From: a virus
DNA length: 36,572 nucleotides
IMG/VR virus record: IMGVR_UViG_3300009528_000460
Coordinates: 1 to 36,572 of that record
Reading direction: 5' to 3' (one strand)
The notes below the pieces were generated by a model. That model was not told where the DNA came from. It saw only the letters and a list, made by a program, of their open reading frames with translations, and ran no database searches. Positions 1-36,572 of the stretch are shown in pieces. The translations under genes and the position numbers were made by a program. Positions within the stretch are counted from its first letter, which is position 1. Every line of letters starts with the position of its first letter.

Positions 1-1878
1 AGCCACTCCGATGCTTCCCTTGGTATTGATGACCTTGGCCCAAGACGGCACCCACCTGAGCGGCTTGCCCGAGTCGTTGACGATGATACACTCCCACCAG
101 CGGAACTCTTGGGAGTCTATGCTGTCTATCGCATCCACATAGAGTTCTCGATGTTCTGGACCAACTGGAATAATAACTGCGATCTGCGGCGGATCAAAGG
201 AAGAGACAGGAGCTTGCTTGCCCGAGTCAACGGCAGCCGGCGGCAGCGCCGTGCCTTGGCACCAGGGATACCACTTTGTCCAGTCCTGCTGTTGATTCAC
301 TCTGCTCATCGCGTCCTCGCGATTGCGATAAACCAGGGTATCCATCTGGGTGACCATCTCCGCTCGGAAGCCGTAAGAGGTCAGCCGCGTCCAGAAATCA
401 GCGTCCTCTGCTGTCTTCCAGCGCCTACGATAGCCACCGACGCATTCCCAGGCCTCCTTACGGAACATGGACGTGGAGGGTACGAGGTTGGCGGGACGCC
501 CATCTCCTGCCTTTCTGGTCAGCTGCCAGTCGGTGCGGAAGGCCATAGGCCAGCCAGAGTGCCAGCGCTTGCCGTCAGACTCGAGGAACTCCACGTTGCC
601 ATAGGCTATGTGAAGGTTCCTATCCTCATCCAGAGCCTTGGAGAGAATCTCCAGCGTCTCCTCCGGCAGCATGTTGTCGGCATCCAGCGGTATCATGTAC
701 TTACCCCTGGCCGCACCGATGCCAGTGTTGAGAGCGCCGGCGAGGTACTGGTTCTTCTCGTTGTGGATCACTCTGAATCGCTCATCCTTGGCCGCGTATT
801 CATCGGCGATCTTGCCGCAGCCATCGGGCGAGGCGTCATCCACTACCACGCACTCCCAATCCTGCAGGGTCTGGGCCTGGACGGAATCGAGTGCCTGCGG
901 AAGATATTGCTCAAGATTGTAGGCAGTGACGATGACGGACACGCGCGGCTTCTCGGCTCGCCAGTCATCCAGCACCCGGCGGTAGAGGTCGGCGTATTCC
1001 TTCGCTATATCCTTCCACTGGTAGCGTTCCTCTACAACCTCCCGTCCCCTACGGCCCAGGAGCTCCCTGTTCTTCAAGCAGTAGCGCAAGCCCTCCAAGA
1101 GATCATCATAATCGCCAGGAAGAGCAAGGTAGCCCGTCTCCTTGTGATCTATGATGTTCGATTGGCCTCCCCAATCCCATGCCAGGACAGGCACACCTGC
1201 GGCCATAGCCTCTAGCGTGCCGATGCCGAAAGTCTCTCGAGGCGTACAGAGATAAACGGCAGCGTCCCTGATAGCATGCTTCGCTTTCTCGTAGTTGAGC
1301 GCACCTGTGATCTGCAGGTTCCGCAACCGGCTGTCGCCATATGTAGAGATGAACGGTACGTCGGGAGCAAGTTTGGCCAGCGCATCCAGAGGCGTCACGT
1401 CGCAGACGGGATCGAGGCGCGTCTTGTTCCACAATACAAATCCGCGATTTCGGCCAGAAGGTTCAGGCCACTCGGCCAGGTCCACACCGTGACCGATGAC
1501 GGTTACGCGCCTCAGTGAATGCCGCCGTAGCGCCTGAGCAACCCACTCACTGGGAGCGGTGACAGCGTTTGCTAGTCGGATGGCTTCCACACACTTGGCG
1601 TTGGCCTTGTAGCACCAGCCAACCTTCCAGTCGAATTCGCTCCAATAGAGGCCATGGTTGTGGACAACGAGCGGCTTGTCAGAATGACGTTTTCGAATCT
1701 CGTCGGTGGATAGGATGTGACAGGCAATGAGTTCTGCCTCTTCCAACTCAACAACCTCGATGTCACAGGCGAGCAGATGCTTTCGCAGAGCGTCTACCAC
1801 GCGGCGCACACCTCCGTCGGCCTTATCTTCGCCGGCGAAGGAGGGGTGGATGTGAACCTTGATCCTACGCTGCGCCAT
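1..1878 (-). CDS. Multi-domain glycosyltransferase (GT4 + GT2 + GT2), partial
   Basis: The frame is open from an ATG at 1878 to the left edge, giving 626 residues with the C-terminus missing. Residues about 1-290 look like a GT4/GT-B glycosyltransferase (N-terminal VHIHPSF, then GVPVLAWDWGG and an E-rich C-terminal helix). Residues about 308-520 are a GT2/GT-A domain beginning VSVIVTAYN, with VVDDASPD and the metal-binding-like DADN. A second GT2 domain starts near residue 562 (IAVIIPVGPEHRELY) and is cut by the window edge. The start has a GGGAGATGG SD site and lies 15 bp after the repeat-protein gene. It probably transfers several sugars onto one acceptor, perhaps a virion glycan; the sugars cannot be read from sequence. 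Domain fusion is seen directly; the role is inferred. Confidence 0.85.
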   Translation of the reverse strand, partial: MAQRRIKVHIHPSFAGEDKADGGVRRVVDALRKHLLACDIEVVELEEAELIACHILSTDEIRKRHSDKPLVVHNHGLYWSEFDWKVGWCYKANAKCVEAIRLANAVTAPSEWVAQALRRHSLRRVTVIGHGVDLAEWPEPSGRNRGFVLWNKTRLDPVCDVTPLDALAKLAPDVPFISTYGDSRLRNLQITGALNYEKAKHAIRDAAVYLCTPRETFGIGTLEAMAAGVPVLAWDWGGQSNIIDHKETGYLALPGDYDDLLEGLRYCLKNRELLGRRGREVVEERYQWKDIAKEYADLYRRVLDDWRAEKPRVSVIVTAYNLEQYLPQALDSVQAQTLQDWECVVVDDASPDGCGKIADEYAAKDERFRVIHNEKNQYLAGALNTGIGAARGKYMIPLDADNMLPEETLEILSKALDEDRNLHIAYGNVEFLESDGKRWHSGWPMAFRTDWQLTRKAGDGRPANLVPSTSMFRKEAWECVGGYRRRWKTAEDADFWTRLTSYGFRAEMVTQMDTLVYRNREDAMSRVNQQQDWTKWYPWCQGTALPPAAVDSGKQAPVSSFDPPQIAVIIPVGPEHRELYVDAIDSIDSQEFRWWECIIVNDSGKPLRWVPSWAKVINTKGSIGVA

Positions 1879-1893
1879 CATTCCATCTCCCTG

Positions 1894-3000
1894 CTACCAC
1901 GAATCCCATAGAGCTGTTCCGTCAGCCTTCCGTACGTATCCGGACGGTGGCGGCACATATGGAGCGGGTGCCTTGTATCCCGAGGGAGTGGCAGCTGACT
2001 CCCAAGAACTCGGGTGGATGATCTCCCACAAGAACAGGCAATCGTCAAAGGCAAACGGGACGATGACATACGGCGGAGCAACCACCTCCAAGAGGGCCAG
2101 GAAGAAGAAGCCTTGTATTCGGGGTAGCGGCAACACCGGGTTGTAATGCTCCACCCACCACTTATCGAGCGTGACAACTTCTGGCCCCAACACATGATAG
2201 CTAACCCAAGGATAATAGAAGGGACTAGGAGGCGCGGGCAGCGGGTTGTCTGGTTCTCGCCACCATTTGTCAAGCGTAATCTCCTCGATAAACGGTGGCT
2301 GAATCGTAAGACCCGCTCCAGCAAACGGCTTGGGATAGAGGGGAAGTAGAGATTGAATCCACCATTTATCAAGGCTGACCGCCTCTGGCCTCTGCAATTC
2401 GTCAAGGACGAGTTCGGTCGCTGGCTCGAGCCACGGCGCAGGTGGTTGCCATCGCGGTTCCGAAGGCTGACGCCACCACTTGTCGAGCTCAATCTCCTCA
2501 ATGAACGGCGGCAGAAGCGGAAGGCTTGGCTGAGGGAACGACACAGGGCACAGAGGATTGGCAGCTTGGCTCCACCATTTGTCAAGGCTGACGGCTTCCG
2601 GCCTTTGGGCCTCATCCAGTACAAGTTCCGTGGCTGGAGGTTGCTGAGGAGGCGTGATCTCGCGTGGCCTCGGTGCTTGAACAAACCACTTATCGAGACT
2701 GACGGCCTCGGGTCTTTGCAACTCATCAAGCGCAAGTTCTGGAGGAGGCCCAGGAATGATAGGAGGCCGGCGCAGCGGCTCGGGAGCAAGGATGAGCCAG
2801 CTGATGGCTGGGATGGGCGGTACGGGAATGCCAAATTCGACCAGGACCCCAGAGGCATAGAGAGCCGCCTCCGAACGAGGCGCAGTGCGCAGAGGCTCGC
2901 TCGGCTGCTGCCAATACTTATCAGGCAGTACCGTCTCTGGACGCTGCGCCTCGTCAAGGACAGGCTCGATGTAACTGGGGTATTGCCAACGTCTAGCCAC
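1894..3000 (-). CDS. Proline-rich repeat protein with seven DKWW-type motifs, probable virion protein
   Basis: This 368-residue protein starts at GTG 3000 with GAGGA upstream. It is built from about seven diverged repeats around L-D-K-W-[WF]-x-[QE]-P, often preceded by LVLDE-x-QRPEAVS or PFIEEI. The first copy reads LPDKYWQQPSEPLRTAPR, the form I recall from uncultivated-phage structural genes. The segments are rich in Pro, Trp and acidic residues, with a signal-less N-terminus and no enzyme motif. It lies between the zinc-ribbon genes and the large glycosyltransferase in the late block. A surface or fibre component assembled from short linear modules is likely. An overlapping 379-residue frame on the same strand shows no repeat logic and was discounted. 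Function is inferred. Confidence 0.75.
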   Translation of the reverse strand: MARRWQYPSYIEPVLDEAQRPETVLPDKYWQQPSEPLRTAPRSEAALYASGVLVEFGIPVPPIPAISWLILAPEPLRRPPIIPGPPPELALDELQRPEAVSLDKWFVQAPRPREITPPQQPPATELVLDEAQRPEAVSLDKWWSQAANPLCPVSFPQPSLPLLPPFIEEIELDKWWRQPSEPRWQPPAPWLEPATELVLDELQRPEAVSLDKWWIQSLLPLYPKPFAGAGLTIQPPFIEEITLDKWWREPDNPLPAPPSPFYYPWVSYHVLGPEVVTLDKWWVEHYNPVLPLPRIQGFFFLALLEVVAPPYVIVPFAFDDCLFLWEIIHPSSWESAATPSGYKAPAPYVPPPSGYVRKADGTALWDSW

Positions 3001-3013
3001 AAGGCACTAATCC

Positions 3014-3301
3014 TCACATGCTCCTAGCCCGAGCGCGGGCTTCTGCCTGCTCCATAGCCTTCTCGAAGGGCAGGCACTTGATCTCGCACTGCTTCTTGCC
3101 ACAGGTCGGCCCGCCACATGAGAGGCAGAAGCCACGCTTTCGACCACTGCCCGGCTCCACCCTCCAGTGCATCCCACAGTGGACACACTGGAGGGTCTCC
3201 CCTTCATCGCACGTGCCCGCAGGACCGGTGACGATGAAGTATCCCTTGGGGTGGCGCACCGAGCGCTTGAGGTAGGCTGGAGCCTTTTCTATACCGGACA
3301 T
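3014..3301 (-). CDS. Small zinc-binding protein
   Basis: The protein is 95 residues from ATG 3301, chosen because GGAAGAAGG lies just upstream; the frame is open further but the extension overlaps the neighbouring zinc ribbon. It carries CVHCG, then GFCLSCGGPTCG and a C-x4-C-type tail before PFEKAMEQAE, so two zinc knuckles are plausible. The C-terminus is a charged helix rich in Ala, Arg and Glu. It overlaps the preceding gene by 13 bp and ends 14 bp before the repeat-protein start, so it is translated with the late block. Similar small Cys-rich proteins recur in uncultivated phages; no specific role is known to me. Confidence 0.7.
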   Translation of the reverse strand: MSGIEKAPAYLKRSVRHPKGYFIVTGPAGTCDEGETLQCVHCGMHWRVEPGSGRKRGFCLSCGGPTCGKKQCEIKCLPFEKAMEQAEARARARSM

Positions 3302-3474
3302 TTGACCTTCTTCCCGTACTTCACCGCGAACTGCTTGCGGTAGCAGCCTGTGCAGACAGCGTAGCGATGGGGTTGGATCGTCTTCCCCTTGCGGGTGATC
3401 GGCAGCAGAGCCACGTACTTCGTGCTCTTCGGCTTGCTGCAGTCGGGACACGTCCCCCCTCGCTCTGTCATCAC
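3289..3474 (-). CDS. 61-residue zinc ribbon protein
   Basis: Two CxxC pairs (CPDC near residue 10 and CTGC near residue 42) separated by about 30 residues form a classic zinc ribbon, with a basic C-terminus (VKYGKKVKCPV). The gene sits directly after the virion protein at 3477-3935 and overlaps the next zinc protein by 13 bp. The size and simple architecture suggest a nucleic-acid or protein-binding accessory. The specific partner is unknown. Confidence 0.65.
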   Translation of the reverse strand: MMTERGGTCPDCSKPKSTKYVALLPITRKGKTIQPHRYAVCTGCYRKQFAVKYGKKVKCPV

Positions 3475-3476
3475 GC

Positions 3477-3935
3477 CTATTCCTCCCAGTGAGCCGTCAC
3501 GCTTGCAATGCCTGCGTAGGCTCCGCTAATGGGGGTCATGCCGATTCCCTCGTCAGCTACGGCGGGTATCCAGAGTTCACCGCCCGGTGCCGCCACGAAG
3601 CGGAACGTCGCCCTCTGGTTGAGATCGAAGTCCAGCAGTTCCGTGGCCGCCGTGTAGGTTGGCTCGACTGTGTGGTCCTCAGCCCCATCGAGTTGTGCTG
3701 CAGGGGCGTCGGAGTCCAAGGGGGCCGGAACAACCCCTGCGCCCTCTGTGCCTACCACGGTACTGCGACGCACCAGCCACTGGATCACGTTGTCTGCCGG
3801 CGTCCCGCCCTGCGAGAAGATAAGCTCGTAGAGCTTGGCCCTCGTCAGGTTGGAAGGGTTGAAGACATGCAGGGCAGTATCACCCGGCGCTACCGTGACA
3901 ACATCCTGCATCCCTGTTGCTGCATACTTGTCCAT
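3477..3935 (-). CDS. Phage virion structural protein (beta-rich, about 150 residues)
   Basis: The 152-residue protein starts at ATG 3935 after an almost perfect SD (AAGGAGGTCA). It contains the segments LIFSQGGTPADNVIQWLVRR, HTVEPTYTAATELLDFDLNQ and RATFRFVAAPGGELWIP, and ends HWEE. I recognise this pattern from many uncultivated-phage structural loci, where it accompanies capsid and tail genes. Alternating hydrophobic residues suggest a beta-sandwich. The strong SD fits an abundant particle component. It could be a decoration, tail or neck protein; sequence alone does not decide. It is followed within 2 bp by the zinc ribbon gene. Confidence 0.65.
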   Translation of the reverse strand: MDKYAATGMQDVVTVAPGDTALHVFNPSNLTRAKLYELIFSQGGTPADNVIQWLVRRSTVVGTEGAGVVPAPLDSDAPAAQLDGAEDHTVEPTYTAATELLDFDLNQRATFRFVAAPGGELWIPAVADEGIGMTPISGAYAGIASVTAHWEE

Positions 3936-3958
3936 CGTTGACCTCCTTCTAGGTCAGA

Positions 3959-5218
3959 CTAATAACTCACTATTTCTATTGGCTCGATGTAGGGTTGCTG
4001 CGCTCCAAGGCTACCGCCTGCACCTCCACCCCCGGCGATGGCAGCCATCATCTCGTCGGCACCGATGCCTACTACCGCTGCTGCGATGGCAACGGCGTTG
4101 GCCGTGCTTGTCATCAGGTCGTTGAGGTCATCGTTGAACCAGGCGGGCATGAAGTAGCCGCCATCGTCCCCGACGCTATGACCCGCCCAGATTGCTCTTA
4201 GGTCGTCGTCCGCATCATCGCTGAGTTTGACTTCTCCACCCCAGTTAGCGCCACCATCATCGGACTTCTTGTAATAGGTCCCGACTGTATCGTTCCAGGT
4301 GCCACCCTTGAGATAAGCCACATAGATGTCATCGTTCTGCTGGTTAATGAAGACGGCGCACTGGGCGCTCTCGTCCGAGTCCGTCAGTACGTTGGTCTTG
4401 GCCACTATCGAAGCGGCACTGCCTATATCCCAGACCATGAGGTCGGCGGCGGCGTTGTTGTGCATGTTCCAAGCAGCGAGGATGACGTGATTGTCGCTGG
4501 CACGTTGGGCGGCGGACATCTGATAATAGTAAACAGACTCGACCATATTGAGGCTGATGGAGGTTTCATCCCAACTATTGCCAGAGTTGTCGTAGACCTT
4601 CAGGCTAATCTCATTGGCGCTCACATCCCAATAGATGCACCAGATGTCATTGGTGTCGGCCTCTGCGCCAGGAAAGAGCAGGGTTCTGTCTACAGCATTG
4701 CCATCGGCTACATCGGCGCGGGCCGCCCAGTTGTCGCCGTCATCCTCACTCCGATAGAAGCCGTTTTCCCCAGCGTTATCAATCCAGAAGCTACAGTATA
4801 GGTTGCCGCCACGGGACTTCGTGATGTCAAGGCAACTCTCAGGCCAGTAATCACCCATGGCGCTGACACCATCGAATACGGTCTTTTCCGCGCTCAGGGT
4901 ATCCGTGCTGGTGTCTAGATTTCGATAGAGGACATCATCGCTGCCTAAGTCAATATAGGCAATGTGAATCTTGGTTCCACTGTCGTCAGGCGTCCACTTG
5001 TCGAACCAAATGCTAGAGACAACAATCGTACCAACCTTGATGCCGACGGCAGCGGCCCAGTCAACGCCCCCGTTAGCCGTCTTGCGGTATACCAAATCAC
5101 GGGCGCCATCGACGTAGAAGACGTAGGCAGTATCCTCAGCAGTCCATACTGGGCCAACACGTACAACGGACGCATAAAGAATATCGTCCGCATTGGCTTC
5201 TATCCGTACGTCAGCCAT
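3959..5218 (-). CDS. Asp-box (BNR/sialidase-like) beta-propeller protein, probable receptor-binding or tail protein
   Basis: Of 419 residues, three segments fit the Asp-box S/T-x-D/N-x-G-x-x-W: near residues 47-54 (TANGGVDW), 157-164 (SEDDGDNW) and 319-326 (SDDGGANW). Intervening strands such as IHIAYID, LYCSFW and IYVAYLK match propeller blades. The catalytic Arg triad and Tyr of true sialidases are not evident, so a binding or degenerate hydrolase role is more likely than sialidase activity. The C-terminus has a Gly-rich linker followed by QQPYIEPIEIVSY, sharing YIEP with the start of the repeat protein at 1894-3000. It lies directly downstream of the glycosyltransferase island in the late block. 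Confidence 0.7.
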   Translation of the reverse strand: MADVRIEANADDILYASVVRVGPVWTAEDTAYVFYVDGARDLVYRKTANGGVDWAAAVGIKVGTIVVSSIWFDKWTPDDSGTKIHIAYIDLGSDDVLYRNLDTSTDTLSAEKTVFDGVSAMGDYWPESCLDITKSRGGNLYCSFWIDNAGENGFYRSEDDGDNWAARADVADGNAVDRTLLFPGAEADTNDIWCIYWDVSANEISLKVYDNSGNSWDETSISLNMVESVYYYQMSAAQRASDNHVILAAWNMHNNAAADLMVWDIGSAASIVAKTNVLTDSDESAQCAVFINQQNDDIYVAYLKGGTWNDTVGTYYKKSDDGGANWGGEVKLSDDADDDLRAIWAGHSVGDDGGYFMPAWFNDDLNDLMTSTANAVAIAAAVVGIGADEMMAAIAGGGGAGGSLGAQQPYIEPIEIVSY

Positions 5219-5221
5219 CGT

Positions 5222-6085
5222 CTAACCTACGATCTCCACAGGCGCTCCACAGAGACTGGCATGATACTCCAGCGATGGATCCATGACCCACTGGCATGTC
5301 TGGAGGACCCCGTCGTGGGTGCGCCAGTCGAACACATGGCCGTTGGCACACCTGTAGGTAGCGAGGTTCTGCTCTTCGCTAGGATGCACGCCGGCGAGCG
5401 ATGGCCTGGGCTGATGGCCCTCCATTGTGTATATCCACTCCCAGGCGGTAGGCAGAGCCAAGGCTACGTCCGGGCCGGGTAGCGCTTGCACCTGCTCGTT
5501 GAAAAACCGCTCGCACTCGCCCACGGTGGTGTCCTCGGCAAACGGCCCATAAGCCTGCATGAAGCGCTCATGGATCATCCAGGGCCGCAGCGATGTGAAC
5601 ACACCGTAGCGCTCCAGCCGCAGAAGCCAGCCCTCCTCAAACATCTCCACGTTGCCGCGTATGTTCGGATGCGGCGGACCGAGCCTCACCAGACCGATGT
5701 CCGGGTGTTTGAGCAGGAGGGTTGCCCAGGGCTTCATGTCGAACAGCCACAGGAGTCCCCAGTCGTCCATCAGGAGCGCTGCCAGCGGAGAGTGGCGGAA
5801 GGCTTCCCGCAGTCCTGCGTTCAGGCTAGCGCCAATTCCATGCCTCTCCTGGCGGCTAAATGTGACGGGGCCACGATCTCCCCACCACCAGGCTGGAGGC
5901 GACTTGGCGCTGACGGCGTACCCTGGCAGCGATGAGCCATCGTCTGCCACGTGAAGCCGCAGCTCGCCAGGATATCGGATTCGCTTCCGCCACTGGCGAA
6001 TAGAGTACTGCGCAGCGGCCTCCGTCGCCTCGCCGACTCCGCCGGCAGGAGCATACGTCGTCATCAGGATCGTGAGGGGCTCCAT
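5222..6085 (-). CDS. GT2-like glycosyltransferase with C-terminal zinc-knuckle tail
   Basis: The 287-residue protein begins with the GT2 opening LTILMTTYAPAGG, followed by LHVADDGSS near residue 45 and the likely metal-binding acidic pair in ALLMDDWGLL near residue 105. Residues about 230-287 form an added tail with C-x-x-x-H (CANGHVF), a lone Cys (QTCQW) and a late SLCG, resembling a zinc knuckle. The start overlaps the preceding methyltransferase stop by one base (TGATG), so translation is coupled. It is the last gene of the sugar island and lies 3 bp from the beta-propeller gene. Donor and acceptor are unknown; the zinc tail on a glycosyltransferase is unusual. Confidence 0.7.
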   Translation of the reverse strand: MEPLTILMTTYAPAGGVGEATEAAAQYSIRQWRKRIRYPGELRLHVADDGSSLPGYAVSAKSPPAWWWGDRGPVTFSRQERHGIGASLNAGLREAFRHSPLAALLMDDWGLLWLFDMKPWATLLLKHPDIGLVRLGPPHPNIRGNVEMFEEGWLLRLERYGVFTSLRPWMIHERFMQAYGPFAEDTTVGECERFFNEQVQALPGPDVALALPTAWEWIYTMEGHQPRPSLAGVHPSEEQNLATYRCANGHVFDWRTHDGVLQTCQWVMDPSLEYHASLCGAPVEIVG

Positions 6086-6690
6086 CAGGTTCGCTTCCCC
6101 TTCGCCTTCTTGATCTTCCTGCCTGCCCAGCCAAGCCCATGGATCTCCACCATCTCCAGACGCCCTGCAGCTACGACCTCATCGATCGCCCGCTTGACGC
6201 CAGGCGAGGGATAATTAGGCACTCCCCAATCAGCAGGGTCGGCGTAGTTGTGTAGCCAGACAAGACCGCCCATGACGACCTTCGGCAGCCAAGCCTTCAG
6301 TTCGCCCTTGGTCGTCTTGTAGGTGTGATCGGTATCTATCATCAGCAGGTCAACGGAGTTGGCCTTGAACTCCTCGGCGGCCTCCGCCGAATCCGACAGG
6401 ATGCCCTGCCAGTCCGCGCGGCGACCGATATTCTTCGCCACCGCCTGTGACCACTGCAAGGTGTTGTGGTCGACAGTAGTCACCAGGATCTTGTCCGGCC
6501 TCGCACAGAGAGCTGACAGCGCGGTCGTCCCGCTCCCTGCCCCAAGGTCAACGACCGCCACAGGACGATACTTGGGCAACCTGCGCACAAGATCTTGGAT
6601 CAGATCGATATCCTCATGGATGAGGACGTAAGGATGCGCCGTACACAGCCTGTGTGCTGGGTCGTTGTTGTAATCCCCCTTGCGTACCAT
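6085..6690 (-). CDS. Class I SAM-dependent methyltransferase (Methyltransf_24-like)
   Basis: The 201-residue protein has a Rossmann core: motif I VVDLGAGSGTTAL near residues 46-58, the acidic strand-2 end VTTVDHNT, and motif VDLLMIDTDHTY followed by KGELKAWLPKVVMGGLVWLHNY, typical of the O-methyltransferase branch where the late Asp/His bind a metal or acceptor. The C-terminus is basic (KIKKAKGKRT). The gene is coupled to the downstream glycosyltransferase by a TGATG overlap. In this context methylation of a sugar is more likely than of a nucleic acid, but that is inference. Confidence 0.75.
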   Translation of the reverse strand: MVRKGDYNNDPAHRLCTAHPYVLIHEDIDLIQDLVRRLPKYRPVAVVDLGAGSGTTALSALCARPDKILVTTVDHNTLQWSQAVAKNIGRRADWQGILSDSAEAAEEFKANSVDLLMIDTDHTYKTTKGELKAWLPKVVMGGLVWLHNYADPADWGVPNYPSPGVKRAIDEVVAAGRLEMVEIHGLGWAGRKIKKAKGKRT

Positions 6691-6691
6691 T

Positions 6692-7507
6692 TTATGTGTC
6701 CTCCTTGCTTGCTTTCCATATCACCTCGCCATTGAGAAGCACAACATCGTAGTGAGGATTAGGACAGTTTGAGAGGTTCGGCTTCGAGAATGTCACCTTC
6801 TCTGCCATATCTGCCCACAAGGTTCTGGCCTCGGCAATGAGGTTCTCGTCACGGTCTACCCCATGAGCGACCATTCCTGCTGCAGCAGCCATTGCACAGA
6901 GGTCACCTTGCTTACACTCGAGGTCGAGAAGGGAGAGACCCTCCAATGGATTGCCTGGAGTCTCTCCGCCCAGGGCTACTACGACGGCGAGCCAGCGACT
7001 GATGATGCCCGAAGCGTCAGGCGGTTGTGTCAGCGAAGATACTTCTGCCAGGTTCAACCAGAAGTGATATTGGTCAGAGGTCTCTCGATAGTCAAGCATA
7101 GGTTCATCGAAGAAACGTGACATCTTGAAGTCAACCAGCATCGGGCGATCGTCCCGAATGATGATGTTCCCTTTCTTCCCTTTTGAAGCCAACCTAATCC
7201 ATGGATCGCCATGACTGATACGATGCTGCTGCAACGTCCAAAGAAGACGCACGCCGTTGCGCCGCAAAGCCTCGAGGTTCTTGACAGGTTGATTCACGCC
7301 GAGGTCCTCTTCAACGATGTAATCGTCCCCCTCTTCGAGGAGTTGAGGAGCAACACCAGTGCCGCTGAGTTCTCTAAGCATCCGTGCCTCGTTGTGGACA
7401 CCGTTTATGCATCTGGGACTAGCCTTCTCCCCGCCGTAGGCCCACTTTTTGACGATCCCGTTCTCTCTGTAGACGGTAAGTCCTTGATGGCCTCCGATGA
7501 TGCCCAT
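6692..7507 (-). CDS. Kinase-fold protein fused to a truncated methyltransferase-like domain
   Basis: Residues about 8-140 show the order of elements of RIO/Bud32/lipopolysaccharide-kinase-type small kinases: a Lys in IVKKW, the alpha-C Glu in NEARMLREL, hinge IVEEDLG, catalytic-loop HGDP with GNIII, and VDFKMSRF where DFG reads DFK. Residues about 190-271 resemble the first half of a SAM methyltransferase: LLDLECKQGDL, GVDRDENL, then YDVVLLNGEV, ending early without the C-terminal strands. The gene ends just before a complete methyltransferase at 6690. It may phosphorylate a sugar or glycan intermediate; a pseudokinase role is also possible because of DFK. The fusion is directly visible; activity is inferred. 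Confidence 0.6.
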   Translation of the reverse strand: MGIIGGHQGLTVYRENGIVKKWAYGGEKASPRCINGVHNEARMLRELSGTGVAPQLLEEGDDYIVEEDLGVNQPVKNLEALRRNGVRLLWTLQQHRISHGDPWIRLASKGKKGNIIIRDDRPMLVDFKMSRFFDEPMLDYRETSDQYHFWLNLAEVSSLTQPPDASGIISRWLAVVVALGGETPGNPLEGLSLLDLECKQGDLCAMAAAAGMVAHGVDRDENLIAEARTLWADMAEKVTFSKPNLSNCPNPHYDVVLLNGEVIWKASKEDT

Positions 7508-7514
7508 GCTTTAC

Positions 7515-8006
7515 CTACTTGTTCACCAGTTCCGCTATTGCCCGTCCCTGCATAAATCTCCGAGCAAGTGATAACAGAAGGATGTAATCAGGATAAGCAC
7601 CGGGCCGAGGATCTCCTCGGGTAGCCCTACCGAAATCAACGAGGCAGGGCACATTGGCTCTGACTACGATGTTAGAGCTGGACTCCAGATCATTGTGATG
7701 GACCCCGATCTTCCTCATATCCTCCAGTGCCGTGCAAGCGTGGCGCATGACGACCTCAAGGTTGGTGATTTCTTCGCCATCGCCGAGGTCTTCCATAAGG
7801 ATGTAGTTCGAGCCGACCTCGTAGACGTCAGGGAAGCAGATACTCTCGGCCAACTCCTGGAGGATATCCGCCTCGAACTTGATCCCTGCTGGCCTACCTC
7901 CTTGACAGTATTTCAAGAATCGTCCCTTTCCATCCCTGTATGCCCGCGACTGTGTACCTCTGTAATTCGTGGGTAGACAAGGAGAGAGGATGTCTTCAGG
8001 CTTCAT
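7515..8006 (-). CDS. Small RIO/Bud32-like kinase-fold protein
   Basis: The protein is 163 residues from ATG 8006, preferred over GTG 8009 on SD spacing (GGGAG); both overlap the preceding stop. Visible kinase elements are a Lys (RFLKY), Glu in FEADILQEL, hinge YILMEDLG, catalytic loop GVHHNDLESSSNIVV and an intact DFG (LVDFGRATR). The length matches minimal Bud32/RIO-type kinases rather than full Ser/Thr kinases. It is a diverged paralogue of the N-terminal half of its neighbour at 6692-7507 and retains the intact DFG that the neighbour lacks. The substrate is unknown; island context suggests a glycan or sugar. Confidence 0.65.
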   Translation of the reverse strand: MKPEDILSPCLPTNYRGTQSRAYRDGKGRFLKYCQGGRPAGIKFEADILQELAESICFPDVYEVGSNYILMEDLGDGEEITNLEVVMRHACTALEDMRKIGVHHNDLESSSNIVVRANVPCLVDFGRATRGDPRPGAYPDYILLLSLARRFMQGRAIAELVNK

Positions 8007-8719
8007 CACACCACTCCCTCTGCAATGGGGAGGCCTGCTTTGCTAGTGTCTATGCCTTCGATGCTGGCCTTCTCTCCGCCGATGTGGGCAAAAGCATCTC
8101 CGCGAGGGTTGATGAGACCAACCGGCCAGGCAACGCCGTACCGTGCCGCTGGAAACGCTGCCACAAGATGCTCCGTGTATCCTTGCTCCATATACTCAGG
8201 CCATGGGCCAACTGCCCTCTCCCACTCCACAGTCTCCAGCCTCGGGCCTCCGGCCCACACGTGCCTCTCTGCGCTGTCAGGATCAAGAGCCAGCCAATGA
8301 TGAAAGTGGGCAAGGACGAACTTTGCACGCAATTCCTGTGTCAGACCGATGTAGCCCATGCGCACACAGCCGAAAGTCCCGTCTCGAAGTACCGCCGCTA
8401 TGGGATCAAGGTTTAGCTCTCGCAGCAACTCCCAGTCATCCTCCAGAGGGAGTATGAGATCGGCGATCCTGTGAGTGATCTGCGTCGAGGCATTGTAGTT
8501 GCCTCCATATCCAGAGCGCTCGCTGTTGCTCATGCTGACATTGTCGCCAAATAGCGAGCGAGCGAGTTCAATCAGCTCGTCACGATAGTCCTGCGAGGAG
8601 CCGTCGTCAGCGATGTGCATCCAGAACTCCTCGGACGCCTTTAGGTTCTCGGCTACACTCGAGATGCACCTCTTCGCCACCTCAAGACGATCATACGTCA
8701 GGACGGTGATCACGATCAC
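8006..8719 (-). CDS. GT2 family glycosyltransferase
   Basis: The protein is 237 residues from GTG 8719, chosen because it forms a GTGA overlap with the upstream stop and has GGGAGG eight bases upstream; an earlier start in frame is less likely. It begins IVITVLTYDRLEVAKRCISS, then HIADDGSS, a GYGGNYN loop, and LILPLEDDWELL as the probable nucleotide-sugar metal site. The C-terminal half keeps a conserved tail (WAGGPRLETVEWERAVGPWPEYM). The architecture resembles the protein at 5222-6085 but without the zinc tail. Acceptor and sugar are unknown. Confidence 0.75.
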   Translation of the reverse strand: MIVITVLTYDRLEVAKRCISSVAENLKASEEFWMHIADDGSSQDYRDELIELARSLFGDNVSMSNSERSGYGGNYNASTQITHRIADLILPLEDDWELLRELNLDPIAAVLRDGTFGCVRMGYIGLTQELRAKFVLAHFHHWLALDPDSAERHVWAGGPRLETVEWERAVGPWPEYMEQGYTEHLVAAFPAARYGVAWPVGLINPRGDAFAHIGGEKASIEGIDTSKAGLPIAEGVV

Positions 8720-9852
8720 TTCGACACCTCCCAGGTCTGGAGCCAACACCCTTCGTATTCTGGGTGAGCCTGGATGATAGCCTTGGCATAGTTCCAGGCG
8801 GTGACTACACAGATGTCAGAGGGAGGTCGAGCAGGCCAGGGCACGATTGGCCAGCCTACGCCGGGCACAAAGCGGCCTGCACGCAAGGGCGAGTCATCAA
8901 TCACAACCGCGAACTCCAGTTCGGGAAGCTGATTGAACCACACCGTCGCTCGGCCTGCCGCTCCATAGGCTATTGGCATCTTAACACCGCTCAGTTCCCC
9001 GTAGAGAGTCGTCTCACGTCGCTGGCTGTAGGACTGGCGGAGAAGATCGAACGTCTCAACTCGACTGGTTAGCGGCTTGCCTATCACTCCTCTAAGGAAG
9101 CCCATCCGCAGCAAGCCTCCGTGCAAAGGCAGTCGCTTCACTTCGAGCACACTGAATCCGTGGCGTACCACAACGCGGGACAAGGAGCGAGCGCTGTACT
9201 CGGCCTTGTGCTCGTGGTAGACGGTATCCCACTGCCCAGTGCGCAACGTCGCGTCCAAGTCGTGAACCTCAACCCAGAACTCTCCGCCGGGCACCAATGC
9301 CTGAGCAGCAGCCTCAACAACATTGTCGATTGCGGTCATATGAGCGAGGCAGTTAGAGGCCAACACCAAGTTGAATTCTTGGCGTAATCCCAAGGCCGTT
9401 CCGAACGGCTCATTGATCAGTTCATACCTAACATCTCCGTTCTGGAGAGCAACAGCGGCTACGTCGCTCGGGTCTACACCCACGCAGTCCCAGCTACAGG
9501 GCAACTGGCGCAGCAGAACGCCGTCGTTGCATCCTATCTCTAGCACCTGCTGCCACCTGTGCCCAAACCTTAGTCGAAGGAACCTGGCGTATTTCTTGAA
9601 GTGATCAACCAGACTCTCCACAGCCGATGACGCATAGCAATACTTGCTGTATAAGACCTCATCCCCCACATCCTCCGCAACCTGTACCAGTTCGCAGCGG
9701 TCACACTGTAGCCATGTCAGCGGCAGCCTCTCGGCGGCGAGCGCCTGCTTTGCGCTGTCGGCGAACGCGCCGGCCAGAGGCATCGGCTCCATGGCGAAGA
9801 CTTCCCTCTCCAAAGGAGCACCGCAGCCACGACACTCATCCAGCAACCGCAT
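8716..9852 (-). CDS. Sugar C-methyltransferase-like protein (zinc N-terminus, SAM core, C-terminal domain)
   Basis: The protein is 378 residues from ATG 9852, picked for its TGATG overlap and GGGGAAG upstream; an in-frame ATG at 9870 exists. CRGC at residues 7-10 and CDRC at 50-53 form the zinc module typical of the TylC3/NovU sugar C-methyltransferase family (Methyltransf_13). A SAM motif VLEIGCNDGVLL follows at 103-114, then EFWVEVHDLD and HEHKAEYS, which corresponds to the family's YHEH active-site region. The C-terminal domain has YGAAGRATVWFNQL and IDDSP, as in the Methyltransf_14 fold. The family methylates keto-sugars bound to dTDP, consistent with the dehydratase and reductase genes upstream in this island. 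Confidence 0.8.
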   Translation of the reverse strand: MRLLDECRGCGAPLEREVFAMEPMPLAGAFADSAKQALAAERLPLTWLQCDRCELVQVAEDVGDEVLYSKYCYASSAVESLVDHFKKYARFLRLRFGHRWQQVLEIGCNDGVLLRQLPCSWDCVGVDPSDVAAVALQNGDVRYELINEPFGTALGLRQEFNLVLASNCLAHMTAIDNVVEAAAQALVPGGEFWVEVHDLDATLRTGQWDTVYHEHKAEYSARSLSRVVVRHGFSVLEVKRLPLHGGLLRMGFLRGVIGKPLTSRVETFDLLRQSYSQRRETTLYGELSGVKMPIAYGAAGRATVWFNQLPELEFAVVIDDSPLRAGRFVPGVGWPIVPWPARPPSDICVVTAWNYAKAIIQAHPEYEGCWLQTWEVSK

Positions 9853-10577
9853 CACTCGTATCTTCCCCATTCAGGCTGCTTCCATTCTCGAGTCAGATAA
9901 TCGCGGGTAGGTAAGATAATGCCTTGCCAATGAGCGCCCTTTGATCCCGTATCGCTGTCGTAATGCGGCCTGCAATTGTAGAGGAGCATCCCTCTGCCGA
10001 CTCCGACGATTCTCCCAGCCTCGCCCGAGTGACCTATCAAGACAGAAAGGAGCGCGGCGTCGGGGGCACCTGAAGCCGACTCTGGCGCGAAACCTCCGCA
10101 CCTCCGCCACAGGCTCTTCGTGACCATCGCCGCGTTACAGGGCTCGAATTGCTTGTCGTCTTCACGGCCATCGAGGTATTGAACCCCAACGAAATAGTAG
10201 GTTAGATCGCGAGCGTCTGGTTCTTCCTTCTCATAAGCGTCCAGGCAGCGCTCAAGGCATTCGGGATGCAGGAGGTCGTCCGCGCCGAGCATGAACACAA
10301 GCTCACTCTTGGCCAGCGCCACGCCGAAGTTGAAAGCATCACCCACGCCAACCCGCCAAGGAGTGCGCCAAATACGGCAACCCGCGAGCGGCCCGCTATC
10401 TACTTTCCAACTGCCATCGCCTAGCGGAAAAGCGTCGCCTAGCGGCAGCCCAGCCATATCATCAATGAGCAGAATCTCATCCGCCTCGCGCGTCTGGGCG
10501 CGCACGCTCGCCAGGCATTCCTCCAACCATTGCTGGTCAGTGGAACGTGGCCCGACAGGAATAGCGACGGTGATCAC
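9852..10577 (-). CDS. GT2 glycosyltransferase, tandem paralogue A
   Basis: The protein is 241 residues from GTG 10577, with GGAGG at good spacing and a GTGA overlap. GT-A signatures are ITVAIPVGP, SVRAQTREADEILLIDDMA and the DxD-like FMLGADDLLHPECLE. The C-terminus (LTREWKQPEWGRYE) is nearly identical to that of the adjacent gene at 10574-11260, and the core motifs correspond throughout, so the two arose by duplication. Divergence elsewhere suggests distinct acceptor or donor use. It sits mid-operon between the paralogue and the C-methyltransferase. Confidence 0.75.
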   Translation of the reverse strand: MITVAIPVGPRSTDQQWLEECLASVRAQTREADEILLIDDMAGLPLGDAFPLGDGSWKVDSGPLAGCRIWRTPWRVGVGDAFNFGVALAKSELVFMLGADDLLHPECLERCLDAYEKEEPDARDLTYYFVGVQYLDGREDDKQFEPCNAAMVTKSLWRRCGGFAPESASGAPDAALLSVLIGHSGEAGRIVGVGRGMLLYNCRPHYDSDTGSKGAHWQGIILPTRDYLTREWKQPEWGRYE

Positions 10578-11260
10578 TCGTACCTCCCCCAGTTCGGCTG
10601 CTCCCATTCCCGGGTCACAAGATCGCGGACAGTATGGATTACTCCTAACCAAGTTCCCCTACCCGCTGAGTCTTGCTCAGGATGCATGCGCACGTTACAG
10701 AGTGGCACACCTTGTTTCACATGATACAAATTGCCGCTCCCTTTCTTACCATATAGAATTGAGATGAGGATAGAATCAGGTGATGCCTCCGCAGCAACTG
10801 GGAATCCCCCCATGTGACGCCACAATCCCTTCGTAACCATCGCGGCAATGCTAGGCAGATCCTGAATCGGCGGGTCTGGTAGCGGAGGCGCATATCCTTC
10901 TTCACACTCAAATCGAATAGTCACGTGATAATAGCCAAGCGGGTCGCAGTGCCGCCGTTCATATTCCTCCACGCAGGCTGCTAGGCATTCCGGCTCGAGC
11001 CAGTCGTCAGCGCAAAGGATGTAGACCAGATCGTTCTTGGCTAAGGACACACCACAGTTAATTGCCCCTGCCGTCCCTAGCCGCCAAGGGGCCTGCCAGA
11101 TGCGACAGCCCTCTCTGTCGTCCAGCGCCGCCATATCATCGATCAGCAGGATCTCGTCCACCGGGTACGTCTGTGATCGGACGCTCTGCACACACTCGTC
11201 GAGCCACTTTTGATGGTGCGGCTCGGGGCCAACCGGGATGACAACCGTCACGCCGCGCAT
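10574..11260 (-). CDS. GT2 glycosyltransferase, tandem paralogue B
   Basis: The 228-residue protein starts at ATG 11260 with AAGGAG upstream; a GTG at 11251 overlapping the preceding stop is an alternative. It opens VTVVIPVGPEPHHQKWLDE, continues VDEILLIDDMA, and has YILCADDWLEPECLA as the putative metal-binding site. The tail VTREWEQPNWGRYE matches paralogue A. It shares a 13-bp overlap with the RmlD-like gene before it. Specificity is unknown. Confidence 0.75.
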   Translation of the reverse strand: MRGVTVVIPVGPEPHHQKWLDECVQSVRSQTYPVDEILLIDDMAALDDREGCRIWQAPWRLGTAGAINCGVSLAKNDLVYILCADDWLEPECLAACVEEYERRHCDPLGYYHVTIRFECEEGYAPPLPDPPIQDLPSIAAMVTKGLWRHMGGFPVAAEASPDSILISILYGKKGSGNLYHVKQGVPLCNVRMHPEQDSAGRGTWLGVIHTVRDLVTREWEQPNWGRYE

Positions 11261-12015
11261 GCAGCTATCTCCTTGGCGTAGGCCGTGAGAACTTCCTCCA
11301 CAGCAGGCAACTCCTCATCTGGCTTCAGCGCCCGGTGCATATGAGGGAACTCCTTGTGGACAACGGTCACAGGCAACCCCAATTCCCGAACGAACATCTC
11401 CACCATCCAACCCTTTGTGGTCACTTGGGGCGATGCTACGTGCACCACGCCAACCCTGCTGCCCCCGGCCAGCTCTACCAGCTTTGCAGCCATCACGTCC
11501 GCCGTCGTACCTGTCCATTCGGCGTTGTCCCAAGCCTCCACCTCGCCCTCAGCATGCAGGAGCCAGCGCAGGAAGCCTGCTTCCTTGCTAATGAAGGAGC
11601 CTCTGACGTTCAGCACATGGCCTGCCTCAACCTCGCCAGCCAGTTTGGTGCGACCGTAGAGATCATCGGGATCAGGCGAGTCATCCGAGGCGTGGAGAAC
11701 TTTCCTGCGGCCACTGAACACACAGTCGGTGCTCATGTGGACGACGCGAATCCCCCGTAGAGCGAGGCAGGCAAGGATGTGCGGGCCGAGAGCATTCGTT
11801 TTCACCATGTCTATCGAGAATGCATCGAGAAGTAGCCCTGCGCAGTTGATGATAGCGTCCGGCCCTGCAACCTGTGCAGTCCTCACGACGATCCCCAGAT
11901 CCTCGATAGGGCACTCCCAATGCGTAGTGGACAGGAGCTCGTGGCCCCTGGCTGTGACCGCCTTGGCTACGTGGGAGCCGAGAACACCGTTCGCGCCAGT
12001 GACCCAGATCTTCAT
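11248..12015 (-). CDS. RmlD-like NDP-4-keto-sugar reductase (extended SDR)
   Basis: The 255-residue protein starts at ATG 12015 with TTGGAGG upstream. It shows the SDR cofactor loop GANGVLG (residues 7-13), INCAG, the MSTDCVFSG segment and the YGRTK catalytic Tyr/Lys at about 120 and 124. STDxVFxG and the Y-G-x-x-K pair match dTDP-4-dehydrorhamnose reductase. Length is slightly short of the usual 290-300 residues. Together with the dehydratase at 12663-13595 it could convert an NDP-sugar to a deoxysugar used by neighbouring transferases. Exact stereochemistry cannot be read from sequence. Confidence 0.75.
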   Translation of the reverse strand: MKIWVTGANGVLGSHVAKAVTARGHELLSTTHWECPIEDLGIVVRTAQVAGPDAIINCAGLLLDAFSIDMVKTNALGPHILACLALRGIRVVHMSTDCVFSGRRKVLHASDDSPDPDDLYGRTKLAGEVEAGHVLNVRGSFISKEAGFLRWLLHAEGEVEAWDNAEWTGTTADVMAAKLVELAGGSRVGVVHVASPQVTTKGWMVEMFVRELGLPVTVVHKEFPHMHRALKPDEELPAVEEVLTAYAKEIAACAA

Positions 12016-12031
12016 CTAGACCTCCAAAACA

Positions 12032-12661
12032 CTACGGCCATCTGCCTATCTTGTCGCACCTAAACTCGACGCCTAGGTGAGAAACCACTACCTCACCCGC
12101 AATCTCATCTGCGGAAGCGGCGATCCTATACAGCCGAAGATCGAGCTCATCATCGCCTGCGATAACATCGGCTCCGTCGATGTCGTAGTCAATCGTAAAC
12201 TCTACGTGGAAAGACATGAACTGCGCTGCTGCCCCCGTAGGTGTCTCAACCGTTACGGTGTTGAAGATAACAGGTACAAGGTCCCCATCGGAGTGATGTT
12301 CCCACTCCAGCCGGAGCTGGAAGTTCTTGTTGGTGTTGGCGGTGTCGATGTAGCAATGTATGTGAACGATAATATCGCTCGCCTCATCGTATCTGTCAGG
12401 TACGCAGATGTTGAAGAATAGCTCCTCCTGATCGGCGGCGTAGACAGGCAGGCTGAATCCATCACAGATCCCTCGGGTCACCCTGGTAGGTCTCCCTACG
12501 CCCAGAATCCTGGTGTAGTCCAGATCGGGACGCTCCTCATGCCAGTACAGAGCGGTGATCGCCTGCGCCTGCCTCAACAGCAGCGCAGCGCTAGCCTCCG
12601 CCGATTGCTGCCCAGCGAGGCCGGCCAGTTGCGCGAGCGTCAGTTCTAATGATTGCACCAC
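12032..12661 (-). CDS. Putative phage virion protein (beta-rich), within the sugar island
   Basis: The protein is 209 residues from GTG 12661, preceded by GGAGAAGG and lying 1 bp after the dehydratase stop. An Ala/Leu-rich helical N-terminus (residues 1-40) is followed by alternating hydrophobic strands, including IIVHIHCYID, FQLRLEWEH and FTIDYDIDGAD. The C-terminal EIAGEVVVSHLGVEFR style is one I associate with uncultivated-phage structural proteins. No enzyme motif is visible. Its location between dehydratase and reductase genes makes it a candidate glycan acceptor. Family and role are uncertain. Confidence 0.55.
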   Translation of the reverse strand: MVQSLELTLAQLAGLAGQQSAEASAALLLRQAQAITALYWHEERPDLDYTRILGVGRPTRVTRGICDGFSLPVYAADQEELFFNICVPDRYDEASDIIVHIHCYIDTANTNKNFQLRLEWEHHSDGDLVPVIFNTVTVETPTGAAAQFMSFHVEFTIDYDIDGADVIAGDDELDLRLYRIAASADEIAGEVVVSHLGVEFRCDKIGRWP

Positions 12662-12662
12662 G

Positions 12663-13595
12663 TCAAACCTTCTCCGCGTCCTCGATCAGTTCTCGTAGCT
12701 CCACCACGGAAATCATATACCTAGGAGTATGGGAGGCTATGGTAAAGGCTTCCTCAGTGGCAGGACTGCCTGGCGGCAACAATTCGACGAAAGTCCCGTG
12801 TCGACGAGTGCGGACTGACTCCTCGTGATGAAGCAGCAACTCATGTCTCTTCTCGCCGGGACGCTCTCCGATGACTTCGACTGCCACGTCCTTGTAAGTG
12901 GCAGCCCGAGCAGTATCTAAAAGGTTCGCTGCTCGCGCGGGAGGGATAAGGATGCTGCCCGAATCTAGGTTGGTCAAGGCGCGTACGATCACAGCTATCG
13001 CCTCATCCACACCCATCCAGAACCTGGTCATGTGAGGGTTGGTTATCTTGACTTTGCCGAACTCCTTCTCTTGCTTGCGGAACAGGGGGATTACAGAGCC
13101 TGTGCTGCCAACGATGTTACCATAGCGGACGCAGACAAACTCTGGCTCCTTGTGGTACTGCTGCTCCTCCTGGAATAATCTCTCCATGATTGCTTTCGTC
13201 ATGCCGTAGGTATTGACCGGCTGGACGGCCTTATCTGTGGAGATGCCTACGACTCGCTTCACCCCACAGCAGCGAGCAGCTTCCATCACGTTGCTAGAAC
13301 CATTCACATTCACAGATATGCACTCGGCGGCATTGAATTCCGCCTCGGGGATATACTTCACCGCAGCGGCATGTACCACCAGTTCGTGTCCATCCATTGC
13401 AACACGCATCCGAGGCAAATCTCGGACGTCGCCCAGGATGTAGCGGGCGAAGGGATAGCGTTTGCGGGCCTGCTCCTGCAGGGTCTCATCCCGAGAGTAG
13501 ACGGTGACCCCCCAATCGAGGTCTCCTCTTTCCACCTGGCGGAGAATCGCCTTGCCTAGAAATCCCGACCCGCCAGTCACAAAGACCTTCGGCAT
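12663..13595 (-). CDS. NDP-sugar 4,6-dehydratase (FlaA1/CapD/PseB-like, Polysacc_synt_2)
   Basis: The protein is 310 residues from ATG 13595, chosen because AGGAGGG lies four bases upstream and the product then begins MPKVFVTGGSGFLG; an upstream extension of 42 residues lacks family similarity. The NAD(P)-binding loop is at 8-14, and the hallmark STDKAVQPVNTYGMTK holds the catalytic Tyr130/Lys134. RYGNIVGSTGSVIPLF and MTRFWM also match the PseB/CapD group acting on UDP-GlcNAc or a related NDP-hexose. It is the first sugar gene after the capsid gene and probably supplies the 4-keto-6-deoxy intermediate. The exact product (5-inverting or retaining) is undetermined. Confidence 0.85.
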   Translation of the reverse strand: MPKVFVTGGSGFLGKAILRQVERGDLDWGVTVYSRDETLQEQARKRYPFARYILGDVRDLPRMRVAMDGHELVVHAAAVKYIPEAEFNAAECISVNVNGSSNVMEAARCCGVKRVVGISTDKAVQPVNTYGMTKAIMERLFQEEQQYHKEPEFVCVRYGNIVGSTGSVIPLFRKQEKEFGKVKITNPHMTRFWMGVDEAIAVIVRALTNLDSGSILIPPARAANLLDTARAATYKDVAVEVIGERPGEKRHELLLHHEESVRTRRHGTFVELLPPGSPATEEAFTIASHTPRYMISVVELRELIEDAEKV

Positions 13596-13609
13596 ACAAC
13601 CCTCCTGGG

Positions 13610-13645
13610 GAGAGGGCAGAGCGAAAGGAGAAACCCTGCCCTCTC
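13610..13645 (-). terminator. Hairpin with 10-bp perfect stem between capsid and dehydratase genes
   Basis: Arms GAGAGGGCAG (13610-13619) and CTGCCCTCTC (13636-13645) pair perfectly around a 16-nt loop. It lies just upstream of the SD of the dehydratase and downstream of the capsid gene in the direction of transcription. No U-tract follows, so it is more likely a transcript-stabilising or attenuating structure than a full terminator. Confidence 0.4.
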
Positions 13646-13652
13646 TCACTTC

Positions 13653-13683
13653 GTCCAGATGGGGGTGCGACCACCTCCTGGAC
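13653..13683 (-). terminator. Second hairpin downstream of the capsid gene
   Basis: Outer arms GTCCAG (13653-13658) and CTGGAC (13678-13683) enclose an inner GGGGTG/CACCTC-like stem with a tiny loop. It starts about 64 bp past the capsid stop and precedes the 10-bp hairpin. The 151-bp gap between capsid and dehydratase holds these two structures and no convincing gene. Partial termination would favour capsid mRNA over the sugar genes; that is inference. Confidence 0.4.
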
Positions 13684-13746
13684 TTCTCGCTATTCGGTTG
13701 TTCGGTGATGAGCCCGCGCACACATGCCCACCACCAAGCTAGTCAG

Positions 13747-15228
13747 CTACGGCATTTGCTGCGAAGGCTGCCAGAGCGAGTAGTAGCTCGGGCCTGGCCG
13801 GGTCTTGGGACCGCCGTCTACGAAGTACGGGTCGCTCGGGAACGGCTCGGCCTCGTGCTGCAGCGGACAGTACAAGACGTTCTGGATACGACCAGCTAGC
13901 CACGGTGTTCTCATCACCAGACGCGGCTCGATCTTGGCCTGGAACTCGATGCACTGGTTCTTCTGACGCGGCCACACCAGGAACGCGCCATCGACCCTAG
14001 CCAGGATCATGTTGCTGCCAGCCAGAGCAGCGCTGAGAGACGGGTTGGCGTAGTCAGCGTACTCGAGGTAGGTGACGGCCCGACCACCGACTACGCTCAT
14101 TGGGACCAGGTAGAGGTCACTGGAGAAGCACCCGGCGGGGACGTTGGCGTTGTCGATGTCAGCGTCCTCGTCGATGCCGTCGTCCAGAATGACCTCGATC
14201 TTCTCACCGTCGACGAGAAGATACCTGCCTGCCCGCATGGCGTCGCGGAACTCGACCTGGTGGGTGGCCTCGATGGTCACCATTTGGTTAGCAGCAGTCT
14301 GGCAGCGGTAAGTCAGGTAGGAGCATGGCCAAACCGCCGTCAGCTCCCAGAACAGAGTGGGCCGCATGACAAAAACCCAACGCACAGGCATCACGCCCTG
14401 GCGCTCCGCCTTGTCCTTGAGGAAGTGGTACATCGAGGAGACAAAGTCCACGATGCGGACGCCAACAGTAGCCAGATCGATCCGACCATAGCTGAAGTCC
14501 TTGAGATCGGAATCGATGCTGGCACAGCGAGCACCGTTCTGGGCATCGATGTAGCCAGTGGAGATCAGGCGGTCAAAGCCCGTCATCTCCATGTAGCCAC
14601 CGCCGGCGCTGTTGTTGGCGGGATTGCCCTGCCACAACTGCACCGACAGGAGCCGATGAAAGGCTATGCCGAGCTCCCAGAACTTCTGGGTGATCTCGTT
14701 CTTCAGGATGTCCGCTGGCATCGCAGGACTCCCTGGGCCAGCGGCAAAGACTCCTGACTGGTGAATCGGCGAGCCTACCAAGGTCAGATCGATGGGATCT
14801 GCCCTGTCGTTCAACTTCCCCAGCCGATTCAGCTCCAGCTCGGGCGTGGCCCGCTCGTAACGGCCAAAGACAGATGTGATAAGACACACCTTCTTCAGAC
14901 CAGCCACTGGAGCGTCCTCGCAGACGAGGTTCTTCTCGTTGCCGCTGATGTCCTGCACTCCCGTGAGGACCGCGAAGGTCGGGTCGGTGTACGGACTCGC
15001 CTTTGTTGGCAGTTGGCTTAGGATGCCGAGATTGCCGACAACCGTGTGGAAGACGGACTGGTCGACGCCGGGGAAGCTCAACACTCCGCCGGGGCCATGG
15101 ATATAACCAAACCCCTGGGGAAAGCCAGAGGCATCGTGCTTCTGACCAATACCGAATCGATCCGCCTTCTGCTTTTCCATGACGGGCGCTAGCGCCTCAG
15201 CCAGCGCCTCGATAACCTTAGTCTCCAT
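13747..15228 (-). CDS. Major capsid protein (HK97-fold type)
   Basis: The 493-residue protein starts at ATG 15228 behind AGGAGGAAA, a strong SD fitting the most abundant virion protein. It follows the protease/scaffold gene by 29 bp in the canonical head-gene order. A helical N-terminus (METKVIEALAEALAPVMEKQ) precedes a mixed region with GLKKVCLITSVFGRYERATPE, and the C-terminus has PRQKNQCIEFQAKIEPRLVMRTPWLAGRIQNV, typical of capsid P-domain ends. No catalytic motif is seen. I base the call on position, size, SD strength and general resemblance to uncultivated-phage capsids rather than a diagnostic motif. Confidence 0.75.
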   Translation of the reverse strand: METKVIEALAEALAPVMEKQKADRFGIGQKHDASGFPQGFGYIHGPGGVLSFPGVDQSVFHTVVGNLGILSQLPTKASPYTDPTFAVLTGVQDISGNEKNLVCEDAPVAGLKKVCLITSVFGRYERATPELELNRLGKLNDRADPIDLTLVGSPIHQSGVFAAGPGSPAMPADILKNEITQKFWELGIAFHRLLSVQLWQGNPANNSAGGGYMEMTGFDRLISTGYIDAQNGARCASIDSDLKDFSYGRIDLATVGVRIVDFVSSMYHFLKDKAERQGVMPVRWVFVMRPTLFWELTAVWPCSYLTYRCQTAANQMVTIEATHQVEFRDAMRAGRYLLVDGEKIEVILDDGIDEDADIDNANVPAGCFSSDLYLVPMSVVGGRAVTYLEYADYANPSLSAALAGSNMILARVDGAFLVWPRQKNQCIEFQAKIEPRLVMRTPWLAGRIQNVLYCPLQHEAEPFPSDPYFVDGGPKTRPGPSYYSLWQPSQQMP

Positions 15229-15257
15229 TGCGTTTCCTCCTAACAGGATTTATCTTG

Positions 15258-15860
15258 CTATACCTGCTCGCCTCCACCGCCCTCTGGCGTGGGGACGTGG
15301 CCTTGGGTCAGCATCTCGACATAACCGTCGACAGGGCCGGGAGCAGGCTCCTCGGTAGAGGCACCAGCCGCCGCAGCCTCCTCCTCGCTGACCTCAGTCC
15401 CCTTGCTCTGGGAAGGCCGCTCGCCATCGCCGGGAGCCTTGCGGCTGGGGGACAATGCAGCGGCGATCTTCTCCTCGTCCGTGCTCTCGAGAGCCTTGAG
15501 ACGCGCCTCGTCCGCCGTGGCCTTCTCATCGAAGGACTTCTGCATGTCCTCGATGAGCTTGGTCACAGGAGCGATGGCTGCCTCAAGCGCCGAGGCGACG
15601 GCTGCCTGGACGTGCTCCCCCATGTTCTCCATGGTGACAGGAGTCGCCTTGTCCTCAGCAGCAGGCTCTTTGGTGTCAGTCGCAGGCTCGTCGGTAGGAG
15701 TCTTCTCCTCCGCTTCGACGGCCTCCGTCAAGTCCTTGAACTCGACGCCGGATCCCTCAAGATCCTTGCTCACCTCACCCAAGTGCTCCTCGATGTGGGC
15801 TACTCGCTCCTCGCCAATGACACCGACGAGGAACTTCCTCTTCTCTGTCGTTAGTGGCAT
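15258..15860 (-). other. Probable nested in-frame start for a scaffold-only product (200 residues)
   Basis: Inside the protease-scaffold gene, an in-frame ATG at 15860 begins MPLTTEKRK and is preceded by AAGGAGGCAAGT, an SD at least as strong as that of the full-length gene. The junction falls exactly between the protease-like region and the scaffold-like region. This mirrors lambda C/Nu3, where a scaffold is made from an internal start. The arrangement is visible; use of the start is inferred. Confidence 0.6.
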
Positions 15861-17147
15861 ACTTGCCTCCTTCTCCTCAACCGCAAAATCGGTGTAGATG
15901 TTCGCAGCCCATTCTGCGGGTAGAACACTAACCTCAAAAGTTCTGTACCACTCATAGACACCATCCTTTTCGTCGCCTGGTCGATACTCAAAGCCATGGC
16001 TGACGGCAAGCCCCTTGAGCTTCGAGAGCTTCTCGGCCACTGCCTCGTCGCTGAACACGCCAGAATGGAGTATGAAACCGTCCAGATAATCGACAAAGTC
16101 CGCCTGCCCGATCTCGCTCTTCGGAACGTGCCACAGCCGGAGCTCGGGATAGTCCTTCTCCGCATCGGCGTGCGCCACGGCGTGCTTGTGGGATGCCTCG
16201 GTGAAGATCTCACCCTCCAGATCCTTGAACTTATTGGTGGTCACGGACAGCCAGCGCCACGCGCCAGCCAGGTCCTTGAAGGCGGTGAAAGCACCCCATA
16301 TCTCCTTGGCGTACTTACCGACGCCAGCTGCCTCCGCCGCCGCCCGCAGCTTGGGCATTGCCTTGGGGCCAAAGGGTGACTGAGGAGCTCGGGCCAGGGC
16401 GTTGCGCAGATGTGGAAGGTCAACCTTGCCGCCAGCTCCCTTGAAGGGGAAGTGGCGCAGGCTGCGAGGCACCGTCTTGCCGCCAGCGTCCTTCTTGCCG
16501 CCCGGCTCTACGTAGGCGAAGGCGCTGTCGGGCAGGTCGTTGACGTAGGCCGCAGTCCAGGCTACCTTCTCGCCAGAGTGGGGGAGAACGAGATCCTTGA
16601 TTTTCTCTAGGAGGCTCTTGCCCTCCTCTGGGCCGGCCTTGACACGCTTGGCGAACTCCGCCGTGGCCTTGTTTATCGCAGCCACCTTGGCGTCTGTGTC
16701 CAGTTCCTCACTGGCCCAGACATTGTCGAAGATGTGACGGAACCGCTGCGACTGATCGCACATGAAGGCTTCCTGATCGCGGGACTCGATGTACTCGTCC
16801 GCATCCTCGTAGGAGGTTGCACCACCGAGCGGTCTGGGAGGCATCTCTACCAGCACCTCGACGATGGAAGCATCCTTCTCCTCAGAAGCAGTCTCCCCCA
16901 CCGTTTCGCCCTCGTGAAGCACTGCTGTGCCGCTTTCCTCTTCTTCAGTCATGTCTAACTCCCTCTTCTTTACGACGCCATACGCCTGGGGGAAGGCTCT
17001 GCCCTCACAGTACTTCGGAGAGCCTCCACCCTTTATGCAGGCAGCATATGCAGAATTGAAGACAGCAACCCACTGCCTCCTCTTCGCCAGAGGCATCTCT
17101 TGAACAGCACTTGGCAGTTTCGGGTCGCCAGGCCCGGTGTATGGCAT
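15258..17147 (-). CDS. ChaB domain + prohead protease + scaffold fusion
   Basis: The protein is 629 residues from ATG 17147 (CGGAGG seven bases upstream). Residues 1-60 resemble ChaB (LPSAVQEMP, WVAVFNSAYAACIKGGG, KYCEGRAFPQAYGVV). The middle region (about 310-425) resembles a prohead serine protease: SHKHAVAHADA, GLAVSHGFEYR and the family-like EVSVLPAEWAANIYTDF. The last 200 residues are acidic, Ala/Glu-rich and helical, as in scaffolding proteins, and end in a Pro/Gly-rich tail. It would shape the procapsid, then cleave itself and the capsid protein. It directly precedes the capsid gene and is the first gene of the late block. ChaB-type N-termini occur in phage proteins, but their role is unclear. 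Confidence 0.75.
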   Translation of the reverse strand: MPYTGPGDPKLPSAVQEMPLAKRRQWVAVFNSAYAACIKGGGSPKYCEGRAFPQAYGVVKKRELDMTEEEESGTAVLHEGETVGETASEEKDASIVEVLVEMPPRPLGGATSYEDADEYIESRDQEAFMCDQSQRFRHIFDNVWASEELDTDAKVAAINKATAEFAKRVKAGPEEGKSLLEKIKDLVLPHSGEKVAWTAAYVNDLPDSAFAYVEPGGKKDAGGKTVPRSLRHFPFKGAGGKVDLPHLRNALARAPQSPFGPKAMPKLRAAAEAAGVGKYAKEIWGAFTAFKDLAGAWRWLSVTTNKFKDLEGEIFTEASHKHAVAHADAEKDYPELRLWHVPKSEIGQADFVDYLDGFILHSGVFSDEAVAEKLSKLKGLAVSHGFEYRPGDEKDGVYEWYRTFEVSVLPAEWAANIYTDFAVEEKEASMPLTTEKRKFLVGVIGEERVAHIEEHLGEVSKDLEGSGVEFKDLTEAVEAEEKTPTDEPATDTKEPAAEDKATPVTMENMGEHVQAAVASALEAAIAPVTKLIEDMQKSFDEKATADEARLKALESTDEEKIAAALSPSRKAPGDGERPSQSKGTEVSEEEAAAAGASTEEPAPGPVDGYVEMLTQGHVPTPEGGGGEQV

Positions 17148-17228
17148 CCGACCTCCGAAAAGAAAGAGACCCGTCCGCAATGGATCGGGCCTCCTCGGGT
17201 CTCCTATTCTGTTGTTGATCTAACCCTT

Positions 17229-17257
17229 ATTTTAAACCGCCCGCGTAAGAAAGTAAA
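17229..17257 (-). promoter_or_regulatory. Promoter for the late structural block
   Basis: On the minus strand, -35 TTTACT (17252-17257) and -10 TAAAAT (17229-17234) are separated by exactly 17 nt, with GGGC before the -35. It lies about 80 bp upstream of the ChaB-protease-scaffold start, with no other gene between. It belongs to a family of six similar promoters in the window. Confidence 0.65.
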
Positions 17258-17300
17258 GCCCTCCGCCGCGTTAGATAGGGAGAGCAAAAATAACCTTAAA

Positions 17301-17313
17301 ATTCTTTTAGAAT
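17301..17313. promoter_or_regulatory. Candidate operator palindrome in the divergent control region
   Basis: ATTCT-TTT-AGAAT is a perfect 5-bp inverted repeat in an AT-rich patch, centred between the leftward promoter (17229-17257) and the rightward promoter (17328-17356). Its position would let one bound protein affect both promoters. No other copy was noted, so this is a weak call. The rest of 17148-17382 holds only promoter elements and the SD of the first rightward gene. Confidence 0.3.
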
Positions 17314-17327
17314 AGTCCCGAAAAGGC

Positions 17328-17356
17328 TTTACTTCCTAGGCGTAAGGGTATATAAT
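17328..17356 (+). promoter_or_regulatory. Rightward promoter for the early-type operon
   Basis: -35 TTTACT (17328-17333), 17-nt spacer, consensus -10 TATAAT (17351-17356), followed by AAAGG. GGC precedes the -35 as in the related promoters. Transcription would begin near 17363, shortly before the GGGAGGAAGAG ribosome site and the ATG at 17383. A close match to the sigma-70 consensus suggests use by host polymerase on entry. Confidence 0.75.
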
Positions 17357-17382
17357 AAAGGTAGAGAGAGGGAGGAAGAGAG

Positions 17383-17625
17383 ATGAAACGGCTATCACCA
17401 ACCCAGCGTAAGGCAATGCTTGCTCTGGAACAACACCCTAGGGAGAGCGCCTACAGACTTCGAGTGAATCTCGCAACTCTCCAAGCACTGGTGGTGCGTG
17501 ACCTCGCTTGTTGCCTAAACTCTGGTGCACTAGGCAGCGCATTCTCTCCTGGAACAACACTGAAGTTCAGATTGACAACTCTTGGTGAGCAAATGGCTGA
17601 GCATCTTCACAAGGAGAGCAAGTAA
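17383..17625 (+). CDS. Small winged-helix-like protein, possible repressor
   Basis: The 80-residue protein begins KRLSPTQRKAMLALEQHP, then has a helix ATLQALVVRDLACCL followed by a wing-like KFRLTTLGEQMAEHL. This order (helix, recognition helix ending in a basic turn, then LT-x-x-G at the end) is the winged-helix layout seen in small phage and MarR-like regulators. It is the first gene behind the strong rightward promoter, where a regulator would be expected. The fold assignment is from pattern only. Confidence 0.55.
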   Translation: MKRLSPTQRKAMLALEQHPRESAYRLRVNLATLQALVVRDLACCLNSGALGSAFSPGTTLKFRLTTLGEQMAEHLHKESK

Positions 17626-17626
17626 G

Positions 17627-17758
17627 ATGACCTGGAACGCCAAGAGGATGGAGGCAGCGGCCAAGGTGAAGGCTCTGCGCGAGGCTGGCTTCTCCTCCCG
17701 CGACATTATCGAGGCAAAGAAGTGCAGCGCTATCGAGGCGCTGCTGGGAAAGGAGTAG
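17627..17758 (+). CDS. 43-residue helical protein, possible helix-turn-helix
   Basis: ATG 17627 to TAG 17758 encodes a short protein beginning MTWNAKRMEAAAKV, with KALREAGFSSRDIIEAKKCS resembling a helix-turn-helix (alpha, GFSSRDI turn, alpha). GGAG lies upstream at 11-12 nt spacing and the gene follows the winged-helix gene by one base. It is too short for a confident family call. Confidence 0.45.
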   Translation: MTWNAKRMEAAAKVKALREAGFSSRDIIEAKKCSAIEALLGKE

Positions 17759-17762
17759 GGAG

Positions 17763-17945
17763 ATGACAGGTATGGAAGTAAGACGAAAGGTCAAGTGCTG
17801 TTACTGCTACCGCCTTATCAAAGGCATTGAGCTTTGCTCTCGCACAGGTGTCTACTTCGGTAGGTGTATATGCAGGGACAAGCGTCTAGTGACCATCCAC
17901 CACGACACCTACAATGATGGCACCCCGCAAACCCTTTGGGCCTAG
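17763..17945 (+). CDS. 60-residue Cys-rich (zinc-binding) protein
   Basis: After AAGGAG, ATG 17763 opens a protein with CCYC near residue 12 and CICR near residue 36, the spacing of a small zinc ribbon, plus HH further on. A second in-frame ATG at 17772 is possible. It is embedded in the rightward operon of tiny genes between the 43- and 54-residue proteins. The function is unknown. Confidence 0.5.
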   Translation: MTGMEVRRKVKCCYCYRLIKGIELCSRTGVYFGRCICRDKRLVTIHHDTYNDGTPQTLWA

Positions 17946-18013
17946 ACATAACCTATGTGCCTGGATTGCTGCAAGGAGAATCGAAGGAGGGCAGGAAGGG
18001 GAAAGGGGAAGCG

Positions 18014-18178
18014 ATGAAGGCAGAGACCGCTAAGGCTCTCGGACGATACCTGAAAGAAGTATCCATTGGCTACGAGCAAGCGACAGACAAAGCCCTAGAT
18101 CAGATCAATGTCTGGGAAGACATCCAAACGATAGCGTGGACGCTCAAGGGAATCGCTAAGGATATAGAGGCCAAATAA
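18014..18178 (+). CDS. 54-residue helical protein
   Basis: Start ATG 18014 is chosen because GGGGAAAGGGGAAG lies immediately upstream; the frame is open further but that part overlaps the previous gene and SD. The product (MKAETAKALGRYLKEVS to KGIAKDIEAK) is amphipathic and predicted all-helical from its heptad-like hydrophobics. No known motif is seen. It may be a small binding or inhibitor protein like many early phage genes; this is only context. Confidence 0.5.
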   Translation: MKAETAKALGRYLKEVSIGYEQATDKALDQINVWEDIQTIAWTLKGIAKDIEAK

Positions 18179-18219
18179 CAAACGCCCAGGCACCCGTTAG
18201 AGTGGAAGGAGGGACAGGC

Positions 18220-18390
18220 ATGAGCGAAGAGACCGTCGTCAACTGCTCCAAGTGCGGCCAGTTCCGCCTCTGCCGCCGGTGGCAGGGACTGTGGCTCTGC
18301 CTGCAAGGCAAGAACAAATGCTACCACCACCGCAAGAGGATTGTGAAGCTGGAGAAGAGGAAGGCTTTACGAAAGGAGGAACAGGAATGA
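18220..18390 (+). CDS. 56-residue zinc-ribbon-like protein
   Basis: ATG 18220 is preceded by AAGGAGGGA, the best start in this frame. It has CSKC near residue 9, then further Cys in FRLC, LWLC and KNKC, followed by a basic helix ending KEEQE. The stop overlaps the SLOG gene start as ATGA, so translation is coupled. The Cys spacing allows one or two zinc sites. The role is unknown. Confidence 0.5.
   Translation: MSEETVVNCSKCGQFRLCRRWQGLWLCLQGKNKCYHHRKRIVKLEKRKALRKEEQE
18363..18380 (+). repeat. 18-nt repeat, copy 1 (RBS module)
   Basis: GGCTTTACGAAAGGAGGA occurs three times exactly in the window, here overlapping the end of the zinc-ribbon gene and providing the SD of the SLOG gene. The first half equals the -35 portion of the phage promoter family. 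Confidence 0.8.
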
Positions 18391-18812
18391 GAGTCCTATG
18401 CTGTGGTGATCGCAAGTGGAAGGATCGGGAACTCATTCGCCACGCCCTCTCAGGGATCGGCCTGTATCCGGTCATCATCGAAGGCGAGGCCGAAGGAGCT
18501 GACCTTCTGGCCCGGCAGGTCGCTGAGCAGATCGGCTTCGAGGTCATGCCCTTCCCCGCGCAGTGGACTCGCTATAGTCGATCAGCTGGCCCAATTCGCA
18601 ATCAGCAGATGCTAAACGAGGGCAAGCCCGACCTGGTGATAGCCTTCCACGACAACCTGCTGGGACGCAGCAAGGGGACGAAGGACATGGTCCTGAGGGC
18701 CGTCCTCGCAGGAGTTCCTGTAAAGGTAGTGCGACACGAGAGAAAGAAGCGTACCCCAAAGGAGGAGCTCCAGTTCGAGAACCAATTTGAGGATCCTGAC
18801 GATCAGGAATAG
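18387..18812 (+). CDS. DUF2493/YspA-type SLOG family protein
   Basis: The 141-residue protein starts at ATG 18387, coupled by ATGA. The sequence is unmistakable for DUF2493: MRVLCCGDRKWKD at the start, EGEAEGADLLARQVAEQIG, FPAQW and SAGPIRNQQML, then PDLVIAFH, SKGTKDMV and AGVPVKVV. SLOG folds bind nucleotides or nucleotide-like ligands, and relatives are frequent in phages and defence contexts. The basic, acidic-tailed C-terminus (residues 115-141) is extra. Its neighbour is the Mini-A gene. The ligand and role are unknown. Confidence 0.85.
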   Translation: MRVLCCGDRKWKDRELIRHALSGIGLYPVIIEGEAEGADLLARQVAEQIGFEVMPFPAQWTRYSRSAGPIRNQQMLNEGKPDLVIAFHDNLLGRSKGTKDMVLRAVLAGVPVKVVRHERKKRTPKEELQFENQFEDPDDQE

Positions 18813-18814
18813 GG

Positions 18815-18832
18815 GGCTTTACGAAAGGAGGA
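18815..18832 (+). repeat. 18-nt repeat, copy 2 (RBS module)
   Basis: An identical copy of GGCTTTACGAAAGGAGGA lies directly before the Mini-A start and supplies its SD. No -10 with 17-nt spacing follows; TAAAAT occurs at 19 nt. Confidence 0.8.
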
Positions 18833-18837
18833 GTGAG

Positions 18838-19743
18838 ATGCCTAAAATCGCTTATAAAGATCATCGATTCGGCGCGAAGGCTCTAGCAACCATCCAACAG
18901 GCCAACGATATCATCGAGGAGTATGCGGCTCAGGGCTTTGACCTCACACTCAGACAGCTCTACTATCAATTCGTGGCGCGTGCCTTCATCCCAAACCTCG
19001 ATCGCGAGTACACCAAACTTGGCTCCATCATCAACGACGCCCGGCTCGCTGGACTCGTTGACTGGAATGCGATCCAAGACCGCACTCGTGGTCTGAAAGA
19101 CTTGAGCCACTGGAGCTCGCCCGACGACATCATCGATTCCGCAGCGAGGTCTTACCGCCGTGATCTCTGGGCTCGTCAGACCTATAGACCAGAAGTGTGG
19201 ATCGAGAAGGATGCATTGACAGGAGTCATCGCTGGCGTGTGCTACGAATACGACGTGCCCTACTTCTCTTGCCGTGGCTACACCTCCCAGTCCGAGATGT
19301 GGGTTGCGGCTCGACGCTTGCAGAAGTGGGCACGCACCGGGCAGCTACCAATCATCCTCCATTTCGGCGATCACGACCCCTCCGGCTTGGACATGACCCG
19401 CGACATTGACGAGCGCCTAGCGCTATTCAGTGGACCAATCATCGAGGTACGACGTCTGGCCTTGAACATGGATCAGGTGAAGCTCTACAACCCACCGCCT
19501 AACCCAGCCAAGATAACAGACACCCGCTTCGAAGACTACGCTGTTCAGTACGGCGAGGAGTCGTGGGAGTTGGACTCGATGGAGCCGCGTGTTCTGGTCG
19601 CCCTCATCCGAGATCAGATAGAAGAGCTTCGAGATGAGGAGCAATGGGACATCGACATCAAAGAGACCAAGCACCAAAAGGTTCTACTCCACACTGCCGC
19701 CAAGCGCTGGACAGAGGTAGAGACGTTTCTAGGAACAGAGTAG
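18838..19743 (+). CDS. Topo VI-A/Spo11-like protein (Mini-A type)
   Basis: The 301-residue protein starts at ATG 18838 after AAAGGAGGA. The N-terminal winged-helix region has TLRQLYYQFVAR, with Arg39 and tandem Tyr42/43 as in the catalytic-Tyr motif of Topo VI-A/Spo11. A Toprim domain follows: the Glu of WIEKDALTG (E123) and the D-x-D of HFGDHDPSGLD (D178, D180). No B subunit with an ATPase is encoded nearby. Stand-alone A subunits of this kind in mobile elements are known as Mini-A, with unknown function; DNA nicking, cleavage or anti-defence roles are possible. The C-terminal third (residues 200-301) is acidic and ends the rightward operon. Confidence 0.8.
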   Translation: MPKIAYKDHRFGAKALATIQQANDIIEEYAAQGFDLTLRQLYYQFVARAFIPNLDREYTKLGSIINDARLAGLVDWNAIQDRTRGLKDLSHWSSPDDIIDSAARSYRRDLWARQTYRPEVWIEKDALTGVIAGVCYEYDVPYFSCRGYTSQSEMWVAARRLQKWARTGQLPIILHFGDHDPSGLDMTRDIDERLALFSGPIIEVRRLALNMDQVKLYNPPPNPAKITDTRFEDYAVQYGEESWELDSMEPRVLVALIRDQIEELRDEEQWDIDIKETKHQKVLLHTAAKRWTEVETFLGTE

Positions 19744-19750
19744 GGGGGAG

Positions 19751-19768
19751 GGCTTTACGAAAGGAGGA
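19751..19768 (+). repeat. 18-nt repeat, copy 3 (promoter module)
   Basis: The third identical copy of GGCTTTACGAAAGGAGGA is not followed by a start codon at SD distance. Instead it supplies the -35 of the promoter at 19754-19782. Confidence 0.8.
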
Positions 19769-19782
19769 ACCTAAGGTATAAT
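19754..19782 (+). promoter_or_regulatory. Promoter upstream of a putative small RNA
   Basis: TTTACG (19754-19759), 17-nt spacer, TATAAT (19777-19782). The expected start is near 19789. It follows the Mini-A stop by about 10 bp and points into a segment with no gene on the plus strand. Confidence 0.65.
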
Positions 19783-19788
19783 AAACGC

Positions 19789-19862
19789 TGAGGGAGCTTG
19801 CCGCACCCCCAAGTGGCAGCGACTACAGGACGGAGCTCGGGAGACCGAGCTCTGTTCTATTT
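19789..19862 (+). ncRNA. Putative small structured RNA (about 75 nt)
   Basis: Bracketed by a consensus-like promoter (19754-19782) and an intrinsic-terminator-like hairpin (19828-19857). A 5' hairpin can form at 19796-19820 (GC-bulge-TGCCGC paired with GTGGCA-GC around ACCCCCAA), leaving a short single-stranded linker GACTACAG before the terminator stem. No ATG-initiated ORF lies within. It may be an antisense or regulatory RNA, possibly touching the 3' end of the convergent gene at 19857-20048. It was inferred from signals only and resembles no family I can name. Confidence 0.45.
19828..19862 (+). terminator. Intrinsic-type terminator of the rightward operon/small RNA
   Basis: Arms GAGCTCGG (19833-19840) and CCGAGCTC (19845-19852) close a GAGA tetraloop, with outward pairing extending the stem to about 13 bp. 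The following TGTTCTATTTCT is only moderately T-rich. It separates convergent transcription units; the leftward gene's stop codon (19857) lies in its tail. Confidence 0.6.
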
Positions 19863-20048
19863 CTCCAGGATGAAGAGGTTGAGGCGATAGCAACGAGGGC
19901 ACTTGATCTCCACGCGGCCAGCAGTGGGGGAGACATAGGCCAGGAGCCGGCCACACGGACGCTCGCCGTTTCTGCCCCCGCAGCGGAGAGGGACGAGACC
20001 TATCGGCCTTGGAGAGCTCGCTCGATTGCCGACCTGTGCTCTCGCCAT
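19857..20048 (-). CDS. Com-like zinc ribbon protein
   Basis: The 63-residue protein starts at ATG 20048 with AGGAGAGGAAG upstream, overlapping the preceding gene by 49 bp. The C-terminal half RCGGRNGERPCGRLLAYV and VEIKCPRCYRLN matches the Com/Mu-type zinc finger pattern (C...C-G-R-L-L-A...IEIKCPRC-x-x-x-N). In Mu, Com activates mom translation by binding its mRNA; no mom-like gene is seen here, so the target is open. It is the last gene of the terminase-portal operon. Confidence 0.65.
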   Translation of the reverse strand: MARAQVGNRASSPRPIGLVPLRCGGRNGERPCGRLLAYVSPTAGRVEIKCPRCYRLNLFILEK

Positions 20049-20386
20049 ACTTCCTCTCCTACATCCTCTACGCTCCGCCAGCCCAGCCGGGCGAACCTTT
20101 CCCGCTGCCTGGGCTCCTTGCTCTTGAAGCCCATGACGTCGCCTGCATATTTCGTCTTGTTGCCCGCCTCTACAACGAGATCCGTGCCCACCCTCTTTGG
20201 GCCGTCCTTGGTCCAGGTGCGGCCCAGGTGGCCCGTCCGTCGATAGGCCGTCTGCTGTGACGGATAGGTAGCCAGACGGCTGACAAAATCGAGGCCTGTG
20301 CCATTCATCTCACGGACGACGTTCCCAGCGGCGAAACGAGTGATTGGCCTCTTGGGAATGATAGGCTCGAAGAATGGTCTAGCCAT
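20000..20386 (-). CDS. Putative head-tail/neck protein (HK97 gp10-like)
   Basis: The 128-residue protein contains LATYPSQQTAYRRTGHLGRTW and GTDLVVEAGNKTKYAGDVMGF, a pattern seen in small neck or tail-completion proteins that follow MuF genes in many phages. A C-terminal amphipathic helix ends ERALQGR. It overlaps the MuF stop by one base and is followed by the overlapping Com-like gene. The call depends on position and a remembered pattern, not a diagnostic motif. Confidence 0.55.
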   Translation of the reverse strand: MARPFFEPIIPKRPITRFAAGNVVREMNGTGLDFVSRLATYPSQQTAYRRTGHLGRTWTKDGPKRVGTDLVVEAGNKTKYAGDVMGFKSKEPRQRERFARLGWRSVEDVGEEVWREHRSAIERALQGR

Positions 20387-21135
20387 TATGTCATAGGCTC
20401 CGTCAAAGGCTTACCTGCCACAACTGGCGCGATCCAGCAGCGGCAGCGGGTATGAAGGGGAGGACCTGGATCGTTGACGGAATAGCGATTGCCTTCTCGC
20501 GCCTCACACTCTGGACAGACACGCTCGTCCATCACACTGCGCCACTCCACCTCCGTCACGCCTGCGTCGCGATAGGCGATCCTATTACCCTCGGCGAAGA
20601 GGCGAGTGACCTCCGTAGAGGCAATCATCTCCGCACGCCGGGCTCCGAAGAGGGGAGTAATGCCCTTGCGCAGCGAGGAAAGGGGAGCGCCAGTCTCGAT
20701 GTTGGTGGCGATGGCCGTGCGCAAACCCTCCCGTGTGGAGAGTTCCATCCGGCCCCACCACTCACTGCTGTAGGTGCGCGTGTAATCCAGAACCTGCTGA
20801 TTGACGAGCTCGAAGTCGACGCCAAGGCCCAGCGCCTCTGCCTGGGTGACACCTTCCAGGAGGAGGTCACTGACTCCTCCGCTCGTCTCGCCAGCCCAAG
20901 CAGCTTCCTCGCCAGCCCAGAACTCGGGGTCGTCGGGGACATCGGGGAGAGCCTTGCGTCGGCGAGCCTCCTTCTGGATCTTTTTCCAGACACTCCTCTC
21001 CATGCGGCCCAACGCTCGCTGGAGGATGCGGGCGAACTTGGCTTGCGCAGCCTCCCAGTCCGCGTCCCAGGGGCCAGGCTTCCGCCTACGCTTCGTAGAT
21101 CTCGGAGAGGTCACGAAAGGGTGCGCCAGGCGCAT
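20386..21135 (-). CDS. MuF-like minor head protein
   Basis: The protein is 249 residues from ATG 21135, selected for AAGGAGGCC right before it; it overlaps the portal gene by 50 bp. The C-terminal MuF domain is clear: STEVTRLFAEGNRIAYRDAG, EWRSVMDERVCPECEAREG and the zinc/Cys end PPLHTRCRCWIAPV (about residues 170-235). The N-terminal two-thirds is helical and charged. MuF proteins sit with the portal and help DNA packaging or ejection; some carry toxin domains, but none is evident here. Confidence 0.85.
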   Translation of the reverse strand: MRLAHPFVTSPRSTKRRRKPGPWDADWEAAQAKFARILQRALGRMERSVWKKIQKEARRRKALPDVPDDPEFWAGEEAAWAGETSGGVSDLLLEGVTQAEALGLGVDFELVNQQVLDYTRTYSSEWWGRMELSTREGLRTAIATNIETGAPLSSLRKGITPLFGARRAEMIASTEVTRLFAEGNRIAYRDAGVTEVEWRSVMDERVCPECEAREGNRYSVNDPGPPLHTRCRCWIAPVVAGKPLTEPMT

Positions 21136-22477
21136 CGGCCTCCTTCCCCTCCACCCGTTCCTCGTCGGTGACAGTGACCAGAGGAGTGATGTCCTCACCA
21201 CCCATCATCTCAAAGACAGGCTTGGAAATGTCTCCCCTGTCCACGGCGATCTGGCGGGCAGCCTGTGGAGTGATCTCGCCAGACTCAATCTGGAACTTGC
21301 GCGTCTCGGCCCTGATCTTCCCAATCTTGGCCGCGTCTTCCTCCGCCGCCAGGTCCATCTCCACAAAGCCGAACTGGACACCGCTCGGCAGAATCTTGTG
21401 ATTCAGGGTATGGCTGAGGAGCTTGCGGAAGATGGCCGGCCCCTTGCCCCTGGACTTCATGTGAAGGACCTCGGACTGGGTGGATGTGCCGAGGTTGCCG
21501 CCGGGCAGCGGCGCGAAGTCCTGGTAGTCACTAAGGAAGGCCATTGCGATGATGGTGATGTATATCTTGATGGCCTTCTCCTCGTCCCAGCCATCGGGCA
21601 TGGAGGCGAGCTCCAGGGTCTTAATGTCCACCCTGGCGTCGGGCCGAGTGACAGGCACTACCAGGGGCTCGATATACTTCAGCATCCCCTGAGCGTCGGC
21701 GTTTGCCATCATCTTGGCCAGAGCAGTTTGGATCTGAGTAGCCGTCACTCCCTGAATGAGATGCAGCGCTCGGGCGAAGCGTCCGCCCGTCTTCTCCTCC
21801 TTGTAGATGGTGACGTTGCGGATGACCTGAGCGGCTCGGAGCATGCGGGTCAAAGCGCAGAGCTGAATGCCCGGCGGCCTCTCCTGTGGCGCAGGCATCT
21901 CGGCCAGGGTGGAAACCTGATACCACGCCAACCGATGTCTCTTCCCCAGACGATCCGTGTAGACTACAGGATACTCGGGGTTGCCCGTATGCTGACACCT
22001 AGCCGCTGGCAGGTGGTTGAGGCCAAGAAGCGCAGCGCTTGGGCTGTCGCCTGCCCGCACCGTCTCGAGGAATGCTCCGTTGTCCTGGGTGTAAAGATCA
22101 ATGCTAAGCTTGGCGGTGAGATTCTCCCAACCTTCGCCCATATCGGCATTGTCGAAGATGTCCTGAACCTTCGCCACGACCTTCCCCATGCCTGTGAGCC
22201 GCCAGGAGAAGCCGATGTTGCGAGCCACCATCATGCCCAGAGCGGACAGGAAGTAGGACTCGTTCGGATAGAATGCCCGCAGCTGCTGGTCGCGTAGCTG
22301 CGGCCGGGAGCCCCAGGGCTGCATCTCATCCGCCGCTCGCGCCACAAACCACAGCAGCGAGGAGTCCAGGGAGCCAACAGCATCGGCCCCCTCTGCCGGC
22401 GCTACCTCCGGCTCGATGACAGATCGCTCTACCGCCTGCGGCGATACTTGCTTGTCTCCGTCGCGTTTATTCGCCAT
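21086..22477 (-). CDS. Portal protein
   Basis: The 463-residue protein lies between terminase and MuF in canonical order. It has a helical stem and wing-like middle, including FYPNESYFLSALGMMVARN, NGAFLETVR, HLPAARCQHTGNPEYPVVYT and LSDYQDFAPLPGGNLGTSTQ, typical of portal N-terminal and stem domains. The acidic C-terminal region (EERVEGKEADAPG) overlaps the MuF start. It forms the dodecameric channel at the capsid vertex in related phages. No catalytic residues are expected. Confidence 0.85.
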   Translation of the reverse strand: MANKRDGDKQVSPQAVERSVIEPEVAPAEGADAVGSLDSSLLWFVARAADEMQPWGSRPQLRDQQLRAFYPNESYFLSALGMMVARNIGFSWRLTGMGKVVAKVQDIFDNADMGEGWENLTAKLSIDLYTQDNGAFLETVRAGDSPSAALLGLNHLPAARCQHTGNPEYPVVYTDRLGKRHRLAWYQVSTLAEMPAPQERPPGIQLCALTRMLRAAQVIRNVTIYKEEKTGGRFARALHLIQGVTATQIQTALAKMMANADAQGMLKYIEPLVVPVTRPDARVDIKTLELASMPDGWDEEKAIKIYITIIAMAFLSDYQDFAPLPGGNLGTSTQSEVLHMKSRGKGPAIFRKLLSHTLNHKILPSGVQFGFVEMDLAAEEDAAKIGKIRAETRKFQIESGEITPQAARQIAVDRGDISKPVFEMMGGEDITPLVTVTDEERVEGKEADAPGAPFRDLSEIYEA

Positions 22478-22805
22478 TTTGCCTTACCTCTCTGAGATAG
22501 TTGTTGATTGTCCTCCTGCCTACACCCATGGCGGCAGCAATCTGGAGAGTGCTATGGCCCTCCGACCACAACCCCACGGCGACAGCCCGCCGCTCCCTGG
22601 CCTCCTGAATCTTGTGAAGATCATATCCCCACTGGATAGCCATGCTGATCCTGGGCTCGACGCTCGTAATCTCCATCATATGAGGCTCCACATATCGACA
22701 GTCCGGCAGCGGGCACTCGAAGCAGCAACCCGCCTCCTTGCATCCGCAAGTCGGCTGGTGGTGACAGATCTGGGCGGGATTCTTTACAATAACAGTTGAA
22801 GGCAT
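22467..22805 (-). CDS. Cys-rich plus helix-turn-helix protein between terminase and portal
   Basis: The 112-residue protein overlaps the terminase stop by 22 bp and the portal start by 11 bp. The N-terminal 40 residues hold about seven Cys (CHHQPTCGCKEAGCCFECPLPDC), suggesting one or two zinc sites. The C-terminal 40 residues are a clear helix-turn-helix of the Hin/sigma-region-4 type: GHSTLQIAAAMGVGRRTINNYLREV. It could bind DNA at the packaging or late-gene level, for example as an accessory to the terminase. Its exact role is unknown. Confidence 0.6.
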   Translation of the reverse strand: MPSTVIVKNPAQICHHQPTCGCKEAGCCFECPLPDCRYVEPHMMEITSVEPRISMAIQWGYDLHKIQEARERRAVAVGLWSEGHSTLQIAAAMGVGRRTINNYLREVRQNGE

Positions 22806-24328
22806 TCGTACGTCCCCATGCTGGCCGCCACTGCCAGGTCTATCTTCTTGCTCGGAGACTTCTTGACTATGCGGAGCTTGCTGTCCTCGCCCTTCTGCAA
22901 CTTTGCCCGAGCATTCAGCAGATGCTCTCGGACCTCGGGCAGCCCAGGGTGGGACAGACGCTTCTGGACGATGAGGTCGTAGAGCTGCCGATCGGCCTGT
23001 AGACGCAGCGCACCTTGGTCAAAGGAGATTGTCCAGATGCTGAGGTCGCGATTGATTCGCTGCATCATGTCCGTCAACTGGAACTGGTCGTAGGTGATCT
23101 CCACTACATTGTAGGGAGGGATGAGATTCTTCTCCTGGCAGGCAGGACAGCCCTCGCGCACATGAGCGAACTGCGGCTCCTGGCTGTGGCCGAGACGGCA
23201 GCCGCCGAGGATGAGAGACCTGATAAAGCACTCTGGCTCGGCGTAGTCAATCTCCCCTCCGCCCTTGGGAGGAGTCCATCTGCGGGCAGCCTGGATGATG
23301 ACATCGTCGGGCCGCTGCGGGTGCCGCGTCACTGCTACTACGGCGAAGCAGTCGCCAGTACTGGCCGCATCCACGGAGATGACTACGGGGATCTTGCCAA
23401 TCAGTAGAGGTCGCGCACGGCCAGCATCCCTATTTGCCTCAAGAGCAACCTCGTTGGGGAGGAACTGTGGCAGCGTCTTATCCTCGCAGGCGTCCCAGAG
23501 CTCTATATGAATGAACGGCGCAGTGTCCTCGCCGGCCAGGGCATCGTCGGGCGAGTCGGGTGCGTAGAAGTTCAAGCCCGCCGCCGTCAGATTCCCTGCC
23601 TGCGTCTCGTACCACGCCGGGTCCCGCCCAGGCCTCTGTCGCCAGTCCTGGAAGAAGGGGTGGAGCTGGGAGGCACCCTCCTCGGCGGCATCCCAGAGCT
23701 CCTTGAGGTAGTTGTCCTCGCCCGCGCCGCGCGAGAGCACATGGCAGGTGCCGCCTGGCGCGATGGTGGAGGCGACAGCGTTCCAGGTAGCCTCCGCGAA
23801 GGGCATGCGCGCGATCTCGTCCACGTGCGCGTGTATACAACTTTGCTCTATGGAGACGTTCGGCCCGGCGGCATAGGTGGAGATGGTACGGACATCGTCC
23901 GGCCCCATGCGGAAACGCAGGCTCCTCTCCGTATCCCCGCCCCTCTCGTCGCTGAGGATCTTGGGCCGAATGGCCTCTGGCAGCCGCTGCAGGCCGAATC
24001 GGACGTAGCCGAGGAGCTCCTTGGCGGCCTCAAAGTCCCGACTGAACAGGTGCACCCTAGCGTTCGCGGCGGTCAGAGCCTTGAAGCCATCCCAGGCACA
24101 CTCCAGCTCTGTAAAGCCGAGCTTGCCAGCCTTGAGCGCCAGGAGCCAGGGATGCTCCAGCATCACGCCGAGGAAGGCCTCCTGCCCTGGCCAGAGCTCT
24201 GAGAAGCGCCGAACCTGCCCGGTCTCCCTGTCCACGAAGTGCCACAGAGGCAGGAAGGTCCGGAAGGACATCAGGGCAACCCTGCGCCCCAGTTCCTCCC
24301 TAGCCTCTGCCAGCCTGGTATCTGCCAT
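22784..24328 (-). CDS. terL: Terminase large subunit
   Basis: The protein is 514 residues from ATG 24328, chosen because it makes a TAATG junction and follows GGGGAAG; an in-frame upstream ATG at 24370 overlaps the previous gene. The ATPase has a deviant Walker A (LKAGKLGFTE, about residues 65-74) and a Walker B VDEIARM (D170/E171). The RNase H-like nuclease shows Asp in VVISVDAAST (D320), ITYDQF (D414) and KKIDLAVAAS (D497). An H-x-C-P-x-C segment (REGCPACQEK) lies inside the nuclease domain and may bind zinc, which is not usual. It packages DNA into the procapsid using the portal. Confidence 0.85.
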   Translation of the reverse strand: MADTRLAEAREELGRRVALMSFRTFLPLWHFVDRETGQVRRFSELWPGQEAFLGVMLEHPWLLALKAGKLGFTELECAWDGFKALTAANARVHLFSRDFEAAKELLGYVRFGLQRLPEAIRPKILSDERGGDTERSLRFRMGPDDVRTISTYAAGPNVSIEQSCIHAHVDEIARMPFAEATWNAVASTIAPGGTCHVLSRGAGEDNYLKELWDAAEEGASQLHPFFQDWRQRPGRDPAWYETQAGNLTAAGLNFYAPDSPDDALAGEDTAPFIHIELWDACEDKTLPQFLPNEVALEANRDAGRARPLLIGKIPVVISVDAASTGDCFAVVAVTRHPQRPDDVIIQAARRWTPPKGGGEIDYAEPECFIRSLILGGCRLGHSQEPQFAHVREGCPACQEKNLIPPYNVVEITYDQFQLTDMMQRINRDLSIWTISFDQGALRLQADRQLYDLIVQKRLSHPGLPEVREHLLNARAKLQKGEDSKLRIVKKSPSKKIDLAVAASMGTYECLQLLL

Positions 24329-24567
24329 TACTTCCCCTTGCTTCGATGCCAGGGCCAGATTGCTCGCCACATCCTCCTCAGTTCCTCTCGCGGATGCTCC
24401 AAAGATTCAAGTGGGTGCTCTGTCGGGGGGAGCGGCTCTATGATGTTTCCTTTCCTATTGGGTTGGATTCTTTCAGCCATCACCTTGTCGCGGACCACGC
24501 CGAGGAGGATAATGACCTGCGTCAGCAGCTTGTAGGCTAAGAGCCTCGTACGACTGGCCTTCGGCAT
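24328..24567 (-). CDS. 79-residue unknown protein upstream of the large terminase
   Basis: Starts at ATG 24567 with GGAGAG upstream and ends at a TAATG overlap with the terminase gene. The N-terminal 30 residues are hydrophobic/basic (RLLAYKLLTQVIILLGVVRDKV), possibly a membrane-interacting or amphipathic helix. The C-terminal part is Pro- and Trp-rich and basic. It is the first gene behind the promoter at 24582-24610. No family is recognised. Confidence 0.55.
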   Translation of the reverse strand: MPKASRTRLLAYKLLTQVIILLGVVRDKVMAERIQPNRKGNIIEPLPPTEHPLESLEHPREELRRMWRAIWPWHRSKGK

Positions 24568-24581
24568 ACTCGCTCTCCTCT

Positions 24582-24610
24582 ATTATATACCTTTGCTACC
24601 TAGAAAAAAT
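24582..24610 (-). promoter_or_regulatory. Candidate promoter of the terminase-portal operon
   Basis: Minus-strand -10 TATAAT (24582-24587) with a 17-nt spacer to ATTTTT (24605-24610). The -35 is weak, but the spacer CTAGG...GGTA closely matches the rightward promoter at 17328-17356, so it looks like a member of the same family. The first gene starts at 24567. Confidence 0.5.
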
Positions 24611-24629
24611 CGCATCATTATCTCTACAC

Positions 24630-24854
24630 CTAATCCCTGCAGACCGCGCAGCATTCCGGTTCTTTTTCAAACATCGGTGAGATTACGCTAAGGTTTATAA
24701 TACCTACCCCTATCTCTACCGCCGTTACCCCGTATCTACCAGCCGCTTTGGTTAGGGTTAGGAACCAGCGTACCCGTTGCATCCAGGTAATGGGAGCCGA
24801 GGGGTAGGTTCTATTAAACCCCACGATTTTGGTATCAATCCTATCTACCGGCAA
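24630..24854 (-). CDS. Possible 74-residue protein, TTG start
   Basis: TTG 24854 follows GGGAGGG by about eight bases. The product has a hydrophobic middle (GVTAVEIGVGIINLSVI) and ends CCAVCRD, so a membrane segment with a Cys cluster is possible. GC is lower than in the neighbours and no similarity is recognised. The stretch 24568-24934 otherwise contains only the promoter and one direct repeat. It could be non-coding. Confidence 0.35.
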   Translation of the reverse strand: MPVDRIDTKIVGFNRTYPSAPITWMQRVRWFLTLTKAAGRYGVTAVEIGVGIINLSVISPMFEKEPECCAVCRD

Positions 24855-24902
24855 TTGTATACCCTCCCGCCGGCTGGCAGGTCCCTCCGGTCATGTGCTG
24901 CC

Positions 24903-24933
24903 TACCAAGTATCGACCCCTACAGATAGGACTC
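24903..24933 (-). repeat. 31-bp direct repeat, copy A
   Basis: About 26 of 31 bases match copy B at 25213-25243. It lies 1 bp after the stop of the gene at 24935-25213, so that gene is bracketed by the two copies. Shared core on the minus strand: GAGTCCTATCT, then GTC-x-ATACTTGGTA. Confidence 0.7.
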
Positions 24934-24934
24934 G

Positions 24935-25213
24935 TCATGGCTTCGCCACCCAGTAGAATGTGAATGGGGCACTCAGGATACGGAGGTAAGCCTGCTGCCT
25001 CACATCATCCCATCCGCAGTGGAACTCTCCCTCCGCGATCTCGCAGGCCCAAGTTCCCCATCCGTCCTGCCTGCCTTGTCCCCAGCAGTTGGCGTTGTAA
25101 TGTAGACTGAGAGGTATCAAGGAGGCTTCCTCCAGAGCCTGCCAGATCTTCCTGGCCACGCCTCGCGCCGGCGGCTCTTCGGGAGTGTACGCTGCGCTTA
25201 GTCTCTTACGCAT
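24935..25213 (-). CDS. 92-residue unknown protein flanked by direct repeats
   Basis: ATG 25213 lies in the last bases of repeat copy B. The product has a basic start (MRKRLSAAYTPEEPP), then LHYNANCWGQGRQDGWGTWACEI and GEFHCGWDDVRQQAYLRIL. Trp, Cys and His are frequent, but there is no recognisable family. Being bracketed by 31-bp repeats suggests insertion as a unit or a shared expression signal. Confidence 0.55.
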   Translation of the reverse strand: MRKRLSAAYTPEEPPARGVARKIWQALEEASLIPLSLHYNANCWGQGRQDGWGTWACEIAEGEFHCGWDDVRQQAYLRILSAPFTFYWVAKP

Positions 25214-25243
25214 ACCAAGTATAGACCCTCTGAGATAGGACTC
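25213..25243 (-). repeat. 31-bp direct repeat, copy B (leader of the 92-residue gene)
   Basis: Minus strand: GAGTCCTATCTCAGAGGGTC then TATACTTGGTATG, ending at the start codon. A partial third copy (CCTATCTCCAGGGGTCTA) is at 25404-25422. TATACT resembles a -10, but no good -35 lies 17 nt upstream. Confidence 0.7.
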
Positions 25244-25430
25244 ATTGCTCTGCCTTCACTGAATTGGGTGGGACATAACCGTACACAAATCGCTCCGTCT
25301 TGCACTCAAGACACCTTATCTCGTAACCCTTTACCCTCGCTTCCAATCGCTGCACATCTCTCCAAGCGAAACACTCTTCACACCAAAACTTCTGCTTCTG
25401 CTTTAGACCCCTGGAGATAGGAGGCTTCAC
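25242..25430 (-). CDS. 62-residue zinc ribbon protein
   Basis: GTG 25430 is chosen for its GTGA overlap with the preceding stop and GAGGAG upstream; the longer frame overlaps that gene deeply. CEEC near residue 14 and CLEC near 37, with YEIRC between, form a zinc ribbon. A basic N-terminus (SRGLKQKQK) could contact nucleic acid. It is part of a run of small genes upstream of terminase. The function is unknown. Confidence 0.55.
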   Translation of the reverse strand: MKPPISRGLKQKQKFWCEECFAWRDVQRLEARVKGYEIRCLECKTERFVYGYVPPNSVKAEQ

Positions 25431-25711
25431 CGCTGAACTCCTCGTAGTGTAATCATGAATGACCTTAGCAGAGGATTGCTTGCAGCGTACTCCGGCCCTG
25501 CCAGGGTGACGGCCTCCTGCATCTCGACCAGACCCCACTCGTTCCAGGGCAGGCCGGTCTTGACCTCGAGCGCCTCGATGGGATCCTGGTGCACCCGCAG
25601 GCAGGCCTCGTAGGTCTTCTGGCGCAGCACTGACTCTGGCCGCAGGGTAGGGTCGACGCCTACCATCTGAGCATGGAGCTTTAGCTCCTCCAGGTCAAAT
25701 CTCATCGGCAT
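25427..25711 (-). CDS. 94-residue unknown protein
   Basis: Starts at ATG 25711, overlapping the preceding stop by 10 bp, and ends coupled to the zinc ribbon gene. The sequence is mainly helical (FDLEELKLHAQMVGVDPTLRPE, then EALEVKTGLPWNEWGLVEMQEA). No Cys cluster, membrane segment or known motif is seen. Operon position suggests a packaging or DNA-metabolism accessory, but nothing in the sequence proves it. Confidence 0.5.
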   Translation of the reverse strand: MPMRFDLEELKLHAQMVGVDPTLRPESVLRQKTYEACLRVHQDPIEALEVKTGLPWNEWGLVEMQEAVTLAGPEYAASNPLLRSFMITLRGVQR

Positions 25712-26034
25712 GTCTGTTCTCCTCCCTTTAGGACGATGACAGGCTGCCGCACCTTATCGATCGGCTTTGCCCATATCGTGAACTGACCCCATTTCCTCAA
25801 GCACTTAGCAGCATCCTCAGTGGTAAAGCCCTCTGCCAGTACCTCACTCTGCAGGAGTCCTGGCCGTGTGTCCTGGATTAACTCCTCGCTCAGGGTAAGG
25901 AACCAATCCGAGCTCTCGGGATCTGCCTTCCAGCAAAGGTATTCTACCCGGATGCTTCTCCCCTGGCCATCCTCGGCCTCTATGAACCTCGGAGCCTTTG
26001 GCCCCGGCGGACCGTCAAAGCGTAGCCTAATCAT
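25702..26034 (-). CDS. 110-residue phage protein of unknown function
   Basis: ATG 26034 is preceded by AAAGGAG and overlaps the previous stop as ATGA. It begins MIRLRFDGPPGPKAPRFIEA, then EDGQGRSIRVEYLCW, a start I have seen in many uncultivated-phage small proteins. The second half (WGQFTIWAKPIDKVRQPVIVLKGG) is beta-like. No role is known. Confidence 0.6.
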   Translation of the reverse strand: MIRLRFDGPPGPKAPRFIEAEDGQGRSIRVEYLCWKADPESSDWFLTLSEELIQDTRPGLLQSEVLAEGFTTEDAAKCLRKWGQFTIWAKPIDKVRQPVIVLKGGEQTCR

Positions 26035-26270
26035 GCTTCTCCTTTCTCCTTTGGCGGCTCCCATGATGCGAAGAATCGTTTGAGGCAGGCGAAGCTAGGG
26101 AACACCCAGCCATCCTTCACACGAGGCGGATCGTCGCAGTAGACAGTTATGCCCACCCATCCCTTTGGCCTAAAGAAGCCTTTGGCCTTGGCTCCGCAGC
26201 CGCAGGGACACTCGAACTCCCTCTCCACAGCCAAGGAGCTCCCACACGCGGTAGGGCTATCCTTTTCCAT
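26031..26270 (-). CDS. 79-residue Cys-containing protein
   Basis: Start ATG 26270 sits eight bases after GGAGG; GTG 26273 is an alternative. It overlaps the small-terminase stop by 14 bp. CPCGC near residue 21, plus two single Cys further on (VYCDD, FACLK), give a possible zinc site. AKGFFRPKGWVGITVYCDDPP resembles a small beta domain. The function is unknown. Confidence 0.5.
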   Translation of the reverse strand: MEKDSPTACGSSLAVEREFECPCGCGAKAKGFFRPKGWVGITVYCDDPPRVKDGWVFPSFACLKRFFASWEPPKEKGEA

Positions 26271-26802
26271 CACCGTCGCCTCCTGAGGGCAGAACCTTGA
26301 CCTCTCCCTCTATGATCTCTTTGCGCTCGAGGTGCCCGACATAGGCCAGGAGCTCCTCGTCGGAGAGGTCGCCGAGAGCCTTTGGCTGAGAGGTCCCTAT
26401 CTGCACGAGGGTTACTGAGGAAGTGGCCGTGGCTCCACCGCCTCCCGCTGCTGCTACGTCCAGGCCAAGGAGCCGGGCCAGCCGGGCGGAGAGTTGGAGG
26501 TAGACCTTAATGGCGTCCAGGGTGACGGGAGAAGTGTTGCCGCCAATGAGTTGAGGCCAGAGCTTGTTGATGATCTTCTCTATGCGACGCTTCTCCACGC
26601 TGCGGAGGGTATCTACTTCCTCCTGGCCAGCCTCCCGCAGCTCCTTGTCCACAGCGTTGAAGGCAGCGGAGGGGTTGGCGTAGCCGCACATCTCGGCGAT
26701 GCGCTCGAAGGTCCAGCCGGCCACCCGCAGGCCCACGGCCTGCCGCCGCCGCTGGGCCTCGTCGATCTTCTTGGGAGAGAGCCGGTTGGTTCGCTTTGCC
26801 AT
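26257..26802 (-). CDS. Probable terminase small subunit
   Basis: The 181-residue protein has an N-terminal helix-turn-helix (GLRVAGWTFERIAEMCGYANPSAA, residues about 24-47), a long helical middle (EKRRIEKIINKLWPQ, DAIKVYLQLSARLARLLGLD) for oligomerisation, and a flexible Gly/Ala linker before an acidic C-terminus (LGDLSDEELLAYVGHLERKEI). This is the terminase small subunit layout. It lies five small genes upstream of the large terminase, farther than usual. Its own promoter lies 29 bp upstream. Confidence 0.7.
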   Translation of the reverse strand: MAKRTNRLSPKKIDEAQRRRQAVGLRVAGWTFERIAEMCGYANPSAAFNAVDKELREAGQEEVDTLRSVEKRRIEKIINKLWPQLIGGNTSPVTLDAIKVYLQLSARLARLLGLDVAAAGGGGATATSSVTLVQIGTSQPKALGDLSDEELLAYVGHLERKEIIEGEVKVLPSGGDGDGKG

Positions 26803-26830
26803 TTTCCGTCCTTATGTGTTTTCCTTTTTA

Positions 26831-26859
26831 AGTATAACCCGCCTGGAGCGATCCGTAAA
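26831..26859 (-). promoter_or_regulatory. Promoter of the small-terminase operon
   Basis: -35 TTTACG (26854-26859), 17-nt spacer, -10 TATACT (26831-26836), with ACTTTAC shared with the other promoters. It lies 29 bp upstream of the small-terminase ATG and immediately after the stop of the 72-residue gene. Confidence 0.6.
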
Positions 26860-26861
26860 GT

Positions 26862-27080
26862 TTAGGTAGAATCCTTTGCATAGCAAGACCAGGAAGGGAC
26901 GGGACTCCTTGCCTGCCTCCTCGCCTCCTGGAGCTCAGCATCGATCTGAGGAGCTATGATGCTGGGTACCGCTGGAGGCCGATCGCACATGTCCAGCATC
27001 CAGATGACCGTAGCAAGCAGATTGCGAAGGCGAGCCATCTCTCTTTCCTGAAGAGCTTGATCTTGTTCCTTCCTATCCAC
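26862..27080 (-). CDS. 72-residue helical protein
   Basis: ATG 27080 has GGAGGAAAAGG upstream. The N-terminal EQDQALQEREMARLRNLLATVIWML is an amphipathic helix with a coiled-coil look; the rest is Pro-rich, then basic. No known family. It ends just before the small-terminase promoter. Confidence 0.5.
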   Translation of the reverse strand: MDRKEQDQALQEREMARLRNLLATVIWMLDMCDRPPAVPSIIAPQIDAELQEARRQARSPVPSWSCYAKDST

Positions 27081-27091
27081 CTTTTCCTCCT

Positions 27092-27580
27092 CTACTGGAT
27101 CTGCTCCCTCTCCCAGTCATAGGCAAGAACAGGCTTCTGAGGGGTGAGCCTCCACACCCAGGAGTAAGGAATGCCTGTCTCCCTATCGAGTTCTGTGCCT
27201 ACCCCAATCACTAGCAGCGAATCGTATTCCCTCCTTAGAAGAGGCGCGATCTTTGTCTCTATCTCCTCCTGGAGGGAGGTGCCGTGCGGCATGGTCTCGA
27301 CCGGGAAGTTGGTGATCCAATGAGGCTTCCCGTCGGCAAAGCCTAGCACCGTGCAGTAAGGAAAACGCTGGGCCGGGAGAGCATCGCTTAGTCCTTTGAG
27401 CCAGGAAGGATCGCAGAACTCGGCCAGGAAGTGAGCGAAACGCTGCCCTTCCGCCTGGGCTTCGTCTGCATTGCCGCTCGGCTCCATCGAGACGGAATGC
27501 TCCTGAAGGAACTTGCTGAACTCCGCGTCATAGCCATCTCCTACGCAGATCTGGATGTTGTGAACTTGGGTGCGTTCCAT
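27092..27580 (-). CDS. 162-residue unknown protein
   Basis: ATG 27580 follows GGAGG at moderate distance. Visible parts are a beta-like start (VHNIQICVGDGYD), an acidic helix, and a C-terminal LLVIGVGTELDRETGIPYSWVWRL. The mix suggests a small alpha/beta domain, but no catalytic motif or family is recognised. It is co-directional with the pyr genes upstream and the terminase genes downstream. Confidence 0.5.
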   Translation of the reverse strand: MERTQVHNIQICVGDGYDAEFSKFLQEHSVSMEPSGNADEAQAEGQRFAHFLAEFCDPSWLKGLSDALPAQRFPYCTVLGFADGKPHWITNFPVETMPHGTSLQEEIETKIAPLLRREYDSLLVIGVGTELDRETGIPYSWVWRLTPQKPVLAYDWEREQIQ

Positions 27581-27619
27581 TTCAGCCTCCTTCCTGACCT
27601 CGCAGAGACTGCGAAGCCG

Positions 27620-28168
27620 CTAAACTGCCTCCACGTGGGCGACGCCTTCTTGCTCCTCCATCATTTCTTCAACTGTCTGCATCAGATGGCAACCACAGGC
27701 GTATTGCTTCTCGCGCTTGCGGCTACAAGGGCCAGACACGACAAACCTAGCCGTCTGTAGACAACCAATACTGCCCTTCTCCTCCTCTTGCTTGATGTAA
27801 ACCATGCTGCACAGAGGCTTGGAAGCACCCAAACGCTCCGCAAAGCCTCTAAGCCTCTCCGCCGTCGCCGCCGGGTCCAGACGCGCGTCGGCCTCCTCGA
27901 GCGTCTCCTTCTCCGCTCCGGCGAGCACTGCAACAAGGCTATCAAGCACCTCCTTGCCTGCCGCGACGGCGGCGACGAGAGTGTCAGCGATGCGCTCTTG
28001 CTCCGTCTCCTGCTCCACGCCACGCAGTCCGGTGACGATACTCCTCAGTATCTGACGCTCGGTGTTGGGAGTAGATCGCCAGAGCCGAATTGCTCTCTCG
28101 AGCCAGTTAGACACAGCCCCCAGCGCCCCCTGGTCATTGGGCACCCATATCCTTATCAGGCGTTTCAT
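27620..28168 (-). CDS. 182-residue unknown protein with Cys-rich tail
   Basis: ATG 28168 has GGAGAAGCG upstream. Residues 1-120 are helical, including QILRSIVTGLRGVEQETEQERIA and an Ala-rich segment. From about 115 the sequence changes character: four or five Cys (CSMV, GCLQ, PCSRK, ACGC) before a His/Glu-rich end (EEMMEEQEG). The Cys tail may bind zinc or an Fe-S cluster. No family is recognised. It follows the OMP decarboxylase gene by 17 bp. Confidence 0.45.
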   Translation of the reverse strand: MKRLIRIWVPNDQGALGAVSNWLERAIRLWRSTPNTERQILRSIVTGLRGVEQETEQERIADTLVAAVAAGKEVLDSLVAVLAGAEKETLEEADARLDPAATAERLRGFAERLGASKPLCSMVYIKQEEEKGSIGCLQTARFVVSGPCSRKREKQYACGCHLMQTVEEMMEEQEGVAHVEAV

Positions 28169-28185
28169 CGCTTCTCCTCCCTCTT

Positions 28186-28809
28186 CTAGAACTGTCGATA
28201 CAAAGCATGGCCAATGGCTGCTAGAGCCTCGTCGGGGTCCCTCGCCCGAGTAAGTGGTCGACCAACAATTAGGTAGTCCGCCTGAGACTCAGCCGCCTCC
28301 TTGAATGTCGCCACCTGCCACTGGTCATCCACTGGAGCTTGGCCAAAGCGCAGACCTGGACAAAGTGTGGACAGATAAGGAGCCTCTCGCTTGACGTAGC
28401 CTACCTCTGCCACAGGACAGACCACGCCGTCTACAAAACCCTTACACACCGCCAGTTTGCTCTCAAAGTCCGTAGGATACGGAGGTAGACTAGTCAGCCT
28501 GAGCACCCCGAACATCTTGAGACCCGGCTGAGCAGCTTCCTTCGCAGCTTGGAGCATCTCTACATCGCCATCTACGTGGATTGTGAAGCCCCACACACAG
28601 TAGGGTATCCAACGCACGGCCTCCGCTACGACAGAGGGAATGTCTAGGAACTTGCCGTCATAGAGAACCTGATAGCCCATCTCAGCCACTTCCAGCGCCG
28701 CTCGAGAGCCCACCTCAGTGATAAGAGGTAGACCCACCTTGCATATCGAGAGCTTACCAGCGTAGCGCTTGGCCTCCTCCAGAGTGTTGGCGGCTAGGAT
28801 AATCTCCAT
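28186..28809 (-). CDS. pyrF: Orotidine 5'-phosphate decarboxylase
   Basis: The 207-residue protein is close to the usual 210-240. It shows the ODCase active site D-x-K-x-x-D as YDGKFLDIP (D51, K53, D56), the upstream Lys in CKVGLP (K24), CPGLRFG in place of the SPG-x-G loop, and the phosphate-binding IVGRPLTRARDP near 181-192. The usual first-strand Asp is Asn in LAAN, a substitution worth noting. It would convert OMP to UMP. A phosphoribosyltransferase of the OPRTase type lies two small genes upstream in the same operon, so the last two steps of UMP synthesis are encoded together. Confidence 0.8.
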   Translation of the reverse strand: MEIILAANTLEEAKRYAGKLSICKVGLPLITEVGSRAALEVAEMGYQVLYDGKFLDIPSVVAEAVRWIPYCVWGFTIHVDGDVEMLQAAKEAAQPGLKMFGVLRLTSLPPYPTDFESKLAVCKGFVDGVVCPVAEVGYVKREAPYLSTLCPGLRFGQAPVDDQWQVATFKEAAESQADYLIVGRPLTRARDPDEALAAIGHALYRQF

Positions 28810-28812
28810 TGG

Positions 28813-29016
28813 CTACTTGCCCACCATGAACATTCGATAGTCCCGCCCTGCCTTGTTGGCATGCTCCTGGGCTGCGGCCTTCAACTTGCCGCGCTCTTCT
28901 GGCTCTAGGACGGGATTCGCCTGGGTTGCCAGCACTGCACACCGCACGCTCTCGTTGCTGTCCAACAGAATGCCGAGAGCGATCACCAAATCGTTGCGAT
29001 CTATCTTATTCGCCAT
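28813..29016 (-). CDS. 67-residue unknown protein between the pyr genes
   Basis: ATG 29016 follows GGAGAATAGCG. The sequence is a compact helical protein (LVIALGILLDSNESVRCAVL; KLKAAAQEHANKAGRDYRMFM). It overlaps the preceding membrane-peptide gene by 11 bp and ends 3 bp before pyrF. No motif is recognised. Confidence 0.5.
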   Translation of the reverse strand: MANKIDRNDLVIALGILLDSNESVRCAVLATQANPVLEPEERGKLKAAAQEHANKAGRDYRMFMVGK

Positions 29017-29179
29017 CGCTATTCTCCTTTCCTAGAAACTTCGCTCCGAACTTGCACCAGCGGTCAAGCATCCACTGTCCTACTTCCACAAGGAGCCAGT
29101 CACCGCCTAGCCACGTGCAGAGCTTCCGCGTCAAAATCCAAACCAAGAGGCTACAGGATGTGGCCAGGATGATCTCCAT
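29006..29179 (-). CDS. 57-residue membrane peptide
   Basis: ATG 29179 is chosen for GGAGGGATGAG upstream. Residues 2-13 (EIILATSCSLLVWIL) form one short hydrophobic segment followed by basic and Trp-rich sequence. It could be a small membrane or amphipathic peptide in the pyr operon. Function unknown. Confidence 0.45.
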   Translation of the reverse strand: MEIILATSCSLLVWILTRKLCTWLGGDWLLVEVGQWMLDRWCKFGAKFLGKENSDGE

Positions 29180-29180
29180 C

Positions 29181-29648
29181 TCATCCCTCCAGCAGCGGCA
29201 GGTCAATCTTGGCCCAGGCCGAAGTAGCCGAGACGACAATCCCTGGAGGCACTCGGGCCACTACCACCAGAGCCCATCGAGTGTCCTTGACCTCCCCGAT
29301 GCTCGCGCCGGTGGTGAGAACGTCGTCCACGGCGATGATCGCAGATCCCGCTATCGAGATTCCTGGTTCTCCCAGAAGTGCAAAGGTTCCTCCCATCTTA
29401 GTAGCGATAGCCTTTGCCCAGGGAATGCCTCCTCTCGGGACGCCTATGAAGTGGAAGAGCTTGTGGCCAGGGAAGATTCGCCGTAGCTCCCTCTCCCAGC
29501 AGTCCAGCACGAGCTCTCGCACCTTCTTATCCGCAAAGATCGACTCACAGTTCACGAACCAATGGCTCTCGCTTCCGCTGTGAAGAACAACGGGAGGATC
29601 GTAGAAAGTCAGGGGCAGAGAGTGGATACCTACTATTTGCTTTCCCAT
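29181..29648 (-). CDS. pyrE: Orotate phosphoribosyltransferase-like protein
   Basis: The 155-residue protein is shorter than the usual 200-plus. It has the OPRTase N-terminal signature S-G-x-x-S as LHSGSESHWFV (24-33), GVPRGGIPWAKAIATKMGG (69-87), and the PRPP-binding IAVDDVLTTGAS (105-116), which fits the OPRTase V-D-D-V-x-T-T-G-x-S pattern. The shortening is mainly in the hood and C-terminal part. It would make OMP from orotate and PRPP, feeding the PyrF downstream. Alternatively it could be another type I phosphoribosyltransferase; the SG-x-x-S signature and pyrF context favour OPRTase. Confidence 0.75.
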   Translation of the reverse strand: MGKQIVGIHSLPLTFYDPPVVLHSGSESHWFVNCESIFADKKVRELVLDCWERELRRIFPGHKLFHFIGVPRGGIPWAKAIATKMGGTFALLGEPGISIAGSAIIAVDDVLTTGASIGEVKDTRWALVVVARVPPGIVVSATSAWAKIDLPLLEG

Positions 29649-29672
29649 GTTGCTCCTTTCTTGTTCCCCATG

Positions 29673-29873
29673 TCAGGCCCCCTCCTTCGCAATCAAAACC
29701 AACCCAATGCCTGGACGATCCATTGCCTCGTGTCGCGGGAGAATGGTTATGTTCCTCCTTCGCATTTCCTCCTTGAATACACACAGATCAGCATTGGTGG
29801 CATAAGGTATCCAAGTATTACGGCCACGACGAATCATCTCGGCGACCCCATCCAACCACTTGGCATGTACCAC
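29673..29873 (-). CDS. 66-residue unknown protein
   Basis: The frame is open from 29960, but the part before 29873 overlaps the previous gene, and a GTG at 29873 follows GGAGAGGG at 12 nt; an ATA start at 29879 is also conceivable. The product (VVHAKWLDGVAEMIRRGRNT, ADLCVFKEEMRRRNITILPRH) is basic and alpha/beta-like. No motif is recognised. The start is uncertain. Confidence 0.4.
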   Translation of the reverse strand: MVHAKWLDGVAEMIRRGRNTWIPYATNADLCVFKEEMRRRNITILPRHEAMDRPGIGLVLIAKEGA

Positions 29874-29895
29874 TATAGTTATTTCCCTCTCCTTT

Positions 29896-30111
29896 CTAAT
29901 ACACCGCCAGCTCCCGCTCCCGCAGGACAACTGGCCTCTCCTTTTCCCGTACCATGTCATAATGCCTGTCCAACTCTGGCAGGCTGTTGCGGAACCAGCG
30001 CTCCTTGCCGCAGAGCTTGCAGAAGCCTAAGCTTAACGGTCCGTCCGCCGGCTCTATGATCCAGTGATGCGGGCAGACTGTCTGTCGAAGACCTTCCTGT
30101 GAATCTTGCAA
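29896..30111 (-). CDS. 71-residue zinc-binding protein
   Basis: TTG 30111 has AAGGAGAAAC at good spacing. The pattern CPHHWIIEPADGP followed by GFCKLCGKERWFRNS is a zinc-ribbon type I associate with phages and Actinobacteria/Chloroflexi genes. A charged C-terminal tail follows (VREKERPVVLRERELAVY). It overlaps the 54-residue zinc gene at 30054-30218 by 58 bp in another frame. A longer start at 30144 (TTG) is less likely. Confidence 0.6.
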   Translation of the reverse strand: MQDSQEGLRQTVCPHHWIIEPADGPLSLGFCKLCGKERWFRNSLPELDRHYDMVREKERPVVLRERELAVY

Positions 30112-30218
30112 ACCGTTTCTCCTTCCTGAGCAGCGCTGATGCAACGCCTACCTTTCGACACAGGAGCGTCACACTGCCGGCGGACAGATAGCCCTTTCTC
30201 GTATCGCTTTGCCTTCAT
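30054..30218 (-). CDS. 54-residue small zinc protein (C-x-A..G-x-x-C..C-x-x-H)
   Basis: ATG 30218 overlaps the previous stop as ATGA. The product has CDAPVSKGRRCISAAQEGET and VCKIHRK, a pattern of widespread tiny zinc proteins (CxA-T/S-x-x-G-x-x-C ... G-x-x-x-C-x-x-H). Coding potential is therefore credible despite the size. It runs 58 bp into the TTG-started gene at 29896-30111. Function unknown. Confidence 0.6.
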   Translation of the reverse strand: MKAKRYEKGLSVRRQCDAPVSKGRRCISAAQEGETVCKIHRKVFDRQSARITGS

Positions 30219-30481
30219 CTCTTCTTTGCTCCCTTCTCCGCAGCTCTCCTCGTTGCCCGATTAGGCCTCCAGAGCTTCTTGCTGGGCTTCAGGAGCTTAT
30301 CCACCGTCGATTGTGCCAGGGCGATGGCTGACTCGAACTGGGCGCTCCAGATGATGTCCAGGATGACGTCCTTCTTGGTGATGCTGACAGCGTTCATCTT
30401 CTCGATCTTGGCGCGGAGAGGTATATTGCGAGCGTAGGCCAAGAACTTCGCAGCCTCGCCAACGGCCTGTAGAGAGTTCAC
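30215..30481 (-). CDS. 88-residue basic helical protein after the endolysin
   Basis: GTG 30481 makes a TAGTG junction with the amidase stop and has GGGGGAAA before it; an ATG at 30493 is an alternative. The sequence is helical (SLQAVGEAAKFLAYARNIPL, DIIWSAQFESAIALAQSTVD) and ends in a very basic tail (RATRRAAEKGAKKR). There is no membrane segment long enough for a holin. It could bind nucleic acid. Role unknown. Confidence 0.5.
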   Translation of the reverse strand: MNSLQAVGEAAKFLAYARNIPLRAKIEKMNAVSITKKDVILDIIWSAQFESAIALAQSTVDKLLKPSKKLWRPNRATRRAAEKGAKKR

Positions 30482-31212
30482 TATTTCCCCCATCCATAGA
30501 AGTCCATGATCTGCCGAGCCTCCTGCCAGGACTCCTCGGTGCCAGCCAAGGCCAAGCCGACGATCCGCATGACCGACAGGGCCTGCACCCGCATCTTCGC
30601 CATGTCCTCCCGCACCCCCTTGTTCCCAGCGTCTGGTCGATAGCCCAGCAACTCCTTCACGATTTCGCGCACTCGTTCGTCGTCCATGTCGTCCTCCTTT
30701 AGCGTTGGCCCCCACTCCTCCCAGGTCCCGCCGGGGCAGGTGGTGTTCTGGAGCCTTATGTTACGATGCGCTTCCACTATGAGCTTGGGAGCACCAGCGC
30801 CGAGGAACTCATGGTAGCGTCGCCTGATGTCAGCGATACACTCACGTGCCGCCGCCAGATGAGAAGGCAGAGGCACCGCGTTGGTAAAGTTGCCGATAAG
30901 GACAGTACCGATGGCTCGATGGTTCATCCGCCTCACGTGGGCGCGGCCAAGGTTGTAATCACTGAGGCGATAGGCCCGGCCCGAGGCGAAGGCAGCGTTG
31001 TGGTAGCCGAATCCGCCGAGCCCCCAGGCCCGGTGCATAGCATCGATGTCCAGTAGGTGCTGAATCTCTTGCTCCTGGGTAGCTTGAACCCAAGTATTCC
31101 AGTTGGTGTGGCTCATAGTGTGGTGCAGGGCGATATACTCCACCAGGGAGATGTCATCGATGGTAAACCGACCTGTGTAGGCTGAGGGGATTAGGTGGCG
31201 GATGTCAATCAT
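30481..31212 (-). CDS. N-acetylmuramoyl-L-alanine amidase (endolysin)
   Basis: The protein is 243 residues from ATG 31212, with GGGGGAGTGAG upstream. The Amidase_2/PGRP fold has its zinc ligands visible: His in ALHHTMSH (H30/H31), His in EAHRNIRL (H149) and Cys in NTTCPGG (C159); GFGYHNAAF supplies the conserved Tyr (Y70). IGTVLIGNFTN and the PSHLAA segment also match the family. Residues 170-243 are a helical tail of unknown role. It cleaves the amide bond between MurNAc and L-Ala to release progeny. It has no signal peptide, so a holin or another route is needed. Confidence 0.85.
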   Translation of the reverse strand: MIDIRHLIPSAYTGRFTIDDISLVEYIALHHTMSHTNWNTWVQATQEQEIQHLLDIDAMHRAWGLGGFGYHNAAFASGRAYRLSDYNLGRAHVRRMNHRAIGTVLIGNFTNAVPLPSHLAAARECIADIRRRYHEFLGAGAPKLIVEAHRNIRLQNTTCPGGTWEEWGPTLKEDDMDDERVREIVKELLGYRPDAGNKGVREDMAKMRVQALSVMRIVGLALAGTEESWQEARQIMDFYGWGK

Positions 31213-31213
31213 C

Positions 31214-31453
31214 TCACTCCCCCTCTCTGTCGGCGGGCAGGATGAGGACAAGGCAATCTTGCGGCTCAATTCCCTCCTCTAGCCAGCCTTCTATAGCTAC
31301 GTCGCATGAGCCTGTCTCATCGCGGAAGATGCGTCCCTTCTCCACCGCTATCGGCTCCCTGCTCCCATAGGGGAAAGAGAGGGCGGCAGCATAACCCTGG
31401 TCGTAGCCCTGCTTATGGGCTTTACGCATACACTCTATTATGTGTTGGTGCAT
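31214..31453 (-). CDS. 79-residue unknown protein
   Basis: ATG 31453 with GGAGGGGTGAG upstream; it ends 1 bp before the amidase start. A His/Lys-rich helix (HQHIIECMRKAHKQGYDQGY) is followed by an acidic C-terminal beta-like part (DVAIEGWLEEGIEPQDCLVLILP). No motif is recognised. It is part of the lysis-region operon. Confidence 0.5.
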   Translation of the reverse strand: MHQHIIECMRKAHKQGYDQGYAAALSFPYGSREPIAVEKGRIFRDETGSCDVAIEGWLEEGIEPQDCLVLILPADREGE

Positions 31454-31454
31454 C

Positions 31455-31655
31455 TCACCCCTCCTCTCGGCTGGCCTTCACCCTTGCCTCCATGACGCGG
31501 CTGAACCCAAACGTCTCAGGCTCCCCCTCCACGAAAGGGCGTCCAGTGCGGTTCACCCAACCGCACTGCTTATTGAGGCAGCGCTCAACGCCCTGGTGGA
31601 GGTCGAATTCAATGGTTAGATGATGACACTCAGGGCAGATTCGCAGGTTCATCAC
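31455..31655 (-). CDS. 66-residue zinc ribbon protein
   Basis: CPEC at residues 7-10 and CLNKQC near 26-31 form a zinc ribbon (RICPECHHLTIEF, ERCLNKQCGWVN). The stop region repeats the style of the neighbour's end (SREEG). It overlaps the preceding stop by 4 bp. Nucleic-acid binding is plausible; the partner is unknown. Confidence 0.6.
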   Translation of the reverse strand: MMNLRICPECHHLTIEFDLHQGVERCLNKQCGWVNRTGRPFVEGEPETFGFSRVMEARVKASREEG

Positions 31656-31984
31656 TCCCCCTCCTCTCGGCTGGCAGGCATCGCTAACAATCGCCCTTTA
31701 CCGTATCTGCGCCTTGCCATCCGCTGCCAAGAGCGCCAGAGACGAGGCCACCTAGGTAGCAGCCAGTGACGATTCGCTGGGTAGACATACACCCTTAGCC
31801 CTGCCTCTAGAAACGGCTCAATGCCGTCCCATCCCATATAAGGCACGAGCGTTGCGGCTGTGGCTCTGTGCTTCAAGGCTATTTGAACTTGCGCCTTCGC
31901 CATGTGGCCTACCTCACAGAATCCAGCATCAATCACCCGATACCCATCTATCTCCCGCATGGGGTAGTTGAATATGCTAGTCAC
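31652..31984 (-). CDS. 110-residue unknown alpha/beta protein
   Basis: ATG 31984 overlaps the preceding gene end by 8 bp. Visible features are FCEVGHMAKAQVQIALKHRA, TLVPYMGWDGIEPFLEAGLR and VYVYPANRHW, then a very basic Trp/Arg-rich tail (RLWRSWQRMARRRYGKGR). The first part looks like a small Rossmann-like or nucleotide-binding fold, without a diagnostic motif. Function unknown. Confidence 0.5.
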   Translation of the reverse strand: MTSIFNYPMREIDGYRVIDAGFCEVGHMAKAQVQIALKHRATAATLVPYMGWDGIEPFLEAGLRVYVYPANRHWLLPRWPRLWRSWQRMARRRYGKGRLLAMPASREEGE

Positions 31985-32591
31985 CCAGCACCTCCACCAT
32001 CACTCTCGTCCCGACCCCTTGGAGCCACGCCCAGCCCGTCCCTGGCGCGGGGTCTTGTTGGTTGCCGCAGTCGTAAAAGTGAATGTCGAGATGGTTCGGT
32101 TCGGTAACAGCACTGCCACGGTCAAGGCAGGTGACGAGATACCGGTCAGCGATAAGTAATCTCGTACCGAAATCCCAGTGATCACTACAAGCCGCCATCC
32201 CAGGGGCAACGGGTAGGCCCGACGCCATAAGCCCGCAGTACGCCCCGCCTGGGTCGCCTCGGCAGCAGTAGACCGAGATGTAGAAGAGTTCACCTACTCC
32301 CTCCCTGCGCGGCGCTTTGAACGGTGAAGGATACTTGGGGCCGATTTGTAGTGCAGCAGGTGGAGCGTCCAATATGCTTGTTCCCACCACTTCCTGTCCT
32401 GTCTCTCGCACCACCAACCCAGCCACCCTAATATCAGGCACCCTAAGCCCACGAAGAATACGATCAGGAGTGGCATCTAGGGCCTCTTCCTGCAACACCT
32501 GAAACATTCGGTGTTCTTGGGTTGATTCCAAGTTCCACAAAGACACGTCCAACCTTGGAACATCATTTCCTCCTACCCCCGCAGCGCACAC
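31977..32591 (-). CDS. Double-psi beta-barrel (3D/RlpA-like) protein, long frame, start uncertain
   Basis: The C-terminal 100 residues are a 3D/RlpA-type domain: YCCRGDPGGAYCGLMASG, VAPGMAACSDHWDFGTRL, the putative catalytic Asp in TCLDRGS, then LDIHFYDC. The frame is open upstream to a stop at 32633, and its start encodes a signal-peptide-like stretch (GIAAALLALVCAAG, 32618-32577), but only GTG 32591 or rare ATA/ATC codons could initiate it. The upstream part overlaps a membrane ORF (32294-32476) and a tiny zinc ORF in another frame. A shorter start such as GTG 32390 is possible. It probably acts on peptidoglycan during lysis or entry. Confidence 0.55.
   Translation of the reverse strand: MCAAGVGGNDVPRLDVSLWNLESTQEHRMFQVLQEEALDATPDRILRGLRVPDIRVAGLVVRETGQEVVGTSILDAPPAALQIGPKYPSPFKAPRREGVGELFYISVYCCRGDPGGAYCGLMASGLPVAPGMAACSDHWDFGTRLLIADRYLVTCLDRGSAVTEPNHLDIHFYDCGNQQDPAPGTGWAWLQGVGTRVMVEVLGD
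32294..32476 (-). CDS. 60-residue single-pass membrane protein
   Basis: ATG 32476 follows AGGAAGAGG and abuts the previous stop (TAGATG). Residues 2-22 (LLIVFFVGLGCLILGWLGWW) form one membrane span, followed by a charged cytoplasmic or periplasmic tail ending KRRAGRE. Holin or spanin-like roles are possible given the lysis neighbourhood. It lies in the +1-related frame over the linker of the double-psi-barrel ORF, so only one or both may be used. Confidence 0.5.
   Translation of the reverse strand: MPLLIVFFVGLGCLILGWLGWWCERQDRKWWEQAYWTLHLLHYKSAPSILHRSKRRAGRE
32477..32566 (-). CDS. 29-residue RanBP2-like zinc finger peptide
   Basis: ATGATG at 32566/32563 follows AGGAGG. The whole peptide is WTCLCGTWNQPKNTECFRCC plus a basic end, fitting W-x-C-x-C-x3-N-x6-C-x2-C, a compact version of the RanBP2-type zinc finger. 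Its stop directly precedes the membrane gene ATG. It overlaps the open double-psi-barrel frame. The peptide would be one of the smallest credible genes here. Confidence 0.45.
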   Translation of the reverse strand: MMFQGWTCLCGTWNQPKNTECFRCCRKRP

Positions 32592-32611
32592 AAGAGCTAA
32601 GAGCGCGGCGG

Positions 32612-32812
32612 CTATGCCGTATCGGATACGTCAGGCTCCTTTGGCCAGCACTTTCGGCAAAGACGGTGTTGCCAATTCGCAAGATCGCGTACATGTAATT
32701 CCTCGCAACTCGGAGCCGCTGCGCCTGTGTTGCAAAATGGATAGAGTCGGTTAAAGGGAGCAGGCCGATGTACCTTCCCTGTCCGATTATTCAGCAAGAC
32801 GGTTTGTTTCAT
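32612..32812 (-). CDS. 66-residue zinc-binding protein
   Basis: ATG 32812 follows GGAAGGAGAGGGAG. It begins MKQTVLLNNRTGKVHRPAPF and has single Cys near 27 and 40 with CRKC near 55; WQHRLCRKCWPKE is the second half of a zinc site. The 'VHRP...CRxC' layout is frequent in small phage/host proteins. It is preceded by a structured leader (32839-32913). Function unknown. Confidence 0.55.
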   Translation of the reverse strand: MKQTVLLNNRTGKVHRPAPFNRLYPFCNTGAAAPSCEELHVRDLANWQHRLCRKCWPKEPDVSDTA

Positions 32813-32838
32813 TCTCCCTCTCCTTCCTGGAGGCGCTA

Positions 32839-32913
32839 GGGGCTGGCTAAGGTCCGAAAGGGGCCATCGCCTTCCTCGGACTCCGACGTGGCTCTCCATT
32901 CATAACCAGCCCC
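32839..32913 (-). promoter_or_regulatory. Structured leader upstream of the 66-residue zinc gene
   Basis: Outer arms GGGGCTGG (32839-32846) and CCAGCCCC (32906-32913) pair 8 of 8. Inside, GGTCCGA (32851-32857) pairs with TCGGACT (32876-32882), then AAGG with CCTT. The element fills most of the 116-bp gap between the secreted-protein stop and the next SD. It may be an attenuator or stabiliser; there is no U-tract. Confidence 0.4.
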
Positions 32914-32928
32914 CATGCGCCATGATCG

Positions 32929-33807
32929 CTAATCAAATATGCTGCAATACTCCTTGCCCGCCGGGGGGTTCTTGCACCTGAACAGGCCGAACTCGGCGTC
33001 GGGGTAGCCTGGGCACACCAGCGGCTCATTCATCTCCTTCACCCATGTGCTGATCGGGCAGGTAGGGTTGAAGGGCAGCCAGTCCGCCGTGGTGACGCGG
33101 CAAACTCCGATCCTCGGGCCGCACCACCATTCCTGGTACTCAGGAACAGGGATGCTGATCGTATAGGTTCCGTCGGCTCCGATGCCCACCTCGACGCTGT
33201 AGATAAAACCGAGGCCTATGGCCCGGGGGCCAGACTCCGTGGCAAACAGTTCGCCCTCCCAGTAGAACAGGAACTCCTCGGCGGGGCTCATTTCCCGCTG
33301 CTCAAAGGTGGCCTCTACGTCGCCGTCGCCGACCGACTCAACGGTGGTCGGTAGGTACGGCCCGTACCCGCCGCTGAAACCGCCAGGCCGGACCACGTAC
33401 ATGGTCAGCGCTCCGTGATTAATGTCGTTCTCGAGCGTCGGCAGAGCGTCAGAATACTGACGGCCGTAGATGACCTCCGTCACGGCCTCGTCGACCTCAG
33501 CGACCGCGCCGTTCCCGCCCAGCACCAGCACAGCGTCCAGGTTGTCAAGCGTGTCCAGGTTGCTGACCTCAGGTGCGCCCTCGATGTAGCGCTCCCACGC
33601 CCCCGACTCGTCGAAGTTATAGGCCACGGCCACGCCGCAGGTGGCGAGCGCCTCCCCAGCGCTGCCCCCATCCTTGCCAGTGTAGACCGCGATCGACCAC
33701 TCGCCCTCACTAGGGCAGTTGTGCATGACGGTGTCCGCCACAGCCGTTCCACCGCCGAAAGCAATGGCGCATACCACCGCGAAAGCCGCCAAAAGCAGCT
33801 TCTTCAT
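32929..33807 (-). CDS. Secreted protein with signal peptide
   Basis: The protein is 292 residues from ATG 33807 with a strong AAGGAGGTT SD. MKKLLLAAFAVVCAIAFGGGTAVADT is a clear Sec signal peptide with an A-x-A-type cleavage site. The mature part starts with a WSIAVYTGKDGG ... LATCGVAVAYNFDESGAWERY pattern that I associate with secreted Chloroflexota/Actinobacteria proteins; the middle is beta-rich, and the C-terminus has several Cys (WWCGPRIGVC, PTCP, LFRCKNP). No catalytic motif is seen. It might alter the host surface, for example superinfection exclusion, or be a virion spike; both are inference. Confidence 0.65.
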   Translation of the reverse strand: MKKLLLAAFAVVCAIAFGGGTAVADTVMHNCPSEGEWSIAVYTGKDGGSAGEALATCGVAVAYNFDESGAWERYIEGAPEVSNLDTLDNLDAVLVLGGNGAVAEVDEAVTEVIYGRQYSDALPTLENDINHGALTMYVVRPGGFSGGYGPYLPTTVESVGDGDVEATFEQREMSPAEEFLFYWEGELFATESGPRAIGLGFIYSVEVGIGADGTYTISIPVPEYQEWWCGPRIGVCRVTTADWLPFNPTCPISTWVKEMNEPLVCPGYPDAEFGLFRCKNPPAGKEYCSIFD

Positions 33808-33820
33808 CGAAACCTCCTTG

Positions 33821-34510
33821 CTACTCTCTTGCCAACCAATCGATCACTGTGTAATCCGCGCACGGCGGACACGGAGCCTCGTAGTGTACTGTCCCAGGAG
33901 CACCCCAATGCCAAGCATCGTAGCACCAAATATCAACATTGCCCCAACCCACCATGTCGCCGGTGTCGAGGCACTCGAAGCGGACCCCACTCGGGAGATC
34001 GAAACTCTGGTACATTCGAGCCGGGTGACAGGCCGCAGCTCCAGGGAACACGTGTATACCCGAGGCCATTGGCCGGCCAGAAGGGCAGTATGCACCCGTG
34101 CTATCACCTTTGCAAAAATAGTGCGTGCAGCGCACTCCCTCTTGAGCACCTGCCGAAAGCGTTTGATGTTCTGTTCTGCCTCTGCCAATGCCACCATAAT
34201 CTACTCTTTGGGCGGGTAGGTAGACGTCTTGATACTCATAGACCACGCCTGTCGGGGATTCCACCGAGGCAATCCCGATGCTCTCAGCACCCGCCTGGTG
34301 TCCTGCCAATCGGCGATCTGGTGTCTCGCCCAGGAGTAGACCATACTCGCCAGCCAGTCGAGGACGATCAATGCGAAGACCACTCCGCCGCAGATCAGAA
34401 CCACCCAACCCAGGTTGTAGGCTACTCCAGCCATCACCATGGCTCCCTATCGATACCCAAGCTGCCAGTGCCAGGAGCGCTAGAGCAGCCAGGGCTGTTA
34501 GATGTCGCAA
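33821..34510 (-). CDS. Second double-psi beta-barrel (3D/RlpA-like) protein, signal peptide plus linker
   Basis: The 229-residue frame starts at TTG 34510, eight bases after AGGAGG, and opens MRHLTALAALALLALAAW, a signal-peptide-like segment. A variable linker (about 30-125) is followed by the 3D-type domain: YFCKGDSTGAYCPSGRPMASG, FPGAAACHPAR, FDLPSGVRFECLDTG and VDIWCYD, with Asp in CLDTG as the putative catalytic residue. It is a paralogue of 31977-32591. The linker overlaps a membrane ORF (34201-34440) in another frame. A short start at GTG 34135 is the alternative. It probably acts on peptidoglycan. Confidence 0.55.
   Translation of the reverse strand: MRHLTALAALALLALAAWVSIGSHGDGWSSLQPGLGGSDLRRSGLRIDRPRLAGEYGLLLGETPDRRLAGHQAGAESIGIASVESPTGVVYEYQDVYLPAQRVDYGGIGRGRTEHQTLSAGAQEGVRCTHYFCKGDSTGAYCPSGRPMASGIHVFPGAAACHPARMYQSFDLPSGVRFECLDTGDMVGWGNVDIWCYDAWHWGAPGTVHYEAPCPPCADYTVIDWLARE
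34201..34440 (-). CDS. 79-residue membrane protein
   Basis: ATG 34440 or the ATG two codons later (better spaced to AGGGAG) opens a protein with a membrane span LGWVVLICGGVVFALIVLDW near residues 10-29 and an amphipathic charged tail to STYPPKE. It overlaps the linker of the second double-psi-barrel frame. A holin-like function is possible in this lysis region. Positioning mirrors the membrane ORF at 32294-32476. Confidence 0.5.
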   Translation of the reverse strand: MVMAGVAYNLGWVVLICGGVVFALIVLDWLASMVYSWARHQIADWQDTRRVLRASGLPRWNPRQAWSMSIKTSTYPPKE

Positions 34511-34643
34511 TCATGTGTCCTCCTACTTTCGCTTCCAGAGGCGGACAAACAGGGCGAGTGTGTCGTTTGCAGAGCCTTTCATTCCGTCTTGTTAGCAACC
34601 CGCCGGCGGCTCGACGACTCCCACCGACTAGCTGCGTTTCCTG

Positions 34644-34751
34644 TTTGCCCACCCTCGCCGCTGCATCGAGAAACACAGCCTGGGTCGACAGGCCATGAAA
34701 AGGAGCAGGGGAGATGACACCCTGCCCGATGCAGCGGTGAGGAAGGGCAAA
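34644..34751. ncRNA. Long inverted repeat forming a three-way-junction structure
   Basis: The stem pairs TTTGCCC (34644-34650) with GGGCAAA (34745-34751), then CCTC with GAGG, then CCGCTGCATCG (34658-34668) with CGATGCAGCGG (34727-34737): 22 Watson-Crick pairs with only small interruptions. Between the arms lie two further hairpins: GCCTG/CAGGC (34678-34693) and GCAGGG/CCCTGC (34705-34725). It begins 1 bp after the resolvase stop and lies in a gap of about 240 bp (34511-34752) with no convincing gene. It could act as RNA in the leftward transcript or as a cruciform DNA. The gap 34511-34643 beside it holds only the SD of the next gene. Confidence 0.55.
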
Positions 34752-34752
34752 A

Positions 34753-35238
34753 CTACTCGGCATGATCCTTTCCAATCTGCAATCTTCTTCCATATTCTGC
34801 CATCAGCAAGGCTTCGGCCTCGCCATCTGATAGTCGACCCAGCTCGGGCCATAGGCGGGACGCCTGGATCTTGGCCGCGTTCTTGTCTTTCGGCATGTCT
34901 CGGAGCATAACGGCCTTCCAGGTCTGCGGTGCCACGAGGAGATAAGGAATGCCGAGAGCCACCAAGATGCCTTCCCAAAGGCCGAAGCCTCGGCCAAAGG
35001 AAAAGGAGCTCGCAACGCCTTGCTTGGGCATGGAATGGACGGATTCTAGGATGGCAAATCTATTCCCCGGCCCGCCGAGGGGAAGACGATCCTGAATAAT
35101 CTCAGACATCTCCTGTGCTCGATACTGTCTCCGCTTCCCCACCTTGATAGTCGGCGTCCGCACAGCCTCAGCGGTCGCGTCAAGAAAGCCTACAGCACCA
35201 TCTAGGCCGGGGTCTATTCCTATGTAAAGCTGCGTCAT
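34753..35238 (-). CDS. RuvC-like Holliday junction resolvase
   Basis: The protein is 161 residues from ATG 35238 (AAGGAG upstream); an in-frame ATG at 35310 behind AGAAGG is an alternative. The RNase H-fold acidic residues are visible: Asp9 in YIGIDPGLDGAVGF, Glu65 in AILESVHSMP, and Asp138/Glu140 in LSDGEAEALLMAEYGRR. The FGRGFGLWEGIL and APQTWKAVML segments match phage RuvC relatives. It cleaves four-way DNA junctions before packaging. It follows the promoter at 35358-35386 and is followed within 2 bp by a long inverted repeat. Confidence 0.8.
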   Translation of the reverse strand: MTQLYIGIDPGLDGAVGFLDATAEAVRTPTIKVGKRRQYRAQEMSEIIQDRLPLGGPGNRFAILESVHSMPKQGVASSFSFGRGFGLWEGILVALGIPYLLVAPQTWKAVMLRDMPKDKNAAKIQASRLWPELGRLSDGEAEALLMAEYGRRLQIGKDHAE

Positions 35239-35357
35239 CCTGCTCTGCTCCTTAGCTGGGACTGGCACAACCGCACTCATGCCGATTTGGTCGGTGCAAA
35301 CCCACGACATGAAAAGCACCTTCTCTTAAGTTGCCCTCGCCAGCCCCAGCATCCTTT

Positions 35358-35386
35358 ATTATACTCCTTGCCTCCGCAAAAGTAAA
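35358..35386 (-). promoter_or_regulatory. Promoter of the resolvase/lysis block
   Basis: -35 TTTACT (35381-35386), 17-nt spacer, -10 TATAAT (35358-35363), then AAAGG; GGGC lies before the -35. It sits 4 bp after the P-loop gene stop and about 120 bp upstream of the resolvase ATG. Confidence 0.7.
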
Positions 35387-35389
35387 GCC

Positions 35390-35974
35390 CTAAAACGGTG
35401 AAAGTCGAGAAGAATTCCAGCTAGGAGGGCTCGGTGTGGCAGCAGGAGGCAAACGGCCCTCAAGGATCTCCATGACCTGCTCGAATGCCCGGCGGTGATC
35501 TATCCAGACAACTCGCTGTCCGGCTGCCCTGGCTCGCTCATCATGCCTGCGAGCGTGATCAAACTTAGTTCGCACATTCTGCTCGTTGATCGGCTTGCCC
35601 TTGTTCCTCGCCTGGATCCTCTCGCAGCAGACCTCGAGCGGAGTGTCCATAAGGGCCCAGATGAAATCGCCGCAGTCCTCAGCCAGCTGTGCCCAGCGAC
35701 TGAAAATGTCGCTGACGATAAGACCCTCGAAGATAACGTGGCCCAGAGCGGCGTACTTGCGCACTAGAACCTCAACACTAGCTACAGAACCCAACCTGTC
35801 ACAACCGCCGCATCCGCCTGGGTAGGGACCTACCACCCGGATGTTCCCCTTCAGGAGGTATCCTTCTATCTTCCCGTCCTCGCCGAGGATCGGCTGCGGG
35901 GCCAGAGCCTCCATGATTTGGCGAACCAAGTGCGTCTTGCCGGATCCGCTGCAGCCCCTTATATTTAGGATCAT
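35390..35974 (-). CDS. P-loop kinase-like protein, copy 2
   Basis: The protein is 194 residues from ATG 35974 (GGAG seven bases upstream). Walker A GCSGSGKTH (residues 7-15), a middle EGYLLKGNIRVVGPYPGGCGGCD with a possible metal-binding Cys pair, Walker-B-like HVIFEGLIVSD, and a lid-like segment DTPLEVCCERIQARNKGKP. The layout is that of a small nucleoside/polynucleotide-kinase-type NTPase. The C-terminal WIDHRRAFEQVMEIL is shared with copy 1 upstream. The substrate is unknown. Confidence 0.7.
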   Translation of the reverse strand: MILNIRGCSGSGKTHLVRQIMEALAPQPILGEDGKIEGYLLKGNIRVVGPYPGGCGGCDRLGSVASVEVLVRKYAALGHVIFEGLIVSDIFSRWAQLAEDCGDFIWALMDTPLEVCCERIQARNKGKPINEQNVRTKFDHARRHDERARAAGQRVVWIDHRRAFEQVMEILEGRLPPAATPSPPSWNSSRLSPF

Positions 35975-36572
35975 TGACAATCTCCATCACTTGCTCAAAA
36001 GCGTGCCTGTGGTCAATCCAGACAGCCTGCTCACCCGCCTCGATAGCTTTGCGATAGTTGGTAAGGCAGGAGTTGTACATGCTTTCTAAAGTAGAAGTAT
36101 TGAAAGCTCTCCCGCCATTTCGCTTCAAGATGCGGTCTATACAGACGTCTATCGGAGTGTTCATAAAAGCCCAAACAAATCCCCTAACGTCCCGGGAAAG
36201 GTTGTACCAGCGTGAGAAGCCCCGACTTACTAGTAGACCCTCGAATAAAACATGCCCCTGTTTGACCCATTGTCTGACAAGAGTGTCTACCAGCGGTACG
36301 CTTCCCCAACTGCCTCTTGGACGTTTTCCTCTCTCCAACTTGCCAACGATTTTTTCGATATCAATTGCAAGGAGACCTAAATCCGAGAAAGTTGTTAGTA
36401 ACTCCCCCTTACTCCCTGGCCATCTCTTCAGCAACTTCAAGATAGCGGCATTGAAAACCAACCTGTCGCAACCACCGCACTCGCTTCTGTAGTCTCCTAC
36501 AACGCGAATGTTGCCGCGCAGTAGATATCCTTCTGGTTTGCCATCGGATCGTATCAGCGGTTCTGGCGGACC
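35799..36572 (-). CDS. P-loop kinase-like protein, copy 1 (N-terminus outside the window, overlapping out-of-frame end)
   Basis: The frame is open from the right edge. It shares EGYLLRGNIRVVG, CGGCDRL, HVLFEGLLVSRGFSRW, the lid-like DVCIDRILKRN and WIDHRHAFEQVMEI with copy 2. Its Walker A lies beyond the window. After EIVND the frame runs 176 bp into copy 2 in another reading frame (35799-35974), so its last 58 residues have no counterpart in copy 2. This looks like a tandem duplication whose junction removed the original stop. Confidence 0.65.
   Translation of the reverse strand, partial: GPPEPLIRSDGKPEGYLLRGNIRVVGDYRSECGGCDRLVFNAAILKLLKRWPGSKGELLTTFSDLGLLAIDIEKIVGKLERGKRPRGSWGSVPLVDTLVRQWVKQGHVLFEGLLVSRGFSRWYNLSRDVRGFVWAFMNTPIDVCIDRILKRNGGRAFNTSTLESMYNSCLTNYRKAIEAGEQAVWIDHRHAFEQVMEIVNDPKYKGLQRIRQDALGSPNHGGSGPAADPRRGREDRRIPPEGEHPGGRSLPRRMRRL

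What the first reader, a model, noticed from the sequence alone, without database searches (positions are those of the whole stretch)
6692..8006. Two adjacent kinase-fold proteins, one fused to half a methyltransferase
Both proteins keep Lys, alpha-C Glu, catalytic-loop H-x-D...N and a DFG/DFK segment in RIO/Bud32-like order. The longer one continues into a truncated SAM-methyltransferase-like domain and ends just before a complete methyltransferase gene. I know of no described phage glycan pathway with this composition. Phospho-methyl sugar modification or a pseudokinase scaffold are possibilities.
Basis: partly seen in the sequence, partly recalled or inferred. Interest (0 to 1): 0.7.

Follow-up and report, generated by a model that had tools for sequence, protein, structure and literature searches.

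The report
Phage kinase–methyltransferase fusion, truncated here
This phage carries a shortened copy of a previously unrecognised phage enzyme family that joins a small kinase to a methyltransferase, and whose intact members in related phages look able to add a phosphate to a phage-made sugar chain and then methylate that phosphate, as the bacterial O-antigen capping enzyme WbdD does.

Summary
On the minus strand, 7515-8006 encodes a 163-aa small kinase (P0002) and 6692-7507 a 271-aa kinase joined to half a class I methyltransferase (P0001). Both keep Lys, αC-Glu, HxD, Asn and DFG/DFK.

Neighbour-guided searches of IMG/VR found the intact version: kinase–methyltransferase fusions of about 320-370 aa in 13 contigs (12 distinct proteins), in the same capsid-linked glycan cluster. 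The window's P0001 is a C-terminally deleted member. It lacks the last ~84 residues and has lost the first SAM-motif Gly, while the kinase keeps its catalytic residues. P0002 is a kinase-only relative. One phage (L121) carries kinase and methyltransferase as separate genes.

An AlphaFold model of an intact homologue (pLDDT 91.5, pTM 0.90) shows both folds. WbdD is the best PDB match by profile (E 2e-11) and by Foldseek. WbdD's kinase D351/N356/D369 and its phosphate-binding methyltransferase R203 align with conserved family residues. The domain order is reversed and no coiled coil follows.

Best reading: a phage family that phosphorylates a glycan and then methylates the phosphate. In this window the methyltransferase half is a relic, so at most phosphorylation remains. 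The chemistry is inferred, not shown.

The parts
6692..7507 (-). P0001, 271 aa: kinase domain (about residues 1-183), C-terminally deleted class I methyltransferase relic (186-258), and a 13-aa tail whose last codons overlap the ribosome-binding site of the next gene
7515..8006 (-). P0002, 163 aa: stand-alone small kinase, kinase-only relative of the same family
6085..6690 (-). P0003, Methyltransf_24-type methyltransferase, a different family from the fused domain; starts just after the P0001 stop
8006..8749 (-). GT2-like glycosyltransferase (GTb), the marker used to find related phage clusters
5222..6085 (-). glycosyltransferase-like protein (GTa), similar to GTb
8716..9870 (-). sugar C-methyltransferase (Methyltransf_13/23/14 domains)
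9852..11260 (-). two similar GT2 glycosyltransferases (9852-10652 and 10574-11260)
11248..12015 (-). RmlD-like sugar reductase
12663..13721 (-). PseB/CapD-like nucleotide-sugar 4,6-dehydratase
1..1881 (-). GT4+GT2 two-domain glycosyltransferase at the far end of the cluster; runs off the window end
13747..15228 (-). putative major capsid protein (assigned by position; conserved in the related phages), anchor of the cluster

Best explanation
P0001 and P0002 derive from a phage family of bifunctional enzymes, here called KMT: an N-terminal small RIO/Bud32-like kinase fused to a C-terminal class I methyltransferase. Intact members most likely work like WbdD, but with the domains in reverse order. 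The kinase transfers the ATP gamma-phosphate to a hydroxyl of a sugar in the glycan made by the adjacent phage glycosyltransferases, and the methyltransferase then methylates that phosphate from SAM, giving a methyl-phosphate substituent or cap. In the window the methyltransferase half of P0001 has decayed (last ~84 residues gone, SAM-motif Gly lost) and P0002 never had, or has lost, its methyltransferase. This phage would therefore be expected to phosphorylate its glycan at most. Shown: homology, folds of an intact homologue, retained kinase residues, truncation, conserved cluster. Inferred: sugar acceptor, order of reactions, methyl-phosphate product, and virion glycan as target.
For: 13 contigs (12 distinct proteins) carry intact KMT; BLAST mapping of the cluster genes puts capsid, PseB-like and/or GT genes of the same cluster beside them. 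P0001 matches the family HMM 6-257 of 341. AlphaFold of an intact member: pLDDT 91.5, pTM 0.90. Best PDB profile hits are all WbdD, E 2e-11, both domains, next RIO2 at 2e-6; Foldseek's top four are WbdD. Profile comparison: methyltransferase domain against WbdD E 2e-12, against unrelated cluster methyltransferases no better than 0.009; kinase against WbdD kinase E 1e-6. WbdD D351/N356/D369 (catalytic and Mg ligands, PMC3482155) correspond to family D115/N120/D133 with identical spacing. WbdD R203, needed for phosphate methylation and absent from NodS and RebM (PMC3482155), aligns with an Arg invariant in all 14 methyltransferase domains. A split version, kinase and methyltransferase as separate nearby genes, exists in L121.
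Against: No biochemistry. The kinase domain is closer in sequence to RIO2 and Bud32, which are not sugar kinases, than to the WbdD kinase. By VIA-align WbdD (Z 17.7) is tied with many other class I methyltransferases, so the fold alone does not single out phosphate methylation. The WbdD His pair 132/133 is not kept as such: Pro/Ala/Ser, then Tyr/His. No coiled-coil ruler. The R203 match rests on a sequence alignment plus one end point of a structural range, and how common Arg is there in other methyltransferases was not surveyed.
Confidence: 0.5

Rival explanations
1. The kinase phosphorylates a protein (a virion or host protein) and the methyltransferase methylates an unrelated group; the fusion only couples two steps of virion modification.
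For: Kinase sequence closest to RIO2/Bud32; the cluster directly follows the capsid gene.
Against: Lies among glycosyltransferases and sugar enzymes in the mapped phages; methyltransferase closest to WbdD, with the phosphate-binding Arg position kept.
Confidence: 0.2
2. The kinase makes a sugar phosphate intermediate (a salvage or activation kinase, like Kdo or APH-type small-molecule kinases) for nucleotide-sugar synthesis, and the methyltransferase O-methylates the sugar rather than the phosphate.
For: Weak APH matches in 6 of 7 members; Kdo kinase among weak NCBIfam hits; sugar-nucleotide enzymes in the cluster.
Against: No nucleotidyltransferase was seen among the cluster genes tested; the fusion to a WbdD-like methyltransferase is not explained.
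Confidence: 0.15
3. The pathway modifies phage DNA (5-hydroxymethyluracil type) rather than a surface glycan.
For: The window encodes a 5-hmdU DNA kinase-like protein (PF18748) and a similar neighbour at its far end.
Against: Those genes lie more than 20 kb away; the KMT cluster is tied to the capsid gene and to nucleotide-sugar enzymes.
Confidence: 0.07
4. In this window the two genes are decaying relics with no present function; only the intact homologues matter. (This concerns the window copies and is compatible with the best explanation for the family.)
For: Methyltransferase half truncated, invariant G199 and E212 lost; P0002 sits on a long branch; lower GC than neighbours.
Against: Both reading frames are open, tightly packed with their neighbours, and keep all kinase catalytic residues.
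Confidence: 0.3

Closest known systems
WbdD of E. coli O9a (PDB 4AZS, 4AZW; PMC3482155)
   Same: Kinase plus class I methyltransferase in one chain, in a glycan pathway; catalytic D/N/D spacing of the kinase; methyltransferase Arg203 and Glu160 positions kept; best PDB match by profile and by Foldseek.
   Different: Reversed domain order (kinase first), no coiled-coil ruler, about 340 aa instead of 708, kinase nearer to RIO/Bud32, His132/133 not kept as a pair, phage-encoded; the window copy is truncated.
Klebsiella pneumoniae O7 terminator ORF6-N (PMC11231755)
   Same: Methyltransferase-kinase that leaves a methyl-phosphate on the glycan end; shows that such pairs arise with different kinase types.
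   Different: Methyltransferase first, AmiN-like kinase, coiled coil and GT modules attached; its sequence was not compared here.
Bud32 / RIO2 atypical kinases
   Same: Sequence type of the kinase domain (NCBIfam Bud32 hit in 10 of 12 members; PDB RIO2 E 2e-6).
   Different: Window proteins score far below the Bud32 curated cut-off; fused to a methyltransferase; in a glycan cluster.

Membership tests
WbdD-type kinase/methyltransferase | Kinase catalytic Asp351, Mg ligands Asn356 and Asp369 | tested here: met
   Family D115/N120/D133 at identical spacing; present in P0001 (D101, N114, D126) and P0002 (D106, N112, D124) with short length changes
WbdD-type kinase/methyltransferase | Complete class I SAM methyltransferase domain in the same chain | tested here: not met
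   Met by the intact family members; not met by the window's P0001, truncated after the fourth strand with G199E, nor by P0002
WbdD-type kinase/methyltransferase | Phosphate-binding Arg203 of the methyltransferase | tested here: not met
   Aligned Arg invariant in 14 of 14 methyltransferase domains of the phage family, but deleted in the window protein
WbdD-type kinase/methyltransferase | His132-His133 pair near the SAM methyl | tested here: inconclusive
   Second position Tyr or His in all intact members, first position Pro/Ala/Ser
WbdD-type kinase/methyltransferase | Methyltransferase-then-kinase order followed by a coiled-coil ruler | tested here: not met
   Order reversed and protein ends at the last methyltransferase strand
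WbdD-type kinase/methyltransferase | Phosphorylation then phosphate methylation of the terminal sugar | not testable with these tools
   needs enzymology and 31P NMR or mass spectrometry
Bud32 (TIGR03724) | Score above the curated family cut-off (125 bits) | tested here: not met
   24.1 bits for P0002, 13.8 for P0001; best homologue E 1e-7
RIO kinase (PF01163) | Pfam gathering score of 22 bits | tested here: not met
   21.9 bits for P0002, just under; no match for P0001 at E 1

The most novel reading that the evidence does not exclude
A phage lineage encodes its own methyl-phosphate glycan-capping enzyme, built in reverse domain order from a RIO/Bud32-like kinase and a WbdD-like phosphate methyltransferase, and uses it to finish glycans on its virion; phages such as this one have lost the methyltransferase half and would carry bare phosphate instead, so that the charge of the particle surface varies between relatives.
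Probability: 0.35. Interest if true: 0.68.

Novelty: new variant of a known kind. Interest (0 to 1): 0.55.

Why it matters
Methyl-phosphate capping by one kinase–methyltransferase chain is known from bacterial O-antigen assembly. A phage family with the same two activities in reverse order would point to independent assembly of the capping module and would give a concrete, testable chemistry for the little-understood glycan clusters that sit beside the capsid gene in many uncultured phages. Present annotation does not recognise the family: hits are to generic methyltransferase and kinase models near or below their cut-offs.

Tried and rejected
Single-sequence AlphaFold of P0001 gave pLDDT 32, useless. 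Pattern scans of viral contigs with P0001, P0002, both aligned, and the terminase found nothing; a fragment of the neighbouring glycosyltransferase did. tblastn against INPHARED phages found no relative of P0002 or of the L004 homologue, and only E 0.4-0.8 matches for P0001; plasmids gave nothing better than E 0.3. Two genome-contig scans, both with a [FY]FE[T/N]QLxGD-type pattern, confirmed no cellular relative; this does not exclude distant ones, and a profile survey of bacterial genomes was not possible. Idea that P0001's tail is the family's last strand after an internal deletion: p = 0.066, undecided. Idea that P0002 is a fresh tandem copy of P0001: the tree puts it nearer the L004 protein (88/83), but on a long branch, so undecided. 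Idea that the Methyltransf_24 gene supplies the missing half: no family match. VIA-align was dominated by the methyltransferase domain and does not rank kinases.

Full report
Setting. The window is an IMG/VR virus record of a tailed phage: terminase 22784-24370 and head morphogenesis 20386-21201, and a putative capsid gene 13747-15228, assigned by position and by conservation in related contigs. Downstream of it, on the minus strand, runs a glycan cluster: PseB/CapD-like dehydratase, RmlD-like reductase, GT2 glycosyltransferases, a C-methyltransferase, and at the far end a GT4+GT2 protein.

Observation. P0002 (163 aa) and P0001 (271 aa) both carry kinase motifs and align with each other at 34% over 116 aa. 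Their Pfam and NCBIfam hits are weak and below curated cut-offs.

Finding the intact family. Direct scans failed. A conserved fragment of the adjacent glycosyltransferase brought in related phages; alignments of it, of the KMT proteins and of the capsid protein then raised this to 119 loci, many from the same contigs. HMM search shows intact kinase–methyltransferase fusions in 13 contigs, 12 distinct proteins. BLAST mapping of cluster genes places them among capsid, PseB-like and GT genes; each flank was not annotated gene by gene. Among the 80 capsid-selected loci, 10 carry an intact KMT and one more is cut by the end of its stretch; this is a count of held stretches, some truncated, not a frequency in nature.

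What the window holds. P0001 matches the family from HMM position 6 to 257 of 341 (E 9e-66) and lacks the rest, including the [FY]FE[TN]QLxGDGPG motif and the final RTVW strand. No remnant remains in any frame. Of near-invariant family positions, the kinase part keeps 13 of 17 and the remaining methyltransferase part 7 of 10, with G199E in the SAM motif and E212A. The last P0001 codons overlap an AAGGAGG ahead of the next gene, which would fit a recombination joint. P0002 covers the kinase only. In L121 a kinase-only ORF and a methyltransferase-only ORF lie some 550 bases apart; that kinase lacks the catalytic-loop Asn.

Structure. AlphaFold of the L026 protein with 12 aligned sequences: pLDDT 91.5, pTM 0.90. 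Foldseek's first four PDB hits are WbdD, followed by class I methyltransferases and protein kinases. VIA-align covers chiefly residues 94-340: class I methyltransferases at Z about 16-18, WbdD 17.7 and tied with the leaders. The modelled protein is a homologue; the window proteins themselves were not modelled with an alignment.

Comparison with WbdD. The family profile finds WbdD first in the PDB, E 2e-11, in both domains, swapped in order; the kinase part alone scores better with RIO2. hhalign gives E 2e-12 for the methyltransferase and 1e-6 for the kinase against WbdD. For residue mapping a WbdD stretch was recalled from memory and then checked against the PDB chain, which matched it letter for letter. 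Kinase D351, N356 and D369 map to D115, N120 and D133 at the same spacing; methyltransferase R203 maps to an Arg present in all 14 domains, including the split L121 protein and the L045 protein. PMC3482155 reports that D351 mutation abolishes kinase activity, that R203A abolishes methylation, and that R203 is not conserved in NodS or RebM. PMC11231755 describes a second methyltransferase-kinase terminator whose kinase resembles AmiN rather than WbdD, so bacterial pairs of this kind already differ in their kinase.

Mechanism. Inferred: intact KMT phosphorylates a sugar of the glycan made by the neighbouring glycosyltransferases and then methylates the phosphate. In this phage only phosphorylation could remain. 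No phage example was found in the searches of the open-access library, which cannot prove absence.

Limits. No activity data; acceptor, product and target unknown; host unknown; cellular relatives not surveyed by profile; R203 correspondence not checked by superposition.

Noticed in passing
window 35390-36572 (-): A 5-hmdU DNA kinase-like protein (PF18748, E 3.5e-11) at 35390-35980, next to a second, visibly similar reading frame that runs off the window end; hints at modified DNA bases.
   Followed up: partly
window 28186-28809 and 29181-29648 (-): Orotidine 5'-phosphate decarboxylase family protein (E 1e-27) and a phosphoribosyltransferase-domain protein close together: possible phage pyrimidine synthesis genes.
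   Followed up: partly
window 18787-19743 (+): Protein matching phrog_6247 (DNA topoisomerase, E 3e-112), on the opposite strand to its neighbours.
   Followed up: no
L121:19622-20035 and 20587-21105: Kinase and methyltransferase of the KMT family as separate genes with an unrelated reading frame between them; the kinase lacks the catalytic-loop Asn.
   Followed up: partly
L045:19661-20371: Methyltransferase-only relative of the KMT family near the end of its contig.
   Followed up: partly
window 13747-15228 and L042-L121: Capsid protein with no match in INPHARED phages by tblastn, yet 160 confirmed relatives in IMG/VR, many with glycosyltransferase genes next to it: a large uncultured phage lineage.
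   Followed up: partly

Follow-up and report, generated by a model that had tools for sequence, protein, structure and literature searches.

A phage contig linking a probable orotidine-5'-phosphate decarboxylase to an OPRTase-like protein without the catalytic loop

Among the genes of UMP synthesis, pyrE is known from cyanophages (PMC9983427) and is enriched in marine viromes (PMC4022391). The cyanophage gene, phage-borne like the one analysed here, is described as a host-type OPRTase gene, and it is set apart from ours by that description only. A literature search returned no paper describing a PyrF from phages or an OPRTase family that lacks the loop, which is weak evidence since subscription papers were mostly outside the search.

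The enzymes themselves are well characterized. In E. coli OPRTase, a flexible loop of residues 99-109 enters the neighbouring subunit and carries the essential K103, acetylation of which lowers kcat 150-300 fold and leaves a pyrE-deficient strain uncomplemented (PMC10087573). For orotidine-5'-phosphate decarboxylase (ODCase), a signature of D, K, D, K, D, H, P and R has been published, the Lys and Pro of which are unique to ODCase within its superfamily (PMC3584854). In the yeast enzyme, D37 contacts the ribose 3'-OH and Thr100', four residues past the last Asp of DxKxxD, the 2'-OH; the single substitutions D37G and T100'A each carry a penalty of about 2.5 kcal/mol with OMP, activity is abolished in D91A, K93A and D96'A, and K59 is critical (PMC12874384). 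Here we describe a phage locus which departs from both enzymes, the new elements being a loop-less OPRTase-like phage family and ribose-site substitutions in a linked PyrF.

The locus and its surroundings

The window, i.e. the whole stretch of DNA that was analysed, is an IMG/VR virus record of 36,572 bases carrying TerL, MuF/portal and amidase genes, and the PyrF and PyrE-like genes are therefore phage-borne. Both are found at the coordinates given in an earlier note, on the minus strand, with SGxxS, VDDVLTTGAS and DxKxxD as it described, and the two tiny genes that it saw between them are present as ORFs of 57 and 67 aa. The features referred to below are, by position:

22784..24370, minus strand: terminase large subunit, marking the contig as phage
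27620..28168, minus strand: 182-aa gene without assigned function, directly downstream of pyrF, with the Shine-Dalgarno sequence GGGAGGAG
28186..28809, minus strand: pyrF, 207 aa, last of the four genes in transcription order
28813..29016, minus strand: small ORF of 67 aa, third in order, ending 3 nt before pyrF
29006..29179, minus strand: small ORF of 57 aa, second in order, with its ATG at 29179 and a hydrophobic N-terminal part
29181..29648, minus strand: PyrE-like gene, 155 aa, first in transcription order
30481..31269, minus strand: amidase endolysin, upstream, placing the PyrE-like/pyrF pair close to a lysis gene
35390..35980, minus strand: 5-hydroxymethyl-dU DNA kinase-like gene, with homologues in other viral contigs
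35799-36572, minus strand: second 5-hydroxymethyl-dU DNA kinase-like gene, the outer neighbour, cut by the contig end

The PyrE-like gene and the 57-aa ORF are 1 nt apart, the two small ORFs overlap by 11 nt, and 3 nt separate the 67-aa ORF from pyrF. In frame, the PyrE-like gene, the 67-aa ORF and pyrF have a codon usage like that of the phage itself (+0.2 to +0.4 bits per codon), a signal absent from their other frames. No known family was matched by the 67-aa ORF, nor by the longer 77-aa frame of the 57-aa ORF. The 57-aa ORF (29179) and pyrF (28809), both on the minus strand, have near-identical first 18 bases, ATGGAGATyATCCTrGCC, and both proteins start MEIILA; this shared start may represent chance or a small duplication.

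Further away, the two kinase-like genes, with relatives of 32-41% identity in the viral contigs L149-L154, are a possible sign of hypermodified or otherwise modified phage DNA. The minus-strand stretch 6085-13721 constitutes a sugar/glycan-type cluster with methyltransferases, three family-2 glycosyltransferases, an RmlD-like reductase and a polysaccharide-biosynthesis epimerase/dehydratase. At 34753-35319, also on the minus strand, a protein with YIGIDPGLDGAVGF resembles RuvC-type Holliday junction resolvases by eye, its best Pfam match (DUF460, E 0.014) not being confident. Relatives of the phage sought via the TerL/portal region were not found.

The phage PyrF and its active site

The product of 28186-28809 is well supported by sequence and predicted fold as an orotidine-5'-phosphate decarboxylase, in agreement with the PyrF half of the earlier proposal that the locus encodes the last two steps of UMP synthesis. 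With Pfam OMPdecase it reaches 1.2e-27, or 97.7 bits for a cut-off of 27. With NCBIfam TIGR01740 pyrF the E-value is 5.8e-26, although 91.5 bits falls slightly short of the cut-off of 92.3, and with NF001273 it scores 116.9 against a cut-off of 193. All PDB sequence matches at E <1e-9 are ODCases bar one dual-named entry, the best being 8cso (1e-20), and the AlphaFold model forms a complete eight-stranded barrel (pLDDT 95) to which Foldseek places the same Klebsiella ODCase, 8cso, nearest (E 2e-16). We also considered 3-hexulose-6-phosphate synthase and similar barrel enzymes, and rejected them since the ODCase-unique Lys and Pro are both kept and the best such model reached only E 0.1.

The catalytic tetrad K24, D51, K53 and D56 is present, with the last three arranged as D51-x-K53-x-x-D56, as are H78, S107, P151, Q163 and R184. 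Equivalents of the yeast-essential D91, K93 and D96 and of the critical K59 (PMC12874384) are thereby all kept, together with seven of the eight signature positions. The exception is the first-strand Asp, for which the earlier note had correctly read Asn: among 107 PyrFs from genome contigs and viral or phage records, the column of Asn8 holds Asp in 103, the rest being three gaps and one Thr. In the model Asn8 comes after a predicted strand at residues 2-7; a smaller alignment had instead put Ala6 at this position. Another substitution, absent from the earlier note, is Val60 at the near-invariant Thr position after DxKxxD (Thr in 103/107), and Gln165 replaces a conserved Arg two residues past the phosphate-gripping Q163. 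Overall, 30 columns of the alignment are near-invariant, and this protein departs at 7 of them, more than any other sequence does. Asn8 and Val60 occupy the positions of yeast D37 and Thr100', and thus the residues for the chemistry are present while both sugar-hydroxyl contacts are changed; activity towards OMP could be low because of these two replacements and Gln165.

Compared with bacterial PyrFs (NF001273/TIGR01740; PDB 8cso, 1eix), the phage protein shares the fold, DxKxxD and the active-site Lys, His, Pro, Ser, Gln and Arg, but with 207 aa it is shorter by some 25-30 residues, and it differs at D22 (here N8), at the Thr after DxKxxD (V60) and at the Arg two past the gripper Gln (Gln). 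The highest identity found is 40% (L047), and no relative emerged when the single sequence was scanned against viral and bacterial collections, or from an alignment-based scan of viral contigs. Phylogeny had been proposed as a means to trace host derivation; the tree, which was run on PyrF, gives the window protein the longest branch (3.32 changes per site) and no supported position, and hence does not place a host origin.

Other viral contigs do carry PyrF. A scan with short patterns, which is not exhaustive, returned 23 such contigs, some of which resemble isolate or host DNA; a terminase is also carried by 6 of the 18 tested, and 8 of the 23 records contain a clear pyrE match, 7 of these above the family cut-off. 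Many of the PyrFs group together in the tree, apart from that of the window. This large-phage clade (L013, L020, L022, L025-L028, L030 and kin) comprises virus-contig ODCases like that of the window, several accompanied by a terminase gene and some by a canonical pyrE; unlike the window protein, however, its members keep the first-strand Asp and the Thr. In the phage-like contig IMGVR_UViG_3300033412_000004 (L021/L030), canonical pyrE and pyrF overlap by 4 nt, near polynucleotide kinase, RNA ligase and methylase genes. The earlier note had called for a survey of such adjacent pairs. This contig, together with the large-phage PyrFs, exemplifies phage-borne UMP synthesis more clearly than the window does. 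A linked pair is thus rare, as that note supposed, but not unique, and phage pyrE alone is not unusual. PyrF matches in the INPHARED phage records were all set aside as probable host DNA: the two annotated loci that were read place pyrF amid host genes (lapB-pyrF-yciH; rpsA-ihf-pyrF), and the Enterococcus and Listeria/Staphylococcus records are unannotated.

A loop-less PyrE-like family

By sequence and model, 29181-29648 is assigned a type I phosphoribosyltransferase fold with a PRPP motif. It passes Pfam Pribosyltran (28.4 bits, cut-off 26.3), its best NCBIfam model is pyrE TIGR00336 (1.4e-6), where 28.2 bits falls far under the cut-off of 106.8, and its motifs read L22-H-S-G25-x-x-S28-H-W-F-V and V107-D-D-V-L-T-T-G-A-S116. 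Fold matches in the PDB are led by the OPRTases 2aee (Foldseek E 3e-8), 2yzk and 4ohc. In NCBIfam, and in the PDB by sequence as well as by fold, OPRTase therefore ranks first; assignment to another phosphoribosyltransferase, which the earlier note had named as refuting its reading, did not result. With hhalign, for which an OPRTase alignment was the sole family compared, the match was 97.9%.

The protein shares the SGxxS region, the glycine loop, the PRPP motif and the core strand order with bacterial OPRTases (TIGR00336; PDB 2yzk, 2aee), but it is without the catalytic flexible loop and has a shortened helix past the PRPP motif, which together explain why PyrE had been noted as short. A profile of 38 sequences, mostly OPRTases with a few adenine phosphoribosyltransferases or partial sequences, can be aligned between the SG and PRPP motifs, with a gap in the window protein over the K-x-x-K-x-H-G loop. 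Congruent with this, 39 residues separate the glycine motif from DDV, as opposed to 47-63 in the OPRTases measured, and the next Arg follows TTG after 17 residues, compared to 25 in most OPRTases. In the predicted model (mean pLDDT 80, built from 31 divergent sequences), strand 88-91 is joined to strand 103-111 by an 11-residue coil devoid of Lys and Arg. Of the helix that follows the PRPP loop, most is missing and 4 residues remain. One alignment sited the deletion in the helix and strand before the loop; this was rejected, as the model retains both elements.

No PyrE-like relative was recovered by a single-sequence scan of viral contigs, nor in the INPHARED phage records. An OPRTase-alignment scan, however, yielded L148, a 46-kb viral contig with a protein whose identity to that of the window is 47%, or 49% over residues 13-134, and a scan with the window-L148 pair added L156 and L157, 99.9% identical contigs from one phage, whose protein is 39% identical to that of the window. 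The proteins of the window, L148 and L156 (133-155 aa) share LHSGxxSHWFV, GGIxWA, DDVxTTGAS and both deletions, so that all three lack the equivalent of E. coli 99-109 with K103, and each conserves the PRPP motif. An assembly error in the PyrE-like gene was rejected because two more phage lineages have the same deletions. Judged from the sequences, divergence within the family is of a purifying type, with dN of 0.5-0.6 against dS of 1.5-2.6, the latter near saturation.

In L156 the gene lies close to TerL and portal genes, and it is adjoined by a DUF4326 gene (L156:8689-8943) and an R2K ATP-grasp gene (L156:9191-9907). In L148 it is close to primase/helicase, GH25-like lysin and DNA methylase genes, and this record also holds homologues of two other window genes. 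No ODCase was detected in the L148, L156 and L157 records, each of which may be incomplete. The occurrence of the loop-less protein where PyrF is not detectable argues for a role of its own, and since at least three phage lineages retain the shortened form, this role is probably other than ordinary UMP synthesis. The second half of the earlier proposal, conversion of orotate to OMP, is consequently weakened, as the K103 loop is missing and the loop-less form is conserved in two phage lineages where PyrF was not found. On the basis of sequence and model, it is not secure that the PyrE-like protein carries out the fifth step of UMP synthesis; a different residue might stand in for K103 in loop-less phosphoribosyltransferases.

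Possible roles of the pair

The explanation we favour, and hold to be somewhat likely, is an active phage ODCase with a loop-less, OPRTase-derived partner that is no ordinary OPRTase. PyrF is probably a working enzyme, judging by its residues and modelled barrel, and would most likely decarboxylate host-made OMP, or a close analogue, so that the phage obtains a UMP-type pyrimidine nucleotide beyond host control. Within minutes of infection by a phage, a host shuts off its UMP synthesis (PMC10986495), and a phage PyrF would be useful because the host can shut down its pyr genes upon infection. The partner would belong to an undescribed, minimal phage family, in which the PRPP/ribose-phosphate motif and the orotate-side SGxxS are kept and the catalytic loop is lost. 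It probably binds PRPP or a nucleotide, and may transfer phosphoribosyl groups slowly or with a different specialisation, or serve without catalysis in binding or regulation as a partner; the loss of normal OPRTase activity is what we infer from the conserved deletion.

A working PyrE-PyrF pair that takes orotate to UMP for the phage, as first suggested, appears rather unlikely to us. The tight spacing in one operon, OPRTase as the best family for the PyrE-like protein and the intact PyrF tetrad all fit such a pair, and canonical pyrE is known in phages (PMC9983427, PMC4022391), with an adjacent canonical pyrE-pyrF in one other phage-like contig. What counts against it is the catalytic loop, missing here and in two related phage proteins, and the records of these relatives, in which no PyrF was found. 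The changed sugar contacts lend themselves to a different reading, which we consider improbable, where both proteins together make or process a non-standard pyrimidine nucleotide with altered sugar or base, e.g. 2'-deoxy or base-modified, for modified phage DNA. N8 and V60 replace the 3'-OH and 2'-OH contacts (PMC12874384), with decarboxylation and most phosphate-binding residues kept, and 5-hydroxymethyl-dU kinase-like genes reside on the same contig. However, wild-type yeast ODCase handles 2'-deoxyOMP poorly and the phage enzyme may do no better, 6 kb separate the kinase-like genes from the pair, and the L148 record yielded no such gene. Least probable, in our judgement, are decaying relics of captured host genes: the lost loop, the lost near-invariant active-site residues and the long PyrF branch fit decay, but the frames are intact with phage codon usage, the PyrF barrel is confidently predicted with its tetrad intact, and three lineages conserve the loop-less form, with dN clearly lower than dS.

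If the loop-less proteins of these phages are active, they would represent a phosphoribosyltransferase that works although it lacks a loop described as essential in the OPRTase literature; if inactive, they would be a conserved phage binding protein on an enzyme fold. In either case a likely automatic label of 'PyrE' would be corrected, and the linked ODCase offers a natural test of how far a very proficient enzyme depends on two ribose contacts.
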